A DNA stretch of 64,000 nt from positions 372,001-436,000 of the forward strand of contig NZ_CP045119.1 of the NCBI RefSeq assembly GCF_011492945.1, read 5' to 3'. Each line of letters begins with the position of its first letter. The stretch's first letter is position 1. This document shows, in pieces, positions 1-64,000 of the stretch. The position numbers were made by a program, and so were the translations under genes. This DNA comes from Rubrobacter tropicus (GTDB lineage: Bacteria > Actinomycetota > Rubrobacteria > Rubrobacterales > Rubrobacteraceae). Below the pieces are notes generated by a model. The model was not told the origin of the DNA. It saw only the letters and a list, made by a program, of their open reading frames with translations, and did not search any database.

Positions 1-691
1 AACCCCCGCTTTTCAGAGGGTCAAGGAGAGCCAGACCGAGGCCCGGGTGCCCTTCGTGGAGACGCTGCTCACCCACTGGAAGGAAGTGATACTGACCTGC
101 CTCTCCTACCTGGTCATCGGCGGGATCTTTTACGTGATCTTCGTCTTCAGCCTGACGTACGGCACCGAGCAACTGGGGCTGGAGCGTAGCACCATGCTGC
201 TCCTCACCGTCTTCTCCAGCATCTTCAGCTTCTTCGGGCTTTTGTTCTTCGGCCACCTGTCGGACAGGGTGGGGCGCAAGCGGGTGTATGTGGGCGGGAG
301 CCTGCTCGTGATGGCGTCGGCCTTCCCCATATTCTGGCTTATCAACACGGAAGTGTTCGTGTTCATGCTGCTGGGATACCTGCTGGCCACCGCCGGGTTC
401 TGCGCGACCTACGGACCGATGGGCACGCTCTTCTCCGAGGCGTTCGACGTGCGCGTACGCTACACGGGTATCTCCCTGGGGCTCACGATCGGGACGGTCC
501 TGGGCGCCGCATTCGTGCCTATGATCTTCACCCAACTGCTGGCGAGTTTCGGCAGCTACTGGCCGATCTCCGTGTACCTGATCGCCGTAGCGGCGATCAG
601 CGCCGTGGCCGCAACCCTGCTTCGGACGACCGGCTCGGACAAGATCGAGCGCCCGGAGGATGCCGCAAGAACGGCGGAACGAGTCCATTAG
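1..691 (+). CDS. MHS-family MFS transporter, C-terminal part (cut by window edge)
   Basis: The reading frame is open from the first bases of the window, so the gene begins upstream; a GTG at 47 is internal. The visible part ends at a TAG at 691. It has about six hydrophobic helices and the central MFS loop signature (FGHLSDRVGRKRVYVGG), and it starts in the cytoplasmic loop with an FQRVKES-type stretch typical of the metabolite:H+ symporter group (citrate, alpha-ketoglutarate, shikimate or proline/betaine carriers). It would import an organic acid or zwitterion by proton symport. The substrate cannot be told from this half. A strong hairpin terminator follows at 713-750. Family confident, substrate unknown. 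Confidence 0.85.
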   Translation, partial: TPAFQRVKESQTEARVPFVETLLTHWKEVILTCLSYLVIGGIFYVIFVFSLTYGTEQLGLERSTMLLLTVFSSIFSFFGLLFFGHLSDRVGRKRVYVGGSLLVMASAFPIFWLINTEVFVFMLLGYLLATAGFCATYGPMGTLFSEAFDVRVRYTGISLGLTIGTVLGAAFVPMIFTQLLASFGSYWPISVYLIAVAAISAVAATLLRTTGSDKIERPEDAARTAERVH

Positions 692-712
692 AAGGGACAG
701 CAGCCCCGACTG

Positions 713-750
713 GGGAGACCGGGCCGGCATCGATGCCGGCCCGGTCTCCC
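713..750. terminator. Hairpin terminator after the MHS transporter
   Basis: A perfect 38-bp palindrome with no unpaired loop beyond the centre (arm GGGAGACCGGGCCGGCATC), 22 bases after the transporter stop and followed by GTTCTT. Orientation and position fit termination of the transporter mRNA. Confidence 0.75.
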
Positions 751-850
751 GTTCTTAAAGCGAAGTGGCTCATAGCGGAGTTCATGAGCATTGATCCCCC
801 TGGCCCGAAGGCCCCGGGTTGGCGACCGCCGTCCGTCCGGGAAGACGTTC

Positions 851-880
851 CTGATGCCCGAAGCCTGAAACCTGTAGCCC
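851..880. repeat. Word-repeat B1 (CCTGA family), single arm
   Basis: About 30 bases made of iterated words (CTGATGCCCGAAGCCTGAAA then CCTGTAGCCCGG). They match words in intergenic arms near 18.4, 21.5, 22.8 and 26.5 kb. No inverted partner arm was seen nearby. It lies between two convergent genes. Confidence 0.5.
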
Positions 881-912
881 GGCTCGCAGGAGGATCGATC
901 CTCCCGCGAGCC
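881..912. terminator. Hairpin between convergent transporter and IclR genes
   Basis: Inverted repeat GGCTCGC..GGAGGATCGATCCTCC..GCGAGCC with one mismatched position, 5 bases beyond the IclR stop. It probably ends the IclR transcript on the minus strand; there is no U-tract. Confidence 0.6.
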
Positions 913-916
913 GTTA

Positions 917-1765
917 TCAGGCGGTAGGGAGCCCGTCCCGCCGTTGTGTGTAGCCCAGACGGGTACTGATCTCTACGGCCGCGGCTCTCACCGCATCGGC
1001 GAGCTCGCCCTGAAGCAGGTGCTCCGGAAGCCTCTGCGTGGGACCGGAGACCGAGACGGCGGCGACCGTATTTCCGCCGGCCGCCCTGATCGGGCACGCC
1101 ACGCATCGAACGCCCGGCTCGCGCTCTTCGAGATCCAGGGAGTACCCTTGCGCTCTTATCTGTTCCAGTTCGCGTCGGAGGGCGTCGGGCTCGTATATGG
1201 TGCTGGGCGTGTGGCGCTTGAGAACCCCGTTGGCTTCCAGGACCTCGACCGGGTCGTAGTCGAGCTCGGCCAGCAGCGCCTTTCCGCTCCCTGTGCAGTA
1301 CGAAGGAACCGTCCGGCCGATCCTTGACGACATGAGCCCCAGGGCGTGGGTGGTGTTCAGCTTTTCGAGGAACACGACCCGCAGTTCGTCGTCTAGTACG
1401 GAGAGATGAACCGTCTCGTCGAACTCCTGGCGCAGGCGTTGCAGGGTGGGCAAGGCCTCGCCCCGGAGGTCGGTCTGTTCCAGATATGCCTGGCCGAGCG
1501 TGAGGCAGCGCACGCCCAGCCGGTACGAGTCCGAACCGGGTATGCGCTCGATCAGACCGGTACTCTCCAACGTGCGGACCATGCGGAAGATCGAGGCTTT
1601 CGCCAGATCGGAACGCCCGGCCAACTCGTTGAGAGAGGCCCCCCCGTCGCTCGTTCGGAGCAACTCGAGGATGTCTACCGCGCGGACCACCGCACGTACC
1701 TGGTAACCGTTCGTGCCGGGGGAGGTGTTTGTTCCGACTTCGCCCTTATTATTCGTCGTAGCCAT
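917..1765 (-). CDS. IclR-family transcriptional regulator
   Basis: A 282-residue DNA-binding regulator. The N-terminal winged helix spans about residues 24-85 (VRAVDILELL, then ASIFRMVRTLESTGL as recognition region). The C-terminal IclR effector domain shows YCTGSGKALLAEL and GVRCVACPIR. The ATG at 1765 is preferred over an upstream TTG at 1837 because it places the helix-turn-helix where IclR proteins have it and leaves room for a promoter with the inverted repeat at 1807-1819. IclR proteins commonly control aromatic or sugar-acid catabolism with the acid intermediate as ligand. The neighbouring VOC, aldehyde dehydrogenase and FAH-family genes are the likely targets (inference). Confidence 0.9.
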   Translation of the reverse strand: MATTNNKGEVGTNTSPGTNGYQVRAVVRAVDILELLRTSDGGASLNELAGRSDLAKASIFRMVRTLESTGLIERIPGSDSYRLGVRCLTLGQAYLEQTDLRGEALPTLQRLRQEFDETVHLSVLDDELRVVFLEKLNTTHALGLMSSRIGRTVPSYCTGSGKALLAELDYDPVEVLEANGVLKRHTPSTIYEPDALRRELEQIRAQGYSLDLEEREPGVRCVACPIRAAGGNTVAAVSVSGPTQRLPEHLLQGELADAVRAAAVEISTRLGYTQRRDGLPTA

Positions 1766-1806
1766 TACGATCAAGTGTAACCTGTTTCCGGGACGGCCGA
1801 GGTAAC

Positions 1807-1819
1807 GTATATTATGTAC
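1807..1819 (-). promoter_or_regulatory. Candidate IclR promoter/operator
   Basis: A 13-bp imperfect palindrome (minus strand GTACATAATATAC, 10 of 13 symmetric) lies over a -10-like TAATAT. TTGGCT sits 17 bases upstream as a possible -35. It is about 42 bases before the chosen IclR ATG. Autoregulation is typical of IclR proteins, but binding here is inferred. Confidence 0.4.
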
Positions 1820-1934
1820 TTGAGGAGGTTGAGCCAACGCCCAGGAGCGTCCAGGAGACCTCGTCCTTGTTTATGGCCCTGTCCGGCAGCGCCGAGTCTT
1901 CGGTGAGCGTCTTGAGGCCCTCGCCGATCGTCAC
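1812..1934 (-). CDS. Possible 40-residue protein coupled to the VOC gene
   Basis: A GTG at 1934 overlaps the VOC stop codon as GTGA and follows an AAGGAG-AGAGG ribosome site inside the VOC gene. The frame then runs 40 codons to a TAA at 1812 with codon choice like the neighbours. The product begins MTIGEGLKTLTEDSALPDRA and shows no motif I recognise. It could be a real translationally coupled small protein or the surviving N-terminus of a truncated enzyme. Its end overlaps the suggested IclR promoter. Low confidence. Confidence 0.35.
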   Translation of the reverse strand: MTIGEGLKTLTEDSALPDRAINKDEVSWTLLGVGSTSSST

Positions 1935-2392
1935 TCCTCTTCTCCTTCTGGGTTTATGTACAAGACGGCGTCCGGGGGGCCGCCGATTTTGCGGATCTCC
2001 CCGATAAGCTCCAGATCAAGCGTGCCCACGTCGCGCCAGTTGACCTCGACCAGGTTCCCGGACGGGTCCCGCAGGTACATCTGTACCGCCCCATCGGGTA
2101 GCTCCCTGACGGTCGAGTAATTACCGCTCTTGACGCGGGCACCGGTCTCTCCGGCTTTCCTGAATACCTCCTCGAAGTCGTCCACGTCGAGCGCGAAGTG
2201 GTGGCCGACGGGCGCCGGGTTCTCGTCGTGGAAGAGGTGTAACTGGAGATCACCGACTCGCAGCCAGCGCACCGGGCCCGAGAAGTCCGGGGCCGGGACT
2301 TCCTCCATTCCGAAGAAGTCCTTGTAGAATCGGGTGGACTCCTCCAAGTCCCTGGCGCCGATGCTGACGTGGGTGAAACCCTTCGCCTTCAT
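1931..2392 (-). CDS. VOC-family (glyoxalase/dioxygenase fold) protein
   Basis: A 153-residue protein with the two beta-alpha-beta-beta-beta modules of the vicinal-oxygen-chelate fold. The first begins GFTHVSIGARDLEESTRFYKDFFGM, and the second ends YLRDPSGNLVEVN. Candidate metal ligands are His8 in the first strand, His in LHLFHDENPAPVGHHFAL and the Glu of LVEVN. It starts 4 bases after the aldehyde dehydrogenase stop, so the two are cotranscribed. In such sugar-acid or aromatic cassettes VOC proteins act as isomerases, dioxygenases or lactoylglutathione-lyase-like enzymes. The specific reaction is not visible. Confidence 0.85.
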   Translation of the reverse strand: MKAKGFTHVSIGARDLEESTRFYKDFFGMEEVPAPDFSGPVRWLRVGDLQLHLFHDENPAPVGHHFALDVDDFEEVFRKAGETGARVKSGNYSTVRELPDGAVQMYLRDPSGNLVEVNWRDVGTLDLELIGEIRKIGGPPDAVLYINPEGEEE

Positions 2393-2396
2393 TGCC

Positions 2397-3845
2397 CTAG
2401 AGCGGCATCACGGAGACGGTCTTCCAGGCCGAGTAGAAGTCGAGGGCCGCGGGGCCCTGCTCCCGACCGCCGACGCCCGACTCCTTGTTGCCCCCGAAGG
2501 GCACCTGGAACTCCAGGCCCGCCGTCGGCAGGTTCACGTTCACCAACCCCGTCTCCGAGCGGGCCATGAACTCGTAGGCGTAACGCAGCGACTTCGTGGC
2601 TATGCCCGCGGTCAGGCCGTAGCGCGTGTCGTTGGCGAGTTCCACGGCGTGGTCGAAGTCGCGGGCCTTTATAACGGCGAGGACGGGGCCGAAGATCTCC
2701 TCCTGCGCCGTCTCCGACCGGTTGTCCACATCAGCGATGATCGCCGGCGCGATGAAGTAGCCTTCGTCCTCTGAGCCCGTCGCCCCGCCTTCTATGACCA
2801 CCCGGCCCTCGCCCTTGGCCGTCTCCAGCGCGGCGAGGATGCTCTCGTACTGATCCTTGTTGACGACGGGGCCGACGGCGACGTCCTCGTCCATCGGGTC
2901 GCCGACCTTGATGGCCTCCGTGGCGCTCTTCAACTCTCCTATGAACTCGTCGTAGACCTCTTCGACGACGATGGCGCGGCTGGCGGCGGTGCATTTCTCG
3001 CCCGCGAAGCCGAAGGCCGAGAAGGAGATCTTGGCGGCCGCGTCCGCGAGGTCGGCGTCTTCCATTACGACGAACGGGTTCTTGCCGCCCATCTCCAGCT
3101 GCACCTTCTTGCCTATGGCCCGCTCCTGGATGCCGAGGCCCGTCGCCGTGGATCCGGTAAAGGAGAGGCCCTTGACGCGCGGGTCTGTAACGAGCGCGTC
3201 GCCGACGGTGGAGCCAGGCCCCGTCACCATGTTCACCACGCCGTCGGGCAGGCCCGCCTCGGAGAGGATGCCGACCAGGGCCGCGGCGTTCAGGGAGGCG
3301 TTCGCGGCCGGCTTGATGACTATGGTGTTGCCGCAGATCAGCGCGGGCGCCATCTTCCAGGACGGTATGGCGAGCGGGAAGTTCCACGGCGTTATGAGGC
3401 CGACGACGCCCAGGGGCTCCCTCATGGAGGCGTGGGTGACGCCGGGGCGGGCCGAGGGCGGGTTGATGCCGTCCAGGCGCCAGCCCTCGGAGCCGTAGTA
3501 GCGGAAGATGCTGGCGGCGCGGCCCACCTCCATCCTCGCCTCCTTCATCGGCTTGCCGGCCTCGCGGGCCATGAGCGTCGCCAGCTCGTCCTCGCGCGAC
3601 TCGATGATGTTGGCGGCCTCCATCAGGATCGCACCCCGGGAGGCCGGGAGCGTCGCTTTCCAGTCTGGGAGCGCTTTTGTAGCCGCCTCGATGGCCCGTT
3701 CGGTCTCGGCCCTGTCCGACCTGGGCGTCGTTCCGAGGATCTCTGACGGGTTGGACGGGTTCACCACCTCGGAAGTCTCGCCGGAGTCGGCCGGGACCCA
3801 TTCGCCGCCTATAAAGTTGAGGGCCTCTGTCTGGGATTCGATCAC
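2397..3845 (-). CDS. NAD(P)+-dependent aldehyde dehydrogenase, possibly 2-oxoglutarate-semialdehyde type
   Basis: A full-length class I aldehyde dehydrogenase of 482 residues. Catalytic Cys285 sits in AGEKCTAA, the general base Glu251 in LEMGG, Asn155 in PWNFP and the cofactor Lys178 in IKPA. It oxidises an aldehyde to an acid. The GTG start at 3845 follows a GGAGGAG site 5 bases away. It lies downstream of the FAH-family gene on the same strand. An FAH-type 2-keto-3-deoxy-pentonate dehydratase followed by this class of dehydrogenase is the arrangement of the Weimberg pathway, where the substrate is 2-oxoglutarate semialdehyde. That assignment is inference; the family is sure. Confidence 0.9.
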   Translation of the reverse strand: MIESQTEALNFIGGEWVPADSGETSEVVNPSNPSEILGTTPRSDRAETERAIEAATKALPDWKATLPASRGAILMEAANIIESREDELATLMAREAGKPMKEARMEVGRAASIFRYYGSEGWRLDGINPPSARPGVTHASMREPLGVVGLITPWNFPLAIPSWKMAPALICGNTIVIKPAANASLNAAALVGILSEAGLPDGVVNMVTGPGSTVGDALVTDPRVKGLSFTGSTATGLGIQERAIGKKVQLEMGGKNPFVVMEDADLADAAAKISFSAFGFAGEKCTAASRAIVVEEVYDEFIGELKSATEAIKVGDPMDEDVAVGPVVNKDQYESILAALETAKGEGRVVIEGGATGSEDEGYFIAPAIIADVDNRSETAQEEIFGPVLAVIKARDFDHAVELANDTRYGLTAGIATKSLRYAYEFMARSETGLVNVNLPTAGLEFQVPFGGNKESGVGGREQGPAALDFYSAWKTVSVMPL

Positions 3846-3920
3846 GTTCTCCTCCAGGTTTGCTCGTAAAACCTTCGTCTTTTCTCTACCCGATCTCCGC
3901 GCTTCTTATTTCCTGCCCCG

Positions 3921-4736
3921 CTACGAGACCACGTCGTTCTCGAGGTCCAGCTCCCCGACGGAGATCTCGACCCTGTCCCCCGGCGTCAACGTGAACTCCT
4001 CCCCCGGCACTATGCCCGTCCCCGTCATCAGGAGGGCGCCGGAAGGCAGCGTCAACTCCCTCCCGAGGTACTCCGCGAGCTCTTCGAAGGAACGCTTCAT
4101 CCTCGACGTCGAGACCTCGTCCTCGAAGACGGCGGCACCGTCCCTGAAGACGCGGAGCCGTATCGGCAGGTTTCGCATCTCATCAGGCCCGGCGAGCACG
4201 ATGCCGGGGCCTAAAGAGCACGAGCCGTCGTAGACCTTGGCCTGGGGCAGGTAGAGGGGGTTCTCGCCCTCGATGTCCCTCGAAGAGACGTCGTTGCCCG
4301 CGGTGTAGCCCATGATCTCCATCCCGCTGTTCAGGACGAGCACGAGCTCGGGTTCGGGCACGTTCCAGCGGCTGTCCTTACGGACGCGGACGCTGCCCCC
4401 GTGGCCGGCGGCCCGCCAGCCGTGGCCCTTGAAGAAGAGCTCCGGGCGCTGTGCGTCGTAGACCCTGGCGTAGGCGTCCGCGTCGGCCGACTCGAGCTCG
4501 CGGGCCTCGCGGCTCCGCTCGTAGGTAACCCCGCTGGCCCAGACCTCCTGGTAGGGCTCGACTGGGGGCAACAGGGGGCCTTCCGCGGTGTCTCCTGTCG
4601 CCAGGTCTTCGAGGGCCGTGCGGGTTCGCGCTGCGGGTCCTTCCAGCAGCCCGGCCAGGGTGAAGTCCCCGGGCAGGTAGCGTCCGTCGAGCGCCCACCG
4701 GGGGCCCTCGGCGGTCCCGTGACGAGAGAGATACAT
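3921..4736 (-). CDS. FAH-family hydrolase, 2-keto-3-deoxy-sugar-acid dehydratase type
   Basis: About 271 residues. The C-terminal fumarylacetoacetate-hydrolase fold shows the metal-site segment VPEPELVLVLN, then GYTAGNDVSSRDIEGENPLY and VYDGSCSLGP. The N-terminal part contains a VTYERSREARELES segment, typical of members acting on 2-keto-3-deoxy-arabinonate/xylonate (dehydratases giving 2-oxoglutarate semialdehyde) rather than true fumarylacetoacetases. The ATG at 4736 with GGAGG 11 bases upstream is preferred to an in-frame start at 4769. The aldehyde dehydrogenase and VOC genes follow, so it is probably the first gene of a catabolic operon. Confidence 0.8.
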   Translation of the reverse strand: MYLSRHGTAEGPRWALDGRYLPGDFTLAGLLEGPAARTRTALEDLATGDTAEGPLLPPVEPYQEVWASGVTYERSREARELESADADAYARVYDAQRPELFFKGHGWRAAGHGGSVRVRKDSRWNVPEPELVLVLNSGMEIMGYTAGNDVSSRDIEGENPLYLPQAKVYDGSCSLGPGIVLAGPDEMRNLPIRLRVFRDGAAVFEDEVSTSRMKRSFEELAEYLGRELTLPSGALLMTGTGIVPGEEFTLTPGDRVEISVGELDLENDVVS

Positions 4737-4807
4737 GTTGGTGGGATCCTCCTTCCTCCAGGGACACAAGCTAGCACGACTCCGGCGCTCCTGCCCGCCT
4801 CTTGAGA

Positions 4808-4883
4808 GCCGTCAGCGATCAGCTTCAGCAAGAGCGAAAAACTGATGGCCGACAGCGGAGGCGAAGCCGATGCGTGCTGATCT
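4808..4883. repeat. Word-repeat A1 (GTCAGC/GCTGA family)
   Basis: Two short inverted arms, GCCGTCAGCGATCAGCTTCAGC and CTGATGGCC..GTGCTGATC, with a GCGGAGGCGAAGCCG segment inside the second. It lies between the FAH gene and the OpuC-type operon. Words match the other GTCAGC-family arms at 15.3, 37.9, 38.8, 40.2 and 54.3 kb. Confidence 0.6.
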
Positions 4884-4912
4884 CTTTGCAAAGCCGCTGT
4901 GGCAACGCGAAA

Positions 4913-4940
4913 AGGCCCGGGGGCGCGTGCCCCCGGGCCT
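4913..4940 (-). terminator. Intrinsic terminator of the OpuC-type operon
   Basis: A perfect 12-bp stem (AGGCCCGGGGGC) with a 4-base loop, followed on the minus strand by TTTT, 13 bases past the stop of the binding-protein gene. A textbook rho-independent terminator. Confidence 0.85.
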
Positions 4941-4953
4941 GCAGGAAGCCTCC

Positions 4954-5901
4954 CTACTCTACGAAGCCCTTCTCGGAGAGAAAGTCTTCGGCCACGTCCT
5001 CGGGGAGCTCGCCGTCGACGTCCACCCTGGCGTTCATCTCGGTCATCGTCTTGGCGTCGAGCGCCTTGGCGATGGGGGTGAAGATCTCCTCGAGCTGGGG
5101 CCCGTACTGGTCGAAGGTCTCCTTGCGGACCTCCAGGGCCGGGTTGTACTTGGGGAAGAAGTTCTTGTCGTCCTCGATGGCCGTCAGGCCGAGGGCCTCG
5201 ATGCGGCCGTCGGTGGTGAAGACCTCGCCGAAGTTGCAGGGGTCGCCCTTGTCCGTGCGCTGGTAGACCGTGCCGGTGTCGAAGAGGGCGACGTTGCCCT
5301 TCGGGAACTGGAAGCCGTACTCTTTCTCCAGGCCGGGCAGGCCGTCGTCGCGCGAGTTGAACTCGCTCTCGACGCAGACCGTCGCCTCGTCCGGGTTCTC
5401 TTCCACGAGTGTCTTGAGGTCGGAGAGCTTCTCGACGCCCACGTCTTCGGCCGCCTCCTCGCGGATGGCGAGCGCGTAGGTGTTGTTGAACGGGGCCGGT
5501 TCGAGGAGCTTCAGGTTCTCCTGCTCCATGTCCGCCTTCGCGGCGGCCTCGTACTGCTTCTTGCTGTCGGGGATGGGCTTCGTGTTGCCGAGGTGGTTGA
5601 TCCAGATAGTGCCCGTGTACTCCCAGTACATGTCTATGTCGCCGCCGACGAGCGCCTGGCGGGCCGCGTCGGTGCCCGCGAGGCCCACCTGGTCCTCCAC
5701 GTTCGCCCCGGCGTTCTCGAGCGCCTGGAGGGTGATGTAGCCGAGGATCAACTGCTCGGTAAAGTCCTTGGAGCCGACCACCAGGTCCGCGTCCGAGAGG
5801 TCCACGTCCCCGCTCGCCCCGCCGCCGCCACCGCCGCAACCGACGGCGACCATCGCCGCCACGACCAGCACGCCAACCATCCGAAACACGGCTCTGTTCA
5901 C
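4954..5901 (-). CDS. Glycine betaine/choline-type ABC transporter substrate-binding lipoprotein
   Basis: The GTG at 5901 has GGGAGG 8 bases upstream and directly gives a lipoprotein signal (VGVLVVAAMVAVGC) followed by a Gly linker. This is better than the ORF start at 5946, which lies inside the permease end. The mature part has the OpuAC/ProX fold signatures: DLVVGSKDFTEQLILGYI, ALVGGDIDMYWEYTGTIW and PAPFNNTYALAIRE. It captures a compatible solute (betaine, choline, carnitine or similar) outside the membrane for the two permeases encoded upstream. It is the last gene of a four-gene operon. Confidence 0.92.
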   Translation of the reverse strand: MNRAVFRMVGVLVVAAMVAVGCGGGGGGASGDVDLSDADLVVGSKDFTEQLILGYITLQALENAGANVEDQVGLAGTDAARQALVGGDIDMYWEYTGTIWINHLGNTKPIPDSKKQYEAAAKADMEQENLKLLEPAPFNNTYALAIREEAAEDVGVEKLSDLKTLVEENPDEATVCVESEFNSRDDGLPGLEKEYGFQFPKGNVALFDTGTVYQRTDKGDPCNFGEVFTTDGRIEALGLTAIEDDKNFFPKYNPALEVRKETFDQYGPQLEEIFTPIAKALDAKTMTEMNARVDVDGELPEDVAEDFLSEKGFVE

Positions 5902-5942
5902 TAAACGATCCTCCCTGTAGGGTTTGCTCTCCATCGGCCCGC

Positions 5943-6770
5943 TCACAGGCCCTTCGGTCTCAAGACGTCCTCGGCTATGCCGGCCAAATAGTCTATGGCC
6001 AGGGCCAGCACGGCGGTGAGGATGGAGCCCGTGATGAGTATCGGCTCGCGGCTCGTCTTGATCCCGGTGTTGATGATGTCGCCCATCCCGCCCGCGTTGA
6101 TAAAAGTCGCGAGCGTCGCCGTGCCGACGACTATGATCAGGGCGGTCCTGATGCCGGCGAGCATGATGGGCACGGCGAGCGGCAGCTCTATCCTGAAGAG
6201 CACCGCTGTCTTGGTCATGCCCATCCCGCGGGCCGACTCGATGGTCGGGCGGTCCACCTGCCTTATGCCGACCATCGTGTTCCCGAGCACGGGCAAAAAG
6301 GCGTAGAGCACGAGCCCGAAGACCGCCGCCCTGAAGCCGAACTGGTCGAAGAGGATGGCTATGAGTATGAGGACGCCTATGGACGGTATCGCCTGACCCG
6401 TGCTCGCCAGCGCGGCGACGTAGGGCGACACCTTGCGGAAGGCCGGGCGCGTCAGGACCACGCCCGTGGCCACGGCAAGCACCACGACGACCAGCGTGGC
6501 GACGGCGGTGATCTCAAGGTGCCGCACGACGCTGCGCAGGATGACGTCGCTGTTTATGGAGCGCCGCTCGATGCTGTCGAGGTCCAGGGTGCCGAGCCAC
6601 ACGTACAGCCCCGCGCAGACGGCCACGAGAAAGACCGGCATGACCAGGTAGCGCGCGAGCGTCCTCCCGAGGCCGGCCCCGCCCGCCTTACTAGCAGGCC
6701 CGGGCGTCCGCGGGGTCTCTGAAACCCCGCCCGGGGGTGCGGTCTCCCGCCTCTCCTCGGTGCCCCTCAC
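5943..6770 (-). CDS. OpuC/OsmF-type ABC transporter permease
   Basis: A 275-residue membrane protein with a Pro/Gly-rich cytoplasmic N-terminus and about six membrane segments. It carries the EAA-type coupling loop ESARGMGMTKTAVLFRIELPLAVPIMLAGIR. The GTG start at 6770 overlaps the ATPase stop as GTGA. Larger open frames here are shadows of the ATPase gene. With the second permease it forms the channel of an osmolyte importer; members of this group usually occur as two unlike permeases around one ATPase, as here. Confidence 0.9.
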   Translation of the reverse strand: MRGTEERRETAPPGGVSETPRTPGPASKAGGAGLGRTLARYLVMPVFLVAVCAGLYVWLGTLDLDSIERRSINSDVILRSVVRHLEITAVATLVVVVLAVATGVVLTRPAFRKVSPYVAALASTGQAIPSIGVLILIAILFDQFGFRAAVFGLVLYAFLPVLGNTMVGIRQVDRPTIESARGMGMTKTAVLFRIELPLAVPIMLAGIRTALIIVVGTATLATFINAGGMGDIINTGIKTSREPILITGSILTAVLALAIDYLAGIAEDVLRPKGL

Positions 6771-7900
6771 GCGCCCCCGCCCACGCGGTGCTCCTCCGGC
6801 CTCATCTCCTCGATGGCCTGCAGGACCGTCCCGAAGTCGACGACGCTCTCGTAGCGCCCCTCGTCGTCGACGACTATGGCCGAGCCCTTGTATGAGGTGA
6901 TCATGGTGTCCAGCGTCTCGTAGAGGCTGGACTTGCCTTCCACGATCGCCACGGCGGGCCACCCGGCGTTCCTGAGCGGGGCGCCGTCCATCTCGAGCTC
7001 CGCGACGCCCACCCAGCGCTTGGGCTTGCGCCCCTCGTCCAGCAGGAGCACGTAGTCCTTGCCCGACCTCTTCAGCGTCTGGAGCACCTCTTCGTGGCTG
7101 TCGGTGAGGCTCGCGACGGGCCACTCGCTCGTCTTTATGTCCCGAACCCGGCTTAAAGACAGGCGCTTCAAAGAAGCCCCCGCCCCTATAAAGTCCTCGA
7201 CGTAGGCGTCTGCCGGGTCGGTGAGGATGCGCTCGGGGGTGTCGTACTGGGCTATAATGGACTGTTCGCGCAGGATCGCTATCCTGTCGCCCATCTTTAT
7301 GGCCTCGTCGATGTCGTGGGTGACGAAGACTATGGTCTTCTGGATCTCTTCTTGAAGCCGCAGGAATTCGTCCTGGAGCCGCTCGCGGGTTATGGGGTCG
7401 ACGGCCCCGAAGGGCTCGTCCATGAGCATGATCGGCGGGTCCGCCGCCATCGCCCGCGCGACGCCCACCCTCTGTCGCTGGCCGCCGGAGAGCTCCTTCG
7501 GGAAACGGTCCCTGTAGGACTTGTCCATGCCGACGGTCTCCAGCAACTCGTCCGTGCGTTCGGCTATGCGCCTCTTGTCCCAGCCGAGCATCTTGGGGAC
7601 GGTGGCGATGTTGTCGGCGATGGTCATGTGGGGGAAGAGGCCGATCTGCTGGATCACGTACCCGATGCGCCGCCTTAGCCTGTCAGGGTTTGTCCTCGTC
7701 ACGTCCTCGCCGCCGATGATGATCCTGCCGCCCGAGGGCTCGATGATGCGGTTGATCATCTTCATCGTCGTGGTCTTTCCGCAACCGCTGGGTCCGACGA
7801 AGACGACGATCTCGCCCTCGTGGATGTCCATGGTCAGCTCGTCCACGGCGGGCTCGGACTGCCCCGGGAAGGTCTTGGAGAGCTTCTCCAGCCGGATCAT
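6767..7900 (-). CDS. OpuC/OsmF-type ABC transporter ATPase with CBS domains
   Basis: About 377 residues. The ABC domain has Walker A GPSGCGKTT, signature LSGGQRQRV, Walker B LMDEPFGAVDP and the switch His in FVTHD. The C-terminal ~120 residues form a CBS pair, which in OpuA-type importers senses ionic strength or nucleotides. The ATG at 7900 fits MIRLEKLSKTFPG of relatives. A TTG at 7939 overlapping the permease stop as TTGA is an alternative that adds 13 residues and would mirror the GTGA coupling at the other end. Energises uptake through the flanking permeases. Confidence 0.9.
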   Translation of the reverse strand: MIRLEKLSKTFPGQSEPAVDELTMDIHEGEIVVFVGPSGCGKTTTMKMINRIIEPSGGRIIIGGEDVTRTNPDRLRRRIGYVIQQIGLFPHMTIADNIATVPKMLGWDKRRIAERTDELLETVGMDKSYRDRFPKELSGGQRQRVGVARAMAADPPIMLMDEPFGAVDPITRERLQDEFLRLQEEIQKTIVFVTHDIDEAIKMGDRIAILREQSIIAQYDTPERILTDPADAYVEDFIGAGASLKRLSLSRVRDIKTSEWPVASLTDSHEEVLQTLKRSGKDYVLLLDEGRKPKRWVGVAELEMDGAPLRNAGWPAVAIVEGKSSLYETLDTMITSYKGSAIVVDDEGRYESVVDFGTVLQAIEEMRPEEHRVGGGA

Positions 7901-7935
7901 GGCCTCCGACCCCTGATTACTTCGTTCTTCGTCTT

Positions 7936-8595
7936 TCAACCCAACCCCCTTGAAGTGGTCAACCTGCCGAGAACCGCGAACAACACCTCGAAGACGAGTG
8001 CCAGGATGACGATCCCAAGCACCCCTCCGAGCACCAGGTTCAGCGAGTTGGCGCCGCCGATGCGGCTGAGGCCGGAGAAGATGTCCCCGCCGAGCCCCGG
8101 CCCGTTGACGTACGCCGCTATCGCCGCGATGCCGAGAATGAGCAGCGCCGAGACCCGGATGCCGGCGATGATCACCGGCCACGCGAGCGGCATCTCTATC
8201 TTGAAGAGCACCTGCCACTCGCTGAGGCCCATCCCCTTGGCCGACTCCGTGACGGCCGGGTCGACGGACTGCAGGCCGGTTATGGTGTTCCTCAAGATGG
8301 AGAGCACCGCGTAGGCCGAGAGCGCCACGACCGTCGGCGTGTACCCGAGCCCCATGAAAGGCAGGCTGAGCACGATTCCGAAGAGCGCGAACGACGGGAT
8401 GGTCAGTATGGCCGAGAAGACGGCCAGGACCACCTGCGCCGCCGCCGGACGCCGGTAGGTCAAGACGCCGAGGGAGACCCCGATCACGGTCGCTATGAAC
8501 AGCGACACGAGCACCACCTGCGCGTGCTCTATGGACAACTCCAACAGGTCGTCCCACCGCGAGGCGAGGTACTCGAAGAATCCCATGCTGTTCAT
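7936..8595 (-). CDS. OpuC/OsmF-type ABC transporter permease, first gene of operon
   Basis: A 219-residue integral membrane protein with six predicted helices and the coupling loop ESAKGMGLSEWQVLFKIEMPLAWPVIIAGIR. Length and motif are usual for OpuCB/OpuCD-type permeases. The start has two candidate ATGs three codons apart (8595, 8586) and only a weak GAGGCGG site. The order permease-ATPase-permease-binding protein, with overlapping starts and stops, defines one operon. It probably supplies osmoprotectant uptake in a desiccation- or salt-exposed organism (inference). Confidence 0.9.
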   Translation of the reverse strand: MNSMGFFEYLASRWDDLLELSIEHAQVVLVSLFIATVIGVSLGVLTYRRPAAAQVVLAVFSAILTIPSFALFGIVLSLPFMGLGYTPTVVALSAYAVLSILRNTITGLQSVDPAVTESAKGMGLSEWQVLFKIEMPLAWPVIIAGIRVSALLILGIAAIAAYVNGPGLGGDIFSGLSRIGGANSLNLVLGGVLGIVILALVFEVLFAVLGRLTTSRGLG

Positions 8596-9187
8596 GCCGC
8601 CGCCTCACGTGAGTAGCCGCGCATCACGTGTAACCATGCATAATCATTAGCACAACCTCTCTCGAAACGACTCCAGATAGTGCACGTCTCCACCGGCTCA
8701 TCCGGTGGCAGGCGCACGGTAATAATAGACATTTCTTGTTGCGGGCGCCACCGTCACGGTTTTGGCTTCCTTCCGGCGCGGGTCTTTGCGCGGCCTGCCA
8801 GGACGGGTTCGGGCCGCGCGGCATGCCCCCTCGAAGATGCAAAGCAAGCCACCAGCCGAGACATCCCGTCGCCTAATTGGCCAGCATCTCGGCCCGACGG
8901 TGGCGTCGCTTTGTTCCTCGGCATCTCCGGCTCCCCTCCAAATAAAGATCGATCCGTAGGAACCGTGGTTCCCGGATCACGCCGCGCCAGATCCTGTAAC
9001 TCTAATGGTTCGCGGCTGCGCCGGAAACCCAGGATAGGCTTTACTATCGTAAATGTGTCAAAGTATGTAAGCGATGGACCGCCGGAACCAACCCGCGGGG
9101 CGACTTCCTTACCCGGAGGGTCGTGAAGGTCGCAGCGTGCTGGAAGCCAGCGGCGCGCTGGGCGGGAGTTCACCCATTCCGATCGCT
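8596..9187. other. 590-bp non-coding stretch upstream of the OpuC-type operon
   Basis: No convincing gene: open frames here lack ribosome sites and protein-like composition. An AT-richer patch (about 8618-8650) is the likely promoter region for the minus-strand OpuC-type operon, though no clear hexamers stand out. One copy of the 19-bp motif is at 9051-9069. Confidence 0.5.
9051..9069 (+). promoter_or_regulatory. 19-bp motif copy 1
   Basis: AAATGTGTCAAAGTATGTA. It has two TGTGT-like half sites 10 bp apart in direct orientation. It is one of six copies between 9.05 and 11.58 kb, located between the OpuC-type operon and the 9188-9583 gene. Confidence 0.6.
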
Positions 9188-9583
9188 TCAGTTACGCGCG
9201 AGCCTCTCCTGCGACCTTACCGCGTGGCGCTCCGCGAAGCCGGCCAGGCTCAAGGTCACGAGGGCGATGGTCGCGTCGGACATGGAGCCAACCATCTCCG
9301 GCAACGGGTCCAGGGCCACGAGATCGACGCCCGCACGCTGGTACTCCGCGAGCCGCGAGACGAGCTCCCCGGCCGTGCTCTCGACGGCCAGCCAACCTTC
9401 TTTTTCCAATCCGCCGAGCCTCAGGAACATATCGGCTTCGTCCGGGAAGCTGAAGACCGGCAGCGCCTCTCTCTGGGCGCCTATACGGACTGTGAACGCA
9501 TCCGACCATTCGGCTTCGGGGTTCTCTATCAGCCAGTAAACGGTCGTCAGGTTCGGCGGCTGCGCCGTCTCATGCCTCAACAT
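9188..9583 (-). CDS. Hypothetical protein, 131 residues
   Basis: A soluble 131-residue protein with codon use like its neighbours. Visible segments are TTVYWLIENPEAEWSDAF, LPVFSFPDEADMFLRLGG and a GELVSRLAEYQRAGVDLVALDPLPEM region. This pattern resembles small alpha/beta proteins that read a value and map it to a site, but I cannot name the family. The upstream region (9584-9914) contains two copies of the 19-bp motif, so it may be controlled together with the divergent response regulator. Confidence 0.7.
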   Translation of the reverse strand: MLRHETAQPPNLTTVYWLIENPEAEWSDAFTVRIGAQREALPVFSFPDEADMFLRLGGLEKEGWLAVESTAGELVSRLAEYQRAGVDLVALDPLPEMVGSMSDATIALVTLSLAGFAERHAVRSQERLARN

Positions 9584-9731
9584 CTCCGACTCTCCTTCGC
9601 GTGGAGACCGATCCGCGAGAGCCTCACGAGGATCGCGCTTGCCCGGTCCCTATATCGCCGCAATGGGCACGAGCCGACAGCTTAATACACGGCCATTATC
9701 CCGGAAACCCCGGAAGGCCGCCTCGCACGGC

Positions 9732-9750
9732 AAATGTGTCGAAATGTGTA
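9732..9750 (+). promoter_or_regulatory. 19-bp motif copy 2
   Basis: AAATGTGTCGAAATGTGTA, about 165 bases upstream of the response regulator and 150 bases upstream of the divergent 9188-9583 gene. Confidence 0.6.
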
Positions 9751-9792
9751 GACGAGGCCACTGCGGGGGCCTGGAAGAGTACGGACGTAGAC

Positions 9793-9811
9793 TACATACT
9801 AAGACACACGT
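9793..9811 (-). promoter_or_regulatory. 19-bp motif copy 3 (diverged)
   Basis: On the minus strand ACGTGTGTCTTAGTATGTA, 15 of 19 positions as in copy 1; inverted relative to copy 2. Confidence 0.45.
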
Positions 9812-9914
9812 AAAATGCGCAAACAGTCTGGCGTCGTGGACGTTCGGCGCGAACGCGTGGGAAGGACCCGTTACTTTGGGGATGTCTGCAATCTTCGATA
9901 GGTTCAAATAGACG

Positions 9915-10617
9915 ATGGACGGCCGGCCGACGACGGTGCTACTGGCGGACGACCACACCATGTTCCGCGAGGGGCTGGCGCAGCTCTTGACCGCCTACGG
10001 GGGGCTCGAGGTCGTCGGCGAGACCACCAACGACGATGGCGCCGTCGACCTCGCCCGCGAGAAGAAGCCCGACGTGGTCATCATGCAGGTGCAGATGCCC
10101 TTCGAGAAGGCCAGGGAGTCCCTCGACAGGATGCGCGAGGTCGAGCCGGCGCCCAAGGTCATCGTCCGTGACCATGTTCGAGGACCCCGAGATGATGCGG
10201 ACCTTCTTGAGGCTTGGGGCCAGCGGATACGTGCTCAAGAGCTCCTCCACGACCCAGCTCGTGAGCGCGATCCGCGCCGCCGCCTTCGCCCCCGAGGACG
10301 GCAACGTGGTGGTGGGCATGCCAAGGACGATGTTGGAGGAGTCGGAGGGCGGTTCCGAAGGCTTGCTCTCGGTGCGGGAGCTCGAGATCCTGCTGCTCGC
10401 GGCACGGGGCCTCTCCAATCGCCAGATAGCCAGCCGGGTGCACCTGGCGGAGGGGACCGTCAAGCGCCACCTCTCGAACACCTACAACAAGATGGGGGTG
10501 GGATCTCGGGGCGAGGCAGCGAGAAAGGCGCTGCAGGAGGAGTGGATCACCGTCAGCGAGATCACGGACTACGAGCCCTCCGACGAGGACGGGCAGCCCG
10601 GAGGCCGGCCGGGTTAG
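9915..10617 (+). pseudogene. NarL/LuxR-type response regulator, frameshifted and lacking the phospho-acceptor Asp
   Basis: The frame from the ATG at 9915 encodes a receiver start (VLLADDHTMFREGLAQLL, PDVVIMQVQMP). At about 10165-10172 the reading shifts: the receiver remainder (TMFEDPEMMRTFLRLGASGYVLK) and a complete LuxR helix-turn-helix (LLSVRELEILLLAARGLSNRQIASRV..TVKRHL) continue in another frame to the TAG at 10617. Removing one C from the GTCCGTGACC run restores a normal ~233-residue regulator. The conserved phospho-acceptor Asp is replaced by Gln (codon 10086-10088). It could be a decayed gene, a sequencing error, or a phosphorylation-independent regulator. It probably acted on the 19-bp motif (inference). 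Confidence 0.8.
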
Positions 10618-10961
10618 TCCACCGGCTCCGTGGAGATGAACTCCTCCACCTCGTCCAGGACCGCGAGCAAGTCCGCCACGCCCATGTCTTTTATCTCCCT
10701 GACCCGGCCGTCCAGGTTGACCCTGACGTCCATCCCGTCGCTGAACAGCACCTCGATCCGGCACGCGATGCCGACGAAGTCTTCCGGCGAGAGGCCGTCG
10801 TTGTCGTTGCGCACGAGCAGGTCGGGCGCGAAGTCCCGCACCTGCCCGTCGAGGGAGTCCGCAGAGGCTATCATCACCTCGGCGTCGGGACGGTGCTCGT
10901 GCAGGGCCAGCGCCAGCGTCTCGCGGTACATCTTGGGTTTTACGGTGACGAGTATGCGCAC
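10614..10961 (-). CDS. Small receiver-like protein, 115 residues
   Basis: The GTG at 10961 has AGGAG 9 bases upstream; a longer frame to 11171 has no support and runs through motif sites. The product starts VRILVTVKPKMYRETLALALHEHRPDAEVMIA, like the first strand and helix of a response-regulator receiver, and continues through DFAPDLLVRNDNDGLSP. A phospho-acceptor is not obvious. It overlaps the end of the response-regulator gene by 4 bases, tail to tail. Two motif copies in inverted orientation lie 120-215 bases upstream. It may be a partner or antagonist of the regulator; the function is unknown. Confidence 0.7.
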   Translation of the reverse strand: MRILVTVKPKMYRETLALALHEHRPDAEVMIASADSLDGQVRDFAPDLLVRNDNDGLSPEDFVGIACRIEVLFSDGMDVRVNLDGRVREIKDMGVADLLAVLDEVEEFISTEPVD

Positions 10962-11081
10962 TCCCGCACGCTCCTGACTCGCGGGAAACCAGATACGAAA
11001 CGATACGCACAAGAGCGGCCCACAAATAGCTGTGAGTGCACTATACACCCGTCGCCGGAGGATTGGGACGGCCGCGACGCA

Positions 11082-11100
11082 TAATGTGTGAAAGTGTGTA
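11082..11100 (+). promoter_or_regulatory. 19-bp motif copy 4
   Basis: TAATGTGTGAAAGTGTGTA followed by GCGGG. With copy 5 it forms an inverted pair with 23 of about 25 bases complementary, separated by roughly 50 bases. Confidence 0.6.
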
Positions 11101-11156
11101 GCGGGCGTTTCGTATCCCGGGTGCCGGCTCCGCCGTGAACCGTGCGGACCTCCCGC

Positions 11157-11175
11157 TACACACTTCGACACATTT
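11157..11175 (-). promoter_or_regulatory. 19-bp motif copy 5
   Basis: On the minus strand AAATGTGTCGAAGTGTGTA followed by GCGGG; the inverted partner of copy 4. Both are upstream of the 10614-10961 gene. Confidence 0.6.
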
Positions 11176-11559
11176 CCTATATGTAGGGATCGAAATCACT
11201 ACCGGGAGGGTCAGGGTGAGGCTATATTCGCGCGCGTCCACCCATCCTCGAATACAGGAGCGCGACCGGATGCTTGAGCGGGGCGGAGAAGGCGGACGGC
11301 GTTCGGGCGGTCCCGTTGCCAGCCGCGGGGACTCCCTCGAGTGGGCCCGCTCCGGAAATCGGACGAGGCTGGTGAAGCTCCTGAACCTCGTCAGGACCGA
11401 GATGCTCTTCGACATCGACTCCTCCGATGGACCGTGGTTGAACCGCAACCGGGTATCGAGAGCAGACGCCACGCCCAGCCCGAAACGCGCCGTCTGAAGA
11501 CTTGACTGCGGCGCCCTCTCACATCCGGAGTCACCGTCTGCTTTTCGAGTCGTCCGTTT

Positions 11560-11578
11560 TGCATACTTTGACACATTT
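11560..11578 (-). promoter_or_regulatory. 19-bp motif copy 6
   Basis: On the minus strand AAATGTGTCAAAGTATGCA, differing from copy 1 at one position; about 215 bases upstream of the desaturase ATG. Confidence 0.6.
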
Positions 11579-11791
11579 TTGGTTCGTATCTGCCGAATCG
11601 GGCCCGGAGGAGCCGCCAGGAGGGTATGCTCATCTCCATTGTTCGGCGTCTGACCTTCCTTCTTTCCCCATCTCACCCACCCAGGCGCCGGGCGTCACCG
11701 GAAAGAGGGTCGAGGACAGGCTTCGAGAGACCCAATCGAACTCCACACAGAGCCGCCGGACAGTCGCCCCGGCCGGAAAGGAATACGACGT

Positions 11792-12859
11792 ATGAGACCA
11801 GACGTTTCGCCCTCCGCCGAGATGCCGGACCCGTCCGGCCGGCGTCAAGAAGTCAACCTTTACGCCGAGTTAAAGCGGATCGTCAAGAAGGACGGGCTGC
11901 TCGAACGTCAGCCGGCCTACTACGCGGGCAAGACCGCCCTCACCCTGGGCCTGCTGGCGGTGGGCCTTGCCTTGTTGTTCGTCTTCGACGACCTCTGGTT
12001 TCAGCTCTTGAACGCCGTATATCTGGCGTTTGTGTTCGTCCAGATCAGCCTGCTCGCCCACGACTTCGGGCACCGGCAGTTCACCTTCCGCTCCGCGCGG
12101 AAGAACGACTGGCTTACCCTCGTCTTCGGCAACCTGCTGCTCGGCGTGAGCCGCCAGTGGTGGATAGACAAGCACAACGAGCACCACGGCCACCCCAACC
12201 AGGTCGACGTGGACCCGGACGTGGACATCCCGCTGCTCGCCTTCGACGAGGACCAGGCGATGGACAAGAGGGGCATCGCGCGGTTCGTCGTCAAGTACCA
12301 GGCGGCCCTGATCTTCCCCCTCTCCTTTCTCCAGGCGTTGAGCATGCACCGCAGCAGCGTCGAGTTCCTGGCCTCGGGCAAGGCGAAGAGCACGCTGGTC
12401 GAGGCGCTCGTGATCCTGGCCCACTTCGCCCTCTATTTTGGCCTGCTGTTCTCCGTGCTGGAACCCCTGACGGCCGTGCTGTTCGTCGTCGTCCATCGCG
12501 GGCTCTTTGGCGTCTACATGGTCTCCATCTTCGCCCCCAACCACAAGGCGATGCCCCTGCTGGAGCAGGACAGCCGGGTCGATTTCCTGCACCGTCAGGT
12601 CCTGACCAGCCGCAACGTCCTCTCCCACCCGATCACGGACTTCTGGTACGGGGGTCTCAACTACCAGATAGAGCACCACCTCTTCCCGAGGCTGCCCCGC
12701 AACAAGCTCAAGGAGGCGCAGCCGATCATCAAAGACTTCTGCCGGAAGCACGAGATCCCGTTCCACGAGACGAGCGTGCTCCAGTCCTACCGTGAGATCC
12801 TGAGCCACCTCCACGAGGTCGGCTCCCCCCTCCGCAAACCCCGGCGCACCAGCCCGTAA
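11792..12859 (+). CDS. Membrane fatty-acid desaturase
   Basis: A 355-residue membrane enzyme with the three histidine boxes of the front-end/acyl-lipid desaturase superfamily: HDFGH (about residue 90), HNEHHGHP (about 128) and QIEHHLFP (about 290). Hydrophobic pairs lie between the boxes. The diiron centre held by these histidines introduces a double bond into an acyl chain at the membrane. The QxxHH third box points to the linoleoyl-CoA/delta-6-like subfamily rather than delta-9, but regiochemistry cannot be read. The ATG at 11792 follows GGAAAGGAA. A motif copy upstream suggests shared control with the regulator locus. Confidence 0.9.
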   Translation: MRPDVSPSAEMPDPSGRRQEVNLYAELKRIVKKDGLLERQPAYYAGKTALTLGLLAVGLALLFVFDDLWFQLLNAVYLAFVFVQISLLAHDFGHRQFTFRSARKNDWLTLVFGNLLLGVSRQWWIDKHNEHHGHPNQVDVDPDVDIPLLAFDEDQAMDKRGIARFVVKYQAALIFPLSFLQALSMHRSSVEFLASGKAKSTLVEALVILAHFALYFGLLFSVLEPLTAVLFVVVHRGLFGVYMVSIFAPNHKAMPLLEQDSRVDFLHRQVLTSRNVLSHPITDFWYGGLNYQIEHHLFPRLPRNKLKEAQPIIKDFCRKHEIPFHETSVLQSYREILSHLHEVGSPLRKPRRTSP

Positions 12860-12899
12860 AGCCGGCCAGAGAACATACGACGGATTTCTAATATCGCAT

Positions 12900-12926
12900 G
12901 TATATGTAGAATGCACATAGTATACG
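12900..12926. promoter_or_regulatory. AT-rich inverted repeat upstream of the PhaC-like gene
   Basis: GTATATGT, seven spacer bases, then ACATAGTATAC: an imperfect inverted repeat in an otherwise GC-rich region, 33 bases before the best ribosome site. Candidate operator and promoter; not related to the 19-bp motif. Confidence 0.4.
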
Positions 12927-12930
12927 GGTA

Positions 12931-14253
12931 TTGAGGCGATTGTTTCGGAGGCATCGGTATGGTGGCAGGCGGGTATGGGCTTTGGGTGGCGGGCGGGCGT
13001 GCCGTCGCCGGGGTCTTCGGGCGGCGGACGGGCGGTCTGGTTTGATCCGCGAGCGGTCTTCCGGCGGGGCGGGCCCGTTGCGGTTGGTGGACGGTTCGGC
13101 CGACGGGTGGGGCCTTGGGCCGTTGGGCATCTGCAACTACGACGGTCCCGAGACGATCCGGGCCAGAAAGTACGCGACGGGCACGCACGTGCTGTTGCGG
13201 GAGGTAGGTGTCGAGACGGGGGCCACGCCCAGGGAGGTGGTCTGGAGCAGGAACAAGGCCAGGCTATACCGCTACCGGGGCGGTGGGGGTCGTGCGGGGA
13301 GAAGGCGTCCGGTCCCGGTGCTTCTGATCTACGGCTTCGTGCTCAAGCCCTACGTCCTGGACCTGGTGCCGGGCAACAGCCTGGTGGAGTATCTGGTGGG
13401 GGAGGGGTTCGACGTCTACATGCTGGACTTCGGGGTCTCCGGCGCCGGGGACGCGCGGCTGTCGCTCGAAGATTTCGTGCTGGACTACATGCACGGCGCG
13501 GTCCGGAAGGTCGTCGAGACTTCCGGCGCAAAAGAGGTAAGCCTCTTCGGGCAGTCGCAGGGGGGCACCCTGTGCGCCATGTACGCTTCGCTCTTTCCCG
13601 AGGGGCCCATCAAGAACCTCGTGCTGCTCTCGGCGCCCACGGAGTTCGTGCCGCGGGACCCCGGTCTCCTCGGGCTCTGGACGTTCGCGAGCCGCAACGG
13701 CGGGGCGCTCTTCGACCCGGCGGTGGTGCCGCGGTTCCTCGGGAACCTGCCGACGGGTTTTGCCAGCTCGCTCATCAACGCGGCGGCCTCCCTGCAGGCC
13801 GCCGCCGTGGGCACGGTCGCCAGGGCCGGCGGCTTCGGCCTCTACGACGCCGTATTGCGCGAGGTCCGGGATCTCGCCGGGCGCGACGTCTCCCTGCGTT
13901 CGTGGCTGGCGGTGAGCAAATGGGTGGACGACGCCGCCCCTTTCCCGGGCGAGACGTTCCGCCAGTGGGTAAAGGACTTCTACCAGCGGGACATGCTCGT
14001 CAAGGGCCGGGTGGAGCTTCGCGGGCGTAGGGTGGACCTCTCGAACATCCGGTGCTCCGTGCTCAACGCCTCCGGAAAGTGGGACTACGTCGTCCCGGCC
14101 TCCCAGACGGGGGCCACGACGATCCTCGCCGGTAGCCGGGACAAGGAGTCCGTCTCCCTGGACGCCGGTCACGTGGGCATGCTCGTCGGGCCGGGCGCCG
14201 CCGACCTCTGGCCCAGGGTCGGCGACTGGCTCGCGCCCCGCTCCGGTCGCTAG
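12931..14253 (+). CDS. PhaC-like alpha/beta hydrolase (N-terminus possibly frameshifted)
   Basis: The confident part starts near 13110 (ICNYDGPETIRARKYATGTHVLLREVG) and follows PHA-synthase-like hydrolases: VLLIYGFVLKPYVLDL, nucleophile elbow SLFGQSQGGT, NASGKWDYVVPASQ with the acid Asp, and DAGHVGML with the His. True PHA synthases have Cys in the elbow; here it is Ser (TCG), so a depolymerase/esterase or an atypical synthase is possible. The start is uncertain. The frame extends to a TTG at 12931, but the best ribosome site (CGGAGG) precedes an ATG at 12959 in another frame. That frame reads MVAGGYGLWVAGGRAVAGVF.. and would join this one through a one-base shift near 13035-13045. Confidence 0.75.
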   Translation: MRRLFRRHRYGGRRVWALGGGRACRRRGLRAADGRSGLIRERSSGGAGPLRLVDGSADGWGLGPLGICNYDGPETIRARKYATGTHVLLREVGVETGATPREVVWSRNKARLYRYRGGGGRAGRRRPVPVLLIYGFVLKPYVLDLVPGNSLVEYLVGEGFDVYMLDFGVSGAGDARLSLEDFVLDYMHGAVRKVVETSGAKEVSLFGQSQGGTLCAMYASLFPEGPIKNLVLLSAPTEFVPRDPGLLGLWTFASRNGGALFDPAVVPRFLGNLPTGFASSLINAAASLQAAAVGTVARAGGFGLYDAVLREVRDLAGRDVSLRSWLAVSKWVDDAAPFPGETFRQWVKDFYQRDMLVKGRVELRGRRVDLSNIRCSVLNASGKWDYVVPASQTGATTILAGSRDKESVSLDAGHVGMLVGPGAADLWPRVGDWLAPRSGR

Positions 14254-14354
14254 GCACCGAACGGTGGCCGCGCCCGGACGGCCGCGGCGTTGCGCGGAAC
14301 CCTGAGGATGTTAGTGTGGGCCTTCGCGGATCTTGTGGATAGGGGAGGGCCGAA

Positions 14355-15236
14355 GTGGAGATCCTGCCTGGAGTGCATCGCATCGAGTCAGACCTCGGCG
14401 AGCGGTTCGTGTGCCAGTACCTGCTGGTCGGGGAGGATAGGAAGATCCTTGTGGACACCGGCCTCTCCGGCACGCCGGAGGGCGTTATCGTCCCCTATCT
14501 CGAAGGCATCGGGCTTTCGGTGGACGATTTGGACGAGGTCTTCGTCAGCCACGCCGACGTCGACCACTGCGGCGGCAACCGGGCCTTGAAGGAGATGAAC
14601 CCGCGGCTCCGCTTCCTCTGCGGCGAGTCAGACCGGGCCTGGGTCGAGGGCAACGACAGGATACTCGCCGAGATCTACCGCTGGTCCGAGCCCTACGGCT
14701 TCGGCCTGGACGGGGAATCGCTGGCCTGGATCCGCGCGGAGCTCGGCGGCGACTGCCCAGTGGACACCGGCCTGCGCGGCGGAGAGACCCTTCGCCTCGG
14801 TGCCGGCCGTCGCGTCGAGGTCTTGCACCTGCCGGGCCACACCCCGGGCCACCTCGGCCTCTGGGATCCCGACAGCGGGGCCGCGATCGTCATAGACGCG
14901 GCCCTCGAAAGGGGCATCTACGACCGCGCCGGCACCCTCCTCCAGCCGCCCCGCTACTTCGACGCCACAACCTACCGCGCCACGATCCGCAAGCTCCGCG
15001 CCATGAACCCCGAATACCTCCTCACCGCCCACTACCCGCAGATGCAGGGGCAGGAAGCCCTCGACTTCCTCGACCGCTCCCTGGAGTTCACCGACCGGGT
15101 ACACGAGGTAACGCGGGAAGGAATAAAGGGCGGCATCACCGGCCTCAAAGAGCTGACGGAGCTGGCCGACGAGAAGCTCGGTCCGTACCCGGACTTCGCC
15201 ATCGAGATCGGGGCCGCCATCCGCGCCCATATGTGA
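14355..15236 (+). CDS. MBL-fold metallo-hydrolase
   Basis: A 293-residue metallo-beta-lactamase-fold enzyme. The GTG start at 14355 has GGGGAGG 6 bases before it. The metal signature is HADVDHCGG (HxDxDH variant, where most relatives have HxHxDH), followed by LPGHTPGHLG, VIDAAL and TAHYPQMQG as later metal ligands. The Asp for the second His suggests an altered metal site. Such enzymes hydrolyse thioesters, lactones or phosphodiesters; the substrate is not visible. It is a single-gene unit. A hairpin directly after the stop (15235-15255) may terminate it. Confidence 0.85.
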   Translation: MEILPGVHRIESDLGERFVCQYLLVGEDRKILVDTGLSGTPEGVIVPYLEGIGLSVDDLDEVFVSHADVDHCGGNRALKEMNPRLRFLCGESDRAWVEGNDRILAEIYRWSEPYGFGLDGESLAWIRAELGGDCPVDTGLRGGETLRLGAGRRVEVLHLPGHTPGHLGLWDPDSGAAIVIDAALERGIYDRAGTLLQPPRYFDATTYRATIRKLRAMNPEYLLTAHYPQMQGQEALDFLDRSLEFTDRVHEVTREGIKGGITGLKELTELADEKLGPYPDFAIEIGAAIRAHM

Positions 15237-15255
15237 CGAGGGCTTTGCCCTCGTC
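15235..15255 (+). terminator. Stem-loop overlapping the MBL stop
   Basis: A perfect 9-bp stem GACGAGGGC with a TTT loop beginning within the TGA stop codon. There is no U-tract. It runs into word-repeat A2, so it may instead be part of that element. Confidence 0.5.
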
Positions 15256-15441
15256 AGCACGCCTCCTTCGGAGGCTCTCAGCCTGTCAGCTTCTTTCCAC
15301 CCGGGGCCTTACTAGGCGGCGCTATACGTGAAGGTCCGGCGATCGCTAGGCGGCACGCACCGAGACGACTGGCTGACGGCTGAGAGCGAGCCCTGCGTAG
15401 CAGGGCGAAGCGTGCTGACAAGCTGAAATGCTGACAAGCTA
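15255..15441. repeat. Word-repeat A2 (GTCAGC/GCTGA family), two inverted arms
   Basis: The left arm is GTCAGCACGCCTCCTTCGGAGG then CTCTCAGCCTGTCAGC. The right arm reads CTGGCTGACGGCTGAGAGC, GCCCTGCGTAGCAGGGC, GTGCTGACAAGCTGAAATGC, TGACAAGC. The arms are inverted copies with different internal hairpins (GCCTCC-TTC-GGAGGC against GCCCTGC-GTA-GCAGGGC), about 65 bases apart. It fills the gap between two convergent MBL genes. Confidence 0.7.
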
Positions 15442-16254
15442 TTTAGCGAAATACAGAAGCTCGCCCGGGAGCAGCAGCTTGTGGCGGCGCATCGGGTTCA
15501 GGCCGTACAGATAGCTCACGAAGTGGCCCGGGTCTGCGCCGTTGAAGGCGAAGAGGTCGTAGTGGGTGGGGACGATCAGGCCAAAGTTCAGGGCCTCGGC
15601 GAGCTCCGCGGCCTCCCTGAAGTCCGTGTTGCCCGCGATGCCCCGCGCCGTCCTGAAGTAGTCGCGGCCGTTGATCGGGACGAAGGCGACGTCTATTTCC
15701 CAGCCGGATAGCCTCTCTATGAGGCCGTCGTAGATCACGGTGTCCCCAGCGTGGTAGACGGTGACCCCGTTCCACTCGATCACGTACCCAAAGTATGGGT
15801 AACCGCGCCCCGCGTCGTGCTCCAACTCCGTGTGCGCCGAAGGGACCGCCGTCACTTTCGCCCCGGCGACCTCGACCGGTTCCCCAACTTCCGGCTCGAC
15901 GAGGCGGTCGGAGGCCAGTCCGGACTCCACGAGCGTTTCGCGGCTGGTGAAAGGGGCGACGAACCGGGCTTCCGGCGACGCCCCGGAGAGCGGCAGGACG
16001 GTGTCGGGGTCCGTGTGGTCTATGTGGTCGTGGGTGAGGAGAACCGCGTCCGCGTTCCTGACCTCGTCGGGACGCAGCGGGGGAGGGAAGGCGCGTTCGA
16101 GGCTCCCGCCCTCGCCGTCCGAGTCGGTCAGGTACGGGTCGACGTACAGCACGCTCTCGGGGCCCTGGATCGCCACCCCCACCTGCCCCATCCCCCAGAA
16201 GGCGAGCGCCCGTTCCCCCACCCGCAGCCCGTCGATACCGGAGATAATGTCCAT
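15439..16254 (-). CDS. UlaG-like MBL-fold metal-dependent hydrolase
   Basis: A 271-residue member of the UlaG/YcbX-like metallo-beta-lactamase branch. The metal site is LLTHDHIDHTDPDTV; later ligands are SAHTELEHD, YHAGDT and the closing VPTHYDLFAFN. The segment ARGIAGNTDFREAAELAE is characteristic of L-ascorbate-6-phosphate lactonase-like proteins. It probably opens a sugar lactone or a related cyclic ester in the cytoplasm. It does not share an operon with other genes. Sequence identity to true UlaG cannot be judged here; neighbouring sugar-acid genes make a lactonase role plausible. Confidence 0.85.
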   Translation of the reverse strand: MDIISGIDGLRVGERALAFWGMGQVGVAIQGPESVLYVDPYLTDSDGEGGSLERAFPPPLRPDEVRNADAVLLTHDHIDHTDPDTVLPLSGASPEARFVAPFTSRETLVESGLASDRLVEPEVGEPVEVAGAKVTAVPSAHTELEHDAGRGYPYFGYVIEWNGVTVYHAGDTVIYDGLIERLSGWEIDVAFVPINGRDYFRTARGIAGNTDFREAAELAEALNFGLIVPTHYDLFAFNGADPGHFVSYLYGLNPMRRHKLLLPGELLYFAK

Positions 16255-16399
16255 GCCGTCTACCTACCTCTCCCGCCGGCCGTTAGTGCCGGCCAGCTTA
16301 CCACCGAGTCATATCCCCGCGCCCCCCCTACCGCGAAGCGGGGGGACACCTTCCGGCATAGAATTACCGTCCGTCATCATCTAAGAGGGAGGAGAGGGC

Positions 16400-17176
16400 G
16401 TGCGGGAGAACAGGGTGAGGTCCATCTGGGAGGGCGGCGGCGTGGTGCTCAACGGCTGGCTGCACGTGCCCAGCTCCTTTTCGGCCGAGGTCATGGCCCA
16501 CGCCGGCTACGACAGCCTCACCATAGACCTGCAGCACGGTCCACCCGACATGGGGAGCGTCATTCCGATGCTACAGGCGATATCTACAACCGACGTCGTA
16601 CCCTTCGCGCGGGTGAACTGGAACGATCCGGGCACGATCATGAAGCTATTGGACGCTGGCTGCTACGGCATCATCTGCCCCATGATCGAAGGCCGCGAAG
16701 ACGCCGAGGCTTTCGTCGGGGCCTGCCGCTACCCGCCCGAGGGCTACCGCAGCTACGGCCCGTTTAGGGCGAACCTCTACGGCGGCCCCGACTACGCGGC
16801 GAACGCCAACGAGGCCGTCGTGACGGTGGCGATGATCGAGACCAGGGAAGCCCTCGAAGACCTGGAAGGCATCCTCTCCGTCCCGGGCCTGGACGCCGTC
16901 TTCGTCGGGCCTTCGGACCTGGGCCAGGCCCTCGGGCACGGGCCCGGGATGGACCGCGAGGAGCCCGAAGTGGTCGAGGCGATCGTCCGGGTGGTCGGCG
17001 CGGCGCGGGACAAGGGCCTGGCAGCCGGCATCTTTACCGGCTCCACGGGGTACGCCGGGCGCATGATCGAGGCCGGCTTCAACTTCGTCAACGTCTCCTC
17101 GGACGTCCGATTTCTGGCGGACGGCGCCTCGGCCGCGGCCGCGGCCCTCAGGGAAAAACGTCCTCCAGAGAGGTAG
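16400..17176 (+). CDS. HpcH/HpaI-family 2-keto-3-deoxy acid aldolase
   Basis: A 258-residue TIM-barrel class II aldolase. Features are GGGVVLNGWLHVPSSFSAEVMA at the start, the base/metal-site strand LTIDLQHGPPD (usually D-x-E-H; here DLQH), GCYGIICPMIE, metal ligands in MIETREALEDL and VPGLDAVFVGPSDL, and a closing AGFNFVNVSSD. These enzymes split 2-keto-3-deoxy acids (for example 2-keto-3-deoxy-rhamnonate or hydroxy-ketoheptanedioate) to pyruvate plus an aldehyde. GTG start with GGAGGAG upstream. It is monocistronic. It could complement the sugar-acid dehydratase genes at 3.9 and 24 kb (inference). Confidence 0.88.
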   Translation: MRENRVRSIWEGGGVVLNGWLHVPSSFSAEVMAHAGYDSLTIDLQHGPPDMGSVIPMLQAISTTDVVPFARVNWNDPGTIMKLLDAGCYGIICPMIEGREDAEAFVGACRYPPEGYRSYGPFRANLYGGPDYAANANEAVVTVAMIETREALEDLEGILSVPGLDAVFVGPSDLGQALGHGPGMDREEPEVVEAIVRVVGAARDKGLAAGIFTGSTGYAGRMIEAGFNFVNVSSDVRFLADGASAAAAALREKRPPER

Positions 17177-17254
17177 GCGGCGCTCCCGGGCCAGACCGTA
17201 GGGTCACCCTGGCGCCGGGGCCCGTATGGTCTTCAAAATCGTTGTTTCGAAACC

Positions 17255-17283
17255 TTAACTTTTGTGTTTCGTTACGTTACACT
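17255..17283 (+). promoter_or_regulatory. Candidate promoter of the NlpC/P60 gene
   Basis: TTAACT, 17 bases, TACACT, in an AT-rich island unlike its surroundings; the -10 element ends 39 bases before the ATG, which has a GGAGGGGGG ribosome site. Confidence 0.45.
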
Positions 17284-17322
17284 ACGTTGCGAAAATGACC
17301 CATTCGCCCGGAGGGGGGCCAC

Positions 17323-18411
17323 ATGCGTCGGATCTCGTTGGTCGGTGTCACCATGTTCGTGGCTTCCATCATGGCCGTGTTCCTGTCTTTATTGGTAGTC
17401 GCGGAGGCGAAGTCCGAACCTGGACCACCCACCGCCAGGGCCCTGGAAGAGCTCGAGGGCGTGGAGGACCGGGTCTTGAACGAGTCCCCGAAGAACCCCT
17501 ACCACCAGGTAGTAGACAACTCCAGCAGCAACTTCGAGGCGAAGGGCTACCAGAGCAAGCAGGTGGCCGGAAGCGCTTTCGGCAAGGGGTATGCCGTCGC
17601 CACCGAGAAGGCGGGGCCCGTCTCTTTCAAGATGAAGGTTCCCCGGACCCGCTACTACTCCGTTTGGGCCCGCTGGCCCGCCGGTGGTGAGAACGCCCAG
17701 GCGGCGCGCCTCGGCATCCCGGCGGCGGGCGGGACGAAGTGGGAAGAGGTGGACCAGAGCAAGGACGGCGGTATGTGGGTCAGGATCGGCGCCTACAAGA
17801 TGCAAAAAGGCCAGAGGGACATCCGGCTCGAGTCCGGCGGCGGCAGGGCGGTTGCCGACGCCGTCATGATCGTGGGCGACGCCCTCGTTGGCAAGGACGG
17901 CCGGACGGCCAGCGTCGCCGACCCATACACCTTCGCCGCGGACGAGGAGGACCGGAGCTCGTACGACTCCTCGGGGTCTCTCTCCAAGAGCTCCACGACC
18001 ACGAAGGCGGGCCAGCCTACCGGCGCCGACGTCCTGCGGGTCGCCAAGAGGCACCTCGGCACCCCCTACGGCCACAACCGCTGCCGCAACGACGTTCAGG
18101 AGGACTGCTCCTGCCACACGAAGCTCGTCTTCAAGAGGTTCGGCCAGAGCCTCCCGGACTCCCCGGTCTACCAGTGGAACATGGACAGGGGATACAAGAT
18201 CTACGGTAAGACCCGCCTGCGGGCCGGCGACGTCGTCTTCCACGACCTGGACAGGGATGGGCGGCTCCGCTCCCACTTCGCGGACCACGTCTCGATCTGG
18301 GCCGGCAGGGGCAACATCATCCACGCCTCGACCTACTTCGGGCGCGTGGTCGTGAGCGAGGAGAGGTACCTCGGCGGATACTGGGGAGCCAAGAGGTTCG
18401 CGCTCAGGTAG
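17323..18411 (+). CDS. Secreted golvesin-like domain plus NlpC/P60 (C40) peptidase
   Basis: A 362-residue exported protein. An N-terminal signal segment (VGVTMFVASIMAVFLSLLVVAEA) is followed by a golvesin-type beta-sandwich at about residues 60-190 (VVDNSSSNFEAKGY, YYSVWARWP, GTKWEEVDQSKDGGMWVRIG, VADAVMIVGD). A Ser/Thr linker follows, then an NlpC/P60 domain with catalytic Cys in EDCSCHTKLVFKRFG and His in FADHVSIWAG. Most family members read DCSG; the CSCH variant is unusual but keeps the Cys. It likely cuts peptidoglycan stem peptides, with the golvesin domain anchoring it to cell-surface glycans. Single gene with its own promoter and terminator. Confidence 0.88.
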   Translation: MRRISLVGVTMFVASIMAVFLSLLVVAEAKSEPGPPTARALEELEGVEDRVLNESPKNPYHQVVDNSSSNFEAKGYQSKQVAGSAFGKGYAVATEKAGPVSFKMKVPRTRYYSVWARWPAGGENAQAARLGIPAAGGTKWEEVDQSKDGGMWVRIGAYKMQKGQRDIRLESGGGRAVADAVMIVGDALVGKDGRTASVADPYTFAADEEDRSSYDSSGSLSKSSTTTKAGQPTGADVLRVAKRHLGTPYGHNRCRNDVQEDCSCHTKLVFKRFGQSLPDSPVYQWNMDRGYKIYGKTRLRAGDVVFHDLDRDGRLRSHFADHVSIWAGRGNIIHASTYFGRVVVSEERYLGGYWGAKRFALR

Positions 18412-18412
18412 G

Positions 18413-18513
18413 CTTCAGGCTACGGGTTTCGGGTATCGGGGTGGGCCGTTCGCGGCCCACCCCGATGTCGTTTCCGGGAGCTCCGGAACCCGGCATCGCG
18501 CCTGATGCCTACC
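18413..18513. repeat. Word-repeat B2 arms around a terminator
   Basis: The left arm GGCTTCAGGCTACGGGTTTC and right arm GGAACCCGGCATCGCGCC then TGATGCC are inverted word copies on each side of the 18435-18466 hairpin. Confidence 0.5.
18435..18466. terminator. Bidirectional terminator between NlpC/P60 and epimerase
   Basis: A perfect 14-bp stem (ATCGGGGTGGGCCG) with a TTCG loop between two convergent genes. Confidence 0.8.
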
Positions 18514-19567
18514 TGCAAACCATTCCCCACACGCTCGTGAACGATTCGCCCGGGGCGAGGACGCGCAGGCCGTCGCCAGAGTTGAAGGCGTTGGGGGCGC
18601 AGGTCATCGGCTCTATGGCGATGCCGCGCCGCTGGTCCTCTTCGGGCAGGGTGTCGCCCGTGTAGACCTGGATGAAGCCGTGGGACGGGTCCATGCCGAG
18701 CGTGATCTGTGGGCTGCCATCGGGGTGGGTGAGGTACACGCGGGTGAAGCCGTCGGCCTCGGGGATCACGTCGGTAAAGCAGGTGTCGAGTTGGGTGGCC
18801 CCGATCTCACGCCCATCCCGGAAGTCGAAGTCCGTCCCGGCGACCGACGACCTCCCGGTCGGGATGAGCCGGTCGTTGGTTTCGAGGGTCGTCCGGGCCG
18901 GCAGTCGCAGCGTCGCCGCGTCGATGGTCCGGGTGCCGACGGTCAGGTAGGGATGATGGCCGGCGCCGAAAGGCAGGGGGCTATCCCCGACGTTGGTGGC
19001 CGTCGTCGCGACCGTGAGGCCGAGGTCCGAGAGGGAGTACTCGATCTGGAGCGCCAGCAGGAACGGGTAGCCGTCCTGCGGATAGAGCCGCTGGCACAGG
19101 GTCACGCCAGAGGCCGTCCAGCGCAGGGGCGTCCAGTCGAGCCAGCGCGTCAGGCCGTGGATGGCGTTGTTCGCGGCTGCTTCGGTGAGCGGGAGTTGCT
19201 GCTCCTCCCCCTCGAACTCGTAGAGGCCGCCGTCTACCCGGTTCGGGAACGGGAGGAGCACCTGCCCGCGCGAGGCGTCGCTCATCTCGTCCACCCCGAA
19301 GGTGTCCAAAAGCTCCAGGCCCGCGACGGAGAAGGAGCGAAGCGTGGCGCCGACCTCCGTGACTATCGCGCTCTGGTCGCCGTGGACTATCTCGAACTGC
19401 CCGCCCGTGGGCAGGTACGCCCCTGCGCCTGTCATGCCCTGCGCCTCAGCCCCGCGCGGTGCGCCCAGCGAGAGGGCGAGGGCCGCCCCACCCACTGCCG
19501 CGCCGCGCAAGAACTGGCCGCGGCCGAGCCTTCGTCCGGTACCTTCCGGTACGGCGTCGGTACCCAT
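18509..19567 (-). CDS. Exported aldose 1-epimerase family protein
   Basis: 352 residues. An N-terminal Tat-like signal (GRRLGRGQFLRGAAVGGAALAL, cleavage near AEAQ) precedes a galactose-mutarotase beta-sandwich: LLPFPNRVDGG, NNAIHGLTRWLDW with the active His, FGAGHHPYL with the second His, and GIAIEPMTCAPNAF with the catalytic Glu. It interconverts alpha and beta sugar anomers. Export is unusual for this family. The canonical SRRxFL is changed to GRGQFL, so Tat use is uncertain. It is the last gene after a CUT2 sugar importer (40 bases past the ATPase), so it may prepare the correct anomer outside the membrane. Confidence 0.88.
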   Translation of the reverse strand: MGTDAVPEGTGRRLGRGQFLRGAAVGGAALALSLGAPRGAEAQGMTGAGAYLPTGGQFEIVHGDQSAIVTEVGATLRSFSVAGLELLDTFGVDEMSDASRGQVLLPFPNRVDGGLYEFEGEEQQLPLTEAAANNAIHGLTRWLDWTPLRWTASGVTLCQRLYPQDGYPFLLALQIEYSLSDLGLTVATTATNVGDSPLPFGAGHHPYLTVGTRTIDAATLRLPARTTLETNDRLIPTGRSSVAGTDFDFRDGREIGATQLDTCFTDVIPEADGFTRVYLTHPDGSPQITLGMDPSHGFIQVYTGDTLPEEDQRRGIAIEPMTCAPNAFNSGDGLRVLAPGESFTSVWGMVCR

Positions 19568-19607
19568 CCTGAACCACCCCCGGATTCGCCTTTCTCTCCA
19601 GAAAGGA

Positions 19608-20390
19608 TTATTGTCCGTCGCCGGTGTTGCCCGCGCGGGCCTTGCGGTACTCGGCTACGACGAGCTCCGTCAGTTCCTCCACGGACGTCTCGGCGACTGG
19701 TTTGTCGTACTCGATGCGGCCGTTGCGCAAGAGGTTCACGCGGTCGCAGACATCGAAGACCTGGGCGTAATTGTGGACTATGAGGATCATGGGTATCCCC
19801 CGCTCGTCCTTGAGGCGTTGGATCAGGTCTAGGATAAGCGCCCCCTCTTTCGCCCCCATCGCCGCCAGCGGCTCGTCCAGGAGCAGCATCTTCGCGTCCG
19901 AGTAGACGGCCCGCGCCACGGCTATAGCCTGGCGCTGGCCGCCGGAGAGGCGGGCCACCTCGGTGTCTATGGACGGGATGCGCACGCCCATGTCTTCAAG
20001 GTAGCGGGCCGTCTTCTCCTTCATCTTGCGGTTGTTCAGGAAGGGGCCGACGGTCAGCTCCCCGTTCAAGAACATGTTGTGGAAGACCGACAATTCGTTG
20101 ACCAGCGCCAGGTCCTGGTAGACGGTCTGGATGCCCAAAGAGCGGGCCTGAGAGACGGAGCGGAGGTTCACCTCCTTGCCTTCTATGAGGATGCGCCCGC
20201 TGTCCGGACGATGAAAACCCGTGATCGTCTTCAGCAGCGTGCTCTTGCCCGCGCCGTTGTCCCCGATGAGTCCCAGCACCTCGCCCTTCTTGACGTGCAT
20301 GTCCACGCCCTTTAGGACCGAGACCGCGCCGAAGCGCTTGACCACGTTCTCGGCGCGCAGGAAGTCCCGGCCGTTGTTTTCGTTCTCCAT
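19608..20390 (-). CDS. CUT2-type sugar ABC transporter ATPase, single domain
   Basis: 260 residues with Walker A GDNGAGKST, Q-loop YQDLAL, signature LSGGQRQAI, Walker B LLLDEPLAAMG and switch His in LIVHNYAQ. The ATG at 20390 shares one base with the permease TGA and has GGGGAGG upstream; longer frames are shadows. Like FrcA-type ATPases it has one ABC domain, in contrast to the double-domain RbsA type found at 48.4 kb in this same window. Energises the permease and binding protein encoded upstream. Confidence 0.9.
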   Translation of the reverse strand: MENENNGRDFLRAENVVKRFGAVSVLKGVDMHVKKGEVLGLIGDNGAGKSTLLKTITGFHRPDSGRILIEGKEVNLRSVSQARSLGIQTVYQDLALVNELSVFHNMFLNGELTVGPFLNNRKMKEKTARYLEDMGVRIPSIDTEVARLSGGQRQAIAVARAVYSDAKMLLLDEPLAAMGAKEGALILDLIQRLKDERGIPMILIVHNYAQVFDVCDRVNLLRNGRIEYDKPVAETSVEELTELVVAEYRKARAGNTGDGQ

Positions 20391-21406
20391 CAGACCCTCC
20401 CCGCGCCGCGCAGGCGGGCCACGTAGACGTTGAGGATCATGGCTACCAGGATCGCCGCCCCCAGGACTATATTGAAGGTGTCGGCGTTGATCCCCTGCAG
20501 GGTGAAGCCGTTGCGGAGGATTACGAGCACGAGCGCCCCGAGGAACGCGCCCGTCACCGTCCCGATCCCACCCAGCAACGCCGTACCCCCGATTACCGCG
20601 GACGCTATGCAAAGGAGCACGATGTCGGGCCCGCCGGCCAGGGGGTCTATCGAGTTGATGCGGAAAGACTCGATGATCCCGACGAACCCGCCGAGCACGG
20701 CGCACATGATGAAGTTGCCGATCTTGATGCGCGCCACCCCGACACCTGCTTCTCTAGATCCGAGCGGGTTTCCGCCCGTCGCGTACGTGTGGAGCCCCCA
20801 CCTGGTACGCGATAGGACCAGTTGAAGCACGGCGACTATGACCAGGGCCCAGATGGTCCCGGCCCACGGGTACTCGCCCAGGATTTGGGTCAGGGCGTTC
20901 GTATCCGGCGTGGTCGCGGGGAAGCCGCCGGTGAGCGTCACGTTCAGGCCGGCGAGCAGGAAGAACATCCCCAGCGTCGTGATGAGCGAGGAGACGCCGA
21001 GGTAGACCGTGATCAGGCCGTTGACGAGCCCGACGACCGCCACGGCGAGTATGCCCGCGAGCACCGCGAGCGGCAGCACGAGGAAGAGCTCGTCGTAGGC
21101 CAGGTACATGACGATCGGGGCGAACGCGAACGACTGGCCGACCGAGAGGTCTAGCTCGCCGCAGATCAGGAGCAGGCACAGCGCCGACGCTATGACCACG
21201 TACGGCACGGCGAACCGGGCGAGCGAGAGGATGTTCTGTTCGGAGAGGAAGGCTGAGTTGGCGGCCTGGAAGTAGAGCACCAGCCCAACCGCGACGATGA
21301 GCACGCTCACCTCCCGCACCCGGACAAGCGCGGTCAGCAACCGGCCGCCGAAGCCCCGCTCCCGCGGCCCGGCTTCGGATGTCTTCTGCGCGGTAGTCTC
21401 GCTCAA
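20390..21406 (-). CDS. CUT2-type sugar ABC transporter permease
   Basis: 338 residues with eight to ten membrane helices and the RbsC/BPD_transp_2 signatures CGELDLSVGQSFAFAPI and ASAVIGGTALLGGIGTVTGAFLG. The TTG at 21406 has GGAGAGGAG just upstream. A longer frame to 21499 crosses word-repeat B3 and is rejected. Forms the membrane channel for import of a monosaccharide. Operon order: binding protein, permease, ATPase, epimerase. Confidence 0.9.
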   Translation of the reverse strand: MSETTAQKTSEAGPRERGFGGRLLTALVRVREVSVLIVAVGLVLYFQAANSAFLSEQNILSLARFAVPYVVIASALCLLLICGELDLSVGQSFAFAPIVMYLAYDELFLVLPLAVLAGILAVAVVGLVNGLITVYLGVSSLITTLGMFFLLAGLNVTLTGGFPATTPDTNALTQILGEYPWAGTIWALVIVAVLQLVLSRTRWGLHTYATGGNPLGSREAGVGVARIKIGNFIMCAVLGGFVGIIESFRINSIDPLAGGPDIVLLCIASAVIGGTALLGGIGTVTGAFLGALVLVILRNGFTLQGINADTFNIVLGAAILVAMILNVYVARLRGAGRV

Positions 21407-21417
21407 GCTCTCTCCTC

Positions 21418-21538
21418 TCCGGAGGCTTCGGGCTTCAGGTCGCCTGCTTCGCAGGCTCTCAGGCTTCAGGAGCGCGCATCCGAGACCGAGTCGCGCCAAC
21501 CATCCCTGATGCCTGTAACCTGATGCCTGACACCTCTT
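21418..21538. repeat. Word-repeat B3 (CCTGA family), two inverted arms
   Basis: The left arm GGCTTCGGGCTTCAGGTC, GCCTGCTTCGCAGGC, TCTCAGGCTTCAGG and right arm CCTGATGCCTGTAACCTGAT, GCCTGACACC are inverted. The left arm contains a GCCTGC-TTC-GCAGGC hairpin like the one in A2. It lies inside the operon between the binding-protein stop and the permease start. Confidence 0.65.
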
Positions 21539-22634
21539 AGGCCGGCGCCTCTACGATCTTCTGCTGCTCCGAGTCCCCCTCGAAGCGCGACTCGGTCTGC
21601 AGGTAACGGTCCACCGTGTCGGGGGTGACGAAGATAAGGCCCGTGTTCGTCTCCGCGGGGCCCGTTACGCCGCCGGAGATCTTGTACAGGTAGAGTTGCA
21701 TGATCGGCAAGAAGCCCTGCAAGTAAGGCTGCTGGTCTATCGTGAAGTCTATGTGACCGGCCTTCATGAGCTTGAGGATCTCGGGCAACAGGTCGTACCC
21801 GCCGGCCCTGACGCCCTGCTCGGCGAGCCCGAACTGCTCCATCACCTGCGCCACACCCTGGGTGCTCCCCGCGTCCACGGCGAACATTCCCGCGACGTCC
21901 TGGTGGCCGTTGTACCAGGCCTCTATCCTGGAGCGCTCCTCCGGCAACTCCGCGCCCGTGGTGACCTGCTGGATCTCGATGTTGGCGCCCGAGTCTTCTA
22001 TGGCCTGCCTGGCCCCGTCGATTCTAGGCTGGATGTTGAGCTGGCCCGGCGTCGCGATGAACAGCGCAACGAGACCCTCGTCCACGATATCGACGATCCT
22101 GTTGCCCATCTCGACCCCGGACTGGAACAGGTCCTGCCCCACGTACGCGAGCGCCGGGTTCTCCTGGTCCGCCGCGCCGTCCGCGTTGTACGCGATCACC
22201 GGAATGTCCTGGTCCAGCGCCCGCTGGATGGGGTCGTTGAAAGCCTCGGGGTCCACGATCGACACCGCGATCCCATCGGCGTTCCCCGAGATGGCCGAGT
22301 CCATCGCCCCCACCATCTCCCTGACCACGGAAGTCTCGGACCCCGTCCACTGCGACTTGGTCCCGAGCAACGCCTCGGCGTCCTCGATCCCATACTGCGT
22401 GGGCACGAAGAACGGGTTCGTGGTCACGTGGTTGACGAAGACGAAGTTGTACTCCGGCGTGTCAGGGAAGTTGCCACCCGACCCCCCGGATCCCCCCTGG
22501 CTCGCCTGCTGCGCCTCCTGCCGGCACCCGGCTAGCAACAACCCGGCCGAAGCCAGCGCACCCCCCGCCAGGAACTGCCGCCTCCCCAGCCTGAGGTCGC
22601 CGAAACCAACCGTGCCGGATCCACGCCCGCCCAT
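21537..22634 (-). CDS. CUT2-type sugar-binding Tat lipoprotein
   Basis: 365 residues. The Tat-lipoprotein signal is LGRRQFLAGGALASAGLLLAGC, followed by a Gln/Gly-rich linker. The mature part is a periplasmic-binding-protein type I fold of the ribose/xylose class: YNFVFVNHVTTNPFFVPTQYG, DGIAVSIVDPEAFND, IPVIAYNADG, VALFIATPGQLNIQPRIDGA. It binds a monosaccharide for the permease encoded next. The gene has a GntR-type operator and promoter at 22681-22709, the same as the one in front of the GntR gene. Confidence 0.92.
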   Translation of the reverse strand: MGGRGSGTVGFGDLRLGRRQFLAGGALASAGLLLAGCRQEAQQASQGGSGGSGGNFPDTPEYNFVFVNHVTTNPFFVPTQYGIEDAEALLGTKSQWTGSETSVVREMVGAMDSAISGNADGIAVSIVDPEAFNDPIQRALDQDIPVIAYNADGAADQENPALAYVGQDLFQSGVEMGNRIVDIVDEGLVALFIATPGQLNIQPRIDGARQAIEDSGANIEIQQVTTGAELPEERSRIEAWYNGHQDVAGMFAVDAGSTQGVAQVMEQFGLAEQGVRAGGYDLLPEILKLMKAGHIDFTIDQQPYLQGFLPIMQLYLYKISGGVTGPAETNTGLIFVTPDTVDRYLQTESRFEGDSEQQKIVEAPA

Positions 22635-22680
22635 ACGCTACCCCTATCTACTCTTTGCGCGAAAGCCTTTCCCATCAGGC

Positions 22681-22709
22681 ATTGTCATACCAATATGCAT
22701 CCGTGTCAA
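22681..22709 (-). promoter_or_regulatory. Promoter with GntR-type operator, sugar ABC operon
   Basis: Minus strand TTGACA (22709-22704), 17 bases, GACAAT (22686-22681). The FadR-like palindrome TTGGTATGACAA (22693-22682) overlaps the -10. Seventeen bases (ATTGGTATGACAATGCC) are identical to the site at 26418-26434, and both sites have the same -35 and spacing. Confidence 0.75.
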
Positions 22710-22711
22710 GA

Positions 22712-22826
22712 GAGGCTTCAGGTTACGGGCATCGGGCTTCAGGGGCGCGGGGTCGGGGCCCGGCCGCGAACAGCACACCTGATGCCTGAGAGCCTCCGAA
22801 GGAGGCGACCTGACGCCTGATGCCTT
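22712..22826. repeat. Word-repeat B4 (CCTGA family), two inverted arms
   Basis: The left arm AGGCTTCAGGTTACGGGCAT, CGGGCTTCAGG and right arm CCTGATGCCTGAGA, GCCTCCGAAGGAGGC, GACCTGACGCCTGATGCC are inverted. The right arm carries a GCCTCC-GAA-GGAGGC hairpin. It lies between the SDR stop and the ABC operon promoter. Confidence 0.65.
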
Positions 22827-22827
22827 A

Positions 22828-23595
22828 CTACCCCTGCTCCCACCAGAGGCCCATACGCGCCGTCGTGCCGCCGTCTGCGTAGAGGACCTGGCCCGTCACG
22901 AAGTCGGCGGCGTCGGAGGCGAGGAAGGCGACGGTTGGTCCTATGTCCTTCGGGCGTCCGACGCGGCCCCAGGGGACCAGGGTGTTCCCGAACTCCGAGG
23001 AGTAGTTCGGGTCGTCGAAGTAGCGGGGGACCTCTATGATGCCGGGACCAACGGCGTTCACGCGGATCTTCTCGTCCGCGAGCTCGATGGAGAGCTGGCG
23101 GGTGAAGGCGTTGATGGCGCCCTTGGTGGCCGCGTAGGCCGTGTGCCTGGGCAGCCCTGCGAACCCGTGGATGGAGGTGATGTTTGTTATGCTTCCCCTG
23201 CCCCGCTCCCGCATGAAAGGCACGGCCCGCCGGGCCAGGAAGAAGTACCCCTTCATGTTCAGGTCGAAGAGGGAGTCGTAAGTCTCTTCGTCGGTGTCCA
23301 GAAAATCCAGAGCCTTCGTAACGCCGGCGTTGTTGACGAGCGTGTCGAGACCGCCGAGCGCCTTCGCCGCTTCGTCCACCACCCGCTCGCACTCTGAGAC
23401 TTTGCTCAGGTCTCCCTGGACGGTGAAGGCCTTGCCGCCGAGCTTCTCTATCTCGGCGACGGTCCCTTCCGGTTCGGTGTGGGCGTAGTGGACGGCGACC
23501 TGTGCGCCCTGGCTGGCGAGCTCAACCGCGATGCCCTGCCCGATGCCCATGCCGGCGCCGGTTACGAGGGCCTTCTTGTTCGATAGGGCGGCCAT
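22828..23595 (-). CDS. SDR-family oxidoreductase, sugar dehydrogenase type
   Basis: A 255-residue classical short-chain dehydrogenase. The cofactor loop is [10 protein letters not shown], then NNAG at about residue 90, catalytic Ser in NITSIHG, YAATK as the Tyr-Lys pair and the NAVGPG motif. The HYAHTE segment after beta-2 suggests an NADP or dual preference. The ATG overlaps the TGA of the dehydratase gene by one base. In this operon it would oxidise a sugar to its lactone, or a keto/hydroxy acid intermediate. Homologues are often annotated glucose 1-dehydrogenase or 3-oxoacyl reductase; context favours a sugar. Confidence 0.88.
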
Positions 23596-24758
23596 CAGAA
23601 CCCCGGGGCCCTCGTCGTCTCGCGCTTCTCCCAGCCCTCCGCGAAGAGGTTAAAGTGGACGTCCTGTTTCGGGTGGGCGGCTATGACCTCTTCGTTCAGT
23701 TCGACGCCGAGGCCGGGGCCTTTGGGCAACTCGAAGTAGCCGTCTACCACCTCGGGCAGGCCCGGGGCGGTCTCGCGGACCCAGGGGTCGGCGAAGTCGT
23801 TGAAGTACTCCTGGATACGGAAATTCGTCGTGCAGGCTGCGAGGTGCAGGGCGGCGGCCGTGTTGATCTGGCCCCCGACGTTGTGCGGCGCGATGGTGAC
23901 GTAGTACGCGTCGGCCCACGCCGCGAGCTTCTTCGTTTCGAGCAGGCCGCCTATGTGGCTTATGTCCGGCTGGATGACGTCGGCAGCCTGCAACTCGAAG
24001 ACCTCGCGGTACTCGAGGCGCTGGTGGATGCGCTCCCCGGTGGCGACAGTGGAGCGGATTCCGTCCGAGGCCTTCTTGAGGGCTTTCAGGTTCACGGGCG
24101 GGACGGGTTCCTCGACCCAGCCCAGGCCGAACGGTTCGAGCATCCGGGCCATCTCGATGGCGGTGGCCGGGGAGAAGCGACCGTGCATCTCGAGCAGGAT
24201 CTCGGGCTCCGGCCCGATAGAATCCCTGACGGCCTCGACGAGCGCGACGGCTTTGAGCTTCTCCTCCCGCTCCATCTCGTAGTGTCCCGGTCCGAACGGG
24301 TCGAGCTTGAGCGCCCTGTAGCCCTTCTCCACCACCTTCTTCGCGGCGGCGTGGAACTCCTCGGGCGTGCGCTCGACGCGGTACCAGCCGTTTGCGTAGG
24401 CTTTTACCTTGTCGCGGACGGGCCCGCCGAGGAGGTTGTAGACGGGCTGGTCGAGGGCCTTGCCGACGATGTCCCAGCAGGCGGTCTCGAAAGCCGCTAT
24501 ACCGCTGCTCATCACCTCGCCGGCGCGCGAGAAGTCGTCGCGGCCCATCTTCTTTACGAGGTCCTCGATGCGGAACGGGTCGTGCCCGACGAGGTGGCGC
24601 GGGATGGCTTCGGCCAGGTACCCGACCAGGGCGTCCGTGTGGTTGACCATCCTGACCTCGCCGAGGCCCGTCAGGCCTTCGTCCGTGTGGACGCGGACGA
24701 TCGTGAGGTTGCGCCATTCCGTGCCGACGACGAAGGTCTCGGCGTGCGTGATCTTCAT
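23595..24758 (-). CDS. Enolase-superfamily sugar-acid dehydratase, galactonate-dehydratase-like
   Basis: 387 residues with a capping domain and barrel of the mandelate racemase group. Active-site features are the Lys in ALKLDPFG, metal-ligand strand [21 protein letters not shown] with its Glu, [10 protein letters not shown], and IAPHNVGG with the catalytic His. The HGRF and PHN combination is seen in D-galactonate/gluconate-type dehydratases, which convert an aldonate to a 2-keto-3-deoxy acid. The ATG at 24758 has AAAGGAGGGATC before it and overlaps the previous stop by 4 bases. Exact sugar acid unknown. Confidence 0.88.
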
Positions 24759-25690
24759 GATCCCTCCTTTGCGGGGATGCCGGGGAAGACGGCCCCCTTC
24801 TCCGTGGTCTCGGCCTCCGGGTAGTAACGGTCCAGCATCGAGAGCCCGATCTCGGCCCGCCTTACCCGCTCTCTTCCGAGTGCCACCGCGGTCGCCTCCA
24901 GGTGCGTCCCGCTCGGGTAGATGTTCGGGGCGTTGCGGAGGCCGAACTTGACGAAGACGGGCGAGGCCACCCTGACGAGGTCCGGGATCTCGTAGTGCCT
25001 GACGAACCCGCCGAAATCGTCCGGAACTTCCACATACACGTCGAGCGGGAGATCCGTGACGGCCCGGATCGCCGCCAACTGCGCGAGCGAGAGGTCGGTC
25101 GGCGTGTTGTAGGTACCTGCCCCGAGGTCCTCCATCGCCTTGACGGCCGCCGCGTTCGCGGCCGCGAGCTGCACGGAGACCTTGACGACGAGGTCCTCCG
25201 GCAACCCGCCCTTCGCCTTGAGGTCCCGCAAGACCCACAGCAGGCCCGCGTCCGCGACGAGCACGCCGCGAAGGCCCAGGCTCACGCCCCGGAGCACGTC
25301 TTCGAGGGCGTAGGCCAGCTGGTCCTGGCCCCTATGCTGGGCGCCGAGCACCCCGCCCGCGCTGGAGCCGGCGGAAGCGCCCGTCTCCCAGGAGGCCCGC
25401 GGGCCGACGAAGAGCGAGAGCTCCAGCCCCGACTCCCGCGCCATCGAGCACATCTCGAGGATCTCGGCGTCCGTGAGGAGCATGATGCCCGAGCCCTGGG
25501 AGACGCGGTGGAGCTGTACCTCGCGTTTCTCGGCCTCGTCGAGCACCGCTTCGAGGACGCGGGGGCCTTCGACGCTCGGGATCTCGACGCGGTACCGCGC
25601 CCCGTCCGGGAACCGTTTTTCGGTGTCGGGCAGATCGTAGAGGTCCTTGCCCGGCAACCCCAGGCCGGCCAGCAGTTCGCGCGCTCTCAT
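24755..25690 (-). CDS. Barrel protein of sugar-acid operons, U32-peptidase-like
   Basis: 311 residues without signal peptide or membrane segments. The sequence suggests a TIM barrel: RYRVEIPSVEGPRVLEAVLDEAE, LHRVSQGSGIMLLTDAEILEM, LELSLFVGPRASWETGASAGS, LRGVLVADAGLLWVLRDL, VKVSVQLAAANAAAVKAMEDLGAGTYNTPTDL, DVYVEVPDDFGGF. I recall homologues labelled U32 peptidase, but protease activity seems unlikely in this place. It starts 4 bases inside the GntR gene end and overlaps the dehydratase start, so it is made together with them. Possibly an aldolase, epimerase or lyase of the pathway; function not established. Confidence 0.65.
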   Translation of the reverse strand: MRARELLAGLGLPGKDLYDLPDTEKRFPDGARYRVEIPSVEGPRVLEAVLDEAEKREVQLHRVSQGSGIMLLTDAEILEMCSMARESGLELSLFVGPRASWETGASAGSSAGGVLGAQHRGQDQLAYALEDVLRGVSLGLRGVLVADAGLLWVLRDLKAKGGLPEDLVVKVSVQLAAANAAAVKAMEDLGAGTYNTPTDLSLAQLAAIRAVTDLPLDVYVEVPDDFGGFVRHYEIPDLVRVASPVFVKFGLRNAPNIYPSGTHLEATAVALGRERVRRAEIGLSMLDRYYPEAETTEKGAVFPGIPAKEGS

Positions 25691-26412
25691 GTGTTCTCCT
25701 CCCCGGTCTCCAACATCCCCTCCCTGATGGCCTCCTCGATGTCCCTCGCGGTGTTCGCGAGGTGCGAGCGCATCTCATCCCTCGCCCCATCCGCGTCGCC
25801 GGACTCTACGGCGGCGAGGATCCGCTCGTGCTCCCCGAGCGCCCGCCGCGCGTTTCCCGGGCGGGAGGCGCTGACCCGGCGGCTGGCCCTGAGCAGATCC
25901 ACCACGGGATCTAGCATCGTGAGCAGCACCCCGTTGCGCGCCGCCCGCGCCAGCAGCGCGTGGAAGGCGACGTCCGCGTCCACGTACCCCTCGGGCGCGT
26001 CGATGGACCCGCGCATCCTCTCCACCTGGACCCGCATCTCCTCCAGGTCCCCCGGACCTGCGCGCCCGGCAGCGAGGCCGGCGACCTCGACCTCCAGGAT
26101 GCCCCGCATCTCCAGAAGCTCCCACAACGTCTTGGGCTGGACCCTCAGCAACAGCCCCAAAGTGTCGCGCACGGCCCGCGGTTCTCCGCCGCTCACCACC
26201 GCGCCGCGGCCGTGCTCGATGCTGATGAGCCCGCGCGCCTCCACCAGATTAAGCGCCTCCCGAACCACGGTCCGGCTCACGCCGAGGCGCTCGCACAACT
26301 CGCGCTCCGGCGGAAGGCGCTCACCCGGCCGAAGACCGCCGGAGATCACCATGTCCAGGAGCTCCTCGGCCGCCCGGTCCCTGAGCCTCGTACGCTGGAT
26401 CTTGTCTTTCAC
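25687..26412 (-). CDS. GntR/FadR-family transcriptional regulator
   Basis: 241 residues. The N-terminal winged helix has LRPGERLPPERELCERLGVSRTVVREALNLVEARGL. The helical FCD effector domain starts near residue 95 (LWELLEMRGILEVEVAGLA) and carries candidate metal-binding His in YVDADVAFHALLARAA and LGEHERIL. It likely senses a sugar acid and represses its own operon plus the sugar ABC operon through the shared operator. The GTG at 26412 lies only 9 bases after the -10 element, so the mRNA may be leaderless. Confidence 0.92.
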   Translation of the reverse strand: MKDKIQRTRLRDRAAEELLDMVISGGLRPGERLPPERELCERLGVSRTVVREALNLVEARGLISIEHGRGAVVSGGEPRAVRDTLGLLLRVQPKTLWELLEMRGILEVEVAGLAAGRAGPGDLEEMRVQVERMRGSIDAPEGYVDADVAFHALLARAARNGVLLTMLDPVVDLLRASRRVSASRPGNARRALGEHERILAAVESGDADGARDEMRSHLANTARDIEEAIREGMLETGEENT

Positions 26413-26421
26413 CCCAGCGGC

Positions 26422-26450
26422 ATTGTCATACCAATCGGGCGGAGTGTCAA
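26422..26450 (-). promoter_or_regulatory. Promoter with GntR-type operator, GntR operon
   Basis: Minus strand TTGACA (26450-26445), 17 bases, GACAAT (26427-26422). The palindrome TTGGTATGACAA covers the -10. The start codon begins 10 bases after the -10. Confidence 0.75.
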
Positions 26451-26577
26451 ATAGGTTTCAGGCGTTGTAGAGAAGCGCCGCTGCTGATGCTATGCCCTTG
26501 GCAGAACGTAGTTGCGTAATCCGGCTGCGATGTCGCTCATCTTCTTTACCTGCAACCCGATGCCTGTAGCCTCATTA
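26449..26577. repeat. Word-repeat B5 (degenerate)
   Basis: AGGTTTCAGGCGTTG on the left and GCAACCCGATGCCTGTAGCC on the right are weak inverted word copies between the DeoR stop and the GntR promoter. Confidence 0.35.
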
Positions 26578-27333
26578 CAGGGAGGCGATTTCGAAGGGGA
26601 TTTCGTTTTCTTGGAGTTCCTGGATCTGGGCTTCGCTGACTTTGGCGTCCACTATTACGAGGTCGAAGTCGCTTAAGTGGGCGAGTCGGTGGAGGGCGAC
26701 TTTGTCGAATTTGGTGTGGTCCACGAGGAGGATGCGGCGTTTGGCCGAGTTCATCATGGCCCTTTTGCCGCGCATTATCTCCTGGTCCTGGTGGAGGGCG
26801 AAGCAGTCGGAGACGGCCGAGGTGGACATGAGGACGACGTCGGCGCGGACTACGGAGAGGGAGGCTTCGCAGACGGCGCCGCCGAAGGCTTCGAGGGCCG
26901 GCAGGTATTCGCCGCCGAGCATGATCAGGTCGACCCCCCTCAAACCGTGTAGCTCGTTCATCGCCATGACGAAGTTGGTTATGACGGTGATGGGGCTCTT
27001 CTCCGGCAACAGCCTCGCCGCCATGAGCGCCGTCGTGGACTCGTCGAGGATCACCGAATCGCCGGGCCGCACCTGGGCGGCCGCCGACCTCGCGAGCGCC
27101 TCTTTCTCCGCCGTCGCCGTCCTGAGCCTGTAGCGCACGCTGCTGTCGAACCGGCTCGTCGGCTGCGCCGTAACGTGCCCCCGCAGCTTCCGCAGCAGGC
27201 CCTGGCGCTCCAGCTCGTCCAGGTCGCGGTGGATCGTTATGAGGCTCACCCCGAAGAGGTCAGTCAGGTCCTTGATCCCGACAGATCCCTTCTCCAACAC
27301 GTACTCCGCCACCCGCGCCTGACGCTCCGCCAC
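26575..27333 (-). CDS. DeoR-family transcriptional regulator of the kinase cluster
   Basis: 252 residues from the GTG at 27333 (the frame is open to 27480, but that extension is Ser/Gly-rich and unlike the family; a TTG at 27366 is possible). The N-terminal helix-turn-helix is GSVGIKDLTDLFGVSLITIHRDLDELERQGLL. The C-terminal DeoR sensor has VILDESTTALMAARLL and MLGGEYLPALEAFGGAV with ADVVLMSTSAVSDCF. It is divergent from the CUT1 sugar transporter at 27716 and separated by a control region with two palindromes, so it is the likely repressor of that cluster, sensing a phosphorylated sugar. Confidence 0.88.
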   Translation of the reverse strand: MAERQARVAEYVLEKGSVGIKDLTDLFGVSLITIHRDLDELERQGLLRKLRGHVTAQPTSRFDSSVRYRLRTATAEKEALARSAAAQVRPGDSVILDESTTALMAARLLPEKSPITVITNFVMAMNELHGLRGVDLIMLGGEYLPALEAFGGAVCEASLSVVRADVVLMSTSAVSDCFALHQDQEIMRGKRAMMNSAKRRILLVDHTKFDKVALHRLAHLSDFDLVIVDAKVSEAQIQELQENEIPFEIASL

Positions 27334-27487
27334 CCGCCCGACACTACCCCTGCCAGACCCTTCTCCAGTCAACTCGAAGATCCCATACCCCCCTCCTACA
27401 CCACGCGACGACACCACGCAACAAGACGGACAAAACGATTGTACATGTCCGAGAATCGCACGTGTACCTTCGAGACGCAAGAGAAAA

Positions 27488-27497
27488 TTTCATGAAA
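27488..27497. promoter_or_regulatory. Palindrome TTTCATGAAA, candidate DeoR site
   Basis: A perfect 10-bp palindrome immediately upstream of the -35 element at 27505. A second related inverted repeat, TGAGATTATTTCA, lies at 27511-27523 between -35 and -10. Confidence 0.45.
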
Positions 27498-27504
27498 AGA
27501 ACAC

Positions 27505-27534
27505 TTGACATGAGATTATTTCATCATTTACGAT
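27505..27534 (+). promoter_or_regulatory. Promoter of the CUT1 transporter/kinase operon
   Basis: Consensus -35 TTGACA at 27505-27510 and TACGAT at 27529-27534 (18-base spacer). The inverted repeat at 27511-27523 lies within the spacer, a position suited to repression. Confidence 0.6.
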
Positions 27535-27715
27535 AAGAATAGGAGTATAAGTTACGAGGCTAGGGTGAGCGGGTGCTGGCGGGAGGCGTTCGGGCTACCG
27601 GCGGAAGGTGGGTCGTGGGTTCGGGTTTCTCGTGAGCTTTTTCGGTAACCGAGGCCGACGGTTGGAGGGGACTCGATGGGCCGCTTCGTTTGGGTGGTCC
27701 GGGGAAGGAGAAGGG

Positions 27716-29116
27716 ATGCGGGAAGAGGGTATGGGGTTGCGCAGGATGCGGCGCAGGGACTTTCTGAGGGGGGTCGGGGCCGGGGCCGCGGCGCTTGGGC
27801 TGGCCGGTTGCGGGGTGGACTTCGCGCAGGAGCGGTCGGGCGGGCAGGATCCGTCCAAGGTCAAGGGCGAGTTCTCGTGGACGCGGGAGAAGGGCAAGAC
27901 CATCAACGTGCTCTTCGCCAAGCATCCGATGGCCGACTCGTTCATCAAGGAGCTCGGGAGCTTCGAGAAGAAGACCGGGATCAAGGTCCAGTACGACACG
28001 CTGCCCGAGGAGGAGTTCTTCCAGAAGCTCAGGACCGACCTCTCGACCGGCAAGGGCAACTACGACGCGTTCATGAACGGGCCGCCAAACAACTGGGAGT
28101 TCGCTGCCCCGGGCTGGAGCGAGCCGCTCGACGCCTACATCAACAACAAGGCGCTCACGAGCGCCGACTACGACCTCGACGACTTCTACCCGGCGGCGCT
28201 CGGGGTGAACAGGTGGCGCGGCAAGCTGTGGTCGATACCCGCCAACGAGGAGGGGTACTCGCTCTTCTCGCGGACGGACATTTTGGAGGAGGCCGGGATC
28301 TCGGCTCCCCAGACCTGGGACGAGCTCATAGCGGCCGTCAAGGAGGTCGACGGGAAGACCTTCGGCGGCAAGAAGGTGGACGGCTTCGTGGCGCGCGGGG
28401 ACAAGACCTTCCCGACCATCCAGTCAGGCTACAGCACTGCGTTCCTGGGGTACGGTGCCACGGATGTCGACGAGAACGGCAAGGTCGCCATCAACTCCCC
28501 CGAGGGCGTCGAGGCGACGGAGAAGTGGGCCGAGGTCATGGGCCACGCGCCCAACAACGTGGGCACCTTCACGTGGTACGAGGCCATGAACCACTTCAGC
28601 GCGGGGAACGCGGCGTTCTTTATCGACGCCGACCACATGTCCGAGGCCTTCGAGGACCCGACGGCGAGCGCCGTGGCCGGGAAGGTGGACTACGGGTTGC
28701 CGCCCGAGGGGTCGGCGGGAAGGATGGGGAACATCTGGCTCTGGTCGCTGGCGATGTCGGCGTCCTCAAAGAACAACATAGCGGCCTGGATCTTCCTTCA
28801 GTGGGCGACGACGAAAGAGCAGCTCGAAAAGGCCATCACCGAAGGGAACATCAACCCCACCCGCCAGTCGCTCGCCAACTCCGAGACCATGAAGGAGTAC
28901 ACCAAAGACTGGGGCTCCTACAACGAGACGTGGCAGAAGATCCTCTCCGACCACGCAGCCTGGAACTACATAAAGTCGCCCAAGTACCCGGCCTTCGGCG
29001 ACCGCTGGGCGCTCGCCATCCAGGAGATAGCCCTCGGCGGCGGGTCCGTGAAGGAGACGCTGGACGCGGCGGCGAAGGACATGCAGGAGATCTACGACTC
29101 GGCCAAGGGCTCGTAG
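27716..29116 (+). CDS. CUT1-type sugar ABC transporter binding protein (Tat lipoprotein)
   Basis: 466 residues from the ATG at 27716, which has GGAAGGAGAAGGG upstream; the longer frame from 27608 is leader. The signal RRMRRRDFLRGVGAGAAALGLAGC is a Tat-type lipoprotein signal. The mature part is a type 1 extracellular solute-binding protein: INVLFAKHPMADSFIKELGSFEKKTGIKVQYDTLPEEEFFQKL, WSIPANEEGYSLFSRTDILEEAGI, NAAFFIDADHMSEAF. It binds an oligosaccharide, polyol or similar ligand. First gene of the long plus-strand cluster. Confidence 0.92.
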   Translation: MREEGMGLRRMRRRDFLRGVGAGAAALGLAGCGVDFAQERSGGQDPSKVKGEFSWTREKGKTINVLFAKHPMADSFIKELGSFEKKTGIKVQYDTLPEEEFFQKLRTDLSTGKGNYDAFMNGPPNNWEFAAPGWSEPLDAYINNKALTSADYDLDDFYPAALGVNRWRGKLWSIPANEEGYSLFSRTDILEEAGISAPQTWDELIAAVKEVDGKTFGGKKVDGFVARGDKTFPTIQSGYSTAFLGYGATDVDENGKVAINSPEGVEATEKWAEVMGHAPNNVGTFTWYEAMNHFSAGNAAFFIDADHMSEAFEDPTASAVAGKVDYGLPPEGSAGRMGNIWLWSLAMSASSKNNIAAWIFLQWATTKEQLEKAITEGNINPTRQSLANSETMKEYTKDWGSYNETWQKILSDHAAWNYIKSPKYPAFGDRWALAIQEIALGGGSVKETLDAAAKDMQEIYDSAKGS

Positions 29117-29125
29117 GCCGGGGCC

Positions 29126-29989
29126 ATGAACCAGTCGCGACGGCTCCCGTACCTGCTGCTCCTGCCGGGCATAGCGCTGCTGCTCGCGGTGCTCTACCCG
29201 TTCCTGAGCGGGGTCTACTGGAGCTTCACGGACTTCGACCTCACGCTCGGCCAGAACCCCGCCTTCACCGGCCTGAGCAACTACGTCGAGGCGTTCAGGC
29301 CGAGCGGGGACGGCCTGCACTCGATCCTCATCACCTTCGCCTACGCCGCCCTGGCTGTCACGGTGCAGCTGTTGCTCGGGTTCGGGGTCGCGCTGCTGCT
29401 GACGAGGGAGGGGGCGCACATAAAGGTCTACAGGGCGCTGATCGTGCTGCCGCTCCTCATGCCGCCGGTGGTGGCGACCATGATGTGGCGCGTCATGATG
29501 ACGCCAGACGGGGTCCTCAACTACATGCTCAGCTGGGTTTACCTGCCGCCTTTCGATTGGCTCGGCTCGACGAGCACGGCGCTCTTCTCGGTGGTCTTGA
29601 TAGATACCTGGATCTACACGCCCTTCGTCATCCTGATCCTGCTCGCCGGGATGCAGTCCATCCCGACGGAGGTCCACGAGGCCGCCAGGGTGGACGGCGC
29701 GAGCTACGCAAGAGAGGTGTGGAACCTCGTAGTGCCCCTCCTGCGGCCGTTCTTCGTAATCGTGATCGTGTTCAGGGGCATCGACTCGCTGAAGATGTTC
29801 GACATCATCTACACGGCGACCAGGGGCGGCCCGATAGACGCGACGATGAACCTTCACGTCCAGTCGTACTTCACGGGCATAAGGGCGCTCGACATCGGAA
29901 GCTCGATGACGTACCTGGTCGTGCTCTGGGTCCTCTGCTACGCCCTCGCGTTCTTCTTGCTCCGCGCCAGGAGAGGGAGGTTGGCCTGA
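29126..29989 (+). CDS. CUT1-type sugar ABC transporter permease (MalF-like)
   Basis: 287 residues, six membrane helices beginning at LPYLLLLPGIALLLAVLYPFL. The coupling loop is EVHEAARVDGASYAREVWNLVVPLLRP. It starts 9 bases after the binding-protein stop. Pairs with the next gene to form the translocation pore. Confidence 0.92.
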   Translation: MNQSRRLPYLLLLPGIALLLAVLYPFLSGVYWSFTDFDLTLGQNPAFTGLSNYVEAFRPSGDGLHSILITFAYAALAVTVQLLLGFGVALLLTREGAHIKVYRALIVLPLLMPPVVATMMWRVMMTPDGVLNYMLSWVYLPPFDWLGSTSTALFSVVLIDTWIYTPFVILILLAGMQSIPTEVHEAARVDGASYAREVWNLVVPLLRPFFVIVIVFRGIDSLKMFDIIYTATRGGPIDATMNLHVQSYFTGIRALDIGSSMTYLVVLWVLCYALAFFLLRARRGRLA

Positions 29990-29990
29990 A

Positions 29991-30842
29991 GTGTTAGGAA
30001 AAGGCAAGACCAGCGCCAGCCGGGCGAAGCGCAGGAACGGCATCCTCGCGAACGTGGCGTTGCTCGCCTATACGGCGTTCGCGTTGTTTCCCCTGTTCTG
30101 GATCTTCCTCATGTCCCTCAAGGTGCAGCGGGACGTTATAGCCACGCCCCCCAAGTTCATCTTCACCCCGACGCTCGCCAACTACGCCGAGGTCCTCTCG
30201 CGGCCCGACTTCCTGACGCCGTTCAAGAACTCCGTAATAGTCACCTTCGGGGCGTTGTTCTTGTCGGCGCTCATCGCGTTGCCGGCGGCGTACGCGCTGG
30301 CGAGGATGGAGTTTCGGGGCAAGGAGGATCTGGCGTTCGCGTTCCTCTCCTTGCGGTTCGCGCCGGAGCTGATCATATTGCTTCCCCTGTTCGTGATCTA
30401 CCAGTCGTTCGGGCTCTACGACACGTACATCGGCCTTATCCTGATCTACCAGCTCATCACCTTTCCCCTGATGGTCTGGATGATGAGGAGCTTTCTGGAG
30501 GACGTGCCCAGGGAACTCGAAGAGGCGGTCCAGATAGACGGCGGGAGCTGGTTCACTTCCTTCCGCATGATTATCACGCGCATAGCGTTGCCGGGGCTCG
30601 CGGCCAGCTGCGTGCTGTCTTTTATTTACGCCTGGAACCACTTCGTCTTCGCGCTGGTGCTGGCTTCGCAGAGGACCCAGGTAATTACAGGGGGTTTGCT
30701 CCAGTTCATCTCCTTCGAGCAGATACAGTGGGGGTCCATGGCGGCCGGCGTGATGCTGGCTATCGTCCCCGAGTTCGTCATCGCGGTGTTCGCGCTGCGG
30801 TACATGATCCGGGGCCTCACGGCCGGCACGGTAAAGGGTTAA
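29991..30842 (+). CDS. CUT1-type sugar ABC transporter permease (MalG-like)
   Basis: 283 residues from the GTG at 29991, one base after the previous stop. It has six helices, coupling loop EEAVQIDGGSWFTSFRMIITRIALPGL and the C-terminal MIRGLTAGTVKG typical of MalG-type proteins. No ATPase gene is present in this cluster, so the importer must borrow an ATPase encoded elsewhere (MsmK/MalK-type sharing is known for CUT1 systems). Confidence 0.92.
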   Translation: MLGKGKTSASRAKRRNGILANVALLAYTAFALFPLFWIFLMSLKVQRDVIATPPKFIFTPTLANYAEVLSRPDFLTPFKNSVIVTFGALFLSALIALPAAYALARMEFRGKEDLAFAFLSLRFAPELIILLPLFVIYQSFGLYDTYIGLILIYQLITFPLMVWMMRSFLEDVPRELEEAVQIDGGSWFTSFRMIITRIALPGLAASCVLSFIYAWNHFVFALVLASQRTQVITGGLLQFISFEQIQWGSMAAGVMLAIVPEFVIAVFALRYMIRGLTAGTVKG

Positions 30843-30927
30843 GGTAGGCGTCTGGTGCGGGCACGCGAGGGGAGGCAGGCGATGACGCGGGGAGGGCGGG
30901 CAAGGTCGTGATCTCCTGGGAGAACGG

Positions 30928-32403
30928 GTGACCTCGAACGGCACCGACGCGCCGGTAACCGTCGGCATAGACCTCGGCACCCAGAGCGTCAGGGTCGTGC
31001 TGGTGGAAGAAGACGGCGCGGAGGTGAGCTCGGGCAGCGCCCCACTCACGAGCGAGCGTTCGGACGAGGTGCGCCACGAGCAGGACCCCGAGTCCTGGTG
31101 GGAAGCCGTGGGCGAGGCCGCGCGGGAGGCGACGAAAGACCTCGGCGGCAGGCCCGTGGACGGCCTCGCCATATGTTCCACCTCGGGCACGATCCTTCTG
31201 GCGGATAAAGAGGGGCGCCCGCTGACGCCCGCGATCATGTACAACGACGGCCGCGCCGCCAAAGAGGCCGAAACGGCCCAGGAGGTCGGGCACGAGCTCT
31301 GGGACTCGCTCGGGTACAAGATCAGCGGCTCCTACGCCCTCCCGAGGTTGTTGTGGCTACTCGAACACGGCTTCGGCGAAGGTGCCTCCAGGATGATGCA
31401 CCAGGCGGACTTCGTGGCCTCACGCCTTGCCGGGGAACCCGTCGGCACCGACTGGAGCCACGCCCTGAAGACGGGCTGGGACCTCGTAAACGAGCGTTGG
31501 CCCGAAGGCGTGATGGAGCACCTCGGCGTCCCGGTAGGCCTCCTGCCGCCGGTCGTGCGTCCCGGCACCGACCTCGGAGAGGTCTCCGCGCGGGCGGCCG
31601 AACACACCGGCATCCCCGCGGGCACCCCGATCCGGGCGGGAATGACGGACAGTTGCGCGGCCCAGATTGCCGCCGGAGCCCTGGAGCCCGGGCGCTGGAA
31701 CTCGGTCCTCGGCACGACGCTCGCCCTGAAGGGTGTCGCCCCGAAGCTCCTGCGCGACCCGGCCGGCGTCGTCTACTGCCACCGCCACCCCGACGGCGGC
31801 TGGCTCCCCGGCGGCGCCTCCAGCACCGGCGCCGGCGTCATCCCCGAGATGTTCCCCGACGCCGACCTCCAAGCCCTGAACGGGGAGGCGGAGAAGAGGG
31901 GGCCGTCGAGCGCGGTCTTCTACCCGCTGGCGACGAAGGGCGAGCGTTTCCCCTTCTCTGCGCCGGAGGCCCGAAGCTTCTGGGAGGGCGAGCCGGAGGA
32001 CGAGGTGGACCGCTACAGGGCCGTGCTCGAAGGGGTGGCTTTCGTCGAGAGGCTCTGTTTCGCCCACCTCGACTCGCTCGGGGCTGAGGTGTCGGGGCCG
32101 GTGAGCAGCACGGGGGGCGGGGCCAGGAGTCGTCTGTGGTCCCAGATCCGGGCCGACGTCCTCGGGATGCCCGTGATCGTGCCCCGTTCTTCTGAAGGTT
32201 CTGTCGGAATGGCGATCCTGGCGCGCGCCGGCTCCGGCCCCGTCGCCGAGACCGCGACGAGCATGAGCGGGACGAAGTGGGAGTTCGAGCCCGAAGGCTC
32301 CAACGGCGGGCTCGCGGAGAACTTCGAACGCTTGGCGGACGCCTTCGTCGAGCGGGGCTTTATACACGAGGATCTGGCCCACCGGGCGAGGCTGGACGGA
32401 TGA
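30928..32403 (+). CDS. FGGY-family carbohydrate kinase 1, xylulokinase-like
   Basis: 491 residues, both FGGY lobes complete. The phosphate loop is GIDLGTQSVRVVLVEEDG. Further segments are ICSTSGTILLAD, YNDGRAAKEA, RAGMTDSCAAQIAAGAL, GTTLALKG and, in the C-terminal lobe, SSTGGGARSRLWSQIRADVLGMPV. It phosphorylates a ketose, polyol or sugar acid with ATP. GTG start. Its stop overlaps the phosphatase start as ATGA. It is the first of three unlike FGGY kinases in 7 kb, suggesting either several substrates or sequential specialisation. Confidence 0.9.
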   Translation: MTSNGTDAPVTVGIDLGTQSVRVVLVEEDGAEVSSGSAPLTSERSDEVRHEQDPESWWEAVGEAAREATKDLGGRPVDGLAICSTSGTILLADKEGRPLTPAIMYNDGRAAKEAETAQEVGHELWDSLGYKISGSYALPRLLWLLEHGFGEGASRMMHQADFVASRLAGEPVGTDWSHALKTGWDLVNERWPEGVMEHLGVPVGLLPPVVRPGTDLGEVSARAAEHTGIPAGTPIRAGMTDSCAAQIAAGALEPGRWNSVLGTTLALKGVAPKLLRDPAGVVYCHRHPDGGWLPGGASSTGAGVIPEMFPDADLQALNGEAEKRGPSSAVFYPLATKGERFPFSAPEARSFWEGEPEDEVDRYRAVLEGVAFVERLCFAHLDSLGAEVSGPVSSTGGGARSRLWSQIRADVLGMPVIVPRSSEGSVGMAILARAGSGPVAETATSMSGTKWEFEPEGSNGGLAENFERLADAFVERGFIHEDLAHRARLDG

Positions 32404-33041
32404 CGGAGCCTGTACGTCTCCTGTTGGCCCGCCACGGCCGGACGGAGTGGCACCGCGACAACCGCTACGTGAGCCGGACGGACATCGGCATAGACGAGAC
32501 CGGCCGCGAGCAGGCCAGGACGCTCGCCCGGCGCGCGAAGCAGGAATCCCCGTCTCTCGTGCTGAGCTCGCCGCTCAAGCGGGCGCTGCTCACCGCCGGG
32601 CCCGCCGCGGAGGCCTGCGGCCTAAAGCCGGAGACGGACGACCGGCTGAGGGAGCTGGACTTCGGGGAGTGGGAGGGCAAGACTTTCGATGAGATCCGGT
32701 CGGAGGACCCGGAGCGCGCCGAACGGTTCCTCGAATCCGCCGAGCACGGCTTCCCTGGCGGCGAGCCGCTGGAGGACGGGGCGAATAGAATCCTCGCGGT
32801 CTTCGAGGACCTGCGCCTCTCGCGCGCCGGGGCGACGGTCCTCGTGGTGGCCCACAACACGCTGCTCAGGCTCGGGCTGTGCGCGGCGCTCGGCGTCCCG
32901 CTCGGGGAGTATCGGCGGCGGCTGCCGCGCATCGTCAACGGCGCCGTGAGCGAGATGCGCTTCGGCGTGGGCGGGGGCGCGCTGTACTCCTTGAACGACC
33001 TTGCACACGCGGAGAACACGAAAAGGGAGAACGTCAGATGA
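32400..33041 (+). CDS. Histidine phosphatase (phosphoglycerate-mutase fold)
   Basis: 213 residues. The catalytic motif is LLARHGRTEWH with phospho-His, then LSSPLKRALLTA with the pocket Arg, LRELDFGEWEGKTFDEI with the acid/base Glu, and VVAHNTLLRLG with the second His. It probably dephosphorylates a sugar phosphate. It is translationally coupled at both ends by ATGA overlaps, so it is a true member of the kinase operon. A phosphatase next to kinases might remove dead-end or toxic phosphorylated side products (inference). Confidence 0.9.
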   Translation: MTEPVRLLLARHGRTEWHRDNRYVSRTDIGIDETGREQARTLARRAKQESPSLVLSSPLKRALLTAGPAAEACGLKPETDDRLRELDFGEWEGKTFDEIRSEDPERAERFLESAEHGFPGGEPLEDGANRILAVFEDLRLSRAGATVLVVAHNTLLRLGLCAALGVPLGEYRRRLPRIVNGAVSEMRFGVGGGALYSLNDLAHAENTKRENVR

Positions 33042-34069
33042 AGATCCTGGTCGCGGGGGACCGCCACGTACTGAGCCGGCTGATGGTGCAGGCCCTGAAA
33101 AAGGAGCTTGGGGATAGCCTCGACGTCACGACCATAGACTTCGACTGGCCGATGGAGCCGCACGTGGACGTGGCCGAGGTCAGGGAGGCGGCCGGCGGCG
33201 AGGAGGAGATCGTCGCCGCCGGTCGGGGCGCGGAGGTCATAGTCACGCAACTGGCCCCGATCACGCGGAAGGTGCTGAACTCCCTCCAGGACCTCAAGCT
33301 CGTGGTCGTGACGCGCGGAGGACCCGTCAACGTGAACGTCGAGGCCGCCACCGAGAACGGCGTCATCATAGCCAACGCCCCGGGACGCAACGCCCCGGCC
33401 GCCGCCGAGTACGCCCTCGGGCTCATGCTCGCCGCCATGAAGCGCATCCCGGACGCCCACGCCTCCCTCAAGGGCGGCGAGTGGCGCGGCGAGTTCTACG
33501 CCTACGAGGAGAACGGCATCGAGCTGGACGGCTCGACCGTCGGGCTGGTGGGTTTCGGGGCCATAGGCAGCCGGGTGGCGAAGGTCCTTGCCGCGTTCGG
33601 GGCCGAGGTGCTGGTCCACGATCCTTTCGTCGAAGACGGACCGGTCGTGAAGGCGGGTGGGCGCAAGGCCGGGCTCGACGAGTTGCTCGAAAGGTCGAAG
33701 GTCGTCAGTTTGCACGCCCGCCTCAGCGACGAGACGCGAGGCATGATCGGGGCCGAGCAGATCGGAAAGATGCCGGAGGGCTCCGTCCTCGTCAACACGG
33801 CCCGCGGGGGGCTGCTGGACTACGACGCCCTCTGCGACGCCCTGGAATCCGGCCAGCTCGGGGCCGCCGCGCTGGACGTCTACGAGGAGGAGCCGCCGCC
33901 TGAGGGGTCGCGGCTCTTCGCCGCGCCGAACCTCGTGCTCTCGCCCCACATAGCGGGTGCCACCAGGGAGACGGCGCACCGGGCCGCGGATATCGCCGCC
34001 GCGGAGGTCGGGCGGTACGCGCGGGGGGAGAAGATGGAGAACGTCGTCAACGGGGAGGCGGTCGGCTAG
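33038..34069 (+). CDS. D-isomer-specific 2-hydroxyacid dehydrogenase, PGDH-like
   Basis: 343 residues. The Rossmann loop is GLVGFGAIGSRVAKVL at about residue 170. Catalytic residues are Arg in VLVNTARGGLLD, a Glu in the ALDVYEEEP region and His in LSPHIAGAT. The unusually short C-terminus excludes the ACT-containing serine-biosynthetic SerA type. It reduces a 2-keto acid or oxidises a D-2-hydroxy acid (or a phosphorylated form). ATG overlaps the phosphatase TGA, with AAGGGAG upstream. Confidence 0.9.
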   Translation: MKILVAGDRHVLSRLMVQALKKELGDSLDVTTIDFDWPMEPHVDVAEVREAAGGEEEIVAAGRGAEVIVTQLAPITRKVLNSLQDLKLVVVTRGGPVNVNVEAATENGVIIANAPGRNAPAAAEYALGLMLAAMKRIPDAHASLKGGEWRGEFYAYEENGIELDGSTVGLVGFGAIGSRVAKVLAAFGAEVLVHDPFVEDGPVVKAGGRKAGLDELLERSKVVSLHARLSDETRGMIGAEQIGKMPEGSVLVNTARGGLLDYDALCDALESGQLGAAALDVYEEEPPPEGSRLFAAPNLVLSPHIAGATRETAHRAADIAAAEVGRYARGEKMENVVNGEAVG

Positions 34070-34083
34070 AGGCCGGTCCGGTC

Positions 34084-35532
34084 ATGAACGCCATCGGCAT
34101 AGACGCGGGCACCACTGGCCTGAAGGCGGTCGCGGTCAACCCCGACGGGGAGATCGTCCGCGAGAGGACGGTTCGTTACCCCACCAGGCTCGCCGGGCTC
34201 GGGGCCGAACAGGACGCCCGGGCCTGGTGGCTGGCGGTGACCGACGCGCTGCCGGGGGTGGTCGCGGGGGAGCCCGTCTCGGGCGTCGCCGTGACGTGCC
34301 AGGCCCCCACCCTCGTCTGCGTGGACGGGGACGCCGAGCCGCTCGGGCCGGCGCTCACCTGGATAGACCGCCGCGCCCTTCGGGAGACGCGGGAGATCTC
34401 CGCCGCCACACAGCCGACCCGCAACCCGCCGGACCCGTACTTCGCCACAGGCAAGCTCCTGTGGCTCGCGCGCAACCGCCCGGAGGAGTTGGAGAACGCC
34501 CGCGCGGTCCTGTGCGTCAACGGCTTTCTGGTGGCGCGGCTGACGGGGGAGTTCACCCTCGACGAGACCACCGCCGGGCTCTTTCAGGGGTGGGACGGCG
34601 AGTTCGACCCGGCGCTCCCAGGCCTCGTCCCGCTGGATCTGCTCCCCCGGGTTCGGCCCGCGTTGCAGATCGCCGGTGAGGTCTCAGGGGCTGCGGCGGT
34701 CGCCACGGGCCTGCCCGAGGGCACGCCGGTCGCCCACGGCGGGATAGACGCCGTCGGCGCGGCCCTTGAGGCCGGCATCTTCGGCCCGGGAGACGGGCTC
34801 GTGGAGATGACCGGCTTCTCCACCGTGGCCATCACCGCCGCCGAACGCGGGACGCGCGTGCCGGGCATGATCCACACGCGCCACGGCGTCGGCGGCAAGG
34901 ACCTCATCCTCGCCGCGATGGTGACCGCCGGCGCCGTGACCGACTGGGGCGTGAAGCTGACCGGCTTCGAGAACCCTGCTGGCTTCGACGCGAACGCCTC
35001 CGAAAAGATCGGGGAGCGCCCCGGCAGGCTCCTCATGGTCCCCGCCTTCGCCGGCGAGAGAACCCCCACCTGGGACGTAACCGCCCGCGGCGCCGTGGTC
35101 GGCCTCGACCTCGACGTGGACGCGGGAGACTTTGCAGTCGCCATCTACGAGGGCACGGCTTTAGGCCTCGGGGATAACTTCGGGCGTCTGCGGGAGGTGC
35201 TCGGCGACCTCAGCCCCGTGCGATCCGTCGGCGGCGGCTCGAAGAGCGAGGGCTGGACCCGGATAAAGGCCGATGTGCTCGGCGTCCCGGTCACGGTGCC
35301 GCGCCTGGGCCACGGCGCGGCGGCGGGGGCCGCGATGCTCGCCGGCCTGGCCACCGGGCTGTGGCCCGACGAGGCGTCGGTGAAGGCGCTGTCCAACACG
35401 GAGGGACGGACGTTCGAGCCCGACCCGCGGATGACCGCGCGGTACGCCGGGCGCCTGGAGCTCTACAAGAACCTGCAAAGCATGCTTCCCCCCATCACGC
35501 AGGCCCTGCAAGAAGGGCGTGGAGGGCGGTAG
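34084..35532 (+). CDS. FGGY-family carbohydrate kinase 2
   Basis: 482 residues. The phosphate loop is GIDAGTTGLKAVAVNPDG; then VTCQAPTLVCVDGD, TWIDRRALRETREI, catalytic Asp in VAHGGIDAVGAALEAG, and C-terminal FAGERTPTWDVTARGAVVGL and SVGGGSKSEGWTRIKADVLGVPV. Divergent from kinases 1 and 3 (different active-site neighbours), so it is not a recent duplicate. It starts 14 bases after the dehydrogenase. The substrate is a ketose, polyol or sugar acid; I cannot choose. Confidence 0.9.
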   Translation: MNAIGIDAGTTGLKAVAVNPDGEIVRERTVRYPTRLAGLGAEQDARAWWLAVTDALPGVVAGEPVSGVAVTCQAPTLVCVDGDAEPLGPALTWIDRRALRETREISAATQPTRNPPDPYFATGKLLWLARNRPEELENARAVLCVNGFLVARLTGEFTLDETTAGLFQGWDGEFDPALPGLVPLDLLPRVRPALQIAGEVSGAAAVATGLPEGTPVAHGGIDAVGAALEAGIFGPGDGLVEMTGFSTVAITAAERGTRVPGMIHTRHGVGGKDLILAAMVTAGAVTDWGVKLTGFENPAGFDANASEKIGERPGRLLMVPAFAGERTPTWDVTARGAVVGLDLDVDAGDFAVAIYEGTALGLGDNFGRLREVLGDLSPVRSVGGGSKSEGWTRIKADVLGVPVTVPRLGHGAAAGAAMLAGLATGLWPDEASVKALSNTEGRTFEPDPRMTARYAGRLELYKNLQSMLPPITQALQEGRGGR

Positions 35533-35567
35533 CGGTTGGGGAATGCGACCCGGAGGAGGAGACGCCC

Positions 35568-36353
35568 GTGAACATGCCTGTGAACGCGCCAAGCGGTACG
35601 CGACTGGACGAGCTGGTGGGCCTGTCCAGGTCCCTCGGAAGGCCCGAGAGGGACCTTGTGATCCTGGGCGAGGGCAACACCTCGGTCCGCCTGGACGACG
35701 AGACGTTTCTCGTCAAGGCCAGCGGCACGTCGCTGGCCGAGGCGAGGGAGGGGAGCTTCGTCAGGATGGATCTCGGGCGCACGCTGGCGCTCCTGGACCT
35801 CGTGGACCCGTCGGACGGCGAGCTGGGCGAGGCGTTGATGGCGGCCCGGAGCGAAGGGGAGGGGGACTTGCGCCCCTCCATAGAGGCGGTGATGCACGCG
35901 CTCTGCCTTACGGAGGGGGAGGCGACCTTCGTGGGGCACACCCACCCGACCGCCGTGAACGCCGTGCTGTGCTCCGACCGGGCGGGTTCGCTCTCCGAGG
36001 GCGCGATCTTCCCTGACCAGGTCGTGGTGCTCGGCCGGCACCCCTTGTACTTGCCCTACGTGGACGTGGGGCTTCCCCTGGCCCACGCCCTGCTCGATGC
36101 CCTGCGGGCGCACCGGCGGCGCGTCGGAGCGGCCCCGAAGACCATCTACCTCCAAAACCACGGGCTCGTCGCCCTGGGGCAGTCCGCGGGAGGGGTGGAA
36201 CAGGTCACCACGATGGCGGCCAAGCACGCCCGCATCATGTCCGGGGTGCTCGCCGCCGGGGAACCGGTCTACCTGACCGCCGGGCAGGCCGACAGCCTTG
36301 ATGCCCGCCCGGACGAAGAGTACCGCCGACGGGTGATCCAGGGCGACCGTTGA
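35568..36353 (+). CDS. Class II aldolase/adducin-family protein
   Basis: 261 residues. The GTG at 35568 follows GGAGGAGGAG; ATG at 35574 is an alternative. The class II aldolase fold shows LGEGNTSVRLDDETFLVKASGT (phosphate-binding region), a Zn site with Glu in SIEAVMH and His in VGHTHPTAVNAVL, and the third His in YLQNHGLVALGQS. It cleaves a sugar 1-phosphate or phosphorylated keto acid by retro-aldol, or isomerises it. It lies between kinase 2 and kinase 3, so it probably acts on the product of one of them. Confidence 0.88.
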   Translation: MNMPVNAPSGTRLDELVGLSRSLGRPERDLVILGEGNTSVRLDDETFLVKASGTSLAEAREGSFVRMDLGRTLALLDLVDPSDGELGEALMAARSEGEGDLRPSIEAVMHALCLTEGEATFVGHTHPTAVNAVLCSDRAGSLSEGAIFPDQVVVLGRHPLYLPYVDVGLPLAHALLDALRAHRRRVGAAPKTIYLQNHGLVALGQSAGGVEQVTTMAAKHARIMSGVLAAGEPVYLTAGQADSLDARPDEEYRRRVIQGDR

Positions 36354-36444
36354 CCGCCGAGTACCGGGGAAACGGGCCCGCAAAGGACGCGAGAAGGATC
36401 GGAGGGCGTCGTGACCGGAGAGAGACCAAGGAGATGATGCGCAG

Positions 36445-37890
36445 ATGATACTCGGTATAGACCTCGGCACCTCGGTCGTGAAGGCCGCGGCCTTCTCGCG
36501 GGACGGGGATGTCCTCGCGACCGAGGGCCGCGGCGTAAAGCTTTACAACCCCCGCCCCGAGTGCTCGGAGCAGGACATCGACGAGACGATGGAGGCGCTC
36601 GGCGCGGTCGTCCGGGCCGTGCTGGAGCAGACGGACGAGCCCGTGGAGGCCGTCGGCCTCACGGGCCAGGGCGACGGCCTCTGGCTGCTGGACGAACGCG
36701 GCCGCCAGGTGCGCCGCGCCGCGACCTGGCTCGACGCCAGGGCGAACCCGATAGTCGAGGAGTGGACGGCCTCGGGCGTCTTCGAGGAGCATTTCCGCAG
36801 GAACGGCAACGTCACCTTCCCGGGCGCGCCCTCGGCCATCATGGCCGCCCTCAAGCGCGACGAACCGGAATCGCTCGAGAAGGCCGCCACCGCCGGCTAC
36901 TGCAAGGACGTAGTCCTCCAGCGCCTAACCGGCGTGCGGGCCACCGACGCCTCAGACGCCTCCGAACCGTTCATGGACCACTCGACCCGCCAGTACGACG
37001 CCAGCCTGTTGGAGCTCTTCGGCCTGGAAGACTACGAGCGCCTGCTCGCGCCCATAGACGAATCGCCCGGAGAGGCCCGTCCCCTCGGCAAAGCGGGGGC
37101 GGAACTGACGGGGCTTCCGGAGGGGACGCCGGTCCACAACGGCCCGTTCGACCTTCCGGCGACGGCGATGGGCGCGGGCGTCACGCGGCTGGGGGACGGC
37201 GTCATCATCGTCGGCACCACCCTCGCCTGCGAGGTACTGACCGACCGCGTGGAGACCGGCGGGGAGCCGGGGGGGCAGACCCTGTGCGCGCTGGAGCCCG
37301 ACCGCTGGCTCAGGGCGATGCCGGCGATGGTCGGCACCGCCTCCATGGACCTGACCCTGAACCTGCTCCGCTCCGAGCACGCGGAGATAGAGGACTTCCT
37401 GGCCGAGAGCCCGCCTGGCGCAAACGGGGTGGGCGTCCTGCCGTTCTTCTCGCCCTCGGGCGAGCGGGCGCCCTTCGTCGAGCCCCACGCCCGCGGGCAG
37501 CTCTCCGGCATGACCCTGGGCACCACCCGCTCCGACGTGGTCAGGGCAGTGGCCGAGGGCGTCGGGTACGCGGCGAAGCACTGCCTGGCGGCGGCGGGCC
37601 TGAAGGGTGAACTGTCCATCTGCGGTGGCGGGGCGGAGTCCCGGGCCTGGCGGCAGGTGCTCTCCGACGTGCTCCAGCAGCCCCTCAAGGTCGCCCGCAG
37701 GCCCGAAGTCGGCGCCAGGGGCGCGGCCATGGGGGCCATGATCTCACTCAAAATAGACTTCGACCACGACGCCTGGACCCGCGCGGAAGACGAGGTGCAA
37801 CCGGGCGAAGACCTCGCCGAGCTCTACGAAGAAGGCTTCGAGCACTACCTGGCGAGGGTCGATTCTGCCCGCGATCTGTGGGGGAGATAG
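36445..37890 (+). CDS. FGGY-family carbohydrate kinase 3
   Basis: 481 residues. The phosphate loop is GIDLGTSVVKAAAFSRDG; then GLTGQGDGLWLLDE, ATWLDARANPIVEEW, VHNGPFDLPATAMGAG with the catalytic Asp, and the closing SICGGGAESRAWRQVLSDVLQQPL. This pattern resembles the erythritol/L-xylulose kinase branch, but that is tentative. It is preceded by a 91-base gap with GGAGA-type sites. A word-repeat element (A3) follows, separating it from the last aldolase gene. Confidence 0.9.
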   Translation: MILGIDLGTSVVKAAAFSRDGDVLATEGRGVKLYNPRPECSEQDIDETMEALGAVVRAVLEQTDEPVEAVGLTGQGDGLWLLDERGRQVRRAATWLDARANPIVEEWTASGVFEEHFRRNGNVTFPGAPSAIMAALKRDEPESLEKAATAGYCKDVVLQRLTGVRATDASDASEPFMDHSTRQYDASLLELFGLEDYERLLAPIDESPGEARPLGKAGAELTGLPEGTPVHNGPFDLPATAMGAGVTRLGDGVIIVGTTLACEVLTDRVETGGEPGGQTLCALEPDRWLRAMPAMVGTASMDLTLNLLRSEHAEIEDFLAESPPGANGVGVLPFFSPSGERAPFVEPHARGQLSGMTLGTTRSDVVRAVAEGVGYAAKHCLAAAGLKGELSICGGGAESRAWRQVLSDVLQQPLKVARRPEVGARGAAMGAMISLKIDFDHDAWTRAEDEVQPGEDLAELYEEGFEHYLARVDSARDLWGR

Positions 37891-38110
37891 CCATCAGCTT
37901 TCAGCCATCAGCTTTTTGTGGTCCTGGCCGGGGGTTGGGGTATGGGCGGGACGCTTCGGGGGAATGCTGAGAGAAAGAAGACCGACAGTACGGTTGGCAA
38001 GGGTTGGAGCTGCCTTATTAATGCCAGCGGCATTCAACCGTCCCAGGCAAAGCTGACAGCTGAAAGCGGAGGCCGAGAGGCCGGAGTGGGCTGACCGCTG
38101 ACGGCTTCGA
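37888..38110. repeat. Word-repeat A3 (GTCAGC/GCTGA family), two inverted arms
   Basis: The left arm GCCATCAGCTTTCAGCCATC, AGCTTTTTG and right arm AAAGCTGACAGCTGAAAGC, GGAGGCC, GGGCTGACCGCTGACGGC flank about 130 bases. A perfect palindrome AATGCC-AGC-GGCATT sits at 38020-38034 just inside the right arm. Located inside the cluster between kinase 3 and the aldolase. Confidence 0.65.
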
Positions 38111-38124
38111 AAAGGAGGAACGGA

Positions 38125-38781
38125 TTGAAGTACCAGGAGCTACGCGAAGAGGTGACGAGGATCTCGCGCCGGATGGGTGACTCCGGCCTCGTCCGCACGA
38201 CCGCAGGCAACGTCAGCGCCCGCACCCCGGACGGGGACGTCCTCATAACCCCGAGCGGGCTGCCCTACGAAGACCTGGAGGCCGGGGATCTCGCCCTCGT
38301 CGACCTCGACGGGAACCTCCTGGAGGGCCCGCTGGAGCCATCGACGGAGGTCCCCATGCATACCGGCATCTACCGCCAGAGGCCGGGCGTCGGCGGCATC
38401 GTTCACACCCACGCGCCCTACTCGACCGCGCTCGCCTGCCTGGGCCTCGAAATACCCGCGGTCCACTACATGCTCGCGGCCCTCTCCGAAGAGGGCCGCG
38501 TCCCCCTGGCGCCGTACGCCACCTACGGAACCGAGGAGCTGGCCGGATACGCGAGCGAGACGCTCGGCGGGACCCACTCCGCCTGCCTTCTCCAGAACCA
38601 CGGCACCATCACCGTGGCGGAGACCGCGACCAAAGCCTACTCCCTTACCGAGATCCTCGAAGAGATGGCCGAGCTCTACTACCGGACCCGCCTCGCCGGC
38701 GACCCGATCATCCTCGGCCCCGACCGCATAGCCGAGACCCGCGCCAAGATAGCCGGCTACGGACAAGCTAAACGCTCGTAG
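38125..38781 (+). CDS. Class II aldolase, fuculose-1-phosphate-aldolase-like
   Basis: 218 residues from the TTG at 38125 with AAAAGGAGGAACGGA upstream. Zn aldolase features: TTAGNVSART, ITPSGLPYEDL, Glu in PSTEVPMHTGIY, HTHAPYSTALA with two His, and QNHGTITV with the third His. The size matches L-fuculose-1-P/L-rhamnulose-1-P aldolases, which give dihydroxyacetone phosphate plus an aldehyde. It is the last gene of the three-kinase cluster and has its own strong ribosome site after the repeat. Confidence 0.88.
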   Translation: MKYQELREEVTRISRRMGDSGLVRTTAGNVSARTPDGDVLITPSGLPYEDLEAGDLALVDLDGNLLEGPLEPSTEVPMHTGIYRQRPGVGGIVHTHAPYSTALACLGLEIPAVHYMLAALSEEGRVPLAPYATYGTEELAGYASETLGGTHSACLLQNHGTITVAETATKAYSLTEILEEMAELYYRTRLAGDPIILGPDRIAETRAKIAGYGQAKRS

Positions 38782-38810
38782 CTTGTAGCTTGTCAGCCGG
38801 TCAGCGCTGG
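38781..38810. repeat. Word-repeat A4, left half of a split element
   Basis: It contains AGCTTGTCAGCCGGTCAGC (38787-38805), the exact inverse of 40225-40243. The two halves enclose the GNAT gene and the ISL3 remnant. Confidence 0.65.
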
Positions 38811-38959
38811 CCCGAGGCCGGGATTAGCGTCAGACCATCCCAGACTAGGAGATAAACCCCGGGCTCTGGCGAATTCTTGATGAAATGGCGCGGCGCAATC
38901 CTTGGCGGAGCTATGGCGCATAATTGTGGCGTCCACGAAGCAAGGGAGGTACCGTTACT

Positions 38960-39526
38960 GTGCAGCCGCTTCCCACCTTGGAGACCGAGCGACTGGTGCT
39001 GCGGCCCCTCGCGCCCGGGGACGCCGCCGCGGTGCGCGCCCTGGGCGGCGACCGGCGCGTCGCCGAGATGACCCTGTTGCCGCACCCCTTCGGAGAGGAA
39101 GAGGTGCGCCGATGGGTGGAGGGGCGCCTCGAGTGGGCGGCGCAGGGCAAGAGCCGTCCGTTCTCGGTACTGCTCAAGGAGGACGGCGCGCTGGTCGGCC
39201 ACGCTGGGCTCCTCCTCGACCGGGACAACGATAAGGCCGGGCTCTACTACTGGATGGGGGTGCCCTACTGGGGACGTGGTTACGCCACCGAGGCCGCCCG
39301 GGAGCTTGTCCGCCACGCCTTCGAAGACCTCGGCCTGGGGCGCGTCTACGCCGACCACGTCGCCCGCAACCCCGCTTCCGGCAGGGTGCTCCAGAAGGTC
39401 GGCATGAGCTACGAAGGCTGCCGGAGACGGGACTTCAAGAAGTGGGATCGCTTCGAGGACCTGGCGCTCTACGGCGTGCTCGCCGAGGAGTGGTCCCCGG
39501 CGGCGACGTCCGCGTCCCCGCGGTAG
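38960..39526 (+). CDS. GNAT-family N-acetyltransferase, RimJ-like
   Basis: 188 residues from the GTG at 38960 (GGGAGG upstream). The acetyl-CoA fold shows LETERLVLRPLAPGDAAAV, VGHAGLLLD, the pyrophosphate loop YWGRGYATEAARELV and the closing NPASGRVLQKVGMSYEGCRRRDF of the RimJ/RimL type. It acetylates an amine on a peptide, ribosomal protein or small molecule. Not linked to the sugar operons. It lies together with the transposase remnant between inverted repeats A4 and A5. Confidence 0.85.
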   Translation: MQPLPTLETERLVLRPLAPGDAAAVRALGGDRRVAEMTLLPHPFGEEEVRRWVEGRLEWAAQGKSRPFSVLLKEDGALVGHAGLLLDRDNDKAGLYYWMGVPYWGRGYATEAARELVRHAFEDLGLGRVYADHVARNPASGRVLQKVGMSYEGCRRRDFKKWDRFEDLALYGVLAEEWSPAATSASPR

Positions 39527-39575
39527 CGGCGCCGTGCGCCCCATCGCCGCGAGACGAAGGAGGCCCTTAGTGTAA

Positions 39576-40060
39576 GACCCGCGCGGTGCCCGTTGCCCCG
39601 CGTGCGGGAAGGACGCCGCCAGGGCGCACAGTGTCTACACTCGCACGATCGCCGACCTGCCCTGGCGCGGCGCCCCGGTCATCCTGCGCGTCCGCGCGAG
39701 GCGCTTCTTCTGCGACGAGCCCTCTTGCGAGCGCAAGATCTTCTGCGAGCGGCTGCCCGACGTTCCCGCCCACGCCCGCAAGACGGGCAGGCCGGAGGAG
39801 GCCGGCACCTCGGAGGCCGAGGTGGTGAGGAAGCACGCCGCCGGGCTGAAAAAGGACCTCTCGGCGGTGAGGGCGGGTCTCACGGAGAGGTAGAGCAACG
39901 GGCCGGTGGAGGGCTTCGTCCACAAGTCGAAGCTCGTCAAGCGCCAGGGCTACGGGAGGGCCGGCTTCGACCTGCCGAGGGCGAGGGTGCTCTGGCGGCT
40001 GACCTCCGCCGCGACGGCGGTCAGGAGGACGCACCGCTTTCACCAAGAAGCCGACAGAAC
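39576..40060 (+). mobile_element. ISL3-family transposase remnant, internally deleted
   Basis: The frame after a TAA at 39573 gives a CPACG zinc-finger start and YTRTIADLPWRGAPV, VRARRFFCDEPSCERKIFCERLP, then jumps within RKTGRPEEAG..KKDLSAVRAGLTER to an in-frame TAG at 39892 (where relatives have Trp) and continues SNGPVEGFVHKSKLVKRQGYGRAGFDL. These are the N-terminal zinc domain and the C-terminal end of ISL3 transposases; most of the catalytic DDE core is missing. Dead copy. No terminal inverted repeats of the IS were recognised. Confidence 0.8.
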
Positions 40061-40208
40061 CCGGGGTTTATGTCCTAGTTTGGACTATCCCACCGTGGGC
40101 GAGTTCGAGACCCCGCCCACGCCTGGAGAAAGGCCAGAGAAGACGGTCTCTTTCGCCGACGACCGTTCGCCGGGCGATGCCGGGCGCAGAGCCCGGCAAC
40201 AAGCGGAG

Positions 40209-40254
40209 AGCCGCGAAGCGGCGTGCTGACCGGCTGACAAGCTGAAACGCTGAT
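40209..40254. repeat. Word-repeat A5, right half of a split element
   Basis: GCCGCGAAGCGGC hairpin, then GTGCTGACCGGCTGACAAGC, TGAAACGCTGATC. GCTGACCGGCTGACAAGCT (40225-40243) is the exact inverse of part of A4. Confidence 0.65.
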
Positions 40255-40325
40255 CTTGCGCCAGAATGCAGCCTCCGTTACAGTATGAGCGGGCAGAGGA
40301 GGTATTTGAGCGATTTAGAATAAAA

Positions 40326-40356
40326 ATTGCTCGAACAATCATAAATTGTCAGACAA
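40326..40356 (+). promoter_or_regulatory. Palindromes overlapping the DeoR start
   Basis: ATTGCTCGAACAAT (40326-40339, arms ATTG/CAAT) and TTGTCAGACAA (40346-40356, perfect about its centre), the latter starting at the TTG initiation codon. The AT-rich stretch with TAGAAT (about 40314-40319) is a possible -10. Likely an autoregulatory site. Confidence 0.45.
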
Positions 40357-41131
40357 ACGCGCAGATTTACCGGGCCAGCGGCAGCAGCGGATAGCTGAGC
40401 TCGTCCGCGAATCGGGGAGCGTCACGGTGTCGAGGTTGGAGGAGGACCTCGGCATCTCTTCGGCGACCGCGAGGCGGGATCTTGCGGTGCTCGAGAGGCA
40501 GGGCAAGGTAAAGAGGACCCACGGCGGGGCCGTCATGCCGGGGTTCACGCAGCACGAGGACTCCTTTCAGCAGCGGCTGGGGGAGGCGGTGGAGGCGAAG
40601 GGGCGGCTGGCGCGGGTCGCGGCGGCGATGCTCGAGGCGGACGAGACCGTGTTCGTGGATTCGTCCACCACGGCTTACTACGCGGCGCGGCGCATCCTCG
40701 CCGACGCGCCCAGCGTGACGTGCCTCACCAACCTGGTGCCGGTCATGGACCTGTTCTCCACGGCGGACCCGTCCGGCGCGAGCATGGTCGGGGTCGGCGG
40801 CATCTTCAGGGCGCTGACGCTCTCCTTCGTGGGACCGTGCGCCGTGCGCACGGTCGAGTCTTACCTGGCGGACAGGGCGTTCGTGAGCGTCAAGGGGATC
40901 ACGGCGGGGGGGCACCTCACGGACGCGGACCCGCTGGAGGCCGAGGTCAAGCGTGCCATGATCCGGCAGTCAGACAAGCCCGTGCTGCTGGTGGACGGCA
41001 GGAAGTTCGAGCGCCGGGGCATGAGCGTAATAGGTCACGTCTCCGAGGTCTCCCTGGTGTTGACCGCCGACGCGCACCCTTCGCACGTGCGGGCGTTGGA
41101 GGACCTGGGGGTGGCCGTGAAGAGCGTGTAG
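40346..41131 (+). CDS. DeoR/GlpR-family transcriptional regulator of the rhamnose operon
   Basis: 261 residues. Helix-turn-helix QRQQRIAELVRESGSVTVSRLEEDLGISSATARRDLAVLERQGKVKRTHGGAV. DeoR sensor domain with VFVDSSTTAYYAARRI, VGVGGIFRALTLSFVG and FVSVKGITAGGHLTDADPLEAEVKRAMI. The TTG at 40346 lacks a clear ribosome site, so the transcript may be leaderless or start further in. It is the first gene of the plus-strand rhamnose cluster. DeoR-type regulators in such clusters sense rhamnulose or its phosphate (inference). Confidence 0.85.
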   Translation: MSDKRADLPGQRQQRIAELVRESGSVTVSRLEEDLGISSATARRDLAVLERQGKVKRTHGGAVMPGFTQHEDSFQQRLGEAVEAKGRLARVAAAMLEADETVFVDSSTTAYYAARRILADAPSVTCLTNLVPVMDLFSTADPSGASMVGVGGIFRALTLSFVGPCAVRTVESYLADRAFVSVKGITAGGHLTDADPLEAEVKRAMIRQSDKPVLLVDGRKFERRGMSVIGHVSEVSLVLTADAHPSHVRALEDLGVAVKSV

Positions 41132-41214
41132 GAGGAGCGCGCAAGGCCGGCTGGGGAGCCGGATCGCGGGAAAGAGAAGTCGAGGGTGTATGCCCGGGAG
41201 GATTTATCTGAGTC

Positions 41215-42588
41215 ATGGCTACTTCGGAAGCGGACATGAACAGGCAACACGACGACAGCCACGTCACGGCCCAGCAATGGAAGTGGAGCGCACTCGCGGG
41301 TATGGCGTCCTACATAGATGCCGGGTCGATCGTGGCCCTCGCAGCGGGACTCGCGCTGTGGGAGCAGTACCTGGATTTGAGCAACACCACCCTCGGATTG
41401 CTTACAGCCCTGGGGCCGAACGCCTTCGGGGCGGCGCTCGGCGCCCTGATAGGGGGACGGCTCGGCGACCTGTTCGGCCGCAAGCGCATCTATCAGTACG
41501 ACCTGCTCGTCTACGCCTTCGGGACCCTCCTGATCGTCTTCTCGGTCAACCTGCCGATGCTCCTCATCGGGACCTTCATAGTGGGCGTCGCGGTCGGCGC
41601 CGACGTGCCGACCTCGCTCGCGCTTATCGGCGAATTCTCGCCGAGCAAGGCCCGCGGCAGGCTCATGGGCCTCAGCCAGGTGGCCTGGAGCCTGGGCCCG
41701 ATCGTCGTGTTCGTGCTGGCGTTCGTGCTCACCCCGTACGACTTGCTCGGCAACAGGATAGTCTTCGCCCACCTGTTCGTGGTCGCGATGGTCACGTGGG
41801 CCCTCAGGCGTGGCATGGTGGAGTCCGCCATCTGGACCGCCGCGTCGGGCGCCGGTGAGGCGCGGCCCACGCCCGATCCCGAAGAGCAGCCCGAGGAGGC
41901 TAGCGTGCCGGCCGATCCGCTGGCGAAGAGCCGCCTGCGCGACCTGTTGTCCGGGCCGACCCTGGCGGCGATGGTGTTCACCGCCACCGTGTACCTGTTC
42001 TGGAACCTGGCAGCGGGGACCTTCGGCGTCTTTACCCCCTTCCTCCTGAGGAACCTCGGGGCGCAGAGCCAGGCGGCCAGCGTCGCCCTGTCGTGCGCGG
42101 GCTTCGTCATCACGCTGGTGGCCGTCGTTCTGATCTTTATGCCCTTCAGCGACCGCAGCGATAGGAGCCGCCGCATCATGTGGGGCGTCGGGGCTCTCCT
42201 GAACGTGGTTGCGTTGGGCCAGCTGCTCATCTTTCCCTTCAACACGGCGACGGCCATCACTTTGATCGTGCTCTTCGGCATCGGGGCCGCGCTCGCGGGA
42301 GAACCGTTCTACAAGACGTGGTCGCAGGAGCTGTTCCCAACCATGCTCAGGACCACGGCGCAGGGGCTCACGTTCGGGGTCGCCCGCTTCCTCCTCGGCA
42401 TCTGGAGCTTCTTCGTGCCCGTGCTCGCGGGTTTGAGCATCAGGCCGGTCGCCCTGATCCTCATGATCTTCCTCCTCATAAGCGGCGTGGTCGGCTTCCT
42501 GTTCATGCCGAACACCGCCGGCAGGTCGCTGGAGGAGATCGAGGCGGAGCGCAGCGGTAGTCCGGCACCCGACAAGGTTCCGGCCTAG
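41215..42588 (+). CDS. MFS transporter, sugar-porter type
   Basis: 457 residues, 12 predicted helices with a long central loop (about 210-240). Features: GGRLGDLFGRKRIYQYD between helices 2 and 3, LALIGEFSPSKARGRLMGLSQ, and FGFMPNTAGRSLEEIE-like ending (LFMPNTAGRSLEEIEAE), which is the sugar-porter C-terminal signature. Proton-coupled uptake of a sugar or glycoside. Located between the DeoR regulator and the rhamnosidase, so a rhamnoside is a good guess. A second, ABC-type importer follows in the same operon. Confidence 0.88.
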   Translation: MATSEADMNRQHDDSHVTAQQWKWSALAGMASYIDAGSIVALAAGLALWEQYLDLSNTTLGLLTALGPNAFGAALGALIGGRLGDLFGRKRIYQYDLLVYAFGTLLIVFSVNLPMLLIGTFIVGVAVGADVPTSLALIGEFSPSKARGRLMGLSQVAWSLGPIVVFVLAFVLTPYDLLGNRIVFAHLFVVAMVTWALRRGMVESAIWTAASGAGEARPTPDPEEQPEEASVPADPLAKSRLRDLLSGPTLAAMVFTATVYLFWNLAAGTFGVFTPFLLRNLGAQSQAASVALSCAGFVITLVAVVLIFMPFSDRSDRSRRIMWGVGALLNVVALGQLLIFPFNTATAITLIVLFGIGAALAGEPFYKTWSQELFPTMLRTTAQGLTFGVARFLLGIWSFFVPVLAGLSIRPVALILMIFLLISGVVGFLFMPNTAGRSLEEIEAERSGSPAPDKVPA

Positions 42589-42635
42589 ACGATGGCACGA
42601 TCCGTCACCCACGAACGGCGACAGGGAGAACGAGG

Positions 42636-45359
42636 ATGACCGCGGCGGACCTACGCCCCGTCCACCTGAAGTGCGAGCACCGCGTCGATCCCCTCGGCAT
42701 CGACGAGAGGTCTCCGAGGTTGAGCTGGGCTTTGGCGTCCGAAAAGCGGGCCGAGGTGCAGTCCGCCTACCGCGTCCTGGTCGCGGGCGGCGAGGAGGAC
42801 CTCGCCGCGGAGACGAACCTCCTCTGGGACAGCGGCAGGATCAAGTCCGGCCGCTCCCTCGGCGTCGAGTACGGGGGCGAGGCGCTGAGGTCGGGCGCGC
42901 GCTGCGTGTGGAACGTGCGCGTCTGGGACGGGGAGGGAGGGGCGTCCTCCCCGAGCGAGCCCGCCGTCTTCGAGATGGGTCTATTAGAGAGGTCCGGCTG
43001 GGAGGGAGGCTGGATCTCCGCGGGCGAGGGCCCCGCCGGGGACATGGAACCCCCGACGGGCGACGAGTACGACGCCCTCGGCAACGGCCTCGCCCCGAGC
43101 CCGTACCTGCGCAGGGAGTTCGGCCTGGAAAAGTCGGTGCGCCGGGCGCGCCTCTACGCGACGGCCCGCGGGCTCTACGAGATCTCCATAAACGGCGCCC
43201 GTGTGGGGGACGACGTGCTCGCCCCCGGCTGGACGGACTACCGCAAGCGCATCCAGTACCAGACCTACGACGTGACGGATCTCTTGCGCGAGGGGCCGAA
43301 CGCCCTGGGCGCGATCCTGGGCGACGGCTGGTACGCCGGCTTCGTCGGGTTCGACCCAAAGCGGGCCGGTGCCCACTACGGCACCCGCCCGCAACTCCTC
43401 GCGCAGCTCGACGTCGAGTACGAAGACGGCGCGACGGAGAGCGTCGCGACCGACGGCTCGTGGCGCTCTTCCACGGGGCCGATCCTCTTCTCCGACCTCC
43501 TCGCCGGCGAGTCCTACGACGCCCGGAAGGAGATGCCGGGCTGGAACGAACCGGGCTTCGAAGACGCGGGCTGGCACGGCGTCGGCGTCGAGCCTTTGGG
43601 TGACGTACCGCTCGTCGCCCAGCCCGACGAGGGCGTCAGGGCGACCGAGGAAGTAGCGGCACAGGCCGTGGCCGAGCCCGAAGGTGGGGTCCACGTCTTC
43701 GACATGGGCCAGAACATGGTCGGGTGGGCGCGGCTGAAGGTGCGCGGTGAGGCCGGAACAGCGGTGAGGATGCGCTTCGCCGAGGCGCTCAACCCGGACG
43801 GGACCATCTACACCGAGAACCTCCGATCGGCCCGCCAGACGGATACGTACGTTCTCAAGGGCGAGGACGAAGAAGTCTACGAACCGCGGTTCACCTCTCA
43901 CGGCTTCCATTACGTCGAGGTGACCGGCTACCCCGGCGAGCCGCCGCTCGACGCCGTGGTCGGGCGCGTCGTCCACTCCGCGACGCCGCCCAGCGGTTCG
44001 TTCGAGTGTTCGAGCCCCATGGTCAACAGGCTACAGAGCAACATCGTCTGGGGACAGCGGGGCAACTTCCTCTCCATCCCGACCGACTGCCCGCAGCGCG
44101 ACGAGCGCCTCGGCTGGACGGGGGATGCCCAGATCTTCGTCCGCACCGCCTCCCTCAACATGGACGTCGCCGCCTTCTTCGCCAAGTGGATGGACGACGT
44201 GGAGGACGCCCAGTCGCCGGATGGAGCCTTCACCGACGTGGTGCCCCTGCTCGAAGGCTCGGGCCTCATAAACCTAAGCCGCGGCGCCCCCGCCTGGGGC
44301 GACGCCGGCATCATAGTGCCGTGGACCATCTACAAGACCTACGGCGACACCAGGATAGTCCGGAAGCACTACGACGCCATGACCCGCTGGATGTCCTACC
44401 TCCACGAGGCAAACCCCGACCTCCTGCGCCGGAACAAGCTGGGCAACAACTACGGCGACTGGCTCTCACCCGAGGGCGACGCCACCCCCAAAGACCTACT
44501 GGCCACGGCCTACTGGGCCCACGACGCGAAGCTCGTGGCCGAGATGTCCCGCGCGATAGGCCGCGAAGGCGCCGGCTACGAAAGTCTCTTCGAGAACATC
44601 AAAGACGCGTTCAACCGGGCCTACGTCACCCCCGACGGGCGTGTGGGAGCCGACACCCAGACGGGCTACGTGGTGGCCCTGCACATGGGGCTCCTGCCCG
44701 AAGAGCTGCGCGCGAAGGCCGCCGGGCACCTCGTCAGGGCCATAGAGGCGAAAGACTGGCACCTCTCCACGGGGTTTGTCGGCGTGGGGTACCTGTGCCC
44801 CGTGTTGACGGAGGCCGGCTACCCCGACGTCGCCTACCGTCTGCTCAACAACGAGACATATCCATCCTGGGGATACACCATAAAAAACGGGGCCACCACG
44901 ATCTGGGAGCGCTGGGACGGTTGGACGGAGGAGAACGGCTTCCAATCGCCCAACATGAATTCCTTCAACCACTACTCCTTGGGCTCCGTGGGCGAGTGGC
45001 TCTACCGCTACGTGGCGGGGCTGGACATGGATCCCGAGACGGCGGGCTACGGGCGCATCGTCATACGCCCGCGCCCGGGCGGCGGCCTGGCCCACGCGCG
45101 GGCCGAGTACGACTCGGTCCGTGGCAGGATCGCCAGCGCCTGGAGCGTGGAGGGCGACCGGTTCGAACTCGGGATCGACATACCCCCAAACACGACGGCC
45201 ACGGTCTACGTGCCGGCGGAGGGCGGGGCTGGTATCTCCGAGGGCGGCAAGCCGGTAGAGAGAGCCGAGGGCGTCAAGGTCTTGAAGATGGAGGAGAAAC
45301 AGGGCGTTCTGGCCGTCGGTTCCGGCAGGTACGAGTTCGTGGGCAGGGTAGCCCGGTGA
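42636..45359 (+). CDS. Alpha-L-rhamnosidase, GH78
   Basis: 907 residues without signal peptide, so cytoplasmic. Domain order as in GH78: N-terminal beta domain (PVHLKCEHRVDPLGIDERSPRLSWAL), carbohydrate-binding beta domain (ARLYATARGLYEISINGARVGDDVLAPGWTDYRKRIQYQTYDV), then the alpha6/alpha6 catalytic barrel from about residue 450 with PTDCPQRDERLGWTGDAQIF containing the acidic residues and LSTGFVGVGYLCPVL, GATTIWERWDGW, SFNHYSLGSVGEWLY, and a C-terminal beta domain. Hydrolyses terminal alpha-L-rhamnose from imported rhamnosides, feeding the isomerase/kinase/aldolase genes downstream. Confidence 0.95.
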   Translation: MTAADLRPVHLKCEHRVDPLGIDERSPRLSWALASEKRAEVQSAYRVLVAGGEEDLAAETNLLWDSGRIKSGRSLGVEYGGEALRSGARCVWNVRVWDGEGGASSPSEPAVFEMGLLERSGWEGGWISAGEGPAGDMEPPTGDEYDALGNGLAPSPYLRREFGLEKSVRRARLYATARGLYEISINGARVGDDVLAPGWTDYRKRIQYQTYDVTDLLREGPNALGAILGDGWYAGFVGFDPKRAGAHYGTRPQLLAQLDVEYEDGATESVATDGSWRSSTGPILFSDLLAGESYDARKEMPGWNEPGFEDAGWHGVGVEPLGDVPLVAQPDEGVRATEEVAAQAVAEPEGGVHVFDMGQNMVGWARLKVRGEAGTAVRMRFAEALNPDGTIYTENLRSARQTDTYVLKGEDEEVYEPRFTSHGFHYVEVTGYPGEPPLDAVVGRVVHSATPPSGSFECSSPMVNRLQSNIVWGQRGNFLSIPTDCPQRDERLGWTGDAQIFVRTASLNMDVAAFFAKWMDDVEDAQSPDGAFTDVVPLLEGSGLINLSRGAPAWGDAGIIVPWTIYKTYGDTRIVRKHYDAMTRWMSYLHEANPDLLRRNKLGNNYGDWLSPEGDATPKDLLATAYWAHDAKLVAEMSRAIGREGAGYESLFENIKDAFNRAYVTPDGRVGADTQTGYVVALHMGLLPEELRAKAAGHLVRAIEAKDWHLSTGFVGVGYLCPVLTEAGYPDVAYRLLNNETYPSWGYTIKNGATTIWERWDGWTEENGFQSPNMNSFNHYSLGSVGEWLYRYVAGLDMDPETAGYGRIVIRPRPGGGLAHARAEYDSVRGRIASAWSVEGDRFELGIDIPPNTTATVYVPAEGGAGISEGGKPVERAEGVKVLKMEEKQGVLAVGSGRYEFVGRVAR

Positions 45360-45502
45360 CCGCCTCTCAAAGATTCCACAGCGCGTACGGGACAACGCCG
45401 GAGGGGCACTTCACGGACACCGACCCCCTGGGCCGCACGATCCGCGTCCGCGGGGTTACACTGGTACTGGCGGCCGAGGTGCGGTGTGTTTAGGAATCTT
45501 TC

Positions 45503-45865
45503 GTGAGCGAAGGCGCCAGAGTATGGATCGTGCCCGACGGGTTCATCCCGGCGGAGAGCACGGGTTCGCAGCAGAGCCACGAGGCGATCTGCGTGCTCAA
45601 CACGTCGGCGGAGCGGGCGCGGCTCTCCGTCTCTTTCTACTTCGAGGACCGGGACCCGGTCAAAGACGTCGAGGTGATCGTCCCGCCGGAGCGCACCAGG
45701 CACATACGGACTGACGAGATAGACGGCGTCGAGATCCCGCGCGGCGTGCCGTACGCGGTCCGGGTCGAATCGAGCGTGCCCGTCACGGTGCAGGTCTCCC
45801 GGATGGACACCACCCAGCCGGCCCTCTCGCTCATGACCGCCATGGCCTATCCGGTGGAGCGATGA
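45503..45865 (+). CDS. ASRT-family (sensory rhodopsin transducer-like) protein
   Basis: 120 residues, single beta-rich domain. The sequence VWIVPDGFIPAESTGSQQSHEAICVLNTSAERARLSVSFYFEDRDPV..HIRTDEIDG..IPRGVPYAVRVESSVPVTVQVSRMDTTQPALSLMTAMAY matches the Anabaena sensory rhodopsin transducer family along its whole length. No rhodopsin gene is nearby. Family members are also found in carbohydrate operons, where their role is not established; sugar binding or anomer handling is a guess. GTG start with AGGA upstream; between the rhamnosidase and epimerase. Confidence 0.85.
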   Translation: MSEGARVWIVPDGFIPAESTGSQQSHEAICVLNTSAERARLSVSFYFEDRDPVKDVEVIVPPERTRHIRTDEIDGVEIPRGVPYAVRVESSVPVTVQVSRMDTTQPALSLMTAMAYPVER

Positions 45866-45922
45866 GCGCGAAGCCAGACTTCTCAGCTTTCGAGATCCCA
45901 GGGTCCAGGGAAGGGTAACGGT

Positions 45923-46804
45923 ATGCCGCAGTTCGGAGCGCACGCGTTCATCTGGGCGGGCGAATGGACGCCCGAGGGGGCCGAGAGGGTGATCCGGGGC
46001 GCGTCCGAGGCCGGGTTGGATTTCGTGGAGATTCCCCTGTTGCATCCCGAAAGCATGGACGTCTCCGGGACGAGGGAGCTGCTGGACCGGTACGGGATCG
46101 GGTGCACCTGCTCGCTTGGATTGCCCGAGTCGGCGCACCTTCCCTTCGCCCCCGACGCGGCGGAAAGGTTTCTCAAGAAGGCGGTGAACGTTACGGCCGA
46201 ACTTGGGTCTGACGCTCTTTCTGGGGCGATCTACACGCACCTTGGCACCCTGACCCGCAAGCCGCCCACCGAGGACGAGCTCGCGACGGTGGCGCGGGTG
46301 ATCAAGAGCGTGGCGCGGTACGCGGCGGAACAAAACGTCTCGCTCGGCATAGAGGCCATCAACCGCTACGAGACGTACCTGATCAACCTGGCCTCCCAGG
46401 CCGACGAGATGGTGGGCCGGGTCGACGAGGCCAACGTGTTCGTTCACCTCGACACCTACCACATGAACATCGAGGAGAAGGGCTTCTACGAACCGATAGT
46501 CGCCACCGGGCCCAGGATGCGCTACATCCACCTCTCGGAATCCGACCGGGGGACGCCTGGCACGGGCAACGTGCACTGGGACGACGTCTTCGGGGGCCTG
46601 AAGGATGCGGAGTACGACGGGCGGCTGGTGATGGAGTCGTTCGCGGCTGTCAACGAGGACATCATAGGCGCCACGGCCCTGTGGCGGAACGTGGTCGGAG
46701 ATCCGCAAGCCTTGATAACCGACGGGCTGGCCTTTCTGCGCGATAAAGCCGCCGAGCACGGTCTACTCGACGGCCCGGCCGGGCCACCGCGGGGCGGTCG
46801 GTAG
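45923..46804 (+). CDS. Sugar phosphate isomerase/epimerase, ketose 3-epimerase type
   Basis: A 293-residue TIM barrel of the D-tagatose/D-psicose 3-epimerase group. Metal ligands: Glu in LGIEAINRYETY, Asp in VHLDTYHMNIEEKGF, His in RYIHLSESDRG and Glu in RLVMESF. It would interconvert ketoses at C3. Its TAG shares one base with the rhamnulokinase GTG, so both are made together. In a rhamnose operon it may act on L-rhamnulose or another ketose released with it; the natural substrate is not known. Confidence 0.9.
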   Translation: MPQFGAHAFIWAGEWTPEGAERVIRGASEAGLDFVEIPLLHPESMDVSGTRELLDRYGIGCTCSLGLPESAHLPFAPDAAERFLKKAVNVTAELGSDALSGAIYTHLGTLTRKPPTEDELATVARVIKSVARYAAEQNVSLGIEAINRYETYLINLASQADEMVGRVDEANVFVHLDTYHMNIEEKGFYEPIVATGPRMRYIHLSESDRGTPGTGNVHWDDVFGGLKDAEYDGRLVMESFAAVNEDIIGATALWRNVVGDPQALITDGLAFLRDKAAEHGLLDGPAGPPRGGR

Positions 46805-48318
46805 TGGCCGCGGAGACCGCGTTCCTGGCGGTCGACCTGGGGGCCGAGAGCGGACGCGTCGTGCTCGGGCGTTTCAGCGGCGGGCGGATGGCCCTCGAAG
46901 AGGTGCACCGGTTTCCGAACGTGCCCGTCCGGCTACCCGACGGCCTGCACTGGGACGTGTTGTGGATCGTCGAAGAGGTCAAGAACGGGATCGCCAGAGC
47001 GGCCAACGACGGTGAACGAATAGAGAGCCTCGGGGTCGACTCCTGGGGCGTGGACTTCGGCCTCCTGGACCGCGACGGCTGCCTGATAGCCAACCCCTAC
47101 CACTACCGCGACCCCCGCACCGAGGGCATGGAGGAGAGGGCCTTCGATCGGATGCCCAGGGAGGAGATATACGAAACGACGGGCGTCCAGTTCATGCCCA
47201 TAAACACCCTCTACCAGCTTTTGGCGATGGAGGGTTCGCCCCTTCTCCAGGCGGCGCAAACGCTGCTCCTGATCCCCGACCTCATCGGTTACTGGCTCAC
47301 CGGCGAGAGAGCCTGCGAGTTCACCGCCGCCAGCACCACCCAGCTCTGCGACGCGCGTTCGGGCGGTTGGGCCCGCGACCTCCTGGAGAAGATGCGCCTC
47401 CCCGGCCACATCTTCGGCGAGATCGTCCCACCCGGCACCCAACTCGGCCCCCTGCTGCCCGCGGTTGCCGAGGAGACGGGGGCAAAGGGAGGGTTGCCGG
47501 TCACGTCCGTCGCCTCCCACGACACCGCCTCCGCCGTGGTCGCCGTCCCCGCCGAAAACGAGAACTTCGCGTACATCTCCAGCGGCACCTGGTCCCTGGT
47601 GGGCGTGGAGTTGCCGAAACCGGCCATAGCGCCCGGGGGCATGCACGCAAACTTTACGAACGAGGGGGGCTTCGGCGGTACGACGCGGTTCCTGAAGAAC
47701 GTCATGGGCCTCTGGCTTTTGCAGGAATGCCGGCGCACCTGGGCCCGCGAAGGACGCGAGTACTCCTACGAAGAGCTGGCCCGCCTCGCTCAGGCGGCGC
47801 CGGGCGGCGGTCCGCTGCTGGACCCGGATCACCCCTCCTTTCTCCCCCCTGGGGACATGCCGGGACGGATCCGCCGTTTCTGCCGGGAGACGCGCCAGAG
47901 TCCGCCCGGGGAACCGGGGGAGGTCGCGCGGTGCGTGCTCGAAAGCCTGGCGCTCAAGTACCGGTGGTCTCTGGAGCGGGCCGAGGAGATAACCGGCCGG
48001 CGGGCCGAGGTCGTCCACGTGGTGGGGGGCGGGGTGCGGAACACGCTCCTGTGCCAGCTCACGGCGGACGCGACGCGACGGCCCGTGCGGGCAGGACCGG
48101 TGGAGGCGACGGCCCTTGGCAACCTCATGGTCCAGGCCCACGCCAGGGGGTACCTGGGTTCTTTAGAGGAGATCCGGGCCGCCGTGCGGCGCTCCCCCGT
48201 AGAGCTGCACGACTACGAGCCGATGGGCAGCGCGGACGAGTGGGATGGGGCCTACGAGAGGTTGCGGGGGGTCATGGACGCTGCCGCGCACCTGGACGCG
48301 GAAGGAGCGAGCTTTTGA
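46804..48318 (+). CDS. rhaB: Rhamnulokinase
   Basis: 504 residues, FGGY kinase of the RhaB branch. FLAVDLGAESGRVVLGRFSGGRMALEEVHRFPN is the characteristic start (DLGAESGR). Then LHWDVLWIVEEVKNGI, GVDSWGVDFGLLD, YRDPRTEGM, SVASHDTASAVVAVPAENENFAYISSGTWSLVGVE, and the C-terminal VVHVVGGGVRNTLLCQLTADATRRPV. It phosphorylates L-rhamnulose to the 1-phosphate that the bifunctional aldolase at 54.5 kb splits. GTG start overlapping the epimerase stop. Confidence 0.95.
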   Translation: MAAETAFLAVDLGAESGRVVLGRFSGGRMALEEVHRFPNVPVRLPDGLHWDVLWIVEEVKNGIARAANDGERIESLGVDSWGVDFGLLDRDGCLIANPYHYRDPRTEGMEERAFDRMPREEIYETTGVQFMPINTLYQLLAMEGSPLLQAAQTLLLIPDLIGYWLTGERACEFTAASTTQLCDARSGGWARDLLEKMRLPGHIFGEIVPPGTQLGPLLPAVAEETGAKGGLPVTSVASHDTASAVVAVPAENENFAYISSGTWSLVGVELPKPAIAPGGMHANFTNEGGFGGTTRFLKNVMGLWLLQECRRTWAREGREYSYEELARLAQAAPGGGPLLDPDHPSFLPPGDMPGRIRRFCRETRQSPPGEPGEVARCVLESLALKYRWSLERAEEITGRRAEVVHVVGGGVRNTLLCQLTADATRRPVRAGPVEATALGNLMVQAHARGYLGSLEEIRAAVRRSPVELHDYEPMGSADEWDGAYERLRGVMDAAAHLDAEGASF

Positions 48319-48388
48319 GTAGGTGGGCAGGGAGGGATAGAGAGCCGGGTGGTGACCATCTGGAGGGCCTCGGGAAAGTTGGAGCGCC

Positions 48389-49969
48389 ATGAGCCTCTCC
48401 GAGGAGCCCGGCACGGAGAGGGCCGCCACGGTCGCCGAGACACCGCCCGTCTTCCGTTTGCGCGACGTGACGAAGCGCTTCGGCGGCGTGACAGCCGTGG
48501 AGGGGGTGAGTTTCGACCTGCGGCCCGGCGAGGTCCACGCCCTGGTGGGAGAGAACGGCGCGGGCAAGAGCACGCTCATGAAGATGGTCCACGGCCTGTA
48601 CGCACCAGACGAGGGGACGCTGGAGGTGGGCGGGGAGGCCGCCGAGTTCTCCTCGCCGCGCGACGCCGAGGCCGCCGGCATCGCCATGATCCCGCAGGAG
48701 CTGGACCTGTTCCCGGAGCTCTCCGTTACGGAGAACCTGTTCGTGGGCCGTCACCGGCCCCGCACACGCTGGGGCACCCTGGACAGGACCGCCATGCGGG
48801 CCGAAGCCCGCGGGCGGTTGAGGTCCCTCGGCGTCGACCTGGACGTCACCACCTCCGTCAAGGGGCTCTCGGCGGCCAACCAGCAGATCGTGGCCATCGC
48901 GCGGGCCCTCGTGGGCGAGGCCAGGGCCGTGGTCATGGACGAGCCGACCGCCTCCCTGACCGAGCGGGAGGTCCGCCAGCTCTTCAGGATCATCTCCGAT
49001 TTGACCGCTGGCGGCGTCGGCGTCGCCTACATCTCGCACCGCCTGGAGGAGATCTTCACTATCTCCGACCGCATCACCGTGCTGCGCGACGGGCACCACA
49101 TCACCACCGCGCCCGCCGCAGACCTCGACTCCGAGGAGCTGGTGCGCCTCATGGTGGGCCGGCCCTTGAACGAGCTGTTCACCCGGAGCGCCCACAACCC
49201 GGGCGAGGTGGCCCTGGAGGTGCGCGGCCTGAGCAGGGCCGGAGAGTTCGAGGACGTAGACCTCGTCGTGCGCCGGAGCGAGATCGTCGGTTTGTCCGGG
49301 CTCGTCGGGGCCGGCCGTAGCGAGGTGGCCCAGGCGATCTTCGGCATCCGCTCACCCGAGTCGGGCGAGATCCGGATCGACGGCGAGGTAGTCCAGATAC
49401 GCTCCCCCCAGGCGGCCATGGAGCGGGGCATCTTCTACGTCCCCGAGGAGCGGCGCTCGCAGGGGCTCATCCTGCCTTTCTCCATAAAGAACAATATTAC
49501 CCTGAGCATCCTGGATCGGATCGCGCGGTTCGGGTTCGTGCCGAGGACGGAGCGGCAGACGGCCGACCGGTTCGCCAAGGGGCTATCTATTCGGGGGGGC
49601 AGTGTGTCAGATCCCGTCAGCCGCCTCTCGGGCGGCAACCAGCAGAAGGTGGTGCTGGCGAAATCGCTAGCCCGCGAGCCCTCCATCCTGCTCCTCGACG
49701 AGCCGACCAGGGGCATCGACGTCGGGGCCAAGTCCGAGATCTACCGCCTCATAGACGACCTCGCCAAGGAGGGAAAGGCCATCCTGCTCATCTCCTCGGA
49801 GCTCGAGGAGGTCCTCTCCATGTCCGACCGGGTGGTGGTCATGCGGGAGGGCAGGATCACCGGCGAGTTCGGGCGCAACGAGGCCAGCCAGGAGATGGTG
49901 ATGACCGCGGCCACCGGCGGCAAGAACCGGCCGGCCGGTCCGGGAGAGGAGGCACCCGAAGATGAGTGA
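48389..49969 (+). CDS. Rhamnose-type CUT2 ABC transporter ATPase, double domain
   Basis: 526 residues with two ABC domains (RbsA/XylG type). Domain 1: Walker A GENGAGKST, signature LSAANQQIV, Walker B VVMDEPTASL. Domain 2 from about residue 270: degenerate Walker A GLVGAGRSE, signature LSGGNQQKV, Walker B LLLDEPTRGIDVG. The divergent second site is usual for this type. It ends 8 bases inside the first permease gene. Energises rhamnose uptake in this operon. Confidence 0.92.
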   Translation: MSLSEEPGTERAATVAETPPVFRLRDVTKRFGGVTAVEGVSFDLRPGEVHALVGENGAGKSTLMKMVHGLYAPDEGTLEVGGEAAEFSSPRDAEAAGIAMIPQELDLFPELSVTENLFVGRHRPRTRWGTLDRTAMRAEARGRLRSLGVDLDVTTSVKGLSAANQQIVAIARALVGEARAVVMDEPTASLTEREVRQLFRIISDLTAGGVGVAYISHRLEEIFTISDRITVLRDGHHITTAPAADLDSEELVRLMVGRPLNELFTRSAHNPGEVALEVRGLSRAGEFEDVDLVVRRSEIVGLSGLVGAGRSEVAQAIFGIRSPESGEIRIDGEVVQIRSPQAAMERGIFYVPEERRSQGLILPFSIKNNITLSILDRIARFGFVPRTERQTADRFAKGLSIRGGSVSDPVSRLSGGNQQKVVLAKSLAREPSILLLDEPTRGIDVGAKSEIYRLIDDLAKEGKAILLISSELEEVLSMSDRVVVMREGRITGEFGRNEASQEMVMTAATGGKNRPAGPGEEAPEDE

Positions 49970-50960
49970 AGCACAGGCGCCGATCCCCGCAGAGAGTAGC
50001 GCTAACGGTACCGCGCTGCGCCGGTGGTTGGTGCGCCCCGAGGCTCCTGCTCTGGTGTTTTTGGCCGTTCTGCTGGTGGCCTTCTCGCTCAGCAGCGACA
50101 AGTTTTTGAGCGGCTCCAACCTCGAGTCCATCCTGGTCTCCGTGGCCGTGCTGGGCACTATCGCCCTCGCGGTCAACCAGGTGATCCTGTGCGGGGAGAT
50201 AGACATCTCGACGGGCTCGATGATGGGCCTGTGCGCGGTCGCCGCGGGGGCCGTGGCGACGAGCACGGGCGGCCTGATCCTCCCCCTGCTGACGGGCGTG
50301 GCCGTCGGCGCGCTGGCCGGGGCCGTCAACGGCCTGCTCGTGACCCTCGGGCGCATCCCGTCCATAATCGTGACGCTCGGCATGCTCTACGCGCTGCGCG
50401 GGGTGATCCTGCTGGTCACCGGAGGGACCTGGATCACCGGCATCCCGAACGAGACGCGCGTCCTCGGGACCGGGTCGGTGCTGGGCATCGAGTACCCCGT
50501 GTTCGTCCTCCTCTTTCTGTTCGTGGTGATGGAGCTTGTCAGCCGCCACTCGACCTGGGGCCGAAACGTCTTCGCCGTCGGCGGCAACCGCCGGGCCTCC
50601 CGCCTGGCGGGCCTCCCGATAGACCGCGTCCGTTTCCTGTCCTTCGTTCTCGTAGGCGTCTTCGTCGGCATAGCGTCCATCATCTACCTCGGGCGGGCGG
50701 GGTCCGTGCAGACCAACACCGGGACAGGCCTCGAGCTTCAGGTGGTCGCGGCCGTGGTGATAGGGGGCACGAGCATTTCGGGCGGGCGGGGTTCGACGCT
50801 CGCCGCCCTCACAGGGGCCGTACTCATAGGCGTCATCCTCAACGGTCTCATCCTGCTCGGGGTGCCCGGCATCTGGCAGGACGCCGTGCTAGGGGCCCTG
50901 ATCCTGCTCGCCGTCACGACAGACGTGTTGCGCCGGCGGCTTTTGGGAGACAAGTCATGA
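49962..50960 (+). CDS. Rhamnose-type CUT2 ABC transporter permease 1
   Basis: 332 residues, about ten helices. Signature CGEIDISTGSMMGLCAV and AAVVIGGTSISGGRGSTLAALTGAV. It overlaps the ATPase end and ends in an ATGA with permease 2. Two different permeases next to each other are usual in rhamnose importers (RhaP/RhaQ). Confidence 0.9.
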   Translation: MSEAQAPIPAESSANGTALRRWLVRPEAPALVFLAVLLVAFSLSSDKFLSGSNLESILVSVAVLGTIALAVNQVILCGEIDISTGSMMGLCAVAAGAVATSTGGLILPLLTGVAVGALAGAVNGLLVTLGRIPSIIVTLGMLYALRGVILLVTGGTWITGIPNETRVLGTGSVLGIEYPVFVLLFLFVVMELVSRHSTWGRNVFAVGGNRRASRLAGLPIDRVRFLSFVLVGVFVGIASIIYLGRAGSVQTNTGTGLELQVVAAVVIGGTSISGGRGSTLAALTGAVLIGVILNGLILLGVPGIWQDAVLGALILLAVTTDVLRRRLLGDKS

Positions 50961-51916
50961 GCGCGGCCACGGCGGTCCTCAGGCGGTTGAAGTTCTCCCG
51001 AGAGGTCGTGCTTCTCGGGGTGCTGATCGTCCTATTGGTCGTGATGTCCCTTCTCTCGCCGCTCTTCCTCACGGTGGGCAACCTGCTCAACACCTCGCGC
51101 TTTTTCGTCGAGGTGGGGCTAATGGCGCTCGGGATGACCCTGATAATCATCACCGGGGGCATCGACCTCTCGGTCGGCTCGAACCTGGCCCTCGTCTCGG
51201 TCGCGGTCGGGTTCTCCTACGCCGCCGACCTGCCCCTGCCCCTGGCGATAGTGTTCGGCCTCGTGGTCGGCCTTGCAGCCGGTCTCTTCAACGGCCTCTT
51301 CATAACCTTTCTGGACCTGCACCCGCTGGTCGTCACGTTGGGCACCTTCGCCCTGTTTCAGGGCCTGGCGTACGGCCTGTCGAGGGCGGAGGCGGTCTCG
51401 GATTTCCCCGCCTGGTTCGCCTACTTCGGGCAGGCTTACTTCCTGAACGTGGTGCCGGGGCAGTTGTTCATCTTTATCCTAGCCGTGGTGGTGGTCTGGC
51501 TGATCCTGTCGCGCACCCGCTTCGGCCGCTACGTGTACGCCATCGGCAACAACGAGGAGGCGGCCCATTTCTCCGGGGTGCCCGTCCGCAGGGTGAAGCT
51601 GGCCCTCTACTCCGGGATCGGGCTGCTTGTGGGCATGGCTGCGGTCATCTACACCTCGCGGGTCTACACGGCGCGCGGCGACTCGGGCCTCGGGCTGGAG
51701 CTCGACGTGATAAGCGCCGTGGTCCTCGGCGGGGCCAGCATCTACGGCGGATCGGGGACCATAGGCGGCACCGTGCTCGGCGTCCTGATCATCGCCACCT
51801 TGCGAAACGGCCTGGTTCTGGCCGGGGTGCCGAGCACCTGGCAGGTCTTCGTGCTGGGGGTCCTGCTCCTCGTGGCCGTCTTCCTGAACGAGTTTTTCCG
51901 AAGAAGGGAGGAGTGA
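50957..51916 (+). CDS. Rhamnose-type CUT2 ABC transporter permease 2
   Basis: 319 residues from the ATG at 50957, which overlaps the previous TGA; longer open frame to 50024 is a shadow. Signature ITGGIDLSVGSNLALVSVAVG and AVVLGGASIYGGSGTIGGTVLGVL. Its TGA overlaps a GTG at 51913, but the binding protein is better started at 51979. Confidence 0.9.
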   Translation: MSAATAVLRRLKFSREVVLLGVLIVLLVVMSLLSPLFLTVGNLLNTSRFFVEVGLMALGMTLIIITGGIDLSVGSNLALVSVAVGFSYAADLPLPLAIVFGLVVGLAAGLFNGLFITFLDLHPLVVTLGTFALFQGLAYGLSRAEAVSDFPAWFAYFGQAYFLNVVPGQLFIFILAVVVVWLILSRTRFGRYVYAIGNNEEAAHFSGVPVRRVKLALYSGIGLLVGMAAVIYTSRVYTARGDSGLGLELDVISAVVLGGASIYGGSGTIGGTVLGVLIIATLRNGLVLAGVPSTWQVFVLGVLLLVAVFLNEFFRRREE

Positions 51917-51978
51917 GCCGTATCCGAGAGAGGAGATCGTCGGTGAAGAGCGAAGCGTACCGAGAAGGAGGAGAGAAC

Positions 51979-53007
51979 GTGTCAGGATCCACGTGGGGGG
52001 TCAAGATAGTCCGTGTAGCCCTGCTGATGGCGTTGGTGCTGGTGGCCGCGTCCTGCGGCGTGGGACAGCAGCCGTCCCAGGGTGGCGGTGGCGGCGGCGG
52101 GCCGAAGAAGATCTGCATGATGCCCAAACTCGTCGGCATTCCCTACTTCAACGCCTCCGAGAAGGGCGCCGAGGAGGCGGCCAAGGACCTCGACGTCGAG
52201 CTTGTCTACGACGGGCCGACGGAGGCCAAGGCGGCGCTTCAGTCCCAGATGATCGAGCAGTGGATCCAGCAGCAGTGCGGCGCCATCTCGGTCGCCGCCA
52301 ACGACCCCGACGCCCTCGCCCCCGCCATGAAGAAGGCCGAGGACGCCGGGATCAAGACCTCTTCCTGGGACGCCGACGTGGCCAAGGACGCCCGCGAGGT
52401 CTTCGTGAACCAGGCGACCTTCGAGGCCATAGGCTACGAGCTCGTCGACGTGATGGCCGAGCAGACTGACGGCAAGGGCAAGTTCCTGGTAGTCACCGGC
52501 TCGCTGACCGCCCCGAACCAGGTCGCCTGGCTCAAGGAGATGCGCGAGCGCATGAAGGAGAAGTACCCCGAGATGTCCATCGCCTCCGTCGAACCCGGCG
52601 AGGAGGATCTCCAGCTCGGGATCGACATAACCAAGAACTACCTCAGGGCCAACCCCGATACGGCGGGCGTCTTCGGGATAACCTCCGTCGCCCTGCCCGG
52701 CGCGGCCGAGGCCGTCGAGCAGGAGGGGCTCGAGGGCGAGGTGGCCGTTACCGGCCTCTCGACGCCGAACGACATGAAGCCCTACCTCGAGTCGGGGGCC
52801 GTGGAGAAGTTTGTCCTCTGGAACCCTGTGGACCTCGGCTACCTTGCCGTCCACGTCGCCAACGCCCAGATAGAGGGCAACATGCCCAAATCGGGGACCT
52901 TCGAAGCCGGCCGGCTGGGCAAGGTGGAGATGATCGCCGAGGATGAGGTCCTTCTCGGGCCGCCGCTGGTCTTCAGCCAGGACAATATAGACGAGTACGA
53001 CTTCTAG
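51979..53007 (+). CDS. Rhamnose-type ABC transporter substrate-binding lipoprotein
   Basis: 342 residues. The GTG at 51979 has GGAGGAG upstream and gives a clean lipoprotein signal (VKIVRVALLMALVLVAASC) then a Gly-rich linker. The mature part is a type I periplasmic-binding fold: KICMMPKLVGIPYFNASEKGAEEAAKDLDVELVYDGPTEA, GAISVAANDPDALAPAMKKAEDAGIKTSSWDAD, VTGSLTAPNQVAWLKEM, TGLSTPNDMKPYLESGAVEKFVLWNPVDLGYLAV. The LVGIPYFNASEKG start is close to rhamnose-binding RhaS proteins. An alternative start at 51913 also has a ribosome site. Confidence 0.9.
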   Translation: MSGSTWGVKIVRVALLMALVLVAASCGVGQQPSQGGGGGGGPKKICMMPKLVGIPYFNASEKGAEEAAKDLDVELVYDGPTEAKAALQSQMIEQWIQQQCGAISVAANDPDALAPAMKKAEDAGIKTSSWDADVAKDAREVFVNQATFEAIGYELVDVMAEQTDGKGKFLVVTGSLTAPNQVAWLKEMRERMKEKYPEMSIASVEPGEEDLQLGIDITKNYLRANPDTAGVFGITSVALPGAAEAVEQEGLEGEVAVTGLSTPNDMKPYLESGAVEKFVLWNPVDLGYLAVHVANAQIEGNMPKSGTFEAGRLGKVEMIAEDEVLLGPPLVFSQDNIDEYDF

Positions 53008-53019
53008 GGCAGCACAGGC

Positions 53020-53047
53020 GCCGGCGCCCCTCATGAGAGGCGCCGGC
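53020..53047 (+). terminator. Intercistronic stem-loop after the binding-protein gene
   Basis: GCCGGCGCC..CTC, ATGA loop, GAGGCGCCGGC: an imperfect GC-rich hairpin 12 bases past the stop, without U-tract. It may stabilise or attenuate rather than end the transcript, because the isomerase follows directly. Confidence 0.55.
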
Positions 53048-53071
53048 ACCCGATTGGAGGAGGAGAAAGCT

Positions 53072-54289
53072 TTGAAGAGTACGGAAGGGCCGGCCTACGA
53101 GGGCCTTTCGGGGACCCTCGCGGCCCGGGGGGTCGACGTCGACCGGGTGGAGGGGCGGCTGCGCTCGCAGAGGTTGGAGACCCCGTCCTGGGGCTACGGC
53201 GACACCGGCACGCGCTTCGCGGTCTTCCCGCAGAGGGGCGTGCCCCGCGACCCCTTCGAGAAGGTGGCCGACGCCGCCCGGGTCCACGGGCTGACCGGCG
53301 TCTGCCCGACGGTCGCCGTCCACATCCCGTGGGACAGGGTGGACGACTACGGTGAGCTGAGAGGACACGCGGAATCCCTGGGCTTGCGCATCGGCGCGGT
53401 CAACCCCAACCTTTTTCAGGAGCCGGGGTACAGGCTCGGCAGCGTCTGCCACCTTGATCCGGACGTCAGGCGCGAGGCCACGGACCACCTGCTCGAGTGC
53501 GTGCGCGTGGCGGGGGAGGTCGGCTCCGACGTCCTCTCCCTGTGGTTCGCCGACGGCACCAACTACGCCGGCCAGGACTCGTTCATCGAGCGCCGCCACC
53601 GGATGGTCGATTGCCTGGGCGAGGTCTACTCGGCCATGCCCGAAAGTATGCGGATGCTGCTCGAGTACAAGCCCTACGAGCCGGCCTTCTACCACACCGA
53701 CCTCGCAGACTGGGGCGCGGCCCTCACCGTCTGCCAGAAGCTCGGCGACAGGGCCGAAGTCCTGGTGGACCTCGGGCACCACGCCAAGGAGGTAAACATA
53801 GAGTACGTGGTGGCGCTGCTGTTGGACGAGGGTCGGCTCGGGGGTTTCCACTTCAACAACCGCAAGTACGGCGACGACGACCTCATCGTCGGGAGCGTCA
53901 ACCCGTTCGAGCTGTTCCTGATCTACGTCGAGCTCGTCGGGGCGGAGGAGCACTCCGAGACGCGCATCGACTACATGATCGACCAGACCCACAACATCGA
54001 GCCCAAGATGGAGGCCATGATCCTCTCCGTCATGAACCTCCAGGAAGCCTACGCGAAAGCCCTCCTGGTGGACCGCCGGGCGCTCGACGAGGCCCGTCGC
54101 GCGGGCGACGTCCTCGGCGCGCACCGAACCCTGCTCGACGCCTACGCCACGGACGTACGCCCGCTGTGCGCGAAGGTCCGCGAGGACCTGGGCGCCGCGG
54201 CCGACCCGATAGCCGCCTTCAAAGAGAGCGGGTACGCGGAGAAGGTCGCCGCCGAGCGCGGCGAGGGCGCCGGGGCGGGATGGAGTTAA
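53072..54289 (+). CDS. rhaI: L-rhamnose isomerase (RhaI type)
   Basis: 405 residues from the TTG at 53072 with GGAGGAGGAG upstream. TIM-barrel isomerase of the Pseudomonas-stutzeri-type L-rhamnose isomerase group: ETPSWGYGDTGTRFAVFPQRGVPRDPFEKVADAA, GAVNPNLFQEPGYRLGSVCHLDP, SLWFADGTNYAGQDSF, metal ligands in LLEYKPYEPAFYHTD, VLVDLGHHAKEVNIEY and FHFNNRKYGDDDL. Converts L-rhamnose to L-rhamnulose. It differs from enterobacterial RhaA. Directly upstream of the aldolase/dehydrogenase gene. Confidence 0.93.
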   Translation: MKSTEGPAYEGLSGTLAARGVDVDRVEGRLRSQRLETPSWGYGDTGTRFAVFPQRGVPRDPFEKVADAARVHGLTGVCPTVAVHIPWDRVDDYGELRGHAESLGLRIGAVNPNLFQEPGYRLGSVCHLDPDVRREATDHLLECVRVAGEVGSDVLSLWFADGTNYAGQDSFIERRHRMVDCLGEVYSAMPESMRMLLEYKPYEPAFYHTDLADWGAALTVCQKLGDRAEVLVDLGHHAKEVNIEYVVALLLDEGRLGGFHFNNRKYGDDDLIVGSVNPFELFLIYVELVGAEEHSETRIDYMIDQTHNIEPKMEAMILSVMNLQEAYAKALLVDRRALDEARRAGDVLGAHRTLLDAYATDVRPLCAKVREDLGAAADPIAAFKESGYAEKVAAERGEGAGAGWS

Positions 54290-54290
54290 A

Positions 54291-54447
54291 GCTGTCAGCC
54301 ATCAGCGGTCAGCTTCCAGCCAGTCGATGGGTGGCGAAAGTGAGTCCCGCTCTTGGAACCGCGAGGTTGGCGCTGCACCGTGAAACGCTTGCGAATGACG
54401 AACGGAATACAAAGAGCTGATGGCTGACGGCTGATAGCTGACAGCGC
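54291..54447. repeat. Word-repeat A6 (GTCAGC/GCTGA family), two inverted arms
   Basis: The left arm AGCTGTCAGCCATCAGCGGT, CAGCTTCCAGCC and right arm AGCTGATGGCTGACGGCTGA, TAGCTGACAGCG are inverted, about 85 bases apart. Inside the rhamnose operon, between isomerase and aldolase genes. Confidence 0.7.
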
Positions 54448-54467
54448 CGACCGTAGGGAGGCCACAC

Positions 54468-56552
54468 ATGCAGACGAGGATACCCGGGTCAACGGAGAAC
54501 CTGTGGGACGGGGGCGCGGTCGCCGGCCTCTCGGAGCTCGAGAAGCTGGCCCACCGCTCGAACCTCCTGGGCAGGGACCGATCTGTCGCCAACTTCGGGG
54601 GCGGCAACACTTCTACAAAGGCGAGGGAGCGCGACCACGCCGGGCGGGAGGTGGACGTCCTCTGGGTCAAGGGCTCCGGCTCGGACCTTGCCACGATAGG
54701 GGCGGGACAGTTCACCGGTCTCAAGTTGGGCGAGGTGCTGCCGCTTGAGGAGCGGGACGGGATGAGCGACGAGGAGATGGTCGCCTACCTCGCCGCCTGC
54801 CAGCTCAGGCCGGACATGCCGAGGGGGTCGATAGAGACGCTCCTGCACGCCTTCGTGCCCCACCCGCACGTGGACCACACGCACCCCGACGCGATCAACA
54901 TGATCTGCTGCGCCGGGGGCGGCGAGGACCTGGCCGCCCGGTGCTTCGGTCATGAAGCCGTCTGGATCCCCTACATCCGTCCCGGCTTCACCCTCTCCAG
55001 GCAGGTCGGGGAAGCCGTGAGGAACAACCCGAACGCGAAGTTCGTCCTGCTCGCCAAGCACGGCCTCGTCACCTACGGGAGCACCCACGAGGAGAGCTAC
55101 GGGCGGACTATCGAGGCCATCAACCGCGCCGCCGAGTTCGTGGCGGGCAGGGCCGGGGAGCCGTTCGGCGGCCGGTCGGTCGAGCCGCCCGCGCCAGGGA
55201 GACGTGAGGAGCTGCTCGCGGGCGTCCTGCCCGCCTTGCGCGGGGCGCTCTCTTCCGGGTCAGCGGAGGCTGCGCACAAGATCCTGCGCGTCGACCACAC
55301 CTCGGACGACGTCCTCGAGTTCGTCTGCGGGCGCGACTCCAGGGAACTCTCCCAGGTTGGCGCCGCCTGCCCCGACCACCTGGTAAGGACGAAGGTAAGG
55401 CCCCTCTGGGTGGAATTCGACCCCGCGAACGAGGGTGCCGGGGAGCTGAAAACGAAGCTCTGCGAGGGGGTCGAGGCTTACAGACGGGACTACGAGGCGT
55501 ACTACGCGCGCCACGAGGAGGCCGACGAGGAGATGTTCGACCCGAACCCGAGGGTCGTCTTGATCCGGGGCGTCGGGCTCGTGGCCGCCGCGCAGAACGC
55601 CAAGGAGGCGGGCCTGAGCAGGGACTTCGCCTACAGGGCCATCAACGTCATGCGCGGCGCCCACACCCTCGGCGGCTACGTCTCCCTGACGGAGGAGGAA
55701 TCCTACGCGATCGAGTACTGGCCCCTGGAGCTCTACAAGCTCGCCCAGGCTCCGCCTCCCCGCGAGCTCGCGGGCAGGGTCGCCTTCGTCACCGGAGGTG
55801 CCGGGGGCATAGGCGGCGCCGTGGCTCGGTCCCTGGCCGCGGAGGGGGCCTGCGTCGTGGCCTGCGACCTCGACGAAGAAGGCGCCGGAGAGGTCGCGGA
55901 GAGCCTGCCTCAGCCTGGCATAGCCGCCCGGGCCGACGTCACCGAAGAGGAGGAGGTCGCCCGCGCCTACCGCCGGGCCATCCTCGAGTACGGCGGGGTG
56001 GACGTCGTGGTCTCAAACGCGGGCCTCGCCTCCTCCGCGCCCATCGAGGAGACGAGCGTCGAGATGTGGGACAAGAACCACGCCGTGCTCGCCAAAGGGT
56101 ACTTCCTCGTCGCGCGCGAGGCGTTCAAGATCATGAGGGAGCAGGGGATCGGGGGCAGCCTCATCTTCGTGGCCTCCAAGAACGCCCTGGCGGCCGGCAA
56201 GAACGCGGCCGCCTACTCCTCGGCGAAGGCCGCCGAGCTGCACCTGGCGCGTTGCCTGGCCGAGGAGGGGGGAGCCGCGGGCATCCGGGTCAACACGGTC
56301 AACCCCGACGCGGTCCTGAGCGGGTCGAGGATCTGGGGCTCCTCCTGGCGCGAGGAGCGCGCCGCCGCCTACGGCATCGAGCCGGGCGAGCTGGAGGAGC
56401 ATTACCGCCAGCGCAACGTGCTCAAGGTCAACGTGCTCCCCGAGAACATCGCCGAGGCCGTCCTGCACTTCGCCTCAGCGGCGCGCTCATCCCGCAGCAC
56501 CGGCAACGTCCTGAACGTGGACGGCGGCGTGAAGGACGCCTACCCAAGGTGA
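54468..56552 (+). CDS. Bifunctional rhamnulose-1-phosphate aldolase / L-lactaldehyde dehydrogenase
   Basis: 694 residues, two fused enzymes. Residues ~1-420: class II aldolase with NFGGGNTSTKA, VLWVKGSGSDLATI, PHPHVDHTHPDAINMI and VLLAKHGLVTYG (Zn His). From about 440: SDR dehydrogenase with GRVAFVTGGAGGIGGAVARSLAAEG, VSNAG, Ser in SLIFVASKNAL, YSSAKAA. This is the known RhaE/RhaW-type fusion: it splits rhamnulose-1-P to dihydroxyacetone-P and L-lactaldehyde and oxidises the latter to L-lactate. Last gene of the operon; completes the pathway from rhamnoside to lactate and triose phosphate. Confidence 0.95.
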   Translation: MQTRIPGSTENLWDGGAVAGLSELEKLAHRSNLLGRDRSVANFGGGNTSTKARERDHAGREVDVLWVKGSGSDLATIGAGQFTGLKLGEVLPLEERDGMSDEEMVAYLAACQLRPDMPRGSIETLLHAFVPHPHVDHTHPDAINMICCAGGGEDLAARCFGHEAVWIPYIRPGFTLSRQVGEAVRNNPNAKFVLLAKHGLVTYGSTHEESYGRTIEAINRAAEFVAGRAGEPFGGRSVEPPAPGRREELLAGVLPALRGALSSGSAEAAHKILRVDHTSDDVLEFVCGRDSRELSQVGAACPDHLVRTKVRPLWVEFDPANEGAGELKTKLCEGVEAYRRDYEAYYARHEEADEEMFDPNPRVVLIRGVGLVAAAQNAKEAGLSRDFAYRAINVMRGAHTLGGYVSLTEEESYAIEYWPLELYKLAQAPPPRELAGRVAFVTGGAGGIGGAVARSLAAEGACVVACDLDEEGAGEVAESLPQPGIAARADVTEEEEVARAYRRAILEYGGVDVVVSNAGLASSAPIEETSVEMWDKNHAVLAKGYFLVAREAFKIMREQGIGGSLIFVASKNALAAGKNAAAYSSAKAAELHLARCLAEEGGAAGIRVNTVNPDAVLSGSRIWGSSWREERAAAYGIEPGELEEHYRQRNVLKVNVLPENIAEAVLHFASAARSSRSTGNVLNVDGGVKDAYPR

Positions 56553-56569
56553 GGTTGCGGCATCCGGCG

Positions 56570-56740
56570 GCGGTACTGTTCCTGATAGCGGGTTGCGTAA
56601 GGACCGAACGTTGGTGTTGGTGAGGTTTTGAGGTTCTTGGGCACCGAGGTCTTGAGGGGCGCGTCACGAAACGGACGGGGGAGCCCCGACCCTCCGCCCC
56701 TGAAAGCCTAAAAGCCTTGGAACCTCGAAACCTCCGCAAC
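56570..56740. repeat. Word-repeat C1 (ACCTC family), two inverted arms
   Basis: The left arm GGTGAGGTTTTGAGGTTCTT, GGGC and right arm GCCTTGGAACCTCGAAACC, TCCGCAAC are inverted. Same architecture as the A and B elements but with a third word set. It follows the last gene of the rhamnose operon. Confidence 0.55.
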
Positions 56741-56744
56741 TCGT

Positions 56745-56763
56745 GGCCCGTTCGCGACGGGCC
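56745..56763. terminator. Possible terminator of the rhamnose operon
   Basis: GGCCCGT-TCGCG-ACGGGCC, a 7-bp perfect stem about 190 bases after the last gene and just beyond repeat C1. No U-tract. Confidence 0.4.
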
Positions 56764-56994
56764 CCATCCTTCCGCAAACCGCTGTGAGGCCAGAAGAGTC
56801 CGACGCGTCGGGCTGGCTGGGGCGAAAGGCCAGACCGGGGTCGACCCGAGCATGAGTTTCCCCCGCATCCTGTCGCTGCGGTGGCGCATGGACCGATCCG
56901 TACCGAACGAAAGAGGCAGAGGTTACGCCGGACTTTCTCCGGGTACAGCTATTCCGTTTACGCGAGGCGTCGGCGAGGACGGAGGAGACCTGAC

Positions 56995-57411
56995 ATGGGC
57001 AGAAGGGGCAGGCGCGGGGGATCGCAGGGTCGCGCGCAGGGCCGCGTGCGGGAGCGCGTGCGTGGGGGCTCGAAGCGTGGCGGCGGAGGAAGCCCGGGCC
57101 GCAAACGGAGTGGCTTCGACGTGGGCGCCATGGAAGACCTGGCGGGCCGCCTGACGGACCGCCGCGGGGGGTCTTCGGGGCTCGCGGGCGCCGCCGCGGG
57201 GCTCGCCGGTGGAGGCCTCGCGGGCAAGCTCCTGGGAGGCGGTTCGGAGGGTTCCGAGGAGGACTTCAGGGGCGAGGTGGCAGACCGATTCGCCCTCGTC
57301 GAAGAACGCCTGCAGCTCTTGGAGGATCAGGTGCGGGAGCTACGTGAGATGCTGGGGAGCGGAGAAGCTTCCGGGGAACCCGAGGGCGGGGCGGACACCA
57401 ACGAATTTTAG
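56995..57411 (+). CDS. Small Arg/Gly-rich protein with C-terminal coiled coil
   Basis: 138 residues from the ATG at 56995 with GGAGGAG upstream; a longer frame to 56881 is rejected. The first ~45 residues are Arg/Gly-rich and basic, a middle Gly/Ala stretch (LAGAAAGLAGGGLAGKLLGGG) could be a membrane-interacting or flexible segment, and FALVEERLQLLEDQVRELREML at the end is a coiled coil. No known domain. Might bind nucleic acid or membranes. Convergent with the next gene. Confidence 0.6.
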   Translation: MGRRGRRGGSQGRAQGRVRERVRGGSKRGGGGSPGRKRSGFDVGAMEDLAGRLTDRRGGSSGLAGAAAGLAGGGLAGKLLGGGSEGSEEDFRGEVADRFALVEERLQLLEDQVRELREMLGSGEASGEPEGGADTNEF

Positions 57412-57431
57412 CGTTCGGGGCCTCTGGCGGG

Positions 57432-57905
57432 TCAGGTCTCGTCTTCCAGGGCTTCCACGATCGCGTCTTCGATGGCGTCTTCCACGATGTCGGCGGCGAG
57501 TATCGATTCCAGGCCGTCGAGGACGTCCTCGGCGTCCAGCACGTAGGTGCCGTAGCCATCGGTTCGCGCCCGTTGCCTCAGGGCGTCCATTATTTCGAGG
57601 AGGCATCCGGCGCCCCACTGGATGTCTGACTGATCCAGCCTGGAAGTCGCCACGCTCACCACGGCATCCACGGCGGCCGGCTCCAGCCCGCCTGACTCGG
57701 GGTCGATCAGCAGGTAGTCGTTGGCCCGGAGCACCTCCTCGACCACCCGTTTGGCGTCCGGCATCGGGGGGACTTCGAAGAGGGGGAGGTAGGCGGCGGA
57801 GATCACGCGCAGCGCCTTTACCTGGTGGTTGTGGTCGCCCCGCGCGTAGTTTTCTATGACCCCGAAAAGCTCGGGAAAACTCTCTGTGCCCGTGGGCTCC
57901 GTCAT
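57432..57905 (-). CDS. Hypothetical acidic protein, 157 residues
   Basis: From the ATG at 57905 with GGGAGG close upstream; the longer frame to 57974 is not needed. Acidic, soluble, helix-rich: ELFGVIENYARGDHNHQVKALRVISAAYLPLFEVPP, VLRANDYLLIDPESGG, and a C-terminal Asp/Glu/Ala-rich tail (ILAADIVEDAIEDAIVEALEDE). Family not recognised. Separated from the convergent coiled-coil gene by 20 bases and divergent from the helicase. Confidence 0.65.
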   Translation of the reverse strand: MTEPTGTESFPELFGVIENYARGDHNHQVKALRVISAAYLPLFEVPPMPDAKRVVEEVLRANDYLLIDPESGGLEPAAVDAVVSVATSRLDQSDIQWGAGCLLEIMDALRQRARTDGYGTYVLDAEDVLDGLESILAADIVEDAIEDAIVEALEDET

Positions 57906-58198
57906 CGTCCGTCCTCCCGTCAGCGTTGGCCGTGGCGCCGGGCCGGGCCCGACGCGCAATCTATACCCCCGCAAACGGAAACCTACCCGTGACGATCCCC
58001 GCCTCGAATACGGGCGAACGTGCGGTATACTCCCCTCCGTTACGCGATAAAGAACTTACGTCCACGATCTTCGAGATGCCCGAAGCGCATCTCTTTTTTT
58101 GTGCTTTGCGTCTATCTCCTCACGTTGAGCGGTAGCCCACGACGTACGCTCCTTATTGTGGCGACTACTGACCAGCGAGAGAGAGGAAGCGCACCACC

Positions 58199-59347
58199 TT
58201 GACAGAGACCATACACGAGGTCCGAACGGCCTCGTTCACAGACCTGCCCATCTCCGAGAACGTCCGACGGGCCGTCGCCGGCCAGGGCTGGGAGACCCCG
58301 ACGCCCATCCAGGCTCTGGCGATGCCCGAGCTTCTAGACGGCGAAGACGTCGTCGGCCTCGCCCAGACCGGCAGCGGCAAGACCGCCGCCTTCGCCATAC
58401 CCCTCATAGAGAGCCTGGATAGGAAGCCGCGGGGCGTCCAGGCGCTCGTGCTCGTGCCGACGCGGGAACTCGCGTCTCAGGCCGCGACGGAGATCTCGAA
58501 CCTCTCCCGCTACAGCCCGGTTCGTCCGGTAGTCCTATGCGGCGGCGTCGGCATAGGGCCCCAGATCAAGGCCCTCAAAAACCGCGCAACCTCCGTCGTC
58601 GTCGGCACGCCCGGGCGCATCCTCGACCACCTCCAGCGCGGCACGCTGCGGTTGAACGCGGTGCGCTACCTCGTGCTCGACGAGGCCGACCGGATGCTGG
58701 ACATGGGCTTTGCCCCGGACGTGGGCCGCATCCTCTCCCACACCCCGAACGAACGGCAGACCGCCCTCTTCTCGGCGACGATGCCGGACGCGATCAAGGG
58801 CATGGTCAAGCGCCACATGCGCTCCCCCCGCTACCTGACGGTCGAGTCCGAGGCCCCCACGGTCGACACCGTCGAGCAGGTCTACTACCGCCTCGACGGC
58901 AAGGACAAGACCCGCGCCCTGCGGGCCCTCATCGACGCCGAGAAGGACCCCGTGGCTATAGTCTTCCGCCGCACCAAGCACGGCGCAACCAAGCTGCACC
59001 GCCAGCTCGAGAAGGCCGGCTACAGGGCGGCCCTCCTACACGGCGGCAAGACGCAGGCGCAGCGCACGAAGACGCTCGACGGCTTCACCAAGGGCCGGAC
59101 CCGCATCCTGGTCGCAACCAACGTCGCCTCGCGCGGGCTCGACATCCCGAACGTCTCGCACGTAGTCAACTACGATCTGCCCGAGGACACCGAGACCTAC
59201 GTCCACCGCATCGGCCGCACCGCGCGGGCCGGCAAGGAAGGCGTGGCCGTAACGCTCGTTGGCGAGGCCGAGGTGAGGGACTTCAAGAAGATCCAACGCG
59301 CCCTGCCCGTCGAGGTCCGCGAGAGCCGGCTCTCCCTCTCCGCCTGA
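58199..59347 (+). CDS. DEAD-box ATP-dependent RNA helicase
   Basis: 382 residues, a minimal DEAD helicase core with short tails. Q motif FTDLPISENVRRAVAGQGWETPTPIQALAMP; I AQTGSGKT; Ia PTRELASQ; GTPGRILDHL; II VLDEADRML; III FSATMP; IV VAIVFRRTKHGATKL; V ATNVASRGLDIPNV; VI YVHRIGRTARAGKEG. Unwinds RNA structure in cold response, ribosome assembly or mRNA decay. TTG start with AGAGGAAG upstream. No long basic or RGG tail, which distinguishes it from CsdA/DbpA-type paralogues. Confidence 0.92.
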   Translation: MTETIHEVRTASFTDLPISENVRRAVAGQGWETPTPIQALAMPELLDGEDVVGLAQTGSGKTAAFAIPLIESLDRKPRGVQALVLVPTRELASQAATEISNLSRYSPVRPVVLCGGVGIGPQIKALKNRATSVVVGTPGRILDHLQRGTLRLNAVRYLVLDEADRMLDMGFAPDVGRILSHTPNERQTALFSATMPDAIKGMVKRHMRSPRYLTVESEAPTVDTVEQVYYRLDGKDKTRALRALIDAEKDPVAIVFRRTKHGATKLHRQLEKAGYRAALLHGGKTQAQRTKTLDGFTKGRTRILVATNVASRGLDIPNVSHVVNYDLPEDTETYVHRIGRTARAGKEGVAVTLVGEAEVRDFKKIQRALPVEVRESRLSLSA

Positions 59348-59367
59348 GTCGGCGGCGTAGGAGGCAC

Positions 59368-59895
59368 TTATCCCGGCCAGCGCCGGAGTAGCGGACCCTC
59401 CCCGCCGAAGAGGGGGTCCGTCTCCGGCATCGGGACGTCGCGGATGTTCTCAAGTACCCCGGGCCGTTCGCCCTCTTCGCCGGTTCTCAGGTCGTAGTTC
59501 TCCTGGCCGCGCGGGTACGCCCCGACCACGGTGAACCCGCCGCCGGAGCTTTCTCTACAATGCCCCACCCCCGCCGGGATGACCACCACGTCGCCCGCCC
59601 TCACTTCGACGGTCTCACCTTCGGGACCGCCGAAAGTTATGCGCGCCTCACCGCCGACCACGCACAGGACCTCGTGGGACGTGCTGTGGTAGTGGTGGTA
59701 CGGGAAGACGCCGTTCACCCAGGCGCCGCCCCAGCCGTTCTCGGCGAGTAGCCCTTTGCAGCGCGAAGGGTTCTGTTCGTCCTCTGGCAGCGCCTGCGGG
59801 TAGAAGAGCAGTGGCAGTGTCGGATTGTTAGGGATGAGACCGTCGTCCTCGAAGAGGTACTCTCGTACATCGATGCCCGGCATTCGCCCTTGCAT
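59368..59895 (-). CDS. Cupin-domain protein, YjlB-like
   Basis: 175 residues from the ATG at 59895 with GGGAGG upstream. Single cupin barrel: metal ligands in PYHHYHSTSHEVLCVVGGEARITFGG and GDVVVIPAGVGHCRESSGGGFTVVGAYPRGQENYDLR. Also LIPNNPTLPLLFYPQALPEDE. The sequence resembles Bacillus YjlB, which has no assigned reaction. Convergent with the helicase; divergent from the toxin-antitoxin pair. Confidence 0.88.
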   Translation of the reverse strand: MQGRMPGIDVREYLFEDDGLIPNNPTLPLLFYPQALPEDEQNPSRCKGLLAENGWGGAWVNGVFPYHHYHSTSHEVLCVVGGEARITFGGPEGETVEVRAGDVVVIPAGVGHCRESSGGGFTVVGAYPRGQENYDLRTGEEGERPGVLENIRDVPMPETDPLFGGEGPLLRRWPG

Positions 59896-60016
59896 GGAAC
59901 CTCCCCAAGGTCTGTCTATCCTGGAGAACATCTTAGACGTCGGGCCGCCGACGGCGCCAGCCTCGGGCGTGGTACGGAGGGCCGACACTCGCCTGGATCT
60001 CTCCTGCGTCCAGGCC

Positions 60017-60040
60017 TATAATCTGGACAGACTGGACAGA
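60017..60040 (+). promoter_or_regulatory. Promoter and tandem operator of the toxin-antitoxin pair
   Basis: Consensus -10 TATAAT at 60017-60022 (weak -35 TGGATC at 59994). It is followed immediately by two tandem copies of CTGGACAGA (60023-60031, 60032-60040), then the ribosome site and ATG at 60059. The repeat position at the transcription start fits autoregulation by the antitoxin complex. Confidence 0.65.
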
Positions 60041-60058
60041 AAATGTAGGAGTGAGAGC

Positions 60059-60301
60059 ATGACCTGGCAGTTGCAAGAGGCCAAGCAGAGGTTCAGCGAG
60101 TTGGTGCGGCGGACGCTAGAGGAGGGGCCGCAGGTGGTCACCAGGCACGGGAAGGAGGTGGTCGTTGTGGTTTCGGCGGAGGAGTACGGGCGGACGGGTG
60201 AAAAGAAGCCGGACTTCAAGGAATTTCTGTTATCCGGGCCGGACTTGAGTGTGCTGGATCTGGAACGGCCCAAGGAGATGCCGCGGGACGTAGACCTGTA
60301 A
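60059..60301 (+). CDS. Phd/YefM-family antitoxin
   Basis: 80 residues from the ATG at 60059 (AGGAGTGAGAGC upstream). N-terminal Phd/YefM DNA-binding domain: MTWQLQEAKQRFSELVRRTLEEGPQVVTRHGKEVVVVVSAEEY. The C-terminal tail (FKEFLLSGPDLSVLDLERP) would bind and block the toxin. One base separates its stop from the toxin start. Represses its own promoter, probably at the CTGGACAGA repeats. Confidence 0.9.
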   Translation: MTWQLQEAKQRFSELVRRTLEEGPQVVTRHGKEVVVVVSAEEYGRTGEKKPDFKEFLLSGPDLSVLDLERPKEMPRDVDL

Positions 60302-60302
60302 G

Positions 60303-60719
60303 GTGAAGTATCTACTCGATACGAACGTCATCTTCGAAGCGCGCAAGCCACGGGGCGCCGAGCGGGTGAAGCGTTGGATCTCCTCCGTGCCAGTAGAGGA
60401 TCTGTACCTGAGCGTCCTGACGCTCGGGGAAGTCAGACGGGGTATCGGGCTTCTCGAAGGAAGAGACCCCGTGCAGGCGGAGGTCTACGAAGCCTGGCTA
60501 ACCACCGTTCTCAGGGACTACGCTGATCGGATCATACCCGTCGATGCCGAGACCGCGGAGGAGTGGGGGAGGATGAACGTACCCGGCCCCGTACCCGTGG
60601 TCGATAGTTTGATGGCCGCCACCGCCAGGGTCAGGAACATGACCTTCGTCACCCGCAACACCTCCGACGTCGCCCGTACCGGCGTGCGGCTCCTCAACCC
60701 GTTCGAGTCCTCTGGCTAG
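60303..60719 (+). CDS. PIN-domain toxin, VapC/FitB-like
   Basis: 138 residues, GTG start. PIN nuclease: Asp6 in YLLDTNVIFEARKP, Glu in LTLGEVRRGI, Asp in PVVDSLMAATA and a fourth acidic/polar cluster in FVTRNTSDVARTGV. A Mg-dependent RNase that inhibits growth, usually by cutting tRNA or other structured RNA, until bound by the antitoxin. Pairing with a Phd/YefM antitoxin makes it a mixed VapBC/FitAB-type module. Confidence 0.92.
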   Translation: MKYLLDTNVIFEARKPRGAERVKRWISSVPVEDLYLSVLTLGEVRRGIGLLEGRDPVQAEVYEAWLTTVLRDYADRIIPVDAETAEEWGRMNVPGPVPVVDSLMAATARVRNMTFVTRNTSDVARTGVRLLNPFESSG

Positions 60720-60810
60720 GGATGCTGCCGTTGGTTTGCGGAGCACACACCTCGACACGGTTCGAGACTGGCGCGAGAAGAAGCGTGGCGGCTAATATGC
60801 TTGCACGTTG

Positions 60811-61788
60811 ATGGGTGATGGGATAGACGGCTACGCGGAGCGTTTCGCCCGGCTAAGGACCAACAGGAACCGAAAGGGGTGGTCCGGGGTCACGGCACAC
60901 CAGGCTCCGCACAAACCGCTCCTGCTTCTCTGCGTTTTGGATCTTTTTGAATCCGGCAAGGTCTTCTCGAACCTCGTCGAGATCACGGACGATCTTGCGG
61001 AATTGTTCGGTCGGTACTGGGAGCGCGTCCTGCCTTTCGGCCGTTCGGGCAACCTCGCGCTGCCCTTCTTTCACTTGCAGAGTGATGGCTTCTGGCACCT
61101 GCTACCGAAGCACGAGGACGCCCGGATCGGCCCGCAGATCTCGTCGCTGTCCCGGCTCCAGGAAGAGGTCCTCGGGGCTCGTCTGGACGAGGACCTCTAC
61201 GACTTTGTCCTAATAAAAGAGTACCGCGACCGGCTACGAAGCGTCCTGATCGAGACTTACTTCTCTTCAGAAACTAGAAGCATCGTCTTGGAACAGAGCT
61301 TCATCAATCGCGGCGCCTTCGTCTACAGCGAGGAGTTGCTGAAACATCCCGAAGATCCCAGAGTGAAAGAGGCGCTGCCCGTCGAGGAGGCGTACCGTCC
61401 CGCCGTCCGCGACCAGGGTTTCAGGCGCGCCGTCGTGACCGCGTACCGCCACCGTTGCGCCCTGTGCGGCATCCGCGTCCGCACGCTCGACGGGCACACG
61501 GCCGTCGCGGCGGCGCACATCGTCCCGTGGAGCGAGACGCGGGACGACCGGCCTGCCAACGGCATGGCTCTCTGTCGGATGTGCCACTGGGTGTTCGACG
61601 AGGGGCTCATGTGGGTGTCGTCGGGGTACGAGATCTCGGCTTCCCCCCAACTGACCACCTCCGCCAACCTTCCCGGTTATCTGACCAACCTCGAAGGGCG
61701 CGGTATCGTGGGCCCCTCGCAAAAACCCTTCTGGCCGGACATCGAGTCGCTGCGGTGGCATCATGAGAACGTATTCCGTGCGAGATAG
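60811..61788 (+). CDS. HNH endonuclease with unknown N-terminal domain
   Basis: 325 residues from the ATG at 60811. C-terminal HNH nuclease (about 200-320): RRAVVTAYRHRCALCGIRVRTLDGHTAVAAAHIVPWSETRDDRPANGMALCRMCHWVFDEGLMWVS, with Cys pairs holding structural Zn and AAHI as the first His. The N-terminal ~190 residues (APHKPLLLLCVLDLFESGKV, LPFFHLQSDGFWHLLP) form a domain found in similar putative restriction nucleases. Could be a modification-dependent restriction enzyme. No methyltransferase nearby. Two bases separate its stop from the convergent polymerase gene. Confidence 0.88.
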   Translation: MGDGIDGYAERFARLRTNRNRKGWSGVTAHQAPHKPLLLLCVLDLFESGKVFSNLVEITDDLAELFGRYWERVLPFGRSGNLALPFFHLQSDGFWHLLPKHEDARIGPQISSLSRLQEEVLGARLDEDLYDFVLIKEYRDRLRSVLIETYFSSETRSIVLEQSFINRGAFVYSEELLKHPEDPRVKEALPVEEAYRPAVRDQGFRRAVVTAYRHRCALCGIRVRTLDGHTAVAAAHIVPWSETRDDRPANGMALCRMCHWVFDEGLMWVSSGYEISASPQLTTSANLPGYLTNLEGRGIVGPSQKPFWPDIESLRWHHENVFRAR

Positions 61789-61790
61789 CC

Positions 61791-64000
61791 CTAACTGGCC
61801 TTTCTGCTCCGCCTCCCCGCCCGCAGGAAGGCCCCCGGCGAAGGCGTGACCCGCGGCGTCGGCACCGCGGCCCCGGCCAGGGCTTCCCGCAGGCTCCGCG
61901 CGCTGTCGACCAGGAAAGCGAAACCCCTGGCGGCTGTCTGCTCCACCCGGCCCTCTAGAAGGAAGGCGCCCTCGCGGTGGAGCAGGTCCCCGCACCTCTG
62001 GTATGCCGAACGGAAGAGGGTCGCCTGCAATAGGCCGCTTTCGTCTTCTATCAGGAGGAAGTACACCCGGTGGCCGCTCTTTGTCGGCGGGCTCTGCAGG
62101 CACTCTATGAGGCCCGCGGCGCGGGCCCGGGTGCCGTGGGGAAGTCTCCTTATCTCCTCGCTCGAAACCGCTCCCAACTCTCTGAGCGCCGCCCGGTAGG
62201 GCAGCAGCGGATGCCTGCGGGCGTTGAGGCCGAGGACCTCCCACTCCATCTTTTCTCGGGCGGTCTCGGCAAGGGGCAGGTGCTCGATGCCCCTCCTCTC
62301 CCGCGTCGTCCACCAGCTCGCCGGGTGCCTCAGGGGTATCTCCGGCTGCTCCCCGCGCCTCCGCTTCTTCGGTAGGGTCATGGCCTCGTCGAGCAGCCGT
62401 GACCGGCCGGGCTCTCCTGGTAGATCGTCCAGAAAGCCGCCCTTGATGAGGTTCTCCAGCGAGTCTTTCTCGACCGCGGTCCTCCCGTACAGGTCGGTGA
62501 CGGAGGCGAAAGGCCTTTCGCGACGACCTGAGAGGATCGAAGATATAGCCTTCTCCGAGAGGCCCTTGCAGTAGCGGAGGCCCACGCGGAGCGCGGCTCC
62601 GGCTTCGACGGCGAATTCTGCTTCGGAGAGGTGGATGTCGGGTGGGAGCACTTCGAGCCCGATCCTGCGCGCCTCGTTCAACAGCAGCCTGGGGCTGTAG
62701 AAGCCCATCGGCTGCGAGTTTAGAAGGGCGGCGAAGAACTCGGCCGGGTAGTGGGTCCTCATGTACGCCGATGCGTAGGAGAGCTCGGCGAAGGAGGCGG
62801 CGTGGGCTGCCGAGAAGCCGTAGACGGAGAAGCCCTCCATCCAGGAGAAGACCTCGCTCGCCCTGACGGCCGTAACGCCTTTCTCGCCCGCCCGGTCCAG
62901 GAACTCGCGGCGCAGCCCGTTCATCGCGCCCGGGCCCCGGTCTTTGGTCATGGCGCGGCGGAGCATGTCCCCCTCTGTGAGGGAGAAACCGGCCACGGCG
63001 TTCGCCACGGCGAGGACCTGCTCCTGGTAGACGAGGACGCCATAAGTCCGGCGCAGCACTTCCCTTAATTCGGGTAGGATCTCCGCGCTCCGTCCTTCTT
63101 CGTTCTTCCTCTGTATAAAAGGGGTTATGAGGTCTCCCCTGACGGGTCCGGGCCTGAAGAGCGAGATCTGGGCCACAAGGTCCGTGAACTTCTCGGGCCG
63201 GAGACGCCGGCTCAAATGCATCTGACCCGGGGACTCGAGCTGGAACATCCCGGCGTTCCGGCCGGTCCTGATGAGCGCGTAGGTGTCCCCGTCCTCGGGC
63301 GGCAGGTCGTAGGGGTCTACCTTCCGGCCCGTTCTCTTCGTTGCGAGGACGCCTGCCCTGTGCAGCGCGGTGTGCATCCTCAGGCCCAGCAGGTCGAGCT
63401 TGGGGATGCCGATCCGCTCCAGGTCGTCCTTGTCGTACTGGCAGCGCAGCAGCCCCTCCTTCCCCGAGGGCTCTAGCGGCACGAGCTCGGAGAGGTGGCG
63501 CTCGGCCGTCCCGAAGACCATCCCGCCGCTGTGCGTCCCCGCCTCCCTGACGCGCCCGAGGAGACCCGCCGAGAGCTCCAGAAGGAGCCGGTATCTCTCC
63601 ACGTCCTGCAAGGGGTGGTTCCGCATGGCCGGTTCGGAGAGCGCCTCCTTCCAGCCGTCGAGGCCCGCGTAGACCCGGTCGCGGTCCCTGAAGCGGGTAG
63701 GGACGTGCCGGCTGAGGTCGTTTATCTCGCCAGGCTGGTGTCCGAGCGCGCGGGCCGCGACCCTCACCGCCCCCCGCAGGGACATGGTCTGGACCGTGGC
63801 CGCCTCCGCGGCACCGCTCCTTTCGTGGCGCCGGACCATCTCGAAGCGGACCTCGTCGCGCCGGAGCGAGCAGAAGTCCAGGTCTATGTCCGGCGGGTCT
63901 TTGCGACCCTCGTGCATGAACCGCTCGAAGAGGAGCCCGTTGCCGAACGGCTCGGGCTGGGTCAACTCCAGACAGTACGAGACCAGGCTGTTCGCCGCGC
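61791..64000 (-). CDS. DNA polymerase III alpha-type subunit, C-terminal part (cut by window edge)
   Basis: The frame stays open to the window edge; the true start is beyond 64000. An ATG at 63965 is internal (the preceding AANSLVSYCLELTQPEPFGNGLLFERF is the conserved polymerase text). Palm acid residues in DPPDIDLDF, fingers SLFRPGPVRGDLI, QEQVLAVANAVAGFSLTEGDMLRRAMTK, (HhH)2 ALRVGLRYCKGLSEKAISSIL and OB-fold VYFLLIEDESGLLQATLFRSAYQR. The sequence around the OB fold and the short C-terminus suggest the DnaE2/error-prone or DnaE1-short branch; the N-terminal PHP part is not visible. Confidence 0.9.
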   Translation of the reverse strand, partial: AANSLVSYCLELTQPEPFGNGLLFERFMHEGRKDPPDIDLDFCSLRRDEVRFEMVRRHERSGAAEAATVQTMSLRGAVRVAARALGHQPGEINDLSRHVPTRFRDRDRVYAGLDGWKEALSEPAMRNHPLQDVERYRLLLELSAGLLGRVREAGTHSGGMVFGTAERHLSELVPLEPSGKEGLLRCQYDKDDLERIGIPKLDLLGLRMHTALHRAGVLATKRTGRKVDPYDLPPEDGDTYALIRTGRNAGMFQLESPGQMHLSRRLRPEKFTDLVAQISLFRPGPVRGDLITPFIQRKNEEGRSAEILPELREVLRRTYGVLVYQEQVLAVANAVAGFSLTEGDMLRRAMTKDRGPGAMNGLRREFLDRAGEKGVTAVRASEVFSWMEGFSVYGFSAAHAASFAELSYASAYMRTHYPAEFFAALLNSQPMGFYSPRLLLNEARRIGLEVLPPDIHLSEAEFAVEAGAALRVGLRYCKGLSEKAISSILSGRRERPFASVTDLYGRTAVEKDSLENLIKGGFLDDLPGEPGRSRLLDEAMTLPKKRRRGEQPEIPLRHPASWWTTRERRGIEHLPLAETAREKMEWEVLGLNARRHPLLPYRAALRELGAVSSEEIRRLPHGTRARAAGLIECLQSPPTKSGHRVYFLLIEDESGLLQATLFRSAYQRCGDLLHREGAFLLEGRVEQTAARGFAFLVDSARSLREALAGAAVPTPRVTPSPGAFLRAGRRSRKAS

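Follow-up and report, generated by a model that had tools for sequence, protein, structure and literature searches.

We propose that a 19-bp motif, present in six copies within 2.5 kb of the Rubrobacter tropicus genome, is the predicted operator of an orphan NarL-family response regulator (RR) encoded in the middle of the cluster. The RR would act as a class I activator and probably independently of phosphorylation; we put the probability of this reading, which was derived from sequence comparison, at roughly three in four. The sites, their orientation, their phasing relative to promoters, their conservation, their co-occurrence with the RR and the missing phospho-accepting Asp of the latter were all computed. 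Coordinates refer to the window (the whole stretch of 64,000 nucleotides that was analysed), unless the genome is named.

The six sites and their predicted promoters

An earlier note on this DNA had described six intergenic copies of the motif, and all of them were located at the positions and on the strands claimed, around the RR gene, with none of the six (0/6) overlapping a called gene. Five copies have up to 3 mismatches to AAATGTGTCAAAGTATGTA, versus 0 expected from 100 dinucleotide shuffles. The sixth (9793-9811, - strand) has 4 mismatches and is the weakest, with a leave-one-out score of 18.3 bits versus 24.7-31.9 bits for the other five. The consensus built on 28 related sites is AAATGTGTCGAAGTGTGTA. 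Its best self-match is a direct repeat at a 10-bp offset, every inverted register scoring lower, which bears out the earlier description of half-sites in direct orientation 10 bp apart. The flanks of the copies are unrelated, and the 19 bp alone are common to them.

When written as TACAYACTTYGACACATTT, the site points toward the gene that it precedes. Hexamers resembling a -10 element pile up 35-36 and 46-48 nt downstream of the sites, i.e. one helical turn apart. For sites selected by the position weight matrix (PWM), 29 such hexamers were found at the phased downstream positions versus 1 on the opposite side, while 45 of 72 pattern-selected sites have one 34-37 or 45-49 nt downstream and 10 have one on the other side; p-values attached to these counts are indicative only, because the sites share part of their ancestry and the data had already been inspected when the helical period was picked. 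Several promoters of the 47-nt class contain a TTG- or TTTCC-type -35 element about 24 nt past the site. The centre of the site then falls near -57 or -67, as in class I promoters. Located upstream of the -35 element, in a fixed orientation and at helically phased distances from the -10 element, the sites are arranged like those of class I activators.

Site 1 (9051-9069, +; 33.8 bits by PWM), read on the - strand, points to a glycine-betaine-type ABC operon (start at 8595), which corrects the earlier list of targets; the -10-like TAGAGT (8999-9004, -) lies 46 nt downstream. Site 2 (9732-9750, +; 30.6 bits) points to a gene for a 131-aa conserved hypothetical protein (9188-9583, -) and is followed after 44 nt by the -10-like TATTAA (9682-9687, -); the TTTCCGG stretch in the -35 region after this site recurs in relatives. 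Site 3, the weakest copy, points to the RR gene and is without a phased -10. Site 4 (11082-11100, +; 29.2 bits) points to a gene for a small receiver-like protein (the pseudo-receiver), with the -10 element TATAGT (extended: TGTATAGT; 11040-11045, -) 36 nt downstream. Site 5 (11157-11175, -; 31.8 bits) points to the right, to an ORF of 75 aa (11270-11497, +; an uncertain gene) upstream of a fatty-acid desaturase gene, and has the -10 element TATATT (11223-11228, +) 47 nt downstream. Site 6 (11560-11578, -; 31.2 bits) points to the desaturase gene itself (11792-12859, +; start at 11792 or 11822; Pfam FA_desaturase, 3.8e-37), with a weak -10-like hexamer, TATGCT (11625-11630, +), 46 nt downstream. 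A weaker intergenic match at 60744-60762 (-; 15.3 bits), which may or may not be a true site, points to the gene at 60811; TAATAT/TATGCT is found 30-33 nt downstream of it, slightly out of register with the -10-like hexamers of the other sites.

Sites 4 and 5 had been described as an extended inverted pair. They are two sites placed back to back, serving divergent promoters. The reading of the pair as one palindromic element was rejected: depending on the genome, about 57 to 101 bp separate them, with no helical phasing, and a promoter of its own leads outward from each half. When nine pseudo-receiver promoters, from 9 genomes, are aligned, the site is followed by a spacer that varies and then by an extended -10 element, in which the G-GTA--T columns are invariant.

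Two leader regions were also observed. Several genomes share a conserved block, AGCTATYTGTGGGCSGCTTT, in the pseudo-receiver leader, immediately past the predicted start site (in the window at 10995-11035, - strand); it has no Rfam match and might serve as a second operator or belong to an RNA element. The betaine-type transporter operon is preceded by a leader of about 400 nt, counted from the predicted start site (8596-8999), again with no Rfam match. An Rfam scan of positions 8400-12000 for leader RNAs gave no match.

Occurrence in relatives and target genes

The genome was searched with patterns allowing up to 3 mismatches, instead of a full matrix scan. At no more than 1 mismatch, the degenerate consensus has 9 matches in the 4.58-Mb genome, versus 1 for the reversed pattern, and 5 of the 9 fall in the 2.5-kb stretch (6 there if the weak copy, with 3 mismatches, is counted); at 3 mismatches the matches are near background (29 versus 17 for the control). 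Three to four further good copies are present beyond the window: (i) at genome position 972182, before an acyl-CoA dehydrogenase gene beside the PHA-synthase operon, (ii) as a pair at 2379314/2379338, between a ferritin-like gene and an ECF sigma factor gene, and (iii) at 11966, at a small protein without a Pfam match.

In 39 Rubrobacteraceae genomes, 70 matches with at most 1 mismatch were found versus 5 for the reversed pattern, which is a conservative control, as true sites are in part matched by the backward motif too. The motif recurs across the family beside orthologues of the local RR, and of the sites counted as distinct (72, four of them from outside Rubrobacteraceae) 71 lie outside called ORFs, as defined by a gene caller whose training covered few genomes and which may overlook genes in relatives. 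Neither of the two outcomes that the earlier note had set against its proposal, i.e. hits spread inside coding sequences or absence of the motif near orthologous loci, was therefore observed. A variant, ATGGGYCGAARTRTGYA, also recurs in relatives (L158, L160, L166 and others) and is possibly the operator of a paralogous regulator.

Clustering of the genes to which the sites point yielded the list of targets. The pseudo-receiver gene is the most conserved of them (13 loci, most with the site at 123-127 bp from the start codon), followed by the gene for the 131-aa protein (5 loci; 110-160 bp from the start), acyl-CoA dehydrogenase (4 loci), the fatty-acid desaturase (3 genomes) and a PRC-barrel gene (3 loci). 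The betaine-type ABC permease, an ECF sigma factor, a second desaturase-like family and a PhaC-like hydrolase are targets in 2 loci each. Counterparts of site 5 in relatives point to the desaturase or the PRC-barrel gene, and the site before the betaine-type ABC gene lies at a nearly equal distance in genome G003 and in the window (453 versus 456 bp). This ABC operon (4954-8595, -) encodes a permease, an ATPase, another permease and an OsmF-like binding protein. Its ATPase reaches the TIGR01186 cut-off, the permease at 7936-8595 and the binding protein match betaine-transport models below their cut-offs, and the second permease (5943-6641) was assigned from position and sequence only.

The earlier proposal of a local regulon holds in so far as the sites precede neighbouring genes, among them those of the pseudo-receiver, the hypothetical protein and the desaturase. 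It has to be widened to the distant sites at the acyl-CoA dehydrogenase gene (PHA operon) and the ECF sigma factor gene. Autoregulation of the RR through a site at its own promoter, which that proposal included, is weakly supported (the copy at 9793 and few relatives).

The pseudo-receiver (115 aa; 10614-10961, -) resembles the first half of a receiver domain without its acidic pair, and has Asn or another residue at the position of the Asp (alignment by eye). AlphaFold predicted an alpha/beta fold (pLDDT 82 for the best of five models), whose weak structural matches include receiver domains (PmrA, TM 0.68, E 0.055); on the strength of this model the protein is likely to be of receiver ancestry. 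In Rubrobacter marinus (L171, 4285-5302) two pseudo-receiver genes stand in tandem beside the regulator. The 131-aa protein resembles TTHA0547 (2z0r, E 1e-4), itself a hypothetical protein.

The regulator and its predicted mode of action

The presumed reader of the sites is a NarL/LuxR-type RR (9915-10617, +), in which a receiver is followed by a GerE/LuxR-type helix-turn-helix (HTH) domain, the arrangement of the NarL/FixJ family (Pfam Response_reg, 1.4e-12; GerE, 3.6e-17). The two domains are in two frames, owing to a shift by one base near 10168 (10160-10175). Both halves align at 80-83% to an intact orthologue in genome G004, which along its length gives sub-cut-off matches to the NarL, MadR and MctR models. 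The frameshift is either a sequencing error or a true mutation; accordingly, either the sequence is wrong here or the regulon has lost its gene. Broken copies of the RR also occur in G015 and G043, and the sites there persist.

Gln takes the place of the phospho-accepting Asp in the RR of the window and in every member of the motif-tracking clade that could be read. This clade keeps the upstream acidic pair and the Lys of the receiver, and most relatives at about 50% identity or less have Asp. As judged from these residues, the RR is an atypical NarL/FixJ member devoid of the phospho-accepting Asp. It is also an orphan: no HATPase_c domain was found within 40 kb, the nearest in the genome being 41 kb away. 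A paralogue of 50% identity at genome position 3172706 has HATPase_c encoded directly upstream. An inverted-repeat operator, usual but not universal for NarL/FixJ regulators, was not seen here, the site being a direct repeat with a 10-bp offset.

The link between the RR and the motif was examined at loci fetched by the RR protein of G004, not by the motif. Most loci with sites had an RR of this clade, and sites were rare at the others. Every RR orthologue of at least 66% identity, apart from one that a contig end cuts short, is accompanied by sites scoring 18 bits or more; the 29 other GerE loci scanned in the genome all stayed below 14 bits. In an independent named collection, sites were present at 12/18 loci of the RR clade versus 0/30 other RR loci. 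The motif occurs in 21 of 23 genomes with a Gln-type RR, versus 5 of 16 in which no Gln-type RR was detected; the five have one site each (some of these genomes are incomplete, and one site is in an ORF). On the tree the site label is clustered, yet spread beyond one clade. Some more divergent Gln-type RR loci have no recognisable site, and a few sites share a region with Asp-type or Gln-variant paralogues (G003, G004, G006).

A paralogous Asp-type NarL RR with a kinase elsewhere might bind the class I site, the Gln-type RR being its modulator or heterodimer partner, as WhiI is with BldM. The HTH domains of the two types are similar in sequence, some sites lie near other RRs (those in G003, G004 and G006), and in the window the local RR is frameshifted beside intact sites. 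We nevertheless consider this explanation unlikely, given that genomes with only Asp-type RRs mostly do not have the motif and that the other scanned GerE loci of the genome are without sites.

OmpR-type and CarH-type proteins, too, typically use direct repeats spaced by about one turn, and the earlier note had named a dimer of either a NarL/LuxR or an OmpR-type regulator. The first of these agrees with the NarL-type RR recurring beside the motif at orthologous loci; the OmpR reading was set aside, the linked regulator being of the GerE type, and no OmpR-type regulator linked to the sites was seen among the genes examined around the sites of the window. An unrelated regulator of this kind (e.g. 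MerR/CarH-like or OmpR-type), linked to the cluster by chance, is thus quite improbable; the position of the site upstream of the -35 element argues against a CarH-like repressor, and the spacing is 10 bp, not 11 bp.

Several near-identical copies in both orientations within a small region might bring to mind a dispersed repeat or mobile-element remnant devoid of a regulatory role, but the restriction of similarity to 19 bp, the preferred distance and orientation relative to phased promoters and the conservation at orthologous genes over genera leave this hardly tenable. It is equally hard to regard the site itself as a core promoter element, i.e. a -35-like TTGACA in reverse reading: TTTGACACA is present in some copies, but the -35-like position varies across them (TCGACA, TCGATA) and the -10 lies at 35 or 47 nt, not 17.

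For the predicted operator of the Gln-type RR, we infer binding, activation, signal and feedback as follows. Each of two 8-bp half-sites (ARTGTGTM type), which lie 10 bp apart and face the same side of the DNA, would be occupied by one RR protomer, the two being arranged head-to-tail. From this position upstream of the -35 element (site centre near -57 or -67) the bound protein would activate RNA polymerase in the class I manner. Since Gln occupies the phosphorylation position and no kinase is encoded nearby, the activity of the RR is probably set without phosphorylation. The pseudo-receiver may set this activity, and would thereby close a feedback loop. The outputs would comprise membrane desaturation, osmoprotectant uptake, PHA/fatty-acid metabolism and an ECF sigma factor. 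They suggest a response to envelope, osmotic or desiccation stress, and would form a predicted stress regulon of the Rubrobacteraceae, which are known for their tolerance of radiation and desiccation. The most specific form of this model is a kinase-free switch, in which the Gln-type RR, through the direct-repeat sites, activates the small stand-alone pseudo-receiver and the latter in turn controls the RR by binding to its receiver, so that a protein-protein feedback loop would replace the phosphorylation input to the membrane/osmotic-stress regulon of the family; this is a tentative idea, which we regard as possible but doubtful.

Comparison with known systems

Atypical orphan NarL-family regulators are known in actinobacteria: the phosphosite is missing in WhiI and RedZ, and phosphorylation is not required in BldM (PMC9739842). 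Like these and RamR, the RR described here is an orphan with a receiver and a LuxR/GerE-type HTH domain. It differs from them in its clade and targets, in the Gln at the phosphosite, in the 10-bp direct-repeat operator and in the linked, conserved pseudo-receiver gene.

ComA is phosphorylated by ComP. This NarL-family activator of Bacillus subtilis uses a direct repeat (TTGCGG-5 nt-TTGCGG) and acts from both class I and class II positions (PMC4797271). Direct repeats can therefore be used within the NarL family; ComA differs in its 11-bp repeat spacing and in having an inverted repeat as its canonical site, whereas no inverted site was seen here.

DesR of B. subtilis (NarL family) controls the des desaturase together with the kinase DesK. 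DesR shares with our RR the family (PDB 4ldz is among the profile hits) and a fatty-acid desaturase as a target (PMC3996569), but is activated by DesK, a thermosensor kinase, whereas the RR of the window has no kinase nearby, no phospho-Asp and a wider set of targets. The best solved relatives of the RR by sequence are of the VraR/LiaR type (VraR 4gvp, E 1.3e-34), canonical phosphorylated regulators of the cell-wall stress response.

The control of RRs that have no phosphorylation site has been called an open question (PMC12632262). A conserved natural system with a defined operator, target set and partner gene makes this control testable. In the literature searched we found no description of the regulon, nor of the combination of operator and regulon. 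Orphan atypical NarL RRs, direct-repeat binding and control of a desaturase by the NarL family are already known, and what is new, as far as that literature goes, is their combination with this operator and regulon.

Follow-up and report, generated by a model that had tools for sequence, protein, structure and literature searches.

Which compound is taken up and degraded by the products of a ten-gene cluster in Rubrobacter tropicus, and by which route? The cluster lies in a stretch of 64,000 nucleotides (positions 372001-436000 of a 4.58 Mb genome), called the window here, and it encodes a carbohydrate importer, three FGGY kinases, a phosphatase, a dehydrogenase and two class II aldolases. A preliminary description regarded it as the strongest candidate in the window for a new metabolic system. 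That judgment is too strong, and the cluster is better viewed as a variant of polyol kinase/DHAP-aldolase catabolism. The features relied on here are read from sequence, namely gene content, protein families, catalytic residues, the clade of the third kinase, conserved neighborhoods and a conserved promoter.

The question reaches beyond this species. A core of this kinase and the dehydrogenase, with or without an aldolase, recurs in three distant prokaryote groups, where its genes are annotated as FGGY kinase, 2-hydroxyacid dehydrogenase and class II aldolase, and one substrate assignment would annotate many loci together. Such an assignment would also explain the second ery-like locus of nodulating Sinorhizobium and show whether an acid-handling dehydrogenase family has shifted to another substrate.

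Organization and regulation of the cluster

All ten genes lie on the + strand, and the shorthand used here follows their order: SBP (solute-binding lipoprotein), permeases 1 and 2, K1, HP (histidine phosphatase), DH (dehydrogenase), K2, A1, K3 and A2, where K and A denote kinases and aldolases. These genes and a divergent DeoR gene were confirmed as open frames in the order originally given, and the family of every non-permease gene is backed by Pfam. The view that they form one catabolic unit rather than a random pile also holds up, given that the genes are co-directional and that their content and order are kept in one relative locus in Rubrobacteraceae (L010) and largely kept in another (L011), both of which were used for comparison. 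Subsets of the genes recur in other orders and phyla, and the grouping is more than chance. The cluster is probably an inducible sugar or sugar-alcohol catabolic operon, and a conserved one. Within Rubrobacteraceae its distribution is patchy, with A1 orthologs (at least 73%) in six of the sampled genomes, the window genome counted.

The promoter that had been proposed is a sigma-70-type element (TTGACA-18-TACGAT; 27505-27534, + strand) that is conserved in both relative loci: about 37 bases are identical in L010 and the element is recognizable in L011, which makes three Rubrobacteraceae with the window included. The promoter pattern has one match in the region versus 0.6 expected by chance. 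Control by DeoR is probable, and the cluster has a divergent gene (26575-27480, - strand; probable start near 27429) for a DeoR/GlpR-family regulator (Pfam DeoRC and HTH_DeoR) and a TGA-N7-TCA inverted motif that overlaps the promoter as a candidate operator. The regulator has 44% identity to the DeoR of a Sinorhizobium locus (L059) and 40% to its counterpart in the ery locus of R. leguminosarum (L085).

Several 4-base overlaps between genes had been described, but only two are present, at the K1/HP (ATGA, 32400-32403) and HP/DH (ATGA, 33038-33041) junctions. The remaining junctions are gaps of 1-91 bases, except for the K3-A2 gap of 234 bases. Between K3 and A2 lies a dispersed repeat (37889-38070, + strand; inverted arms of 22 nt), which is extraneous to the pathway and has about 40 further partial copies genome-wide at 78-96% identity, mostly of one stretch of about 57 bases. 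In L010 the K3-A2 gap lacks this repeat and is only 54 bases, so A2 probably was in the operon ancestrally.

Two other regions of the window can be mentioned. At 23595-26412, on the - strand and divergent from the cluster, lie genes for a GntR-like regulator, a weakly U32-like protein of 311 amino acids and an enolase-superfamily dehydratase-like protein; the first two are kept beside the cluster in L010, and the L011 stretch stops at deoR. At 40346-56552 are found a second DeoR, an MFS transporter, an alpha-L-rhamnosidase-like ORF, a RhaB-clade kinase (46804-48318) and a 694-aa aldolase/SDR-like ORF, and this region looks like one for rhamnose catabolism.

The importer

The gene for SBP (27608-29116, + strand; Pfam SBP_bac_1) likely starts at 27716 or 27731, ahead of an RRDFLRG...LAGC signal. 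The nearest solved relatives of the protein, 4rya and 5iai, are two proteins of which one binds D-mannitol (PMC12718374) and the other is ribitol-bound (PMC8468352). Permease 1 (29126-29989, + strand) and permease 2 (29991-30842, + strand), both of the CUT1 type, have 34-38% and 43-45% identity, respectively, to their counterparts in rhizobial K3-DH-A2 loci and L011. The CUT1 importer named in the preliminary description is present as a binding protein and two permeases, but no ATPase gene accompanies them in the window, whereas L011 carries two. Other ABC ATPases are encoded elsewhere in the genome (39-43% identity) and could serve the importer, which would then be powered by a shared ATPase.

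Three divergent kinases

K1, K2 and K3 have 27-31% mutual identity and none passes an NCBIfam equivalog cut-off, in keeping with the earlier description of three unlike FGGY kinases. Trees were built with E. coli XylB, LyxK, AraB, FucK, RhaB, GlpK and LsrK and with EryA from four ery loci. K3 (36445-37890, + strand) and its relatives group with EryA, a clade of polyol kinases (support 97/96), and this clade is nested in a larger one (100/100) that also holds LyxK and other DH-linked kinases. Grouping K3 without EryA was rejected at p-AU 1e-6, for a group that was defined after viewing the first tree. K3 shares 33-35% identity with EryA and 30% with XylB, and it falls outside the narrow clade that EryA of the four ery loci forms. 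The closest K3 relative beyond actinobacteria (55%) is found in Shinella sp. WSC3-e (L060), where it has no neighboring DH and lies near genes for E1/E2 dehydrogenase subunits, lipoyl synthase, GlpD and a class II FBP aldolase.

K1 (30928-32403, + strand) is D-ribulokinase-like. Its best solved relative is SePSK (5htn, 198 bits), which phosphorylates D-ribulose (PMC4880283), and it forms a separate clade with the K1 proteins of Streptomyces and rhizobia. K2 (34084-35532, + strand) was not placed in any clade, and a search for its relatives returned none that were close outside Rubrobacteraceae. Its use as a conserved anchor was abandoned: apart from one short segment at 51%, outside matches are at most about 34% identical and mostly K1- or K3-type genes, which indicates that K2 is lineage-specific. 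The DH/K2/A1 triplet, whose neighborhood had been recommended for study, thus proved to be a peculiarity of Rubrobacteraceae. A role in the AI-2 (Lsr) system was likewise discarded, as the best score with the LsrK equivalog (PRK10939) is 135 bits (K1) versus a cut-off of 528.

Aldolases, dehydrogenase and phosphatase

A2 (38125-38781, + strand) is a FucA-type class II aldolase. Alignment to 6btd and 1fua indicates that it retains the FucA catalytic and phosphate-site residues (TAGN, PSxE, HxH, HYM, HG and C-terminal YG positions). Its best NCBIfam model is ribulose-1-phosphate aldolase (NF053831; 186.5 bits, below the cut-off of 300), and the model scores are 186 bits for this aldolase, 177 for FucA and 121 for 3-oxo-tetronate-4-phosphate decarboxylase. 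A1 (35568-36353, + strand; Pfam Aldolase_II, 1.6e-20) is RhaD-like, with E106, H124, H126 and H198 invariant in seven aligned sequences. Both proteins have the features of a DHAP ketose-1-phosphate aldolase (Glu in PSxE, zinc HxH and a second His), and A2 also has the C-terminal Tyr of class II DHAP aldolases. FucA and RhaD can join DHAP and formaldehyde to form erythrulose-1-phosphate, which is processed by EryC, LerI and DerI (PMC10733421).

DH (33038-34069, + strand) is an NAD-type protein of the D-2-hydroxyacid dehydrogenase family (Pfam 2-Hacid_dh). Residue D195 and the catalytic residues R256, E285 and H304 do not vary among 13 aligned sequences, which come from actinobacteria, alphaproteobacteria and haloarchaea, and Asp195 implies NAD as the cofactor. 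These sequences have an RGG-type loop where the family normally has a GxGxDN carboxylate-binding loop. The alignment also took in SerA and GhrB of E. coli and the genome's own SerA, and the loop was placed there without a gap; set against the PGDH motif, it is presumably shortened by about two residues.

DH, earlier labeled a PGDH-like dehydrogenase, belongs to a separate FGGY-linked subfamily. An FGGY kinase adjoins DH in 22 of the 23 loci fetched with it. A SerA-like role in serine biosynthesis was rejected on a score of 256 bits versus a cut-off of 454 (TIGR01327) and on the presence of an FGGY gene, not serine genes, as the neighbor in the loci examined. Formate dehydrogenase (FDH) activity was dismissed because the hydroxyacid-dehydrogenase Glu is kept. 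A proposed substrate phosphate site at the invariant Arg228 was also dropped, since the PGDH counterpart of this residue presumably sits at the cofactor.

This subfamily is the most interesting element of the cluster. It might have left 2-hydroxyacid chemistry to become an NAD-dependent dehydrogenase for polyol phosphates (or sugar phosphates) in place of the flavin enzyme EryB, in which case kinase, DH and aldolase would form a stand-alone polyol pathway in Actinomycetota, Alphaproteobacteria and haloarchaea; we regard this as unlikely. Finally, HP (32400-33041, + strand) is a branch 1 histidine phosphatase (Pfam His_Phos_1, 7e-53), and its nearest solved relative is phosphoserine phosphatase 1.

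Related loci in other lineages

Comparison among loci shows that two gene groups are widely conserved, K3-DH-A2 and A1-K1-phosphatase. The former recurs in rhizobia, and A1 lies beside K1 and a phosphatase also in other actinobacteria and in the rhamnose loci of rhizobia. These recurrent neighborhoods make it plausible that two kinase/aldolase pairs exist, as had been suggested, and they favor the pairs K3-A2 and K1-A1 over K2-A1. K1, phosphatase, DeoR, DH and K3 are found together in Streptomyces, Amycolatopsis and Prauserella. The loci of the latter two genera have an extra HAD protein, DhaKL and RpiB, and L011 has its two ATPases, HAD and RpiB, all missing from the window cluster.

Two rhizobial loci, L059 of Sinorhizobium and L065 of S. 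meliloti Ak57, combine a sugar-binding regulator, a CUT1 importer and its two ATPases, K3, DH and A2 with an EryB homolog, A1-like protein, K1, HAD phosphatase, EryC homolog, DeoR, TpiB and RpiB. The EryB of this rhizobial cluster is 67% identical to the ery-locus gene and its EryC has about 68% identity with ery-locus homologs, and the rhizobial version is embedded in an erythritol-type locus. This setting, the grouping of K3 with EryA and the identities of 40-44% between DeoR proteins all argue against the earlier separation of the cluster from the erythritol scheme. In a survey of ery loci, S. fredii was noted to have an additional eryR-tpiB-rpiB copy, a possible xenolog (PMC3599248). We infer that this copy is probably an L059-type cluster, because NGR234 carries the DH and EryC homologs of that locus.

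The aldolase that accompanies DH differs among lineages. It is FucA-type in rhizobia and roseobacters and, judged by inspection of its sequence, DhnA/LsrF-like in some Rubrobacteraceae. On haloarchaeal plasmids (L062, L069) the operons read fba-FGGY-DH, and a class II FBP aldolase takes the place of FucA. Since DHAP is involved in the reactions of all these aldolase types, ketose-1-phosphate cleavage is suggested as the common step. The Streptomyces sets (K1, HP, K3 and DH) have no aldolase beside them, and hence the locus does not require one. The recurrent partner genes belong to tetrulose/pentulose phosphate chemistry. In three roseobacter loci (L063, L064, L067), DH-A2-K3 is accompanied by three CoA-transferases, a molybdopterin S/N-oxide reductase and a thiamine-diphosphate enzyme that bears the annotation acetolactate synthase. 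These surroundings fit none of the schemes proposed below. Literature searches returned no description of a kinase/2-hydroxyacid dehydrogenase/aldolase cluster.

A proposed pathway and its rivals

The best explanation, to which we would give an even chance, is an inducible operon that serves to import a small linear polyol or ketose and to degrade it through an EryA-type kinase and ketose-1-phosphate cleavage. We infer the substrate, the order of steps, the DH reaction, the role of HP and the pairing of kinases with aldolases from the features above. The substrate most likely would have four to five carbons, and up to six. It would be brought in by the importer with its polyol-type binding protein, and a terminal hydroxyl would be phosphorylated by K3 in the manner of erythritol kinase. 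The phosphorylated polyol would be converted to a ketose-1-phosphate by DH or by GlpD encoded elsewhere (two GlpD-like genes are found in the genome, with 39% and 31% identity), and A2 would yield DHAP and a short aldehyde. A second arm, K1 (or K2) with A1, might handle a related ketose (D-ribulose, for example), and HP may dephosphorylate an ester that is either an intermediate or a dead end. No L011-type RpiB was found in the window genome, making aldol cleavage a likelier exit than isomerization to erythrose-4-phosphate.

Several observations favor this polyol pathway. K3 is in a strongly supported clade with the EryA proteins of four ery loci, and EryA of S. meliloti serves adonitol and L-arabitol as well (PMC3599248). 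Both nearest solved relatives of SBP bind polyols, and the rhizobial cluster combines the same CUT1-K3-DH-A2 set with EryB, EryC, DeoR, TpiB and RpiB. The alignment of A2 with FucA across catalytic residues and the co-occurrence of DH with three unrelated types of DHAP aldolase point to the cleavage step. The resemblance of K1 to SePSK and the recurring A1-K1-phosphatase neighborhoods are consistent with the second arm. Against the polyol pathway, equivalog cut-offs are not reached by any of the enzymes, K3 shares only about 34% identity with EryA and lies beyond the narrow EryA clade, the window cluster has no EryB, EryC or RpiB, and the Streptomyces versions have no neighboring aldolase. Furthermore, DH keeps the catalytic Arg-Glu-His of 2-hydroxyacid dehydrogenases, which favors an acid substrate.

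This last point speaks for a sugar-acid pathway, a doubtful contender, in which K3 (or K2) would phosphorylate an aldonic or keto-aldonic acid, DH would interconvert 2-hydroxy and 2-oxo acid phosphates, and the class II aldolases would act as a retro-aldolase or decarboxylase. Members of the DH family of the KguD/PdxB type carry out such interconversions, and R256, E285, H304 and the NAD-associated Asp195 are present in 13 of 13 aligned sequences. LyxK shares the superclade of K3 and has relatives named L-xylulose/3-keto-L-gulonate kinase in some records, and the aldolase-free Streptomyces sets could send a phospho-aldonate directly to the pentose phosphate pathway. However, A2 scores closer to ribulose-1-phosphate aldolase and FucA than to the decarboxylase, the relatives of SBP are polyol binders, the carboxylate loop of DH is presumably short, and the cluster has no aldose dehydrogenase, lactonase or DUF1537 kinase.

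With three divergent kinases and two aldolases at hand, K1, K2 and K3 might instead be separate kinases for D-ribulose and other ketoses, with A1 and A2 as their aldolases and HP clearing wrong esters. DH would then act downstream on an aldehyde-derived hydroxy- or oxo-acid at the level of glyoxylate, glycolate, lactate or hydroxypyruvate. The likeness of K1 to a D-ribulose kinase and the best model of A2 suit such a module, but the operon has neither a ketose-making isomerase nor an aldehyde dehydrogenase, and the DH-FGGY linkage holds even where the class II aldolase is absent; this arrangement as a whole seems quite improbable. Least credible, at the level of a slim chance, is a degenerate or redundant accessory island with no coherent pathway in this species. 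The importer ATPases that are absent relative to L011, the repeat inserted between K3 and A2 and the patchy family distribution could be read in this way. Yet all frames are intact, catalytic residues are retained, the promoter footprint is present in three species, and the other ABC ATPases of the genome could stand in.

Comparison with known systems

Among pathways that share ketose-1-phosphate aldolase chemistry with the cluster are those for L-fucose (FucK-FucA) and L-rhamnose (RhaB-RhaD), as well as the haloarchaeal ribulose-1-phosphate pathway (PMC9700705). The cluster differs from all three in having no isomerase or R15P enzymes, in kinases that are not orthologous, and in a DH that has no counterpart there. 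For fucose and rhamnose, no isomerase is found among the cluster genes, and scores are 65-88 versus 471 bits for FucK, 136 versus 400 for FucA and 39 versus 568 for RhaD-ADH; likewise, the cluster genes include no R15P isomerase of the haloarchaeal type. The D-apiose scheme (FGGY apulose kinase and aldolase), which we take to require an apiose isomerase or dehydrogenase in the locus, finds no isomerase family among the cluster genes. The four-carbon acid sugar pathway (aldolase-DUF1537; PMC10580937) shares a dehydrogenase, a kinase, a class II aldolase-fold enzyme and a DeoR regulator with the cluster, whose kinase is FGGY rather than DUF1537, whose dehydrogenase is of another family, and which has no OtnI-type isomerase.

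The closest known systems are the erythritol loci of Rhizobium and Brucella (eryABCD, eryR-tpiB-rpiB) and the S. meliloti locus for erythritol, adonitol and L-arabitol with mptABCDE (PMC3599248). In common with these, the cluster has an EryA-clade FGGY kinase, a carbohydrate ABC importer and a related DeoR, and fucA1 of S. meliloti encodes a FucA-like aldolase, as does A2. In contrast, the window has no EryB, EryC, EryD, TpiB or RpiB between 26575 and 38781, adds DH, K1, HP, K2 and A1, and is expected to end in aldol cleavage to DHAP and not in isomerization to erythrose-4-phosphate. The second eryR-tpiB-rpiB copy of S. fredii, a locus only partly noticed earlier, for which the literature searches returned no functional study, and probably of the L059 type, has homologs of K3, DH, A2, K1 and DeoR, an A1-like protein and the same type of importer. 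L059-type clusters differ in that EryB, EryC, TpiB and RpiB are present, a HAD phosphatase replaces HP, and K2 is missing. Overall, the cluster is recognizably akin to erythritol/pentitol and FucA-type catabolism and is not a categorically new pathway.
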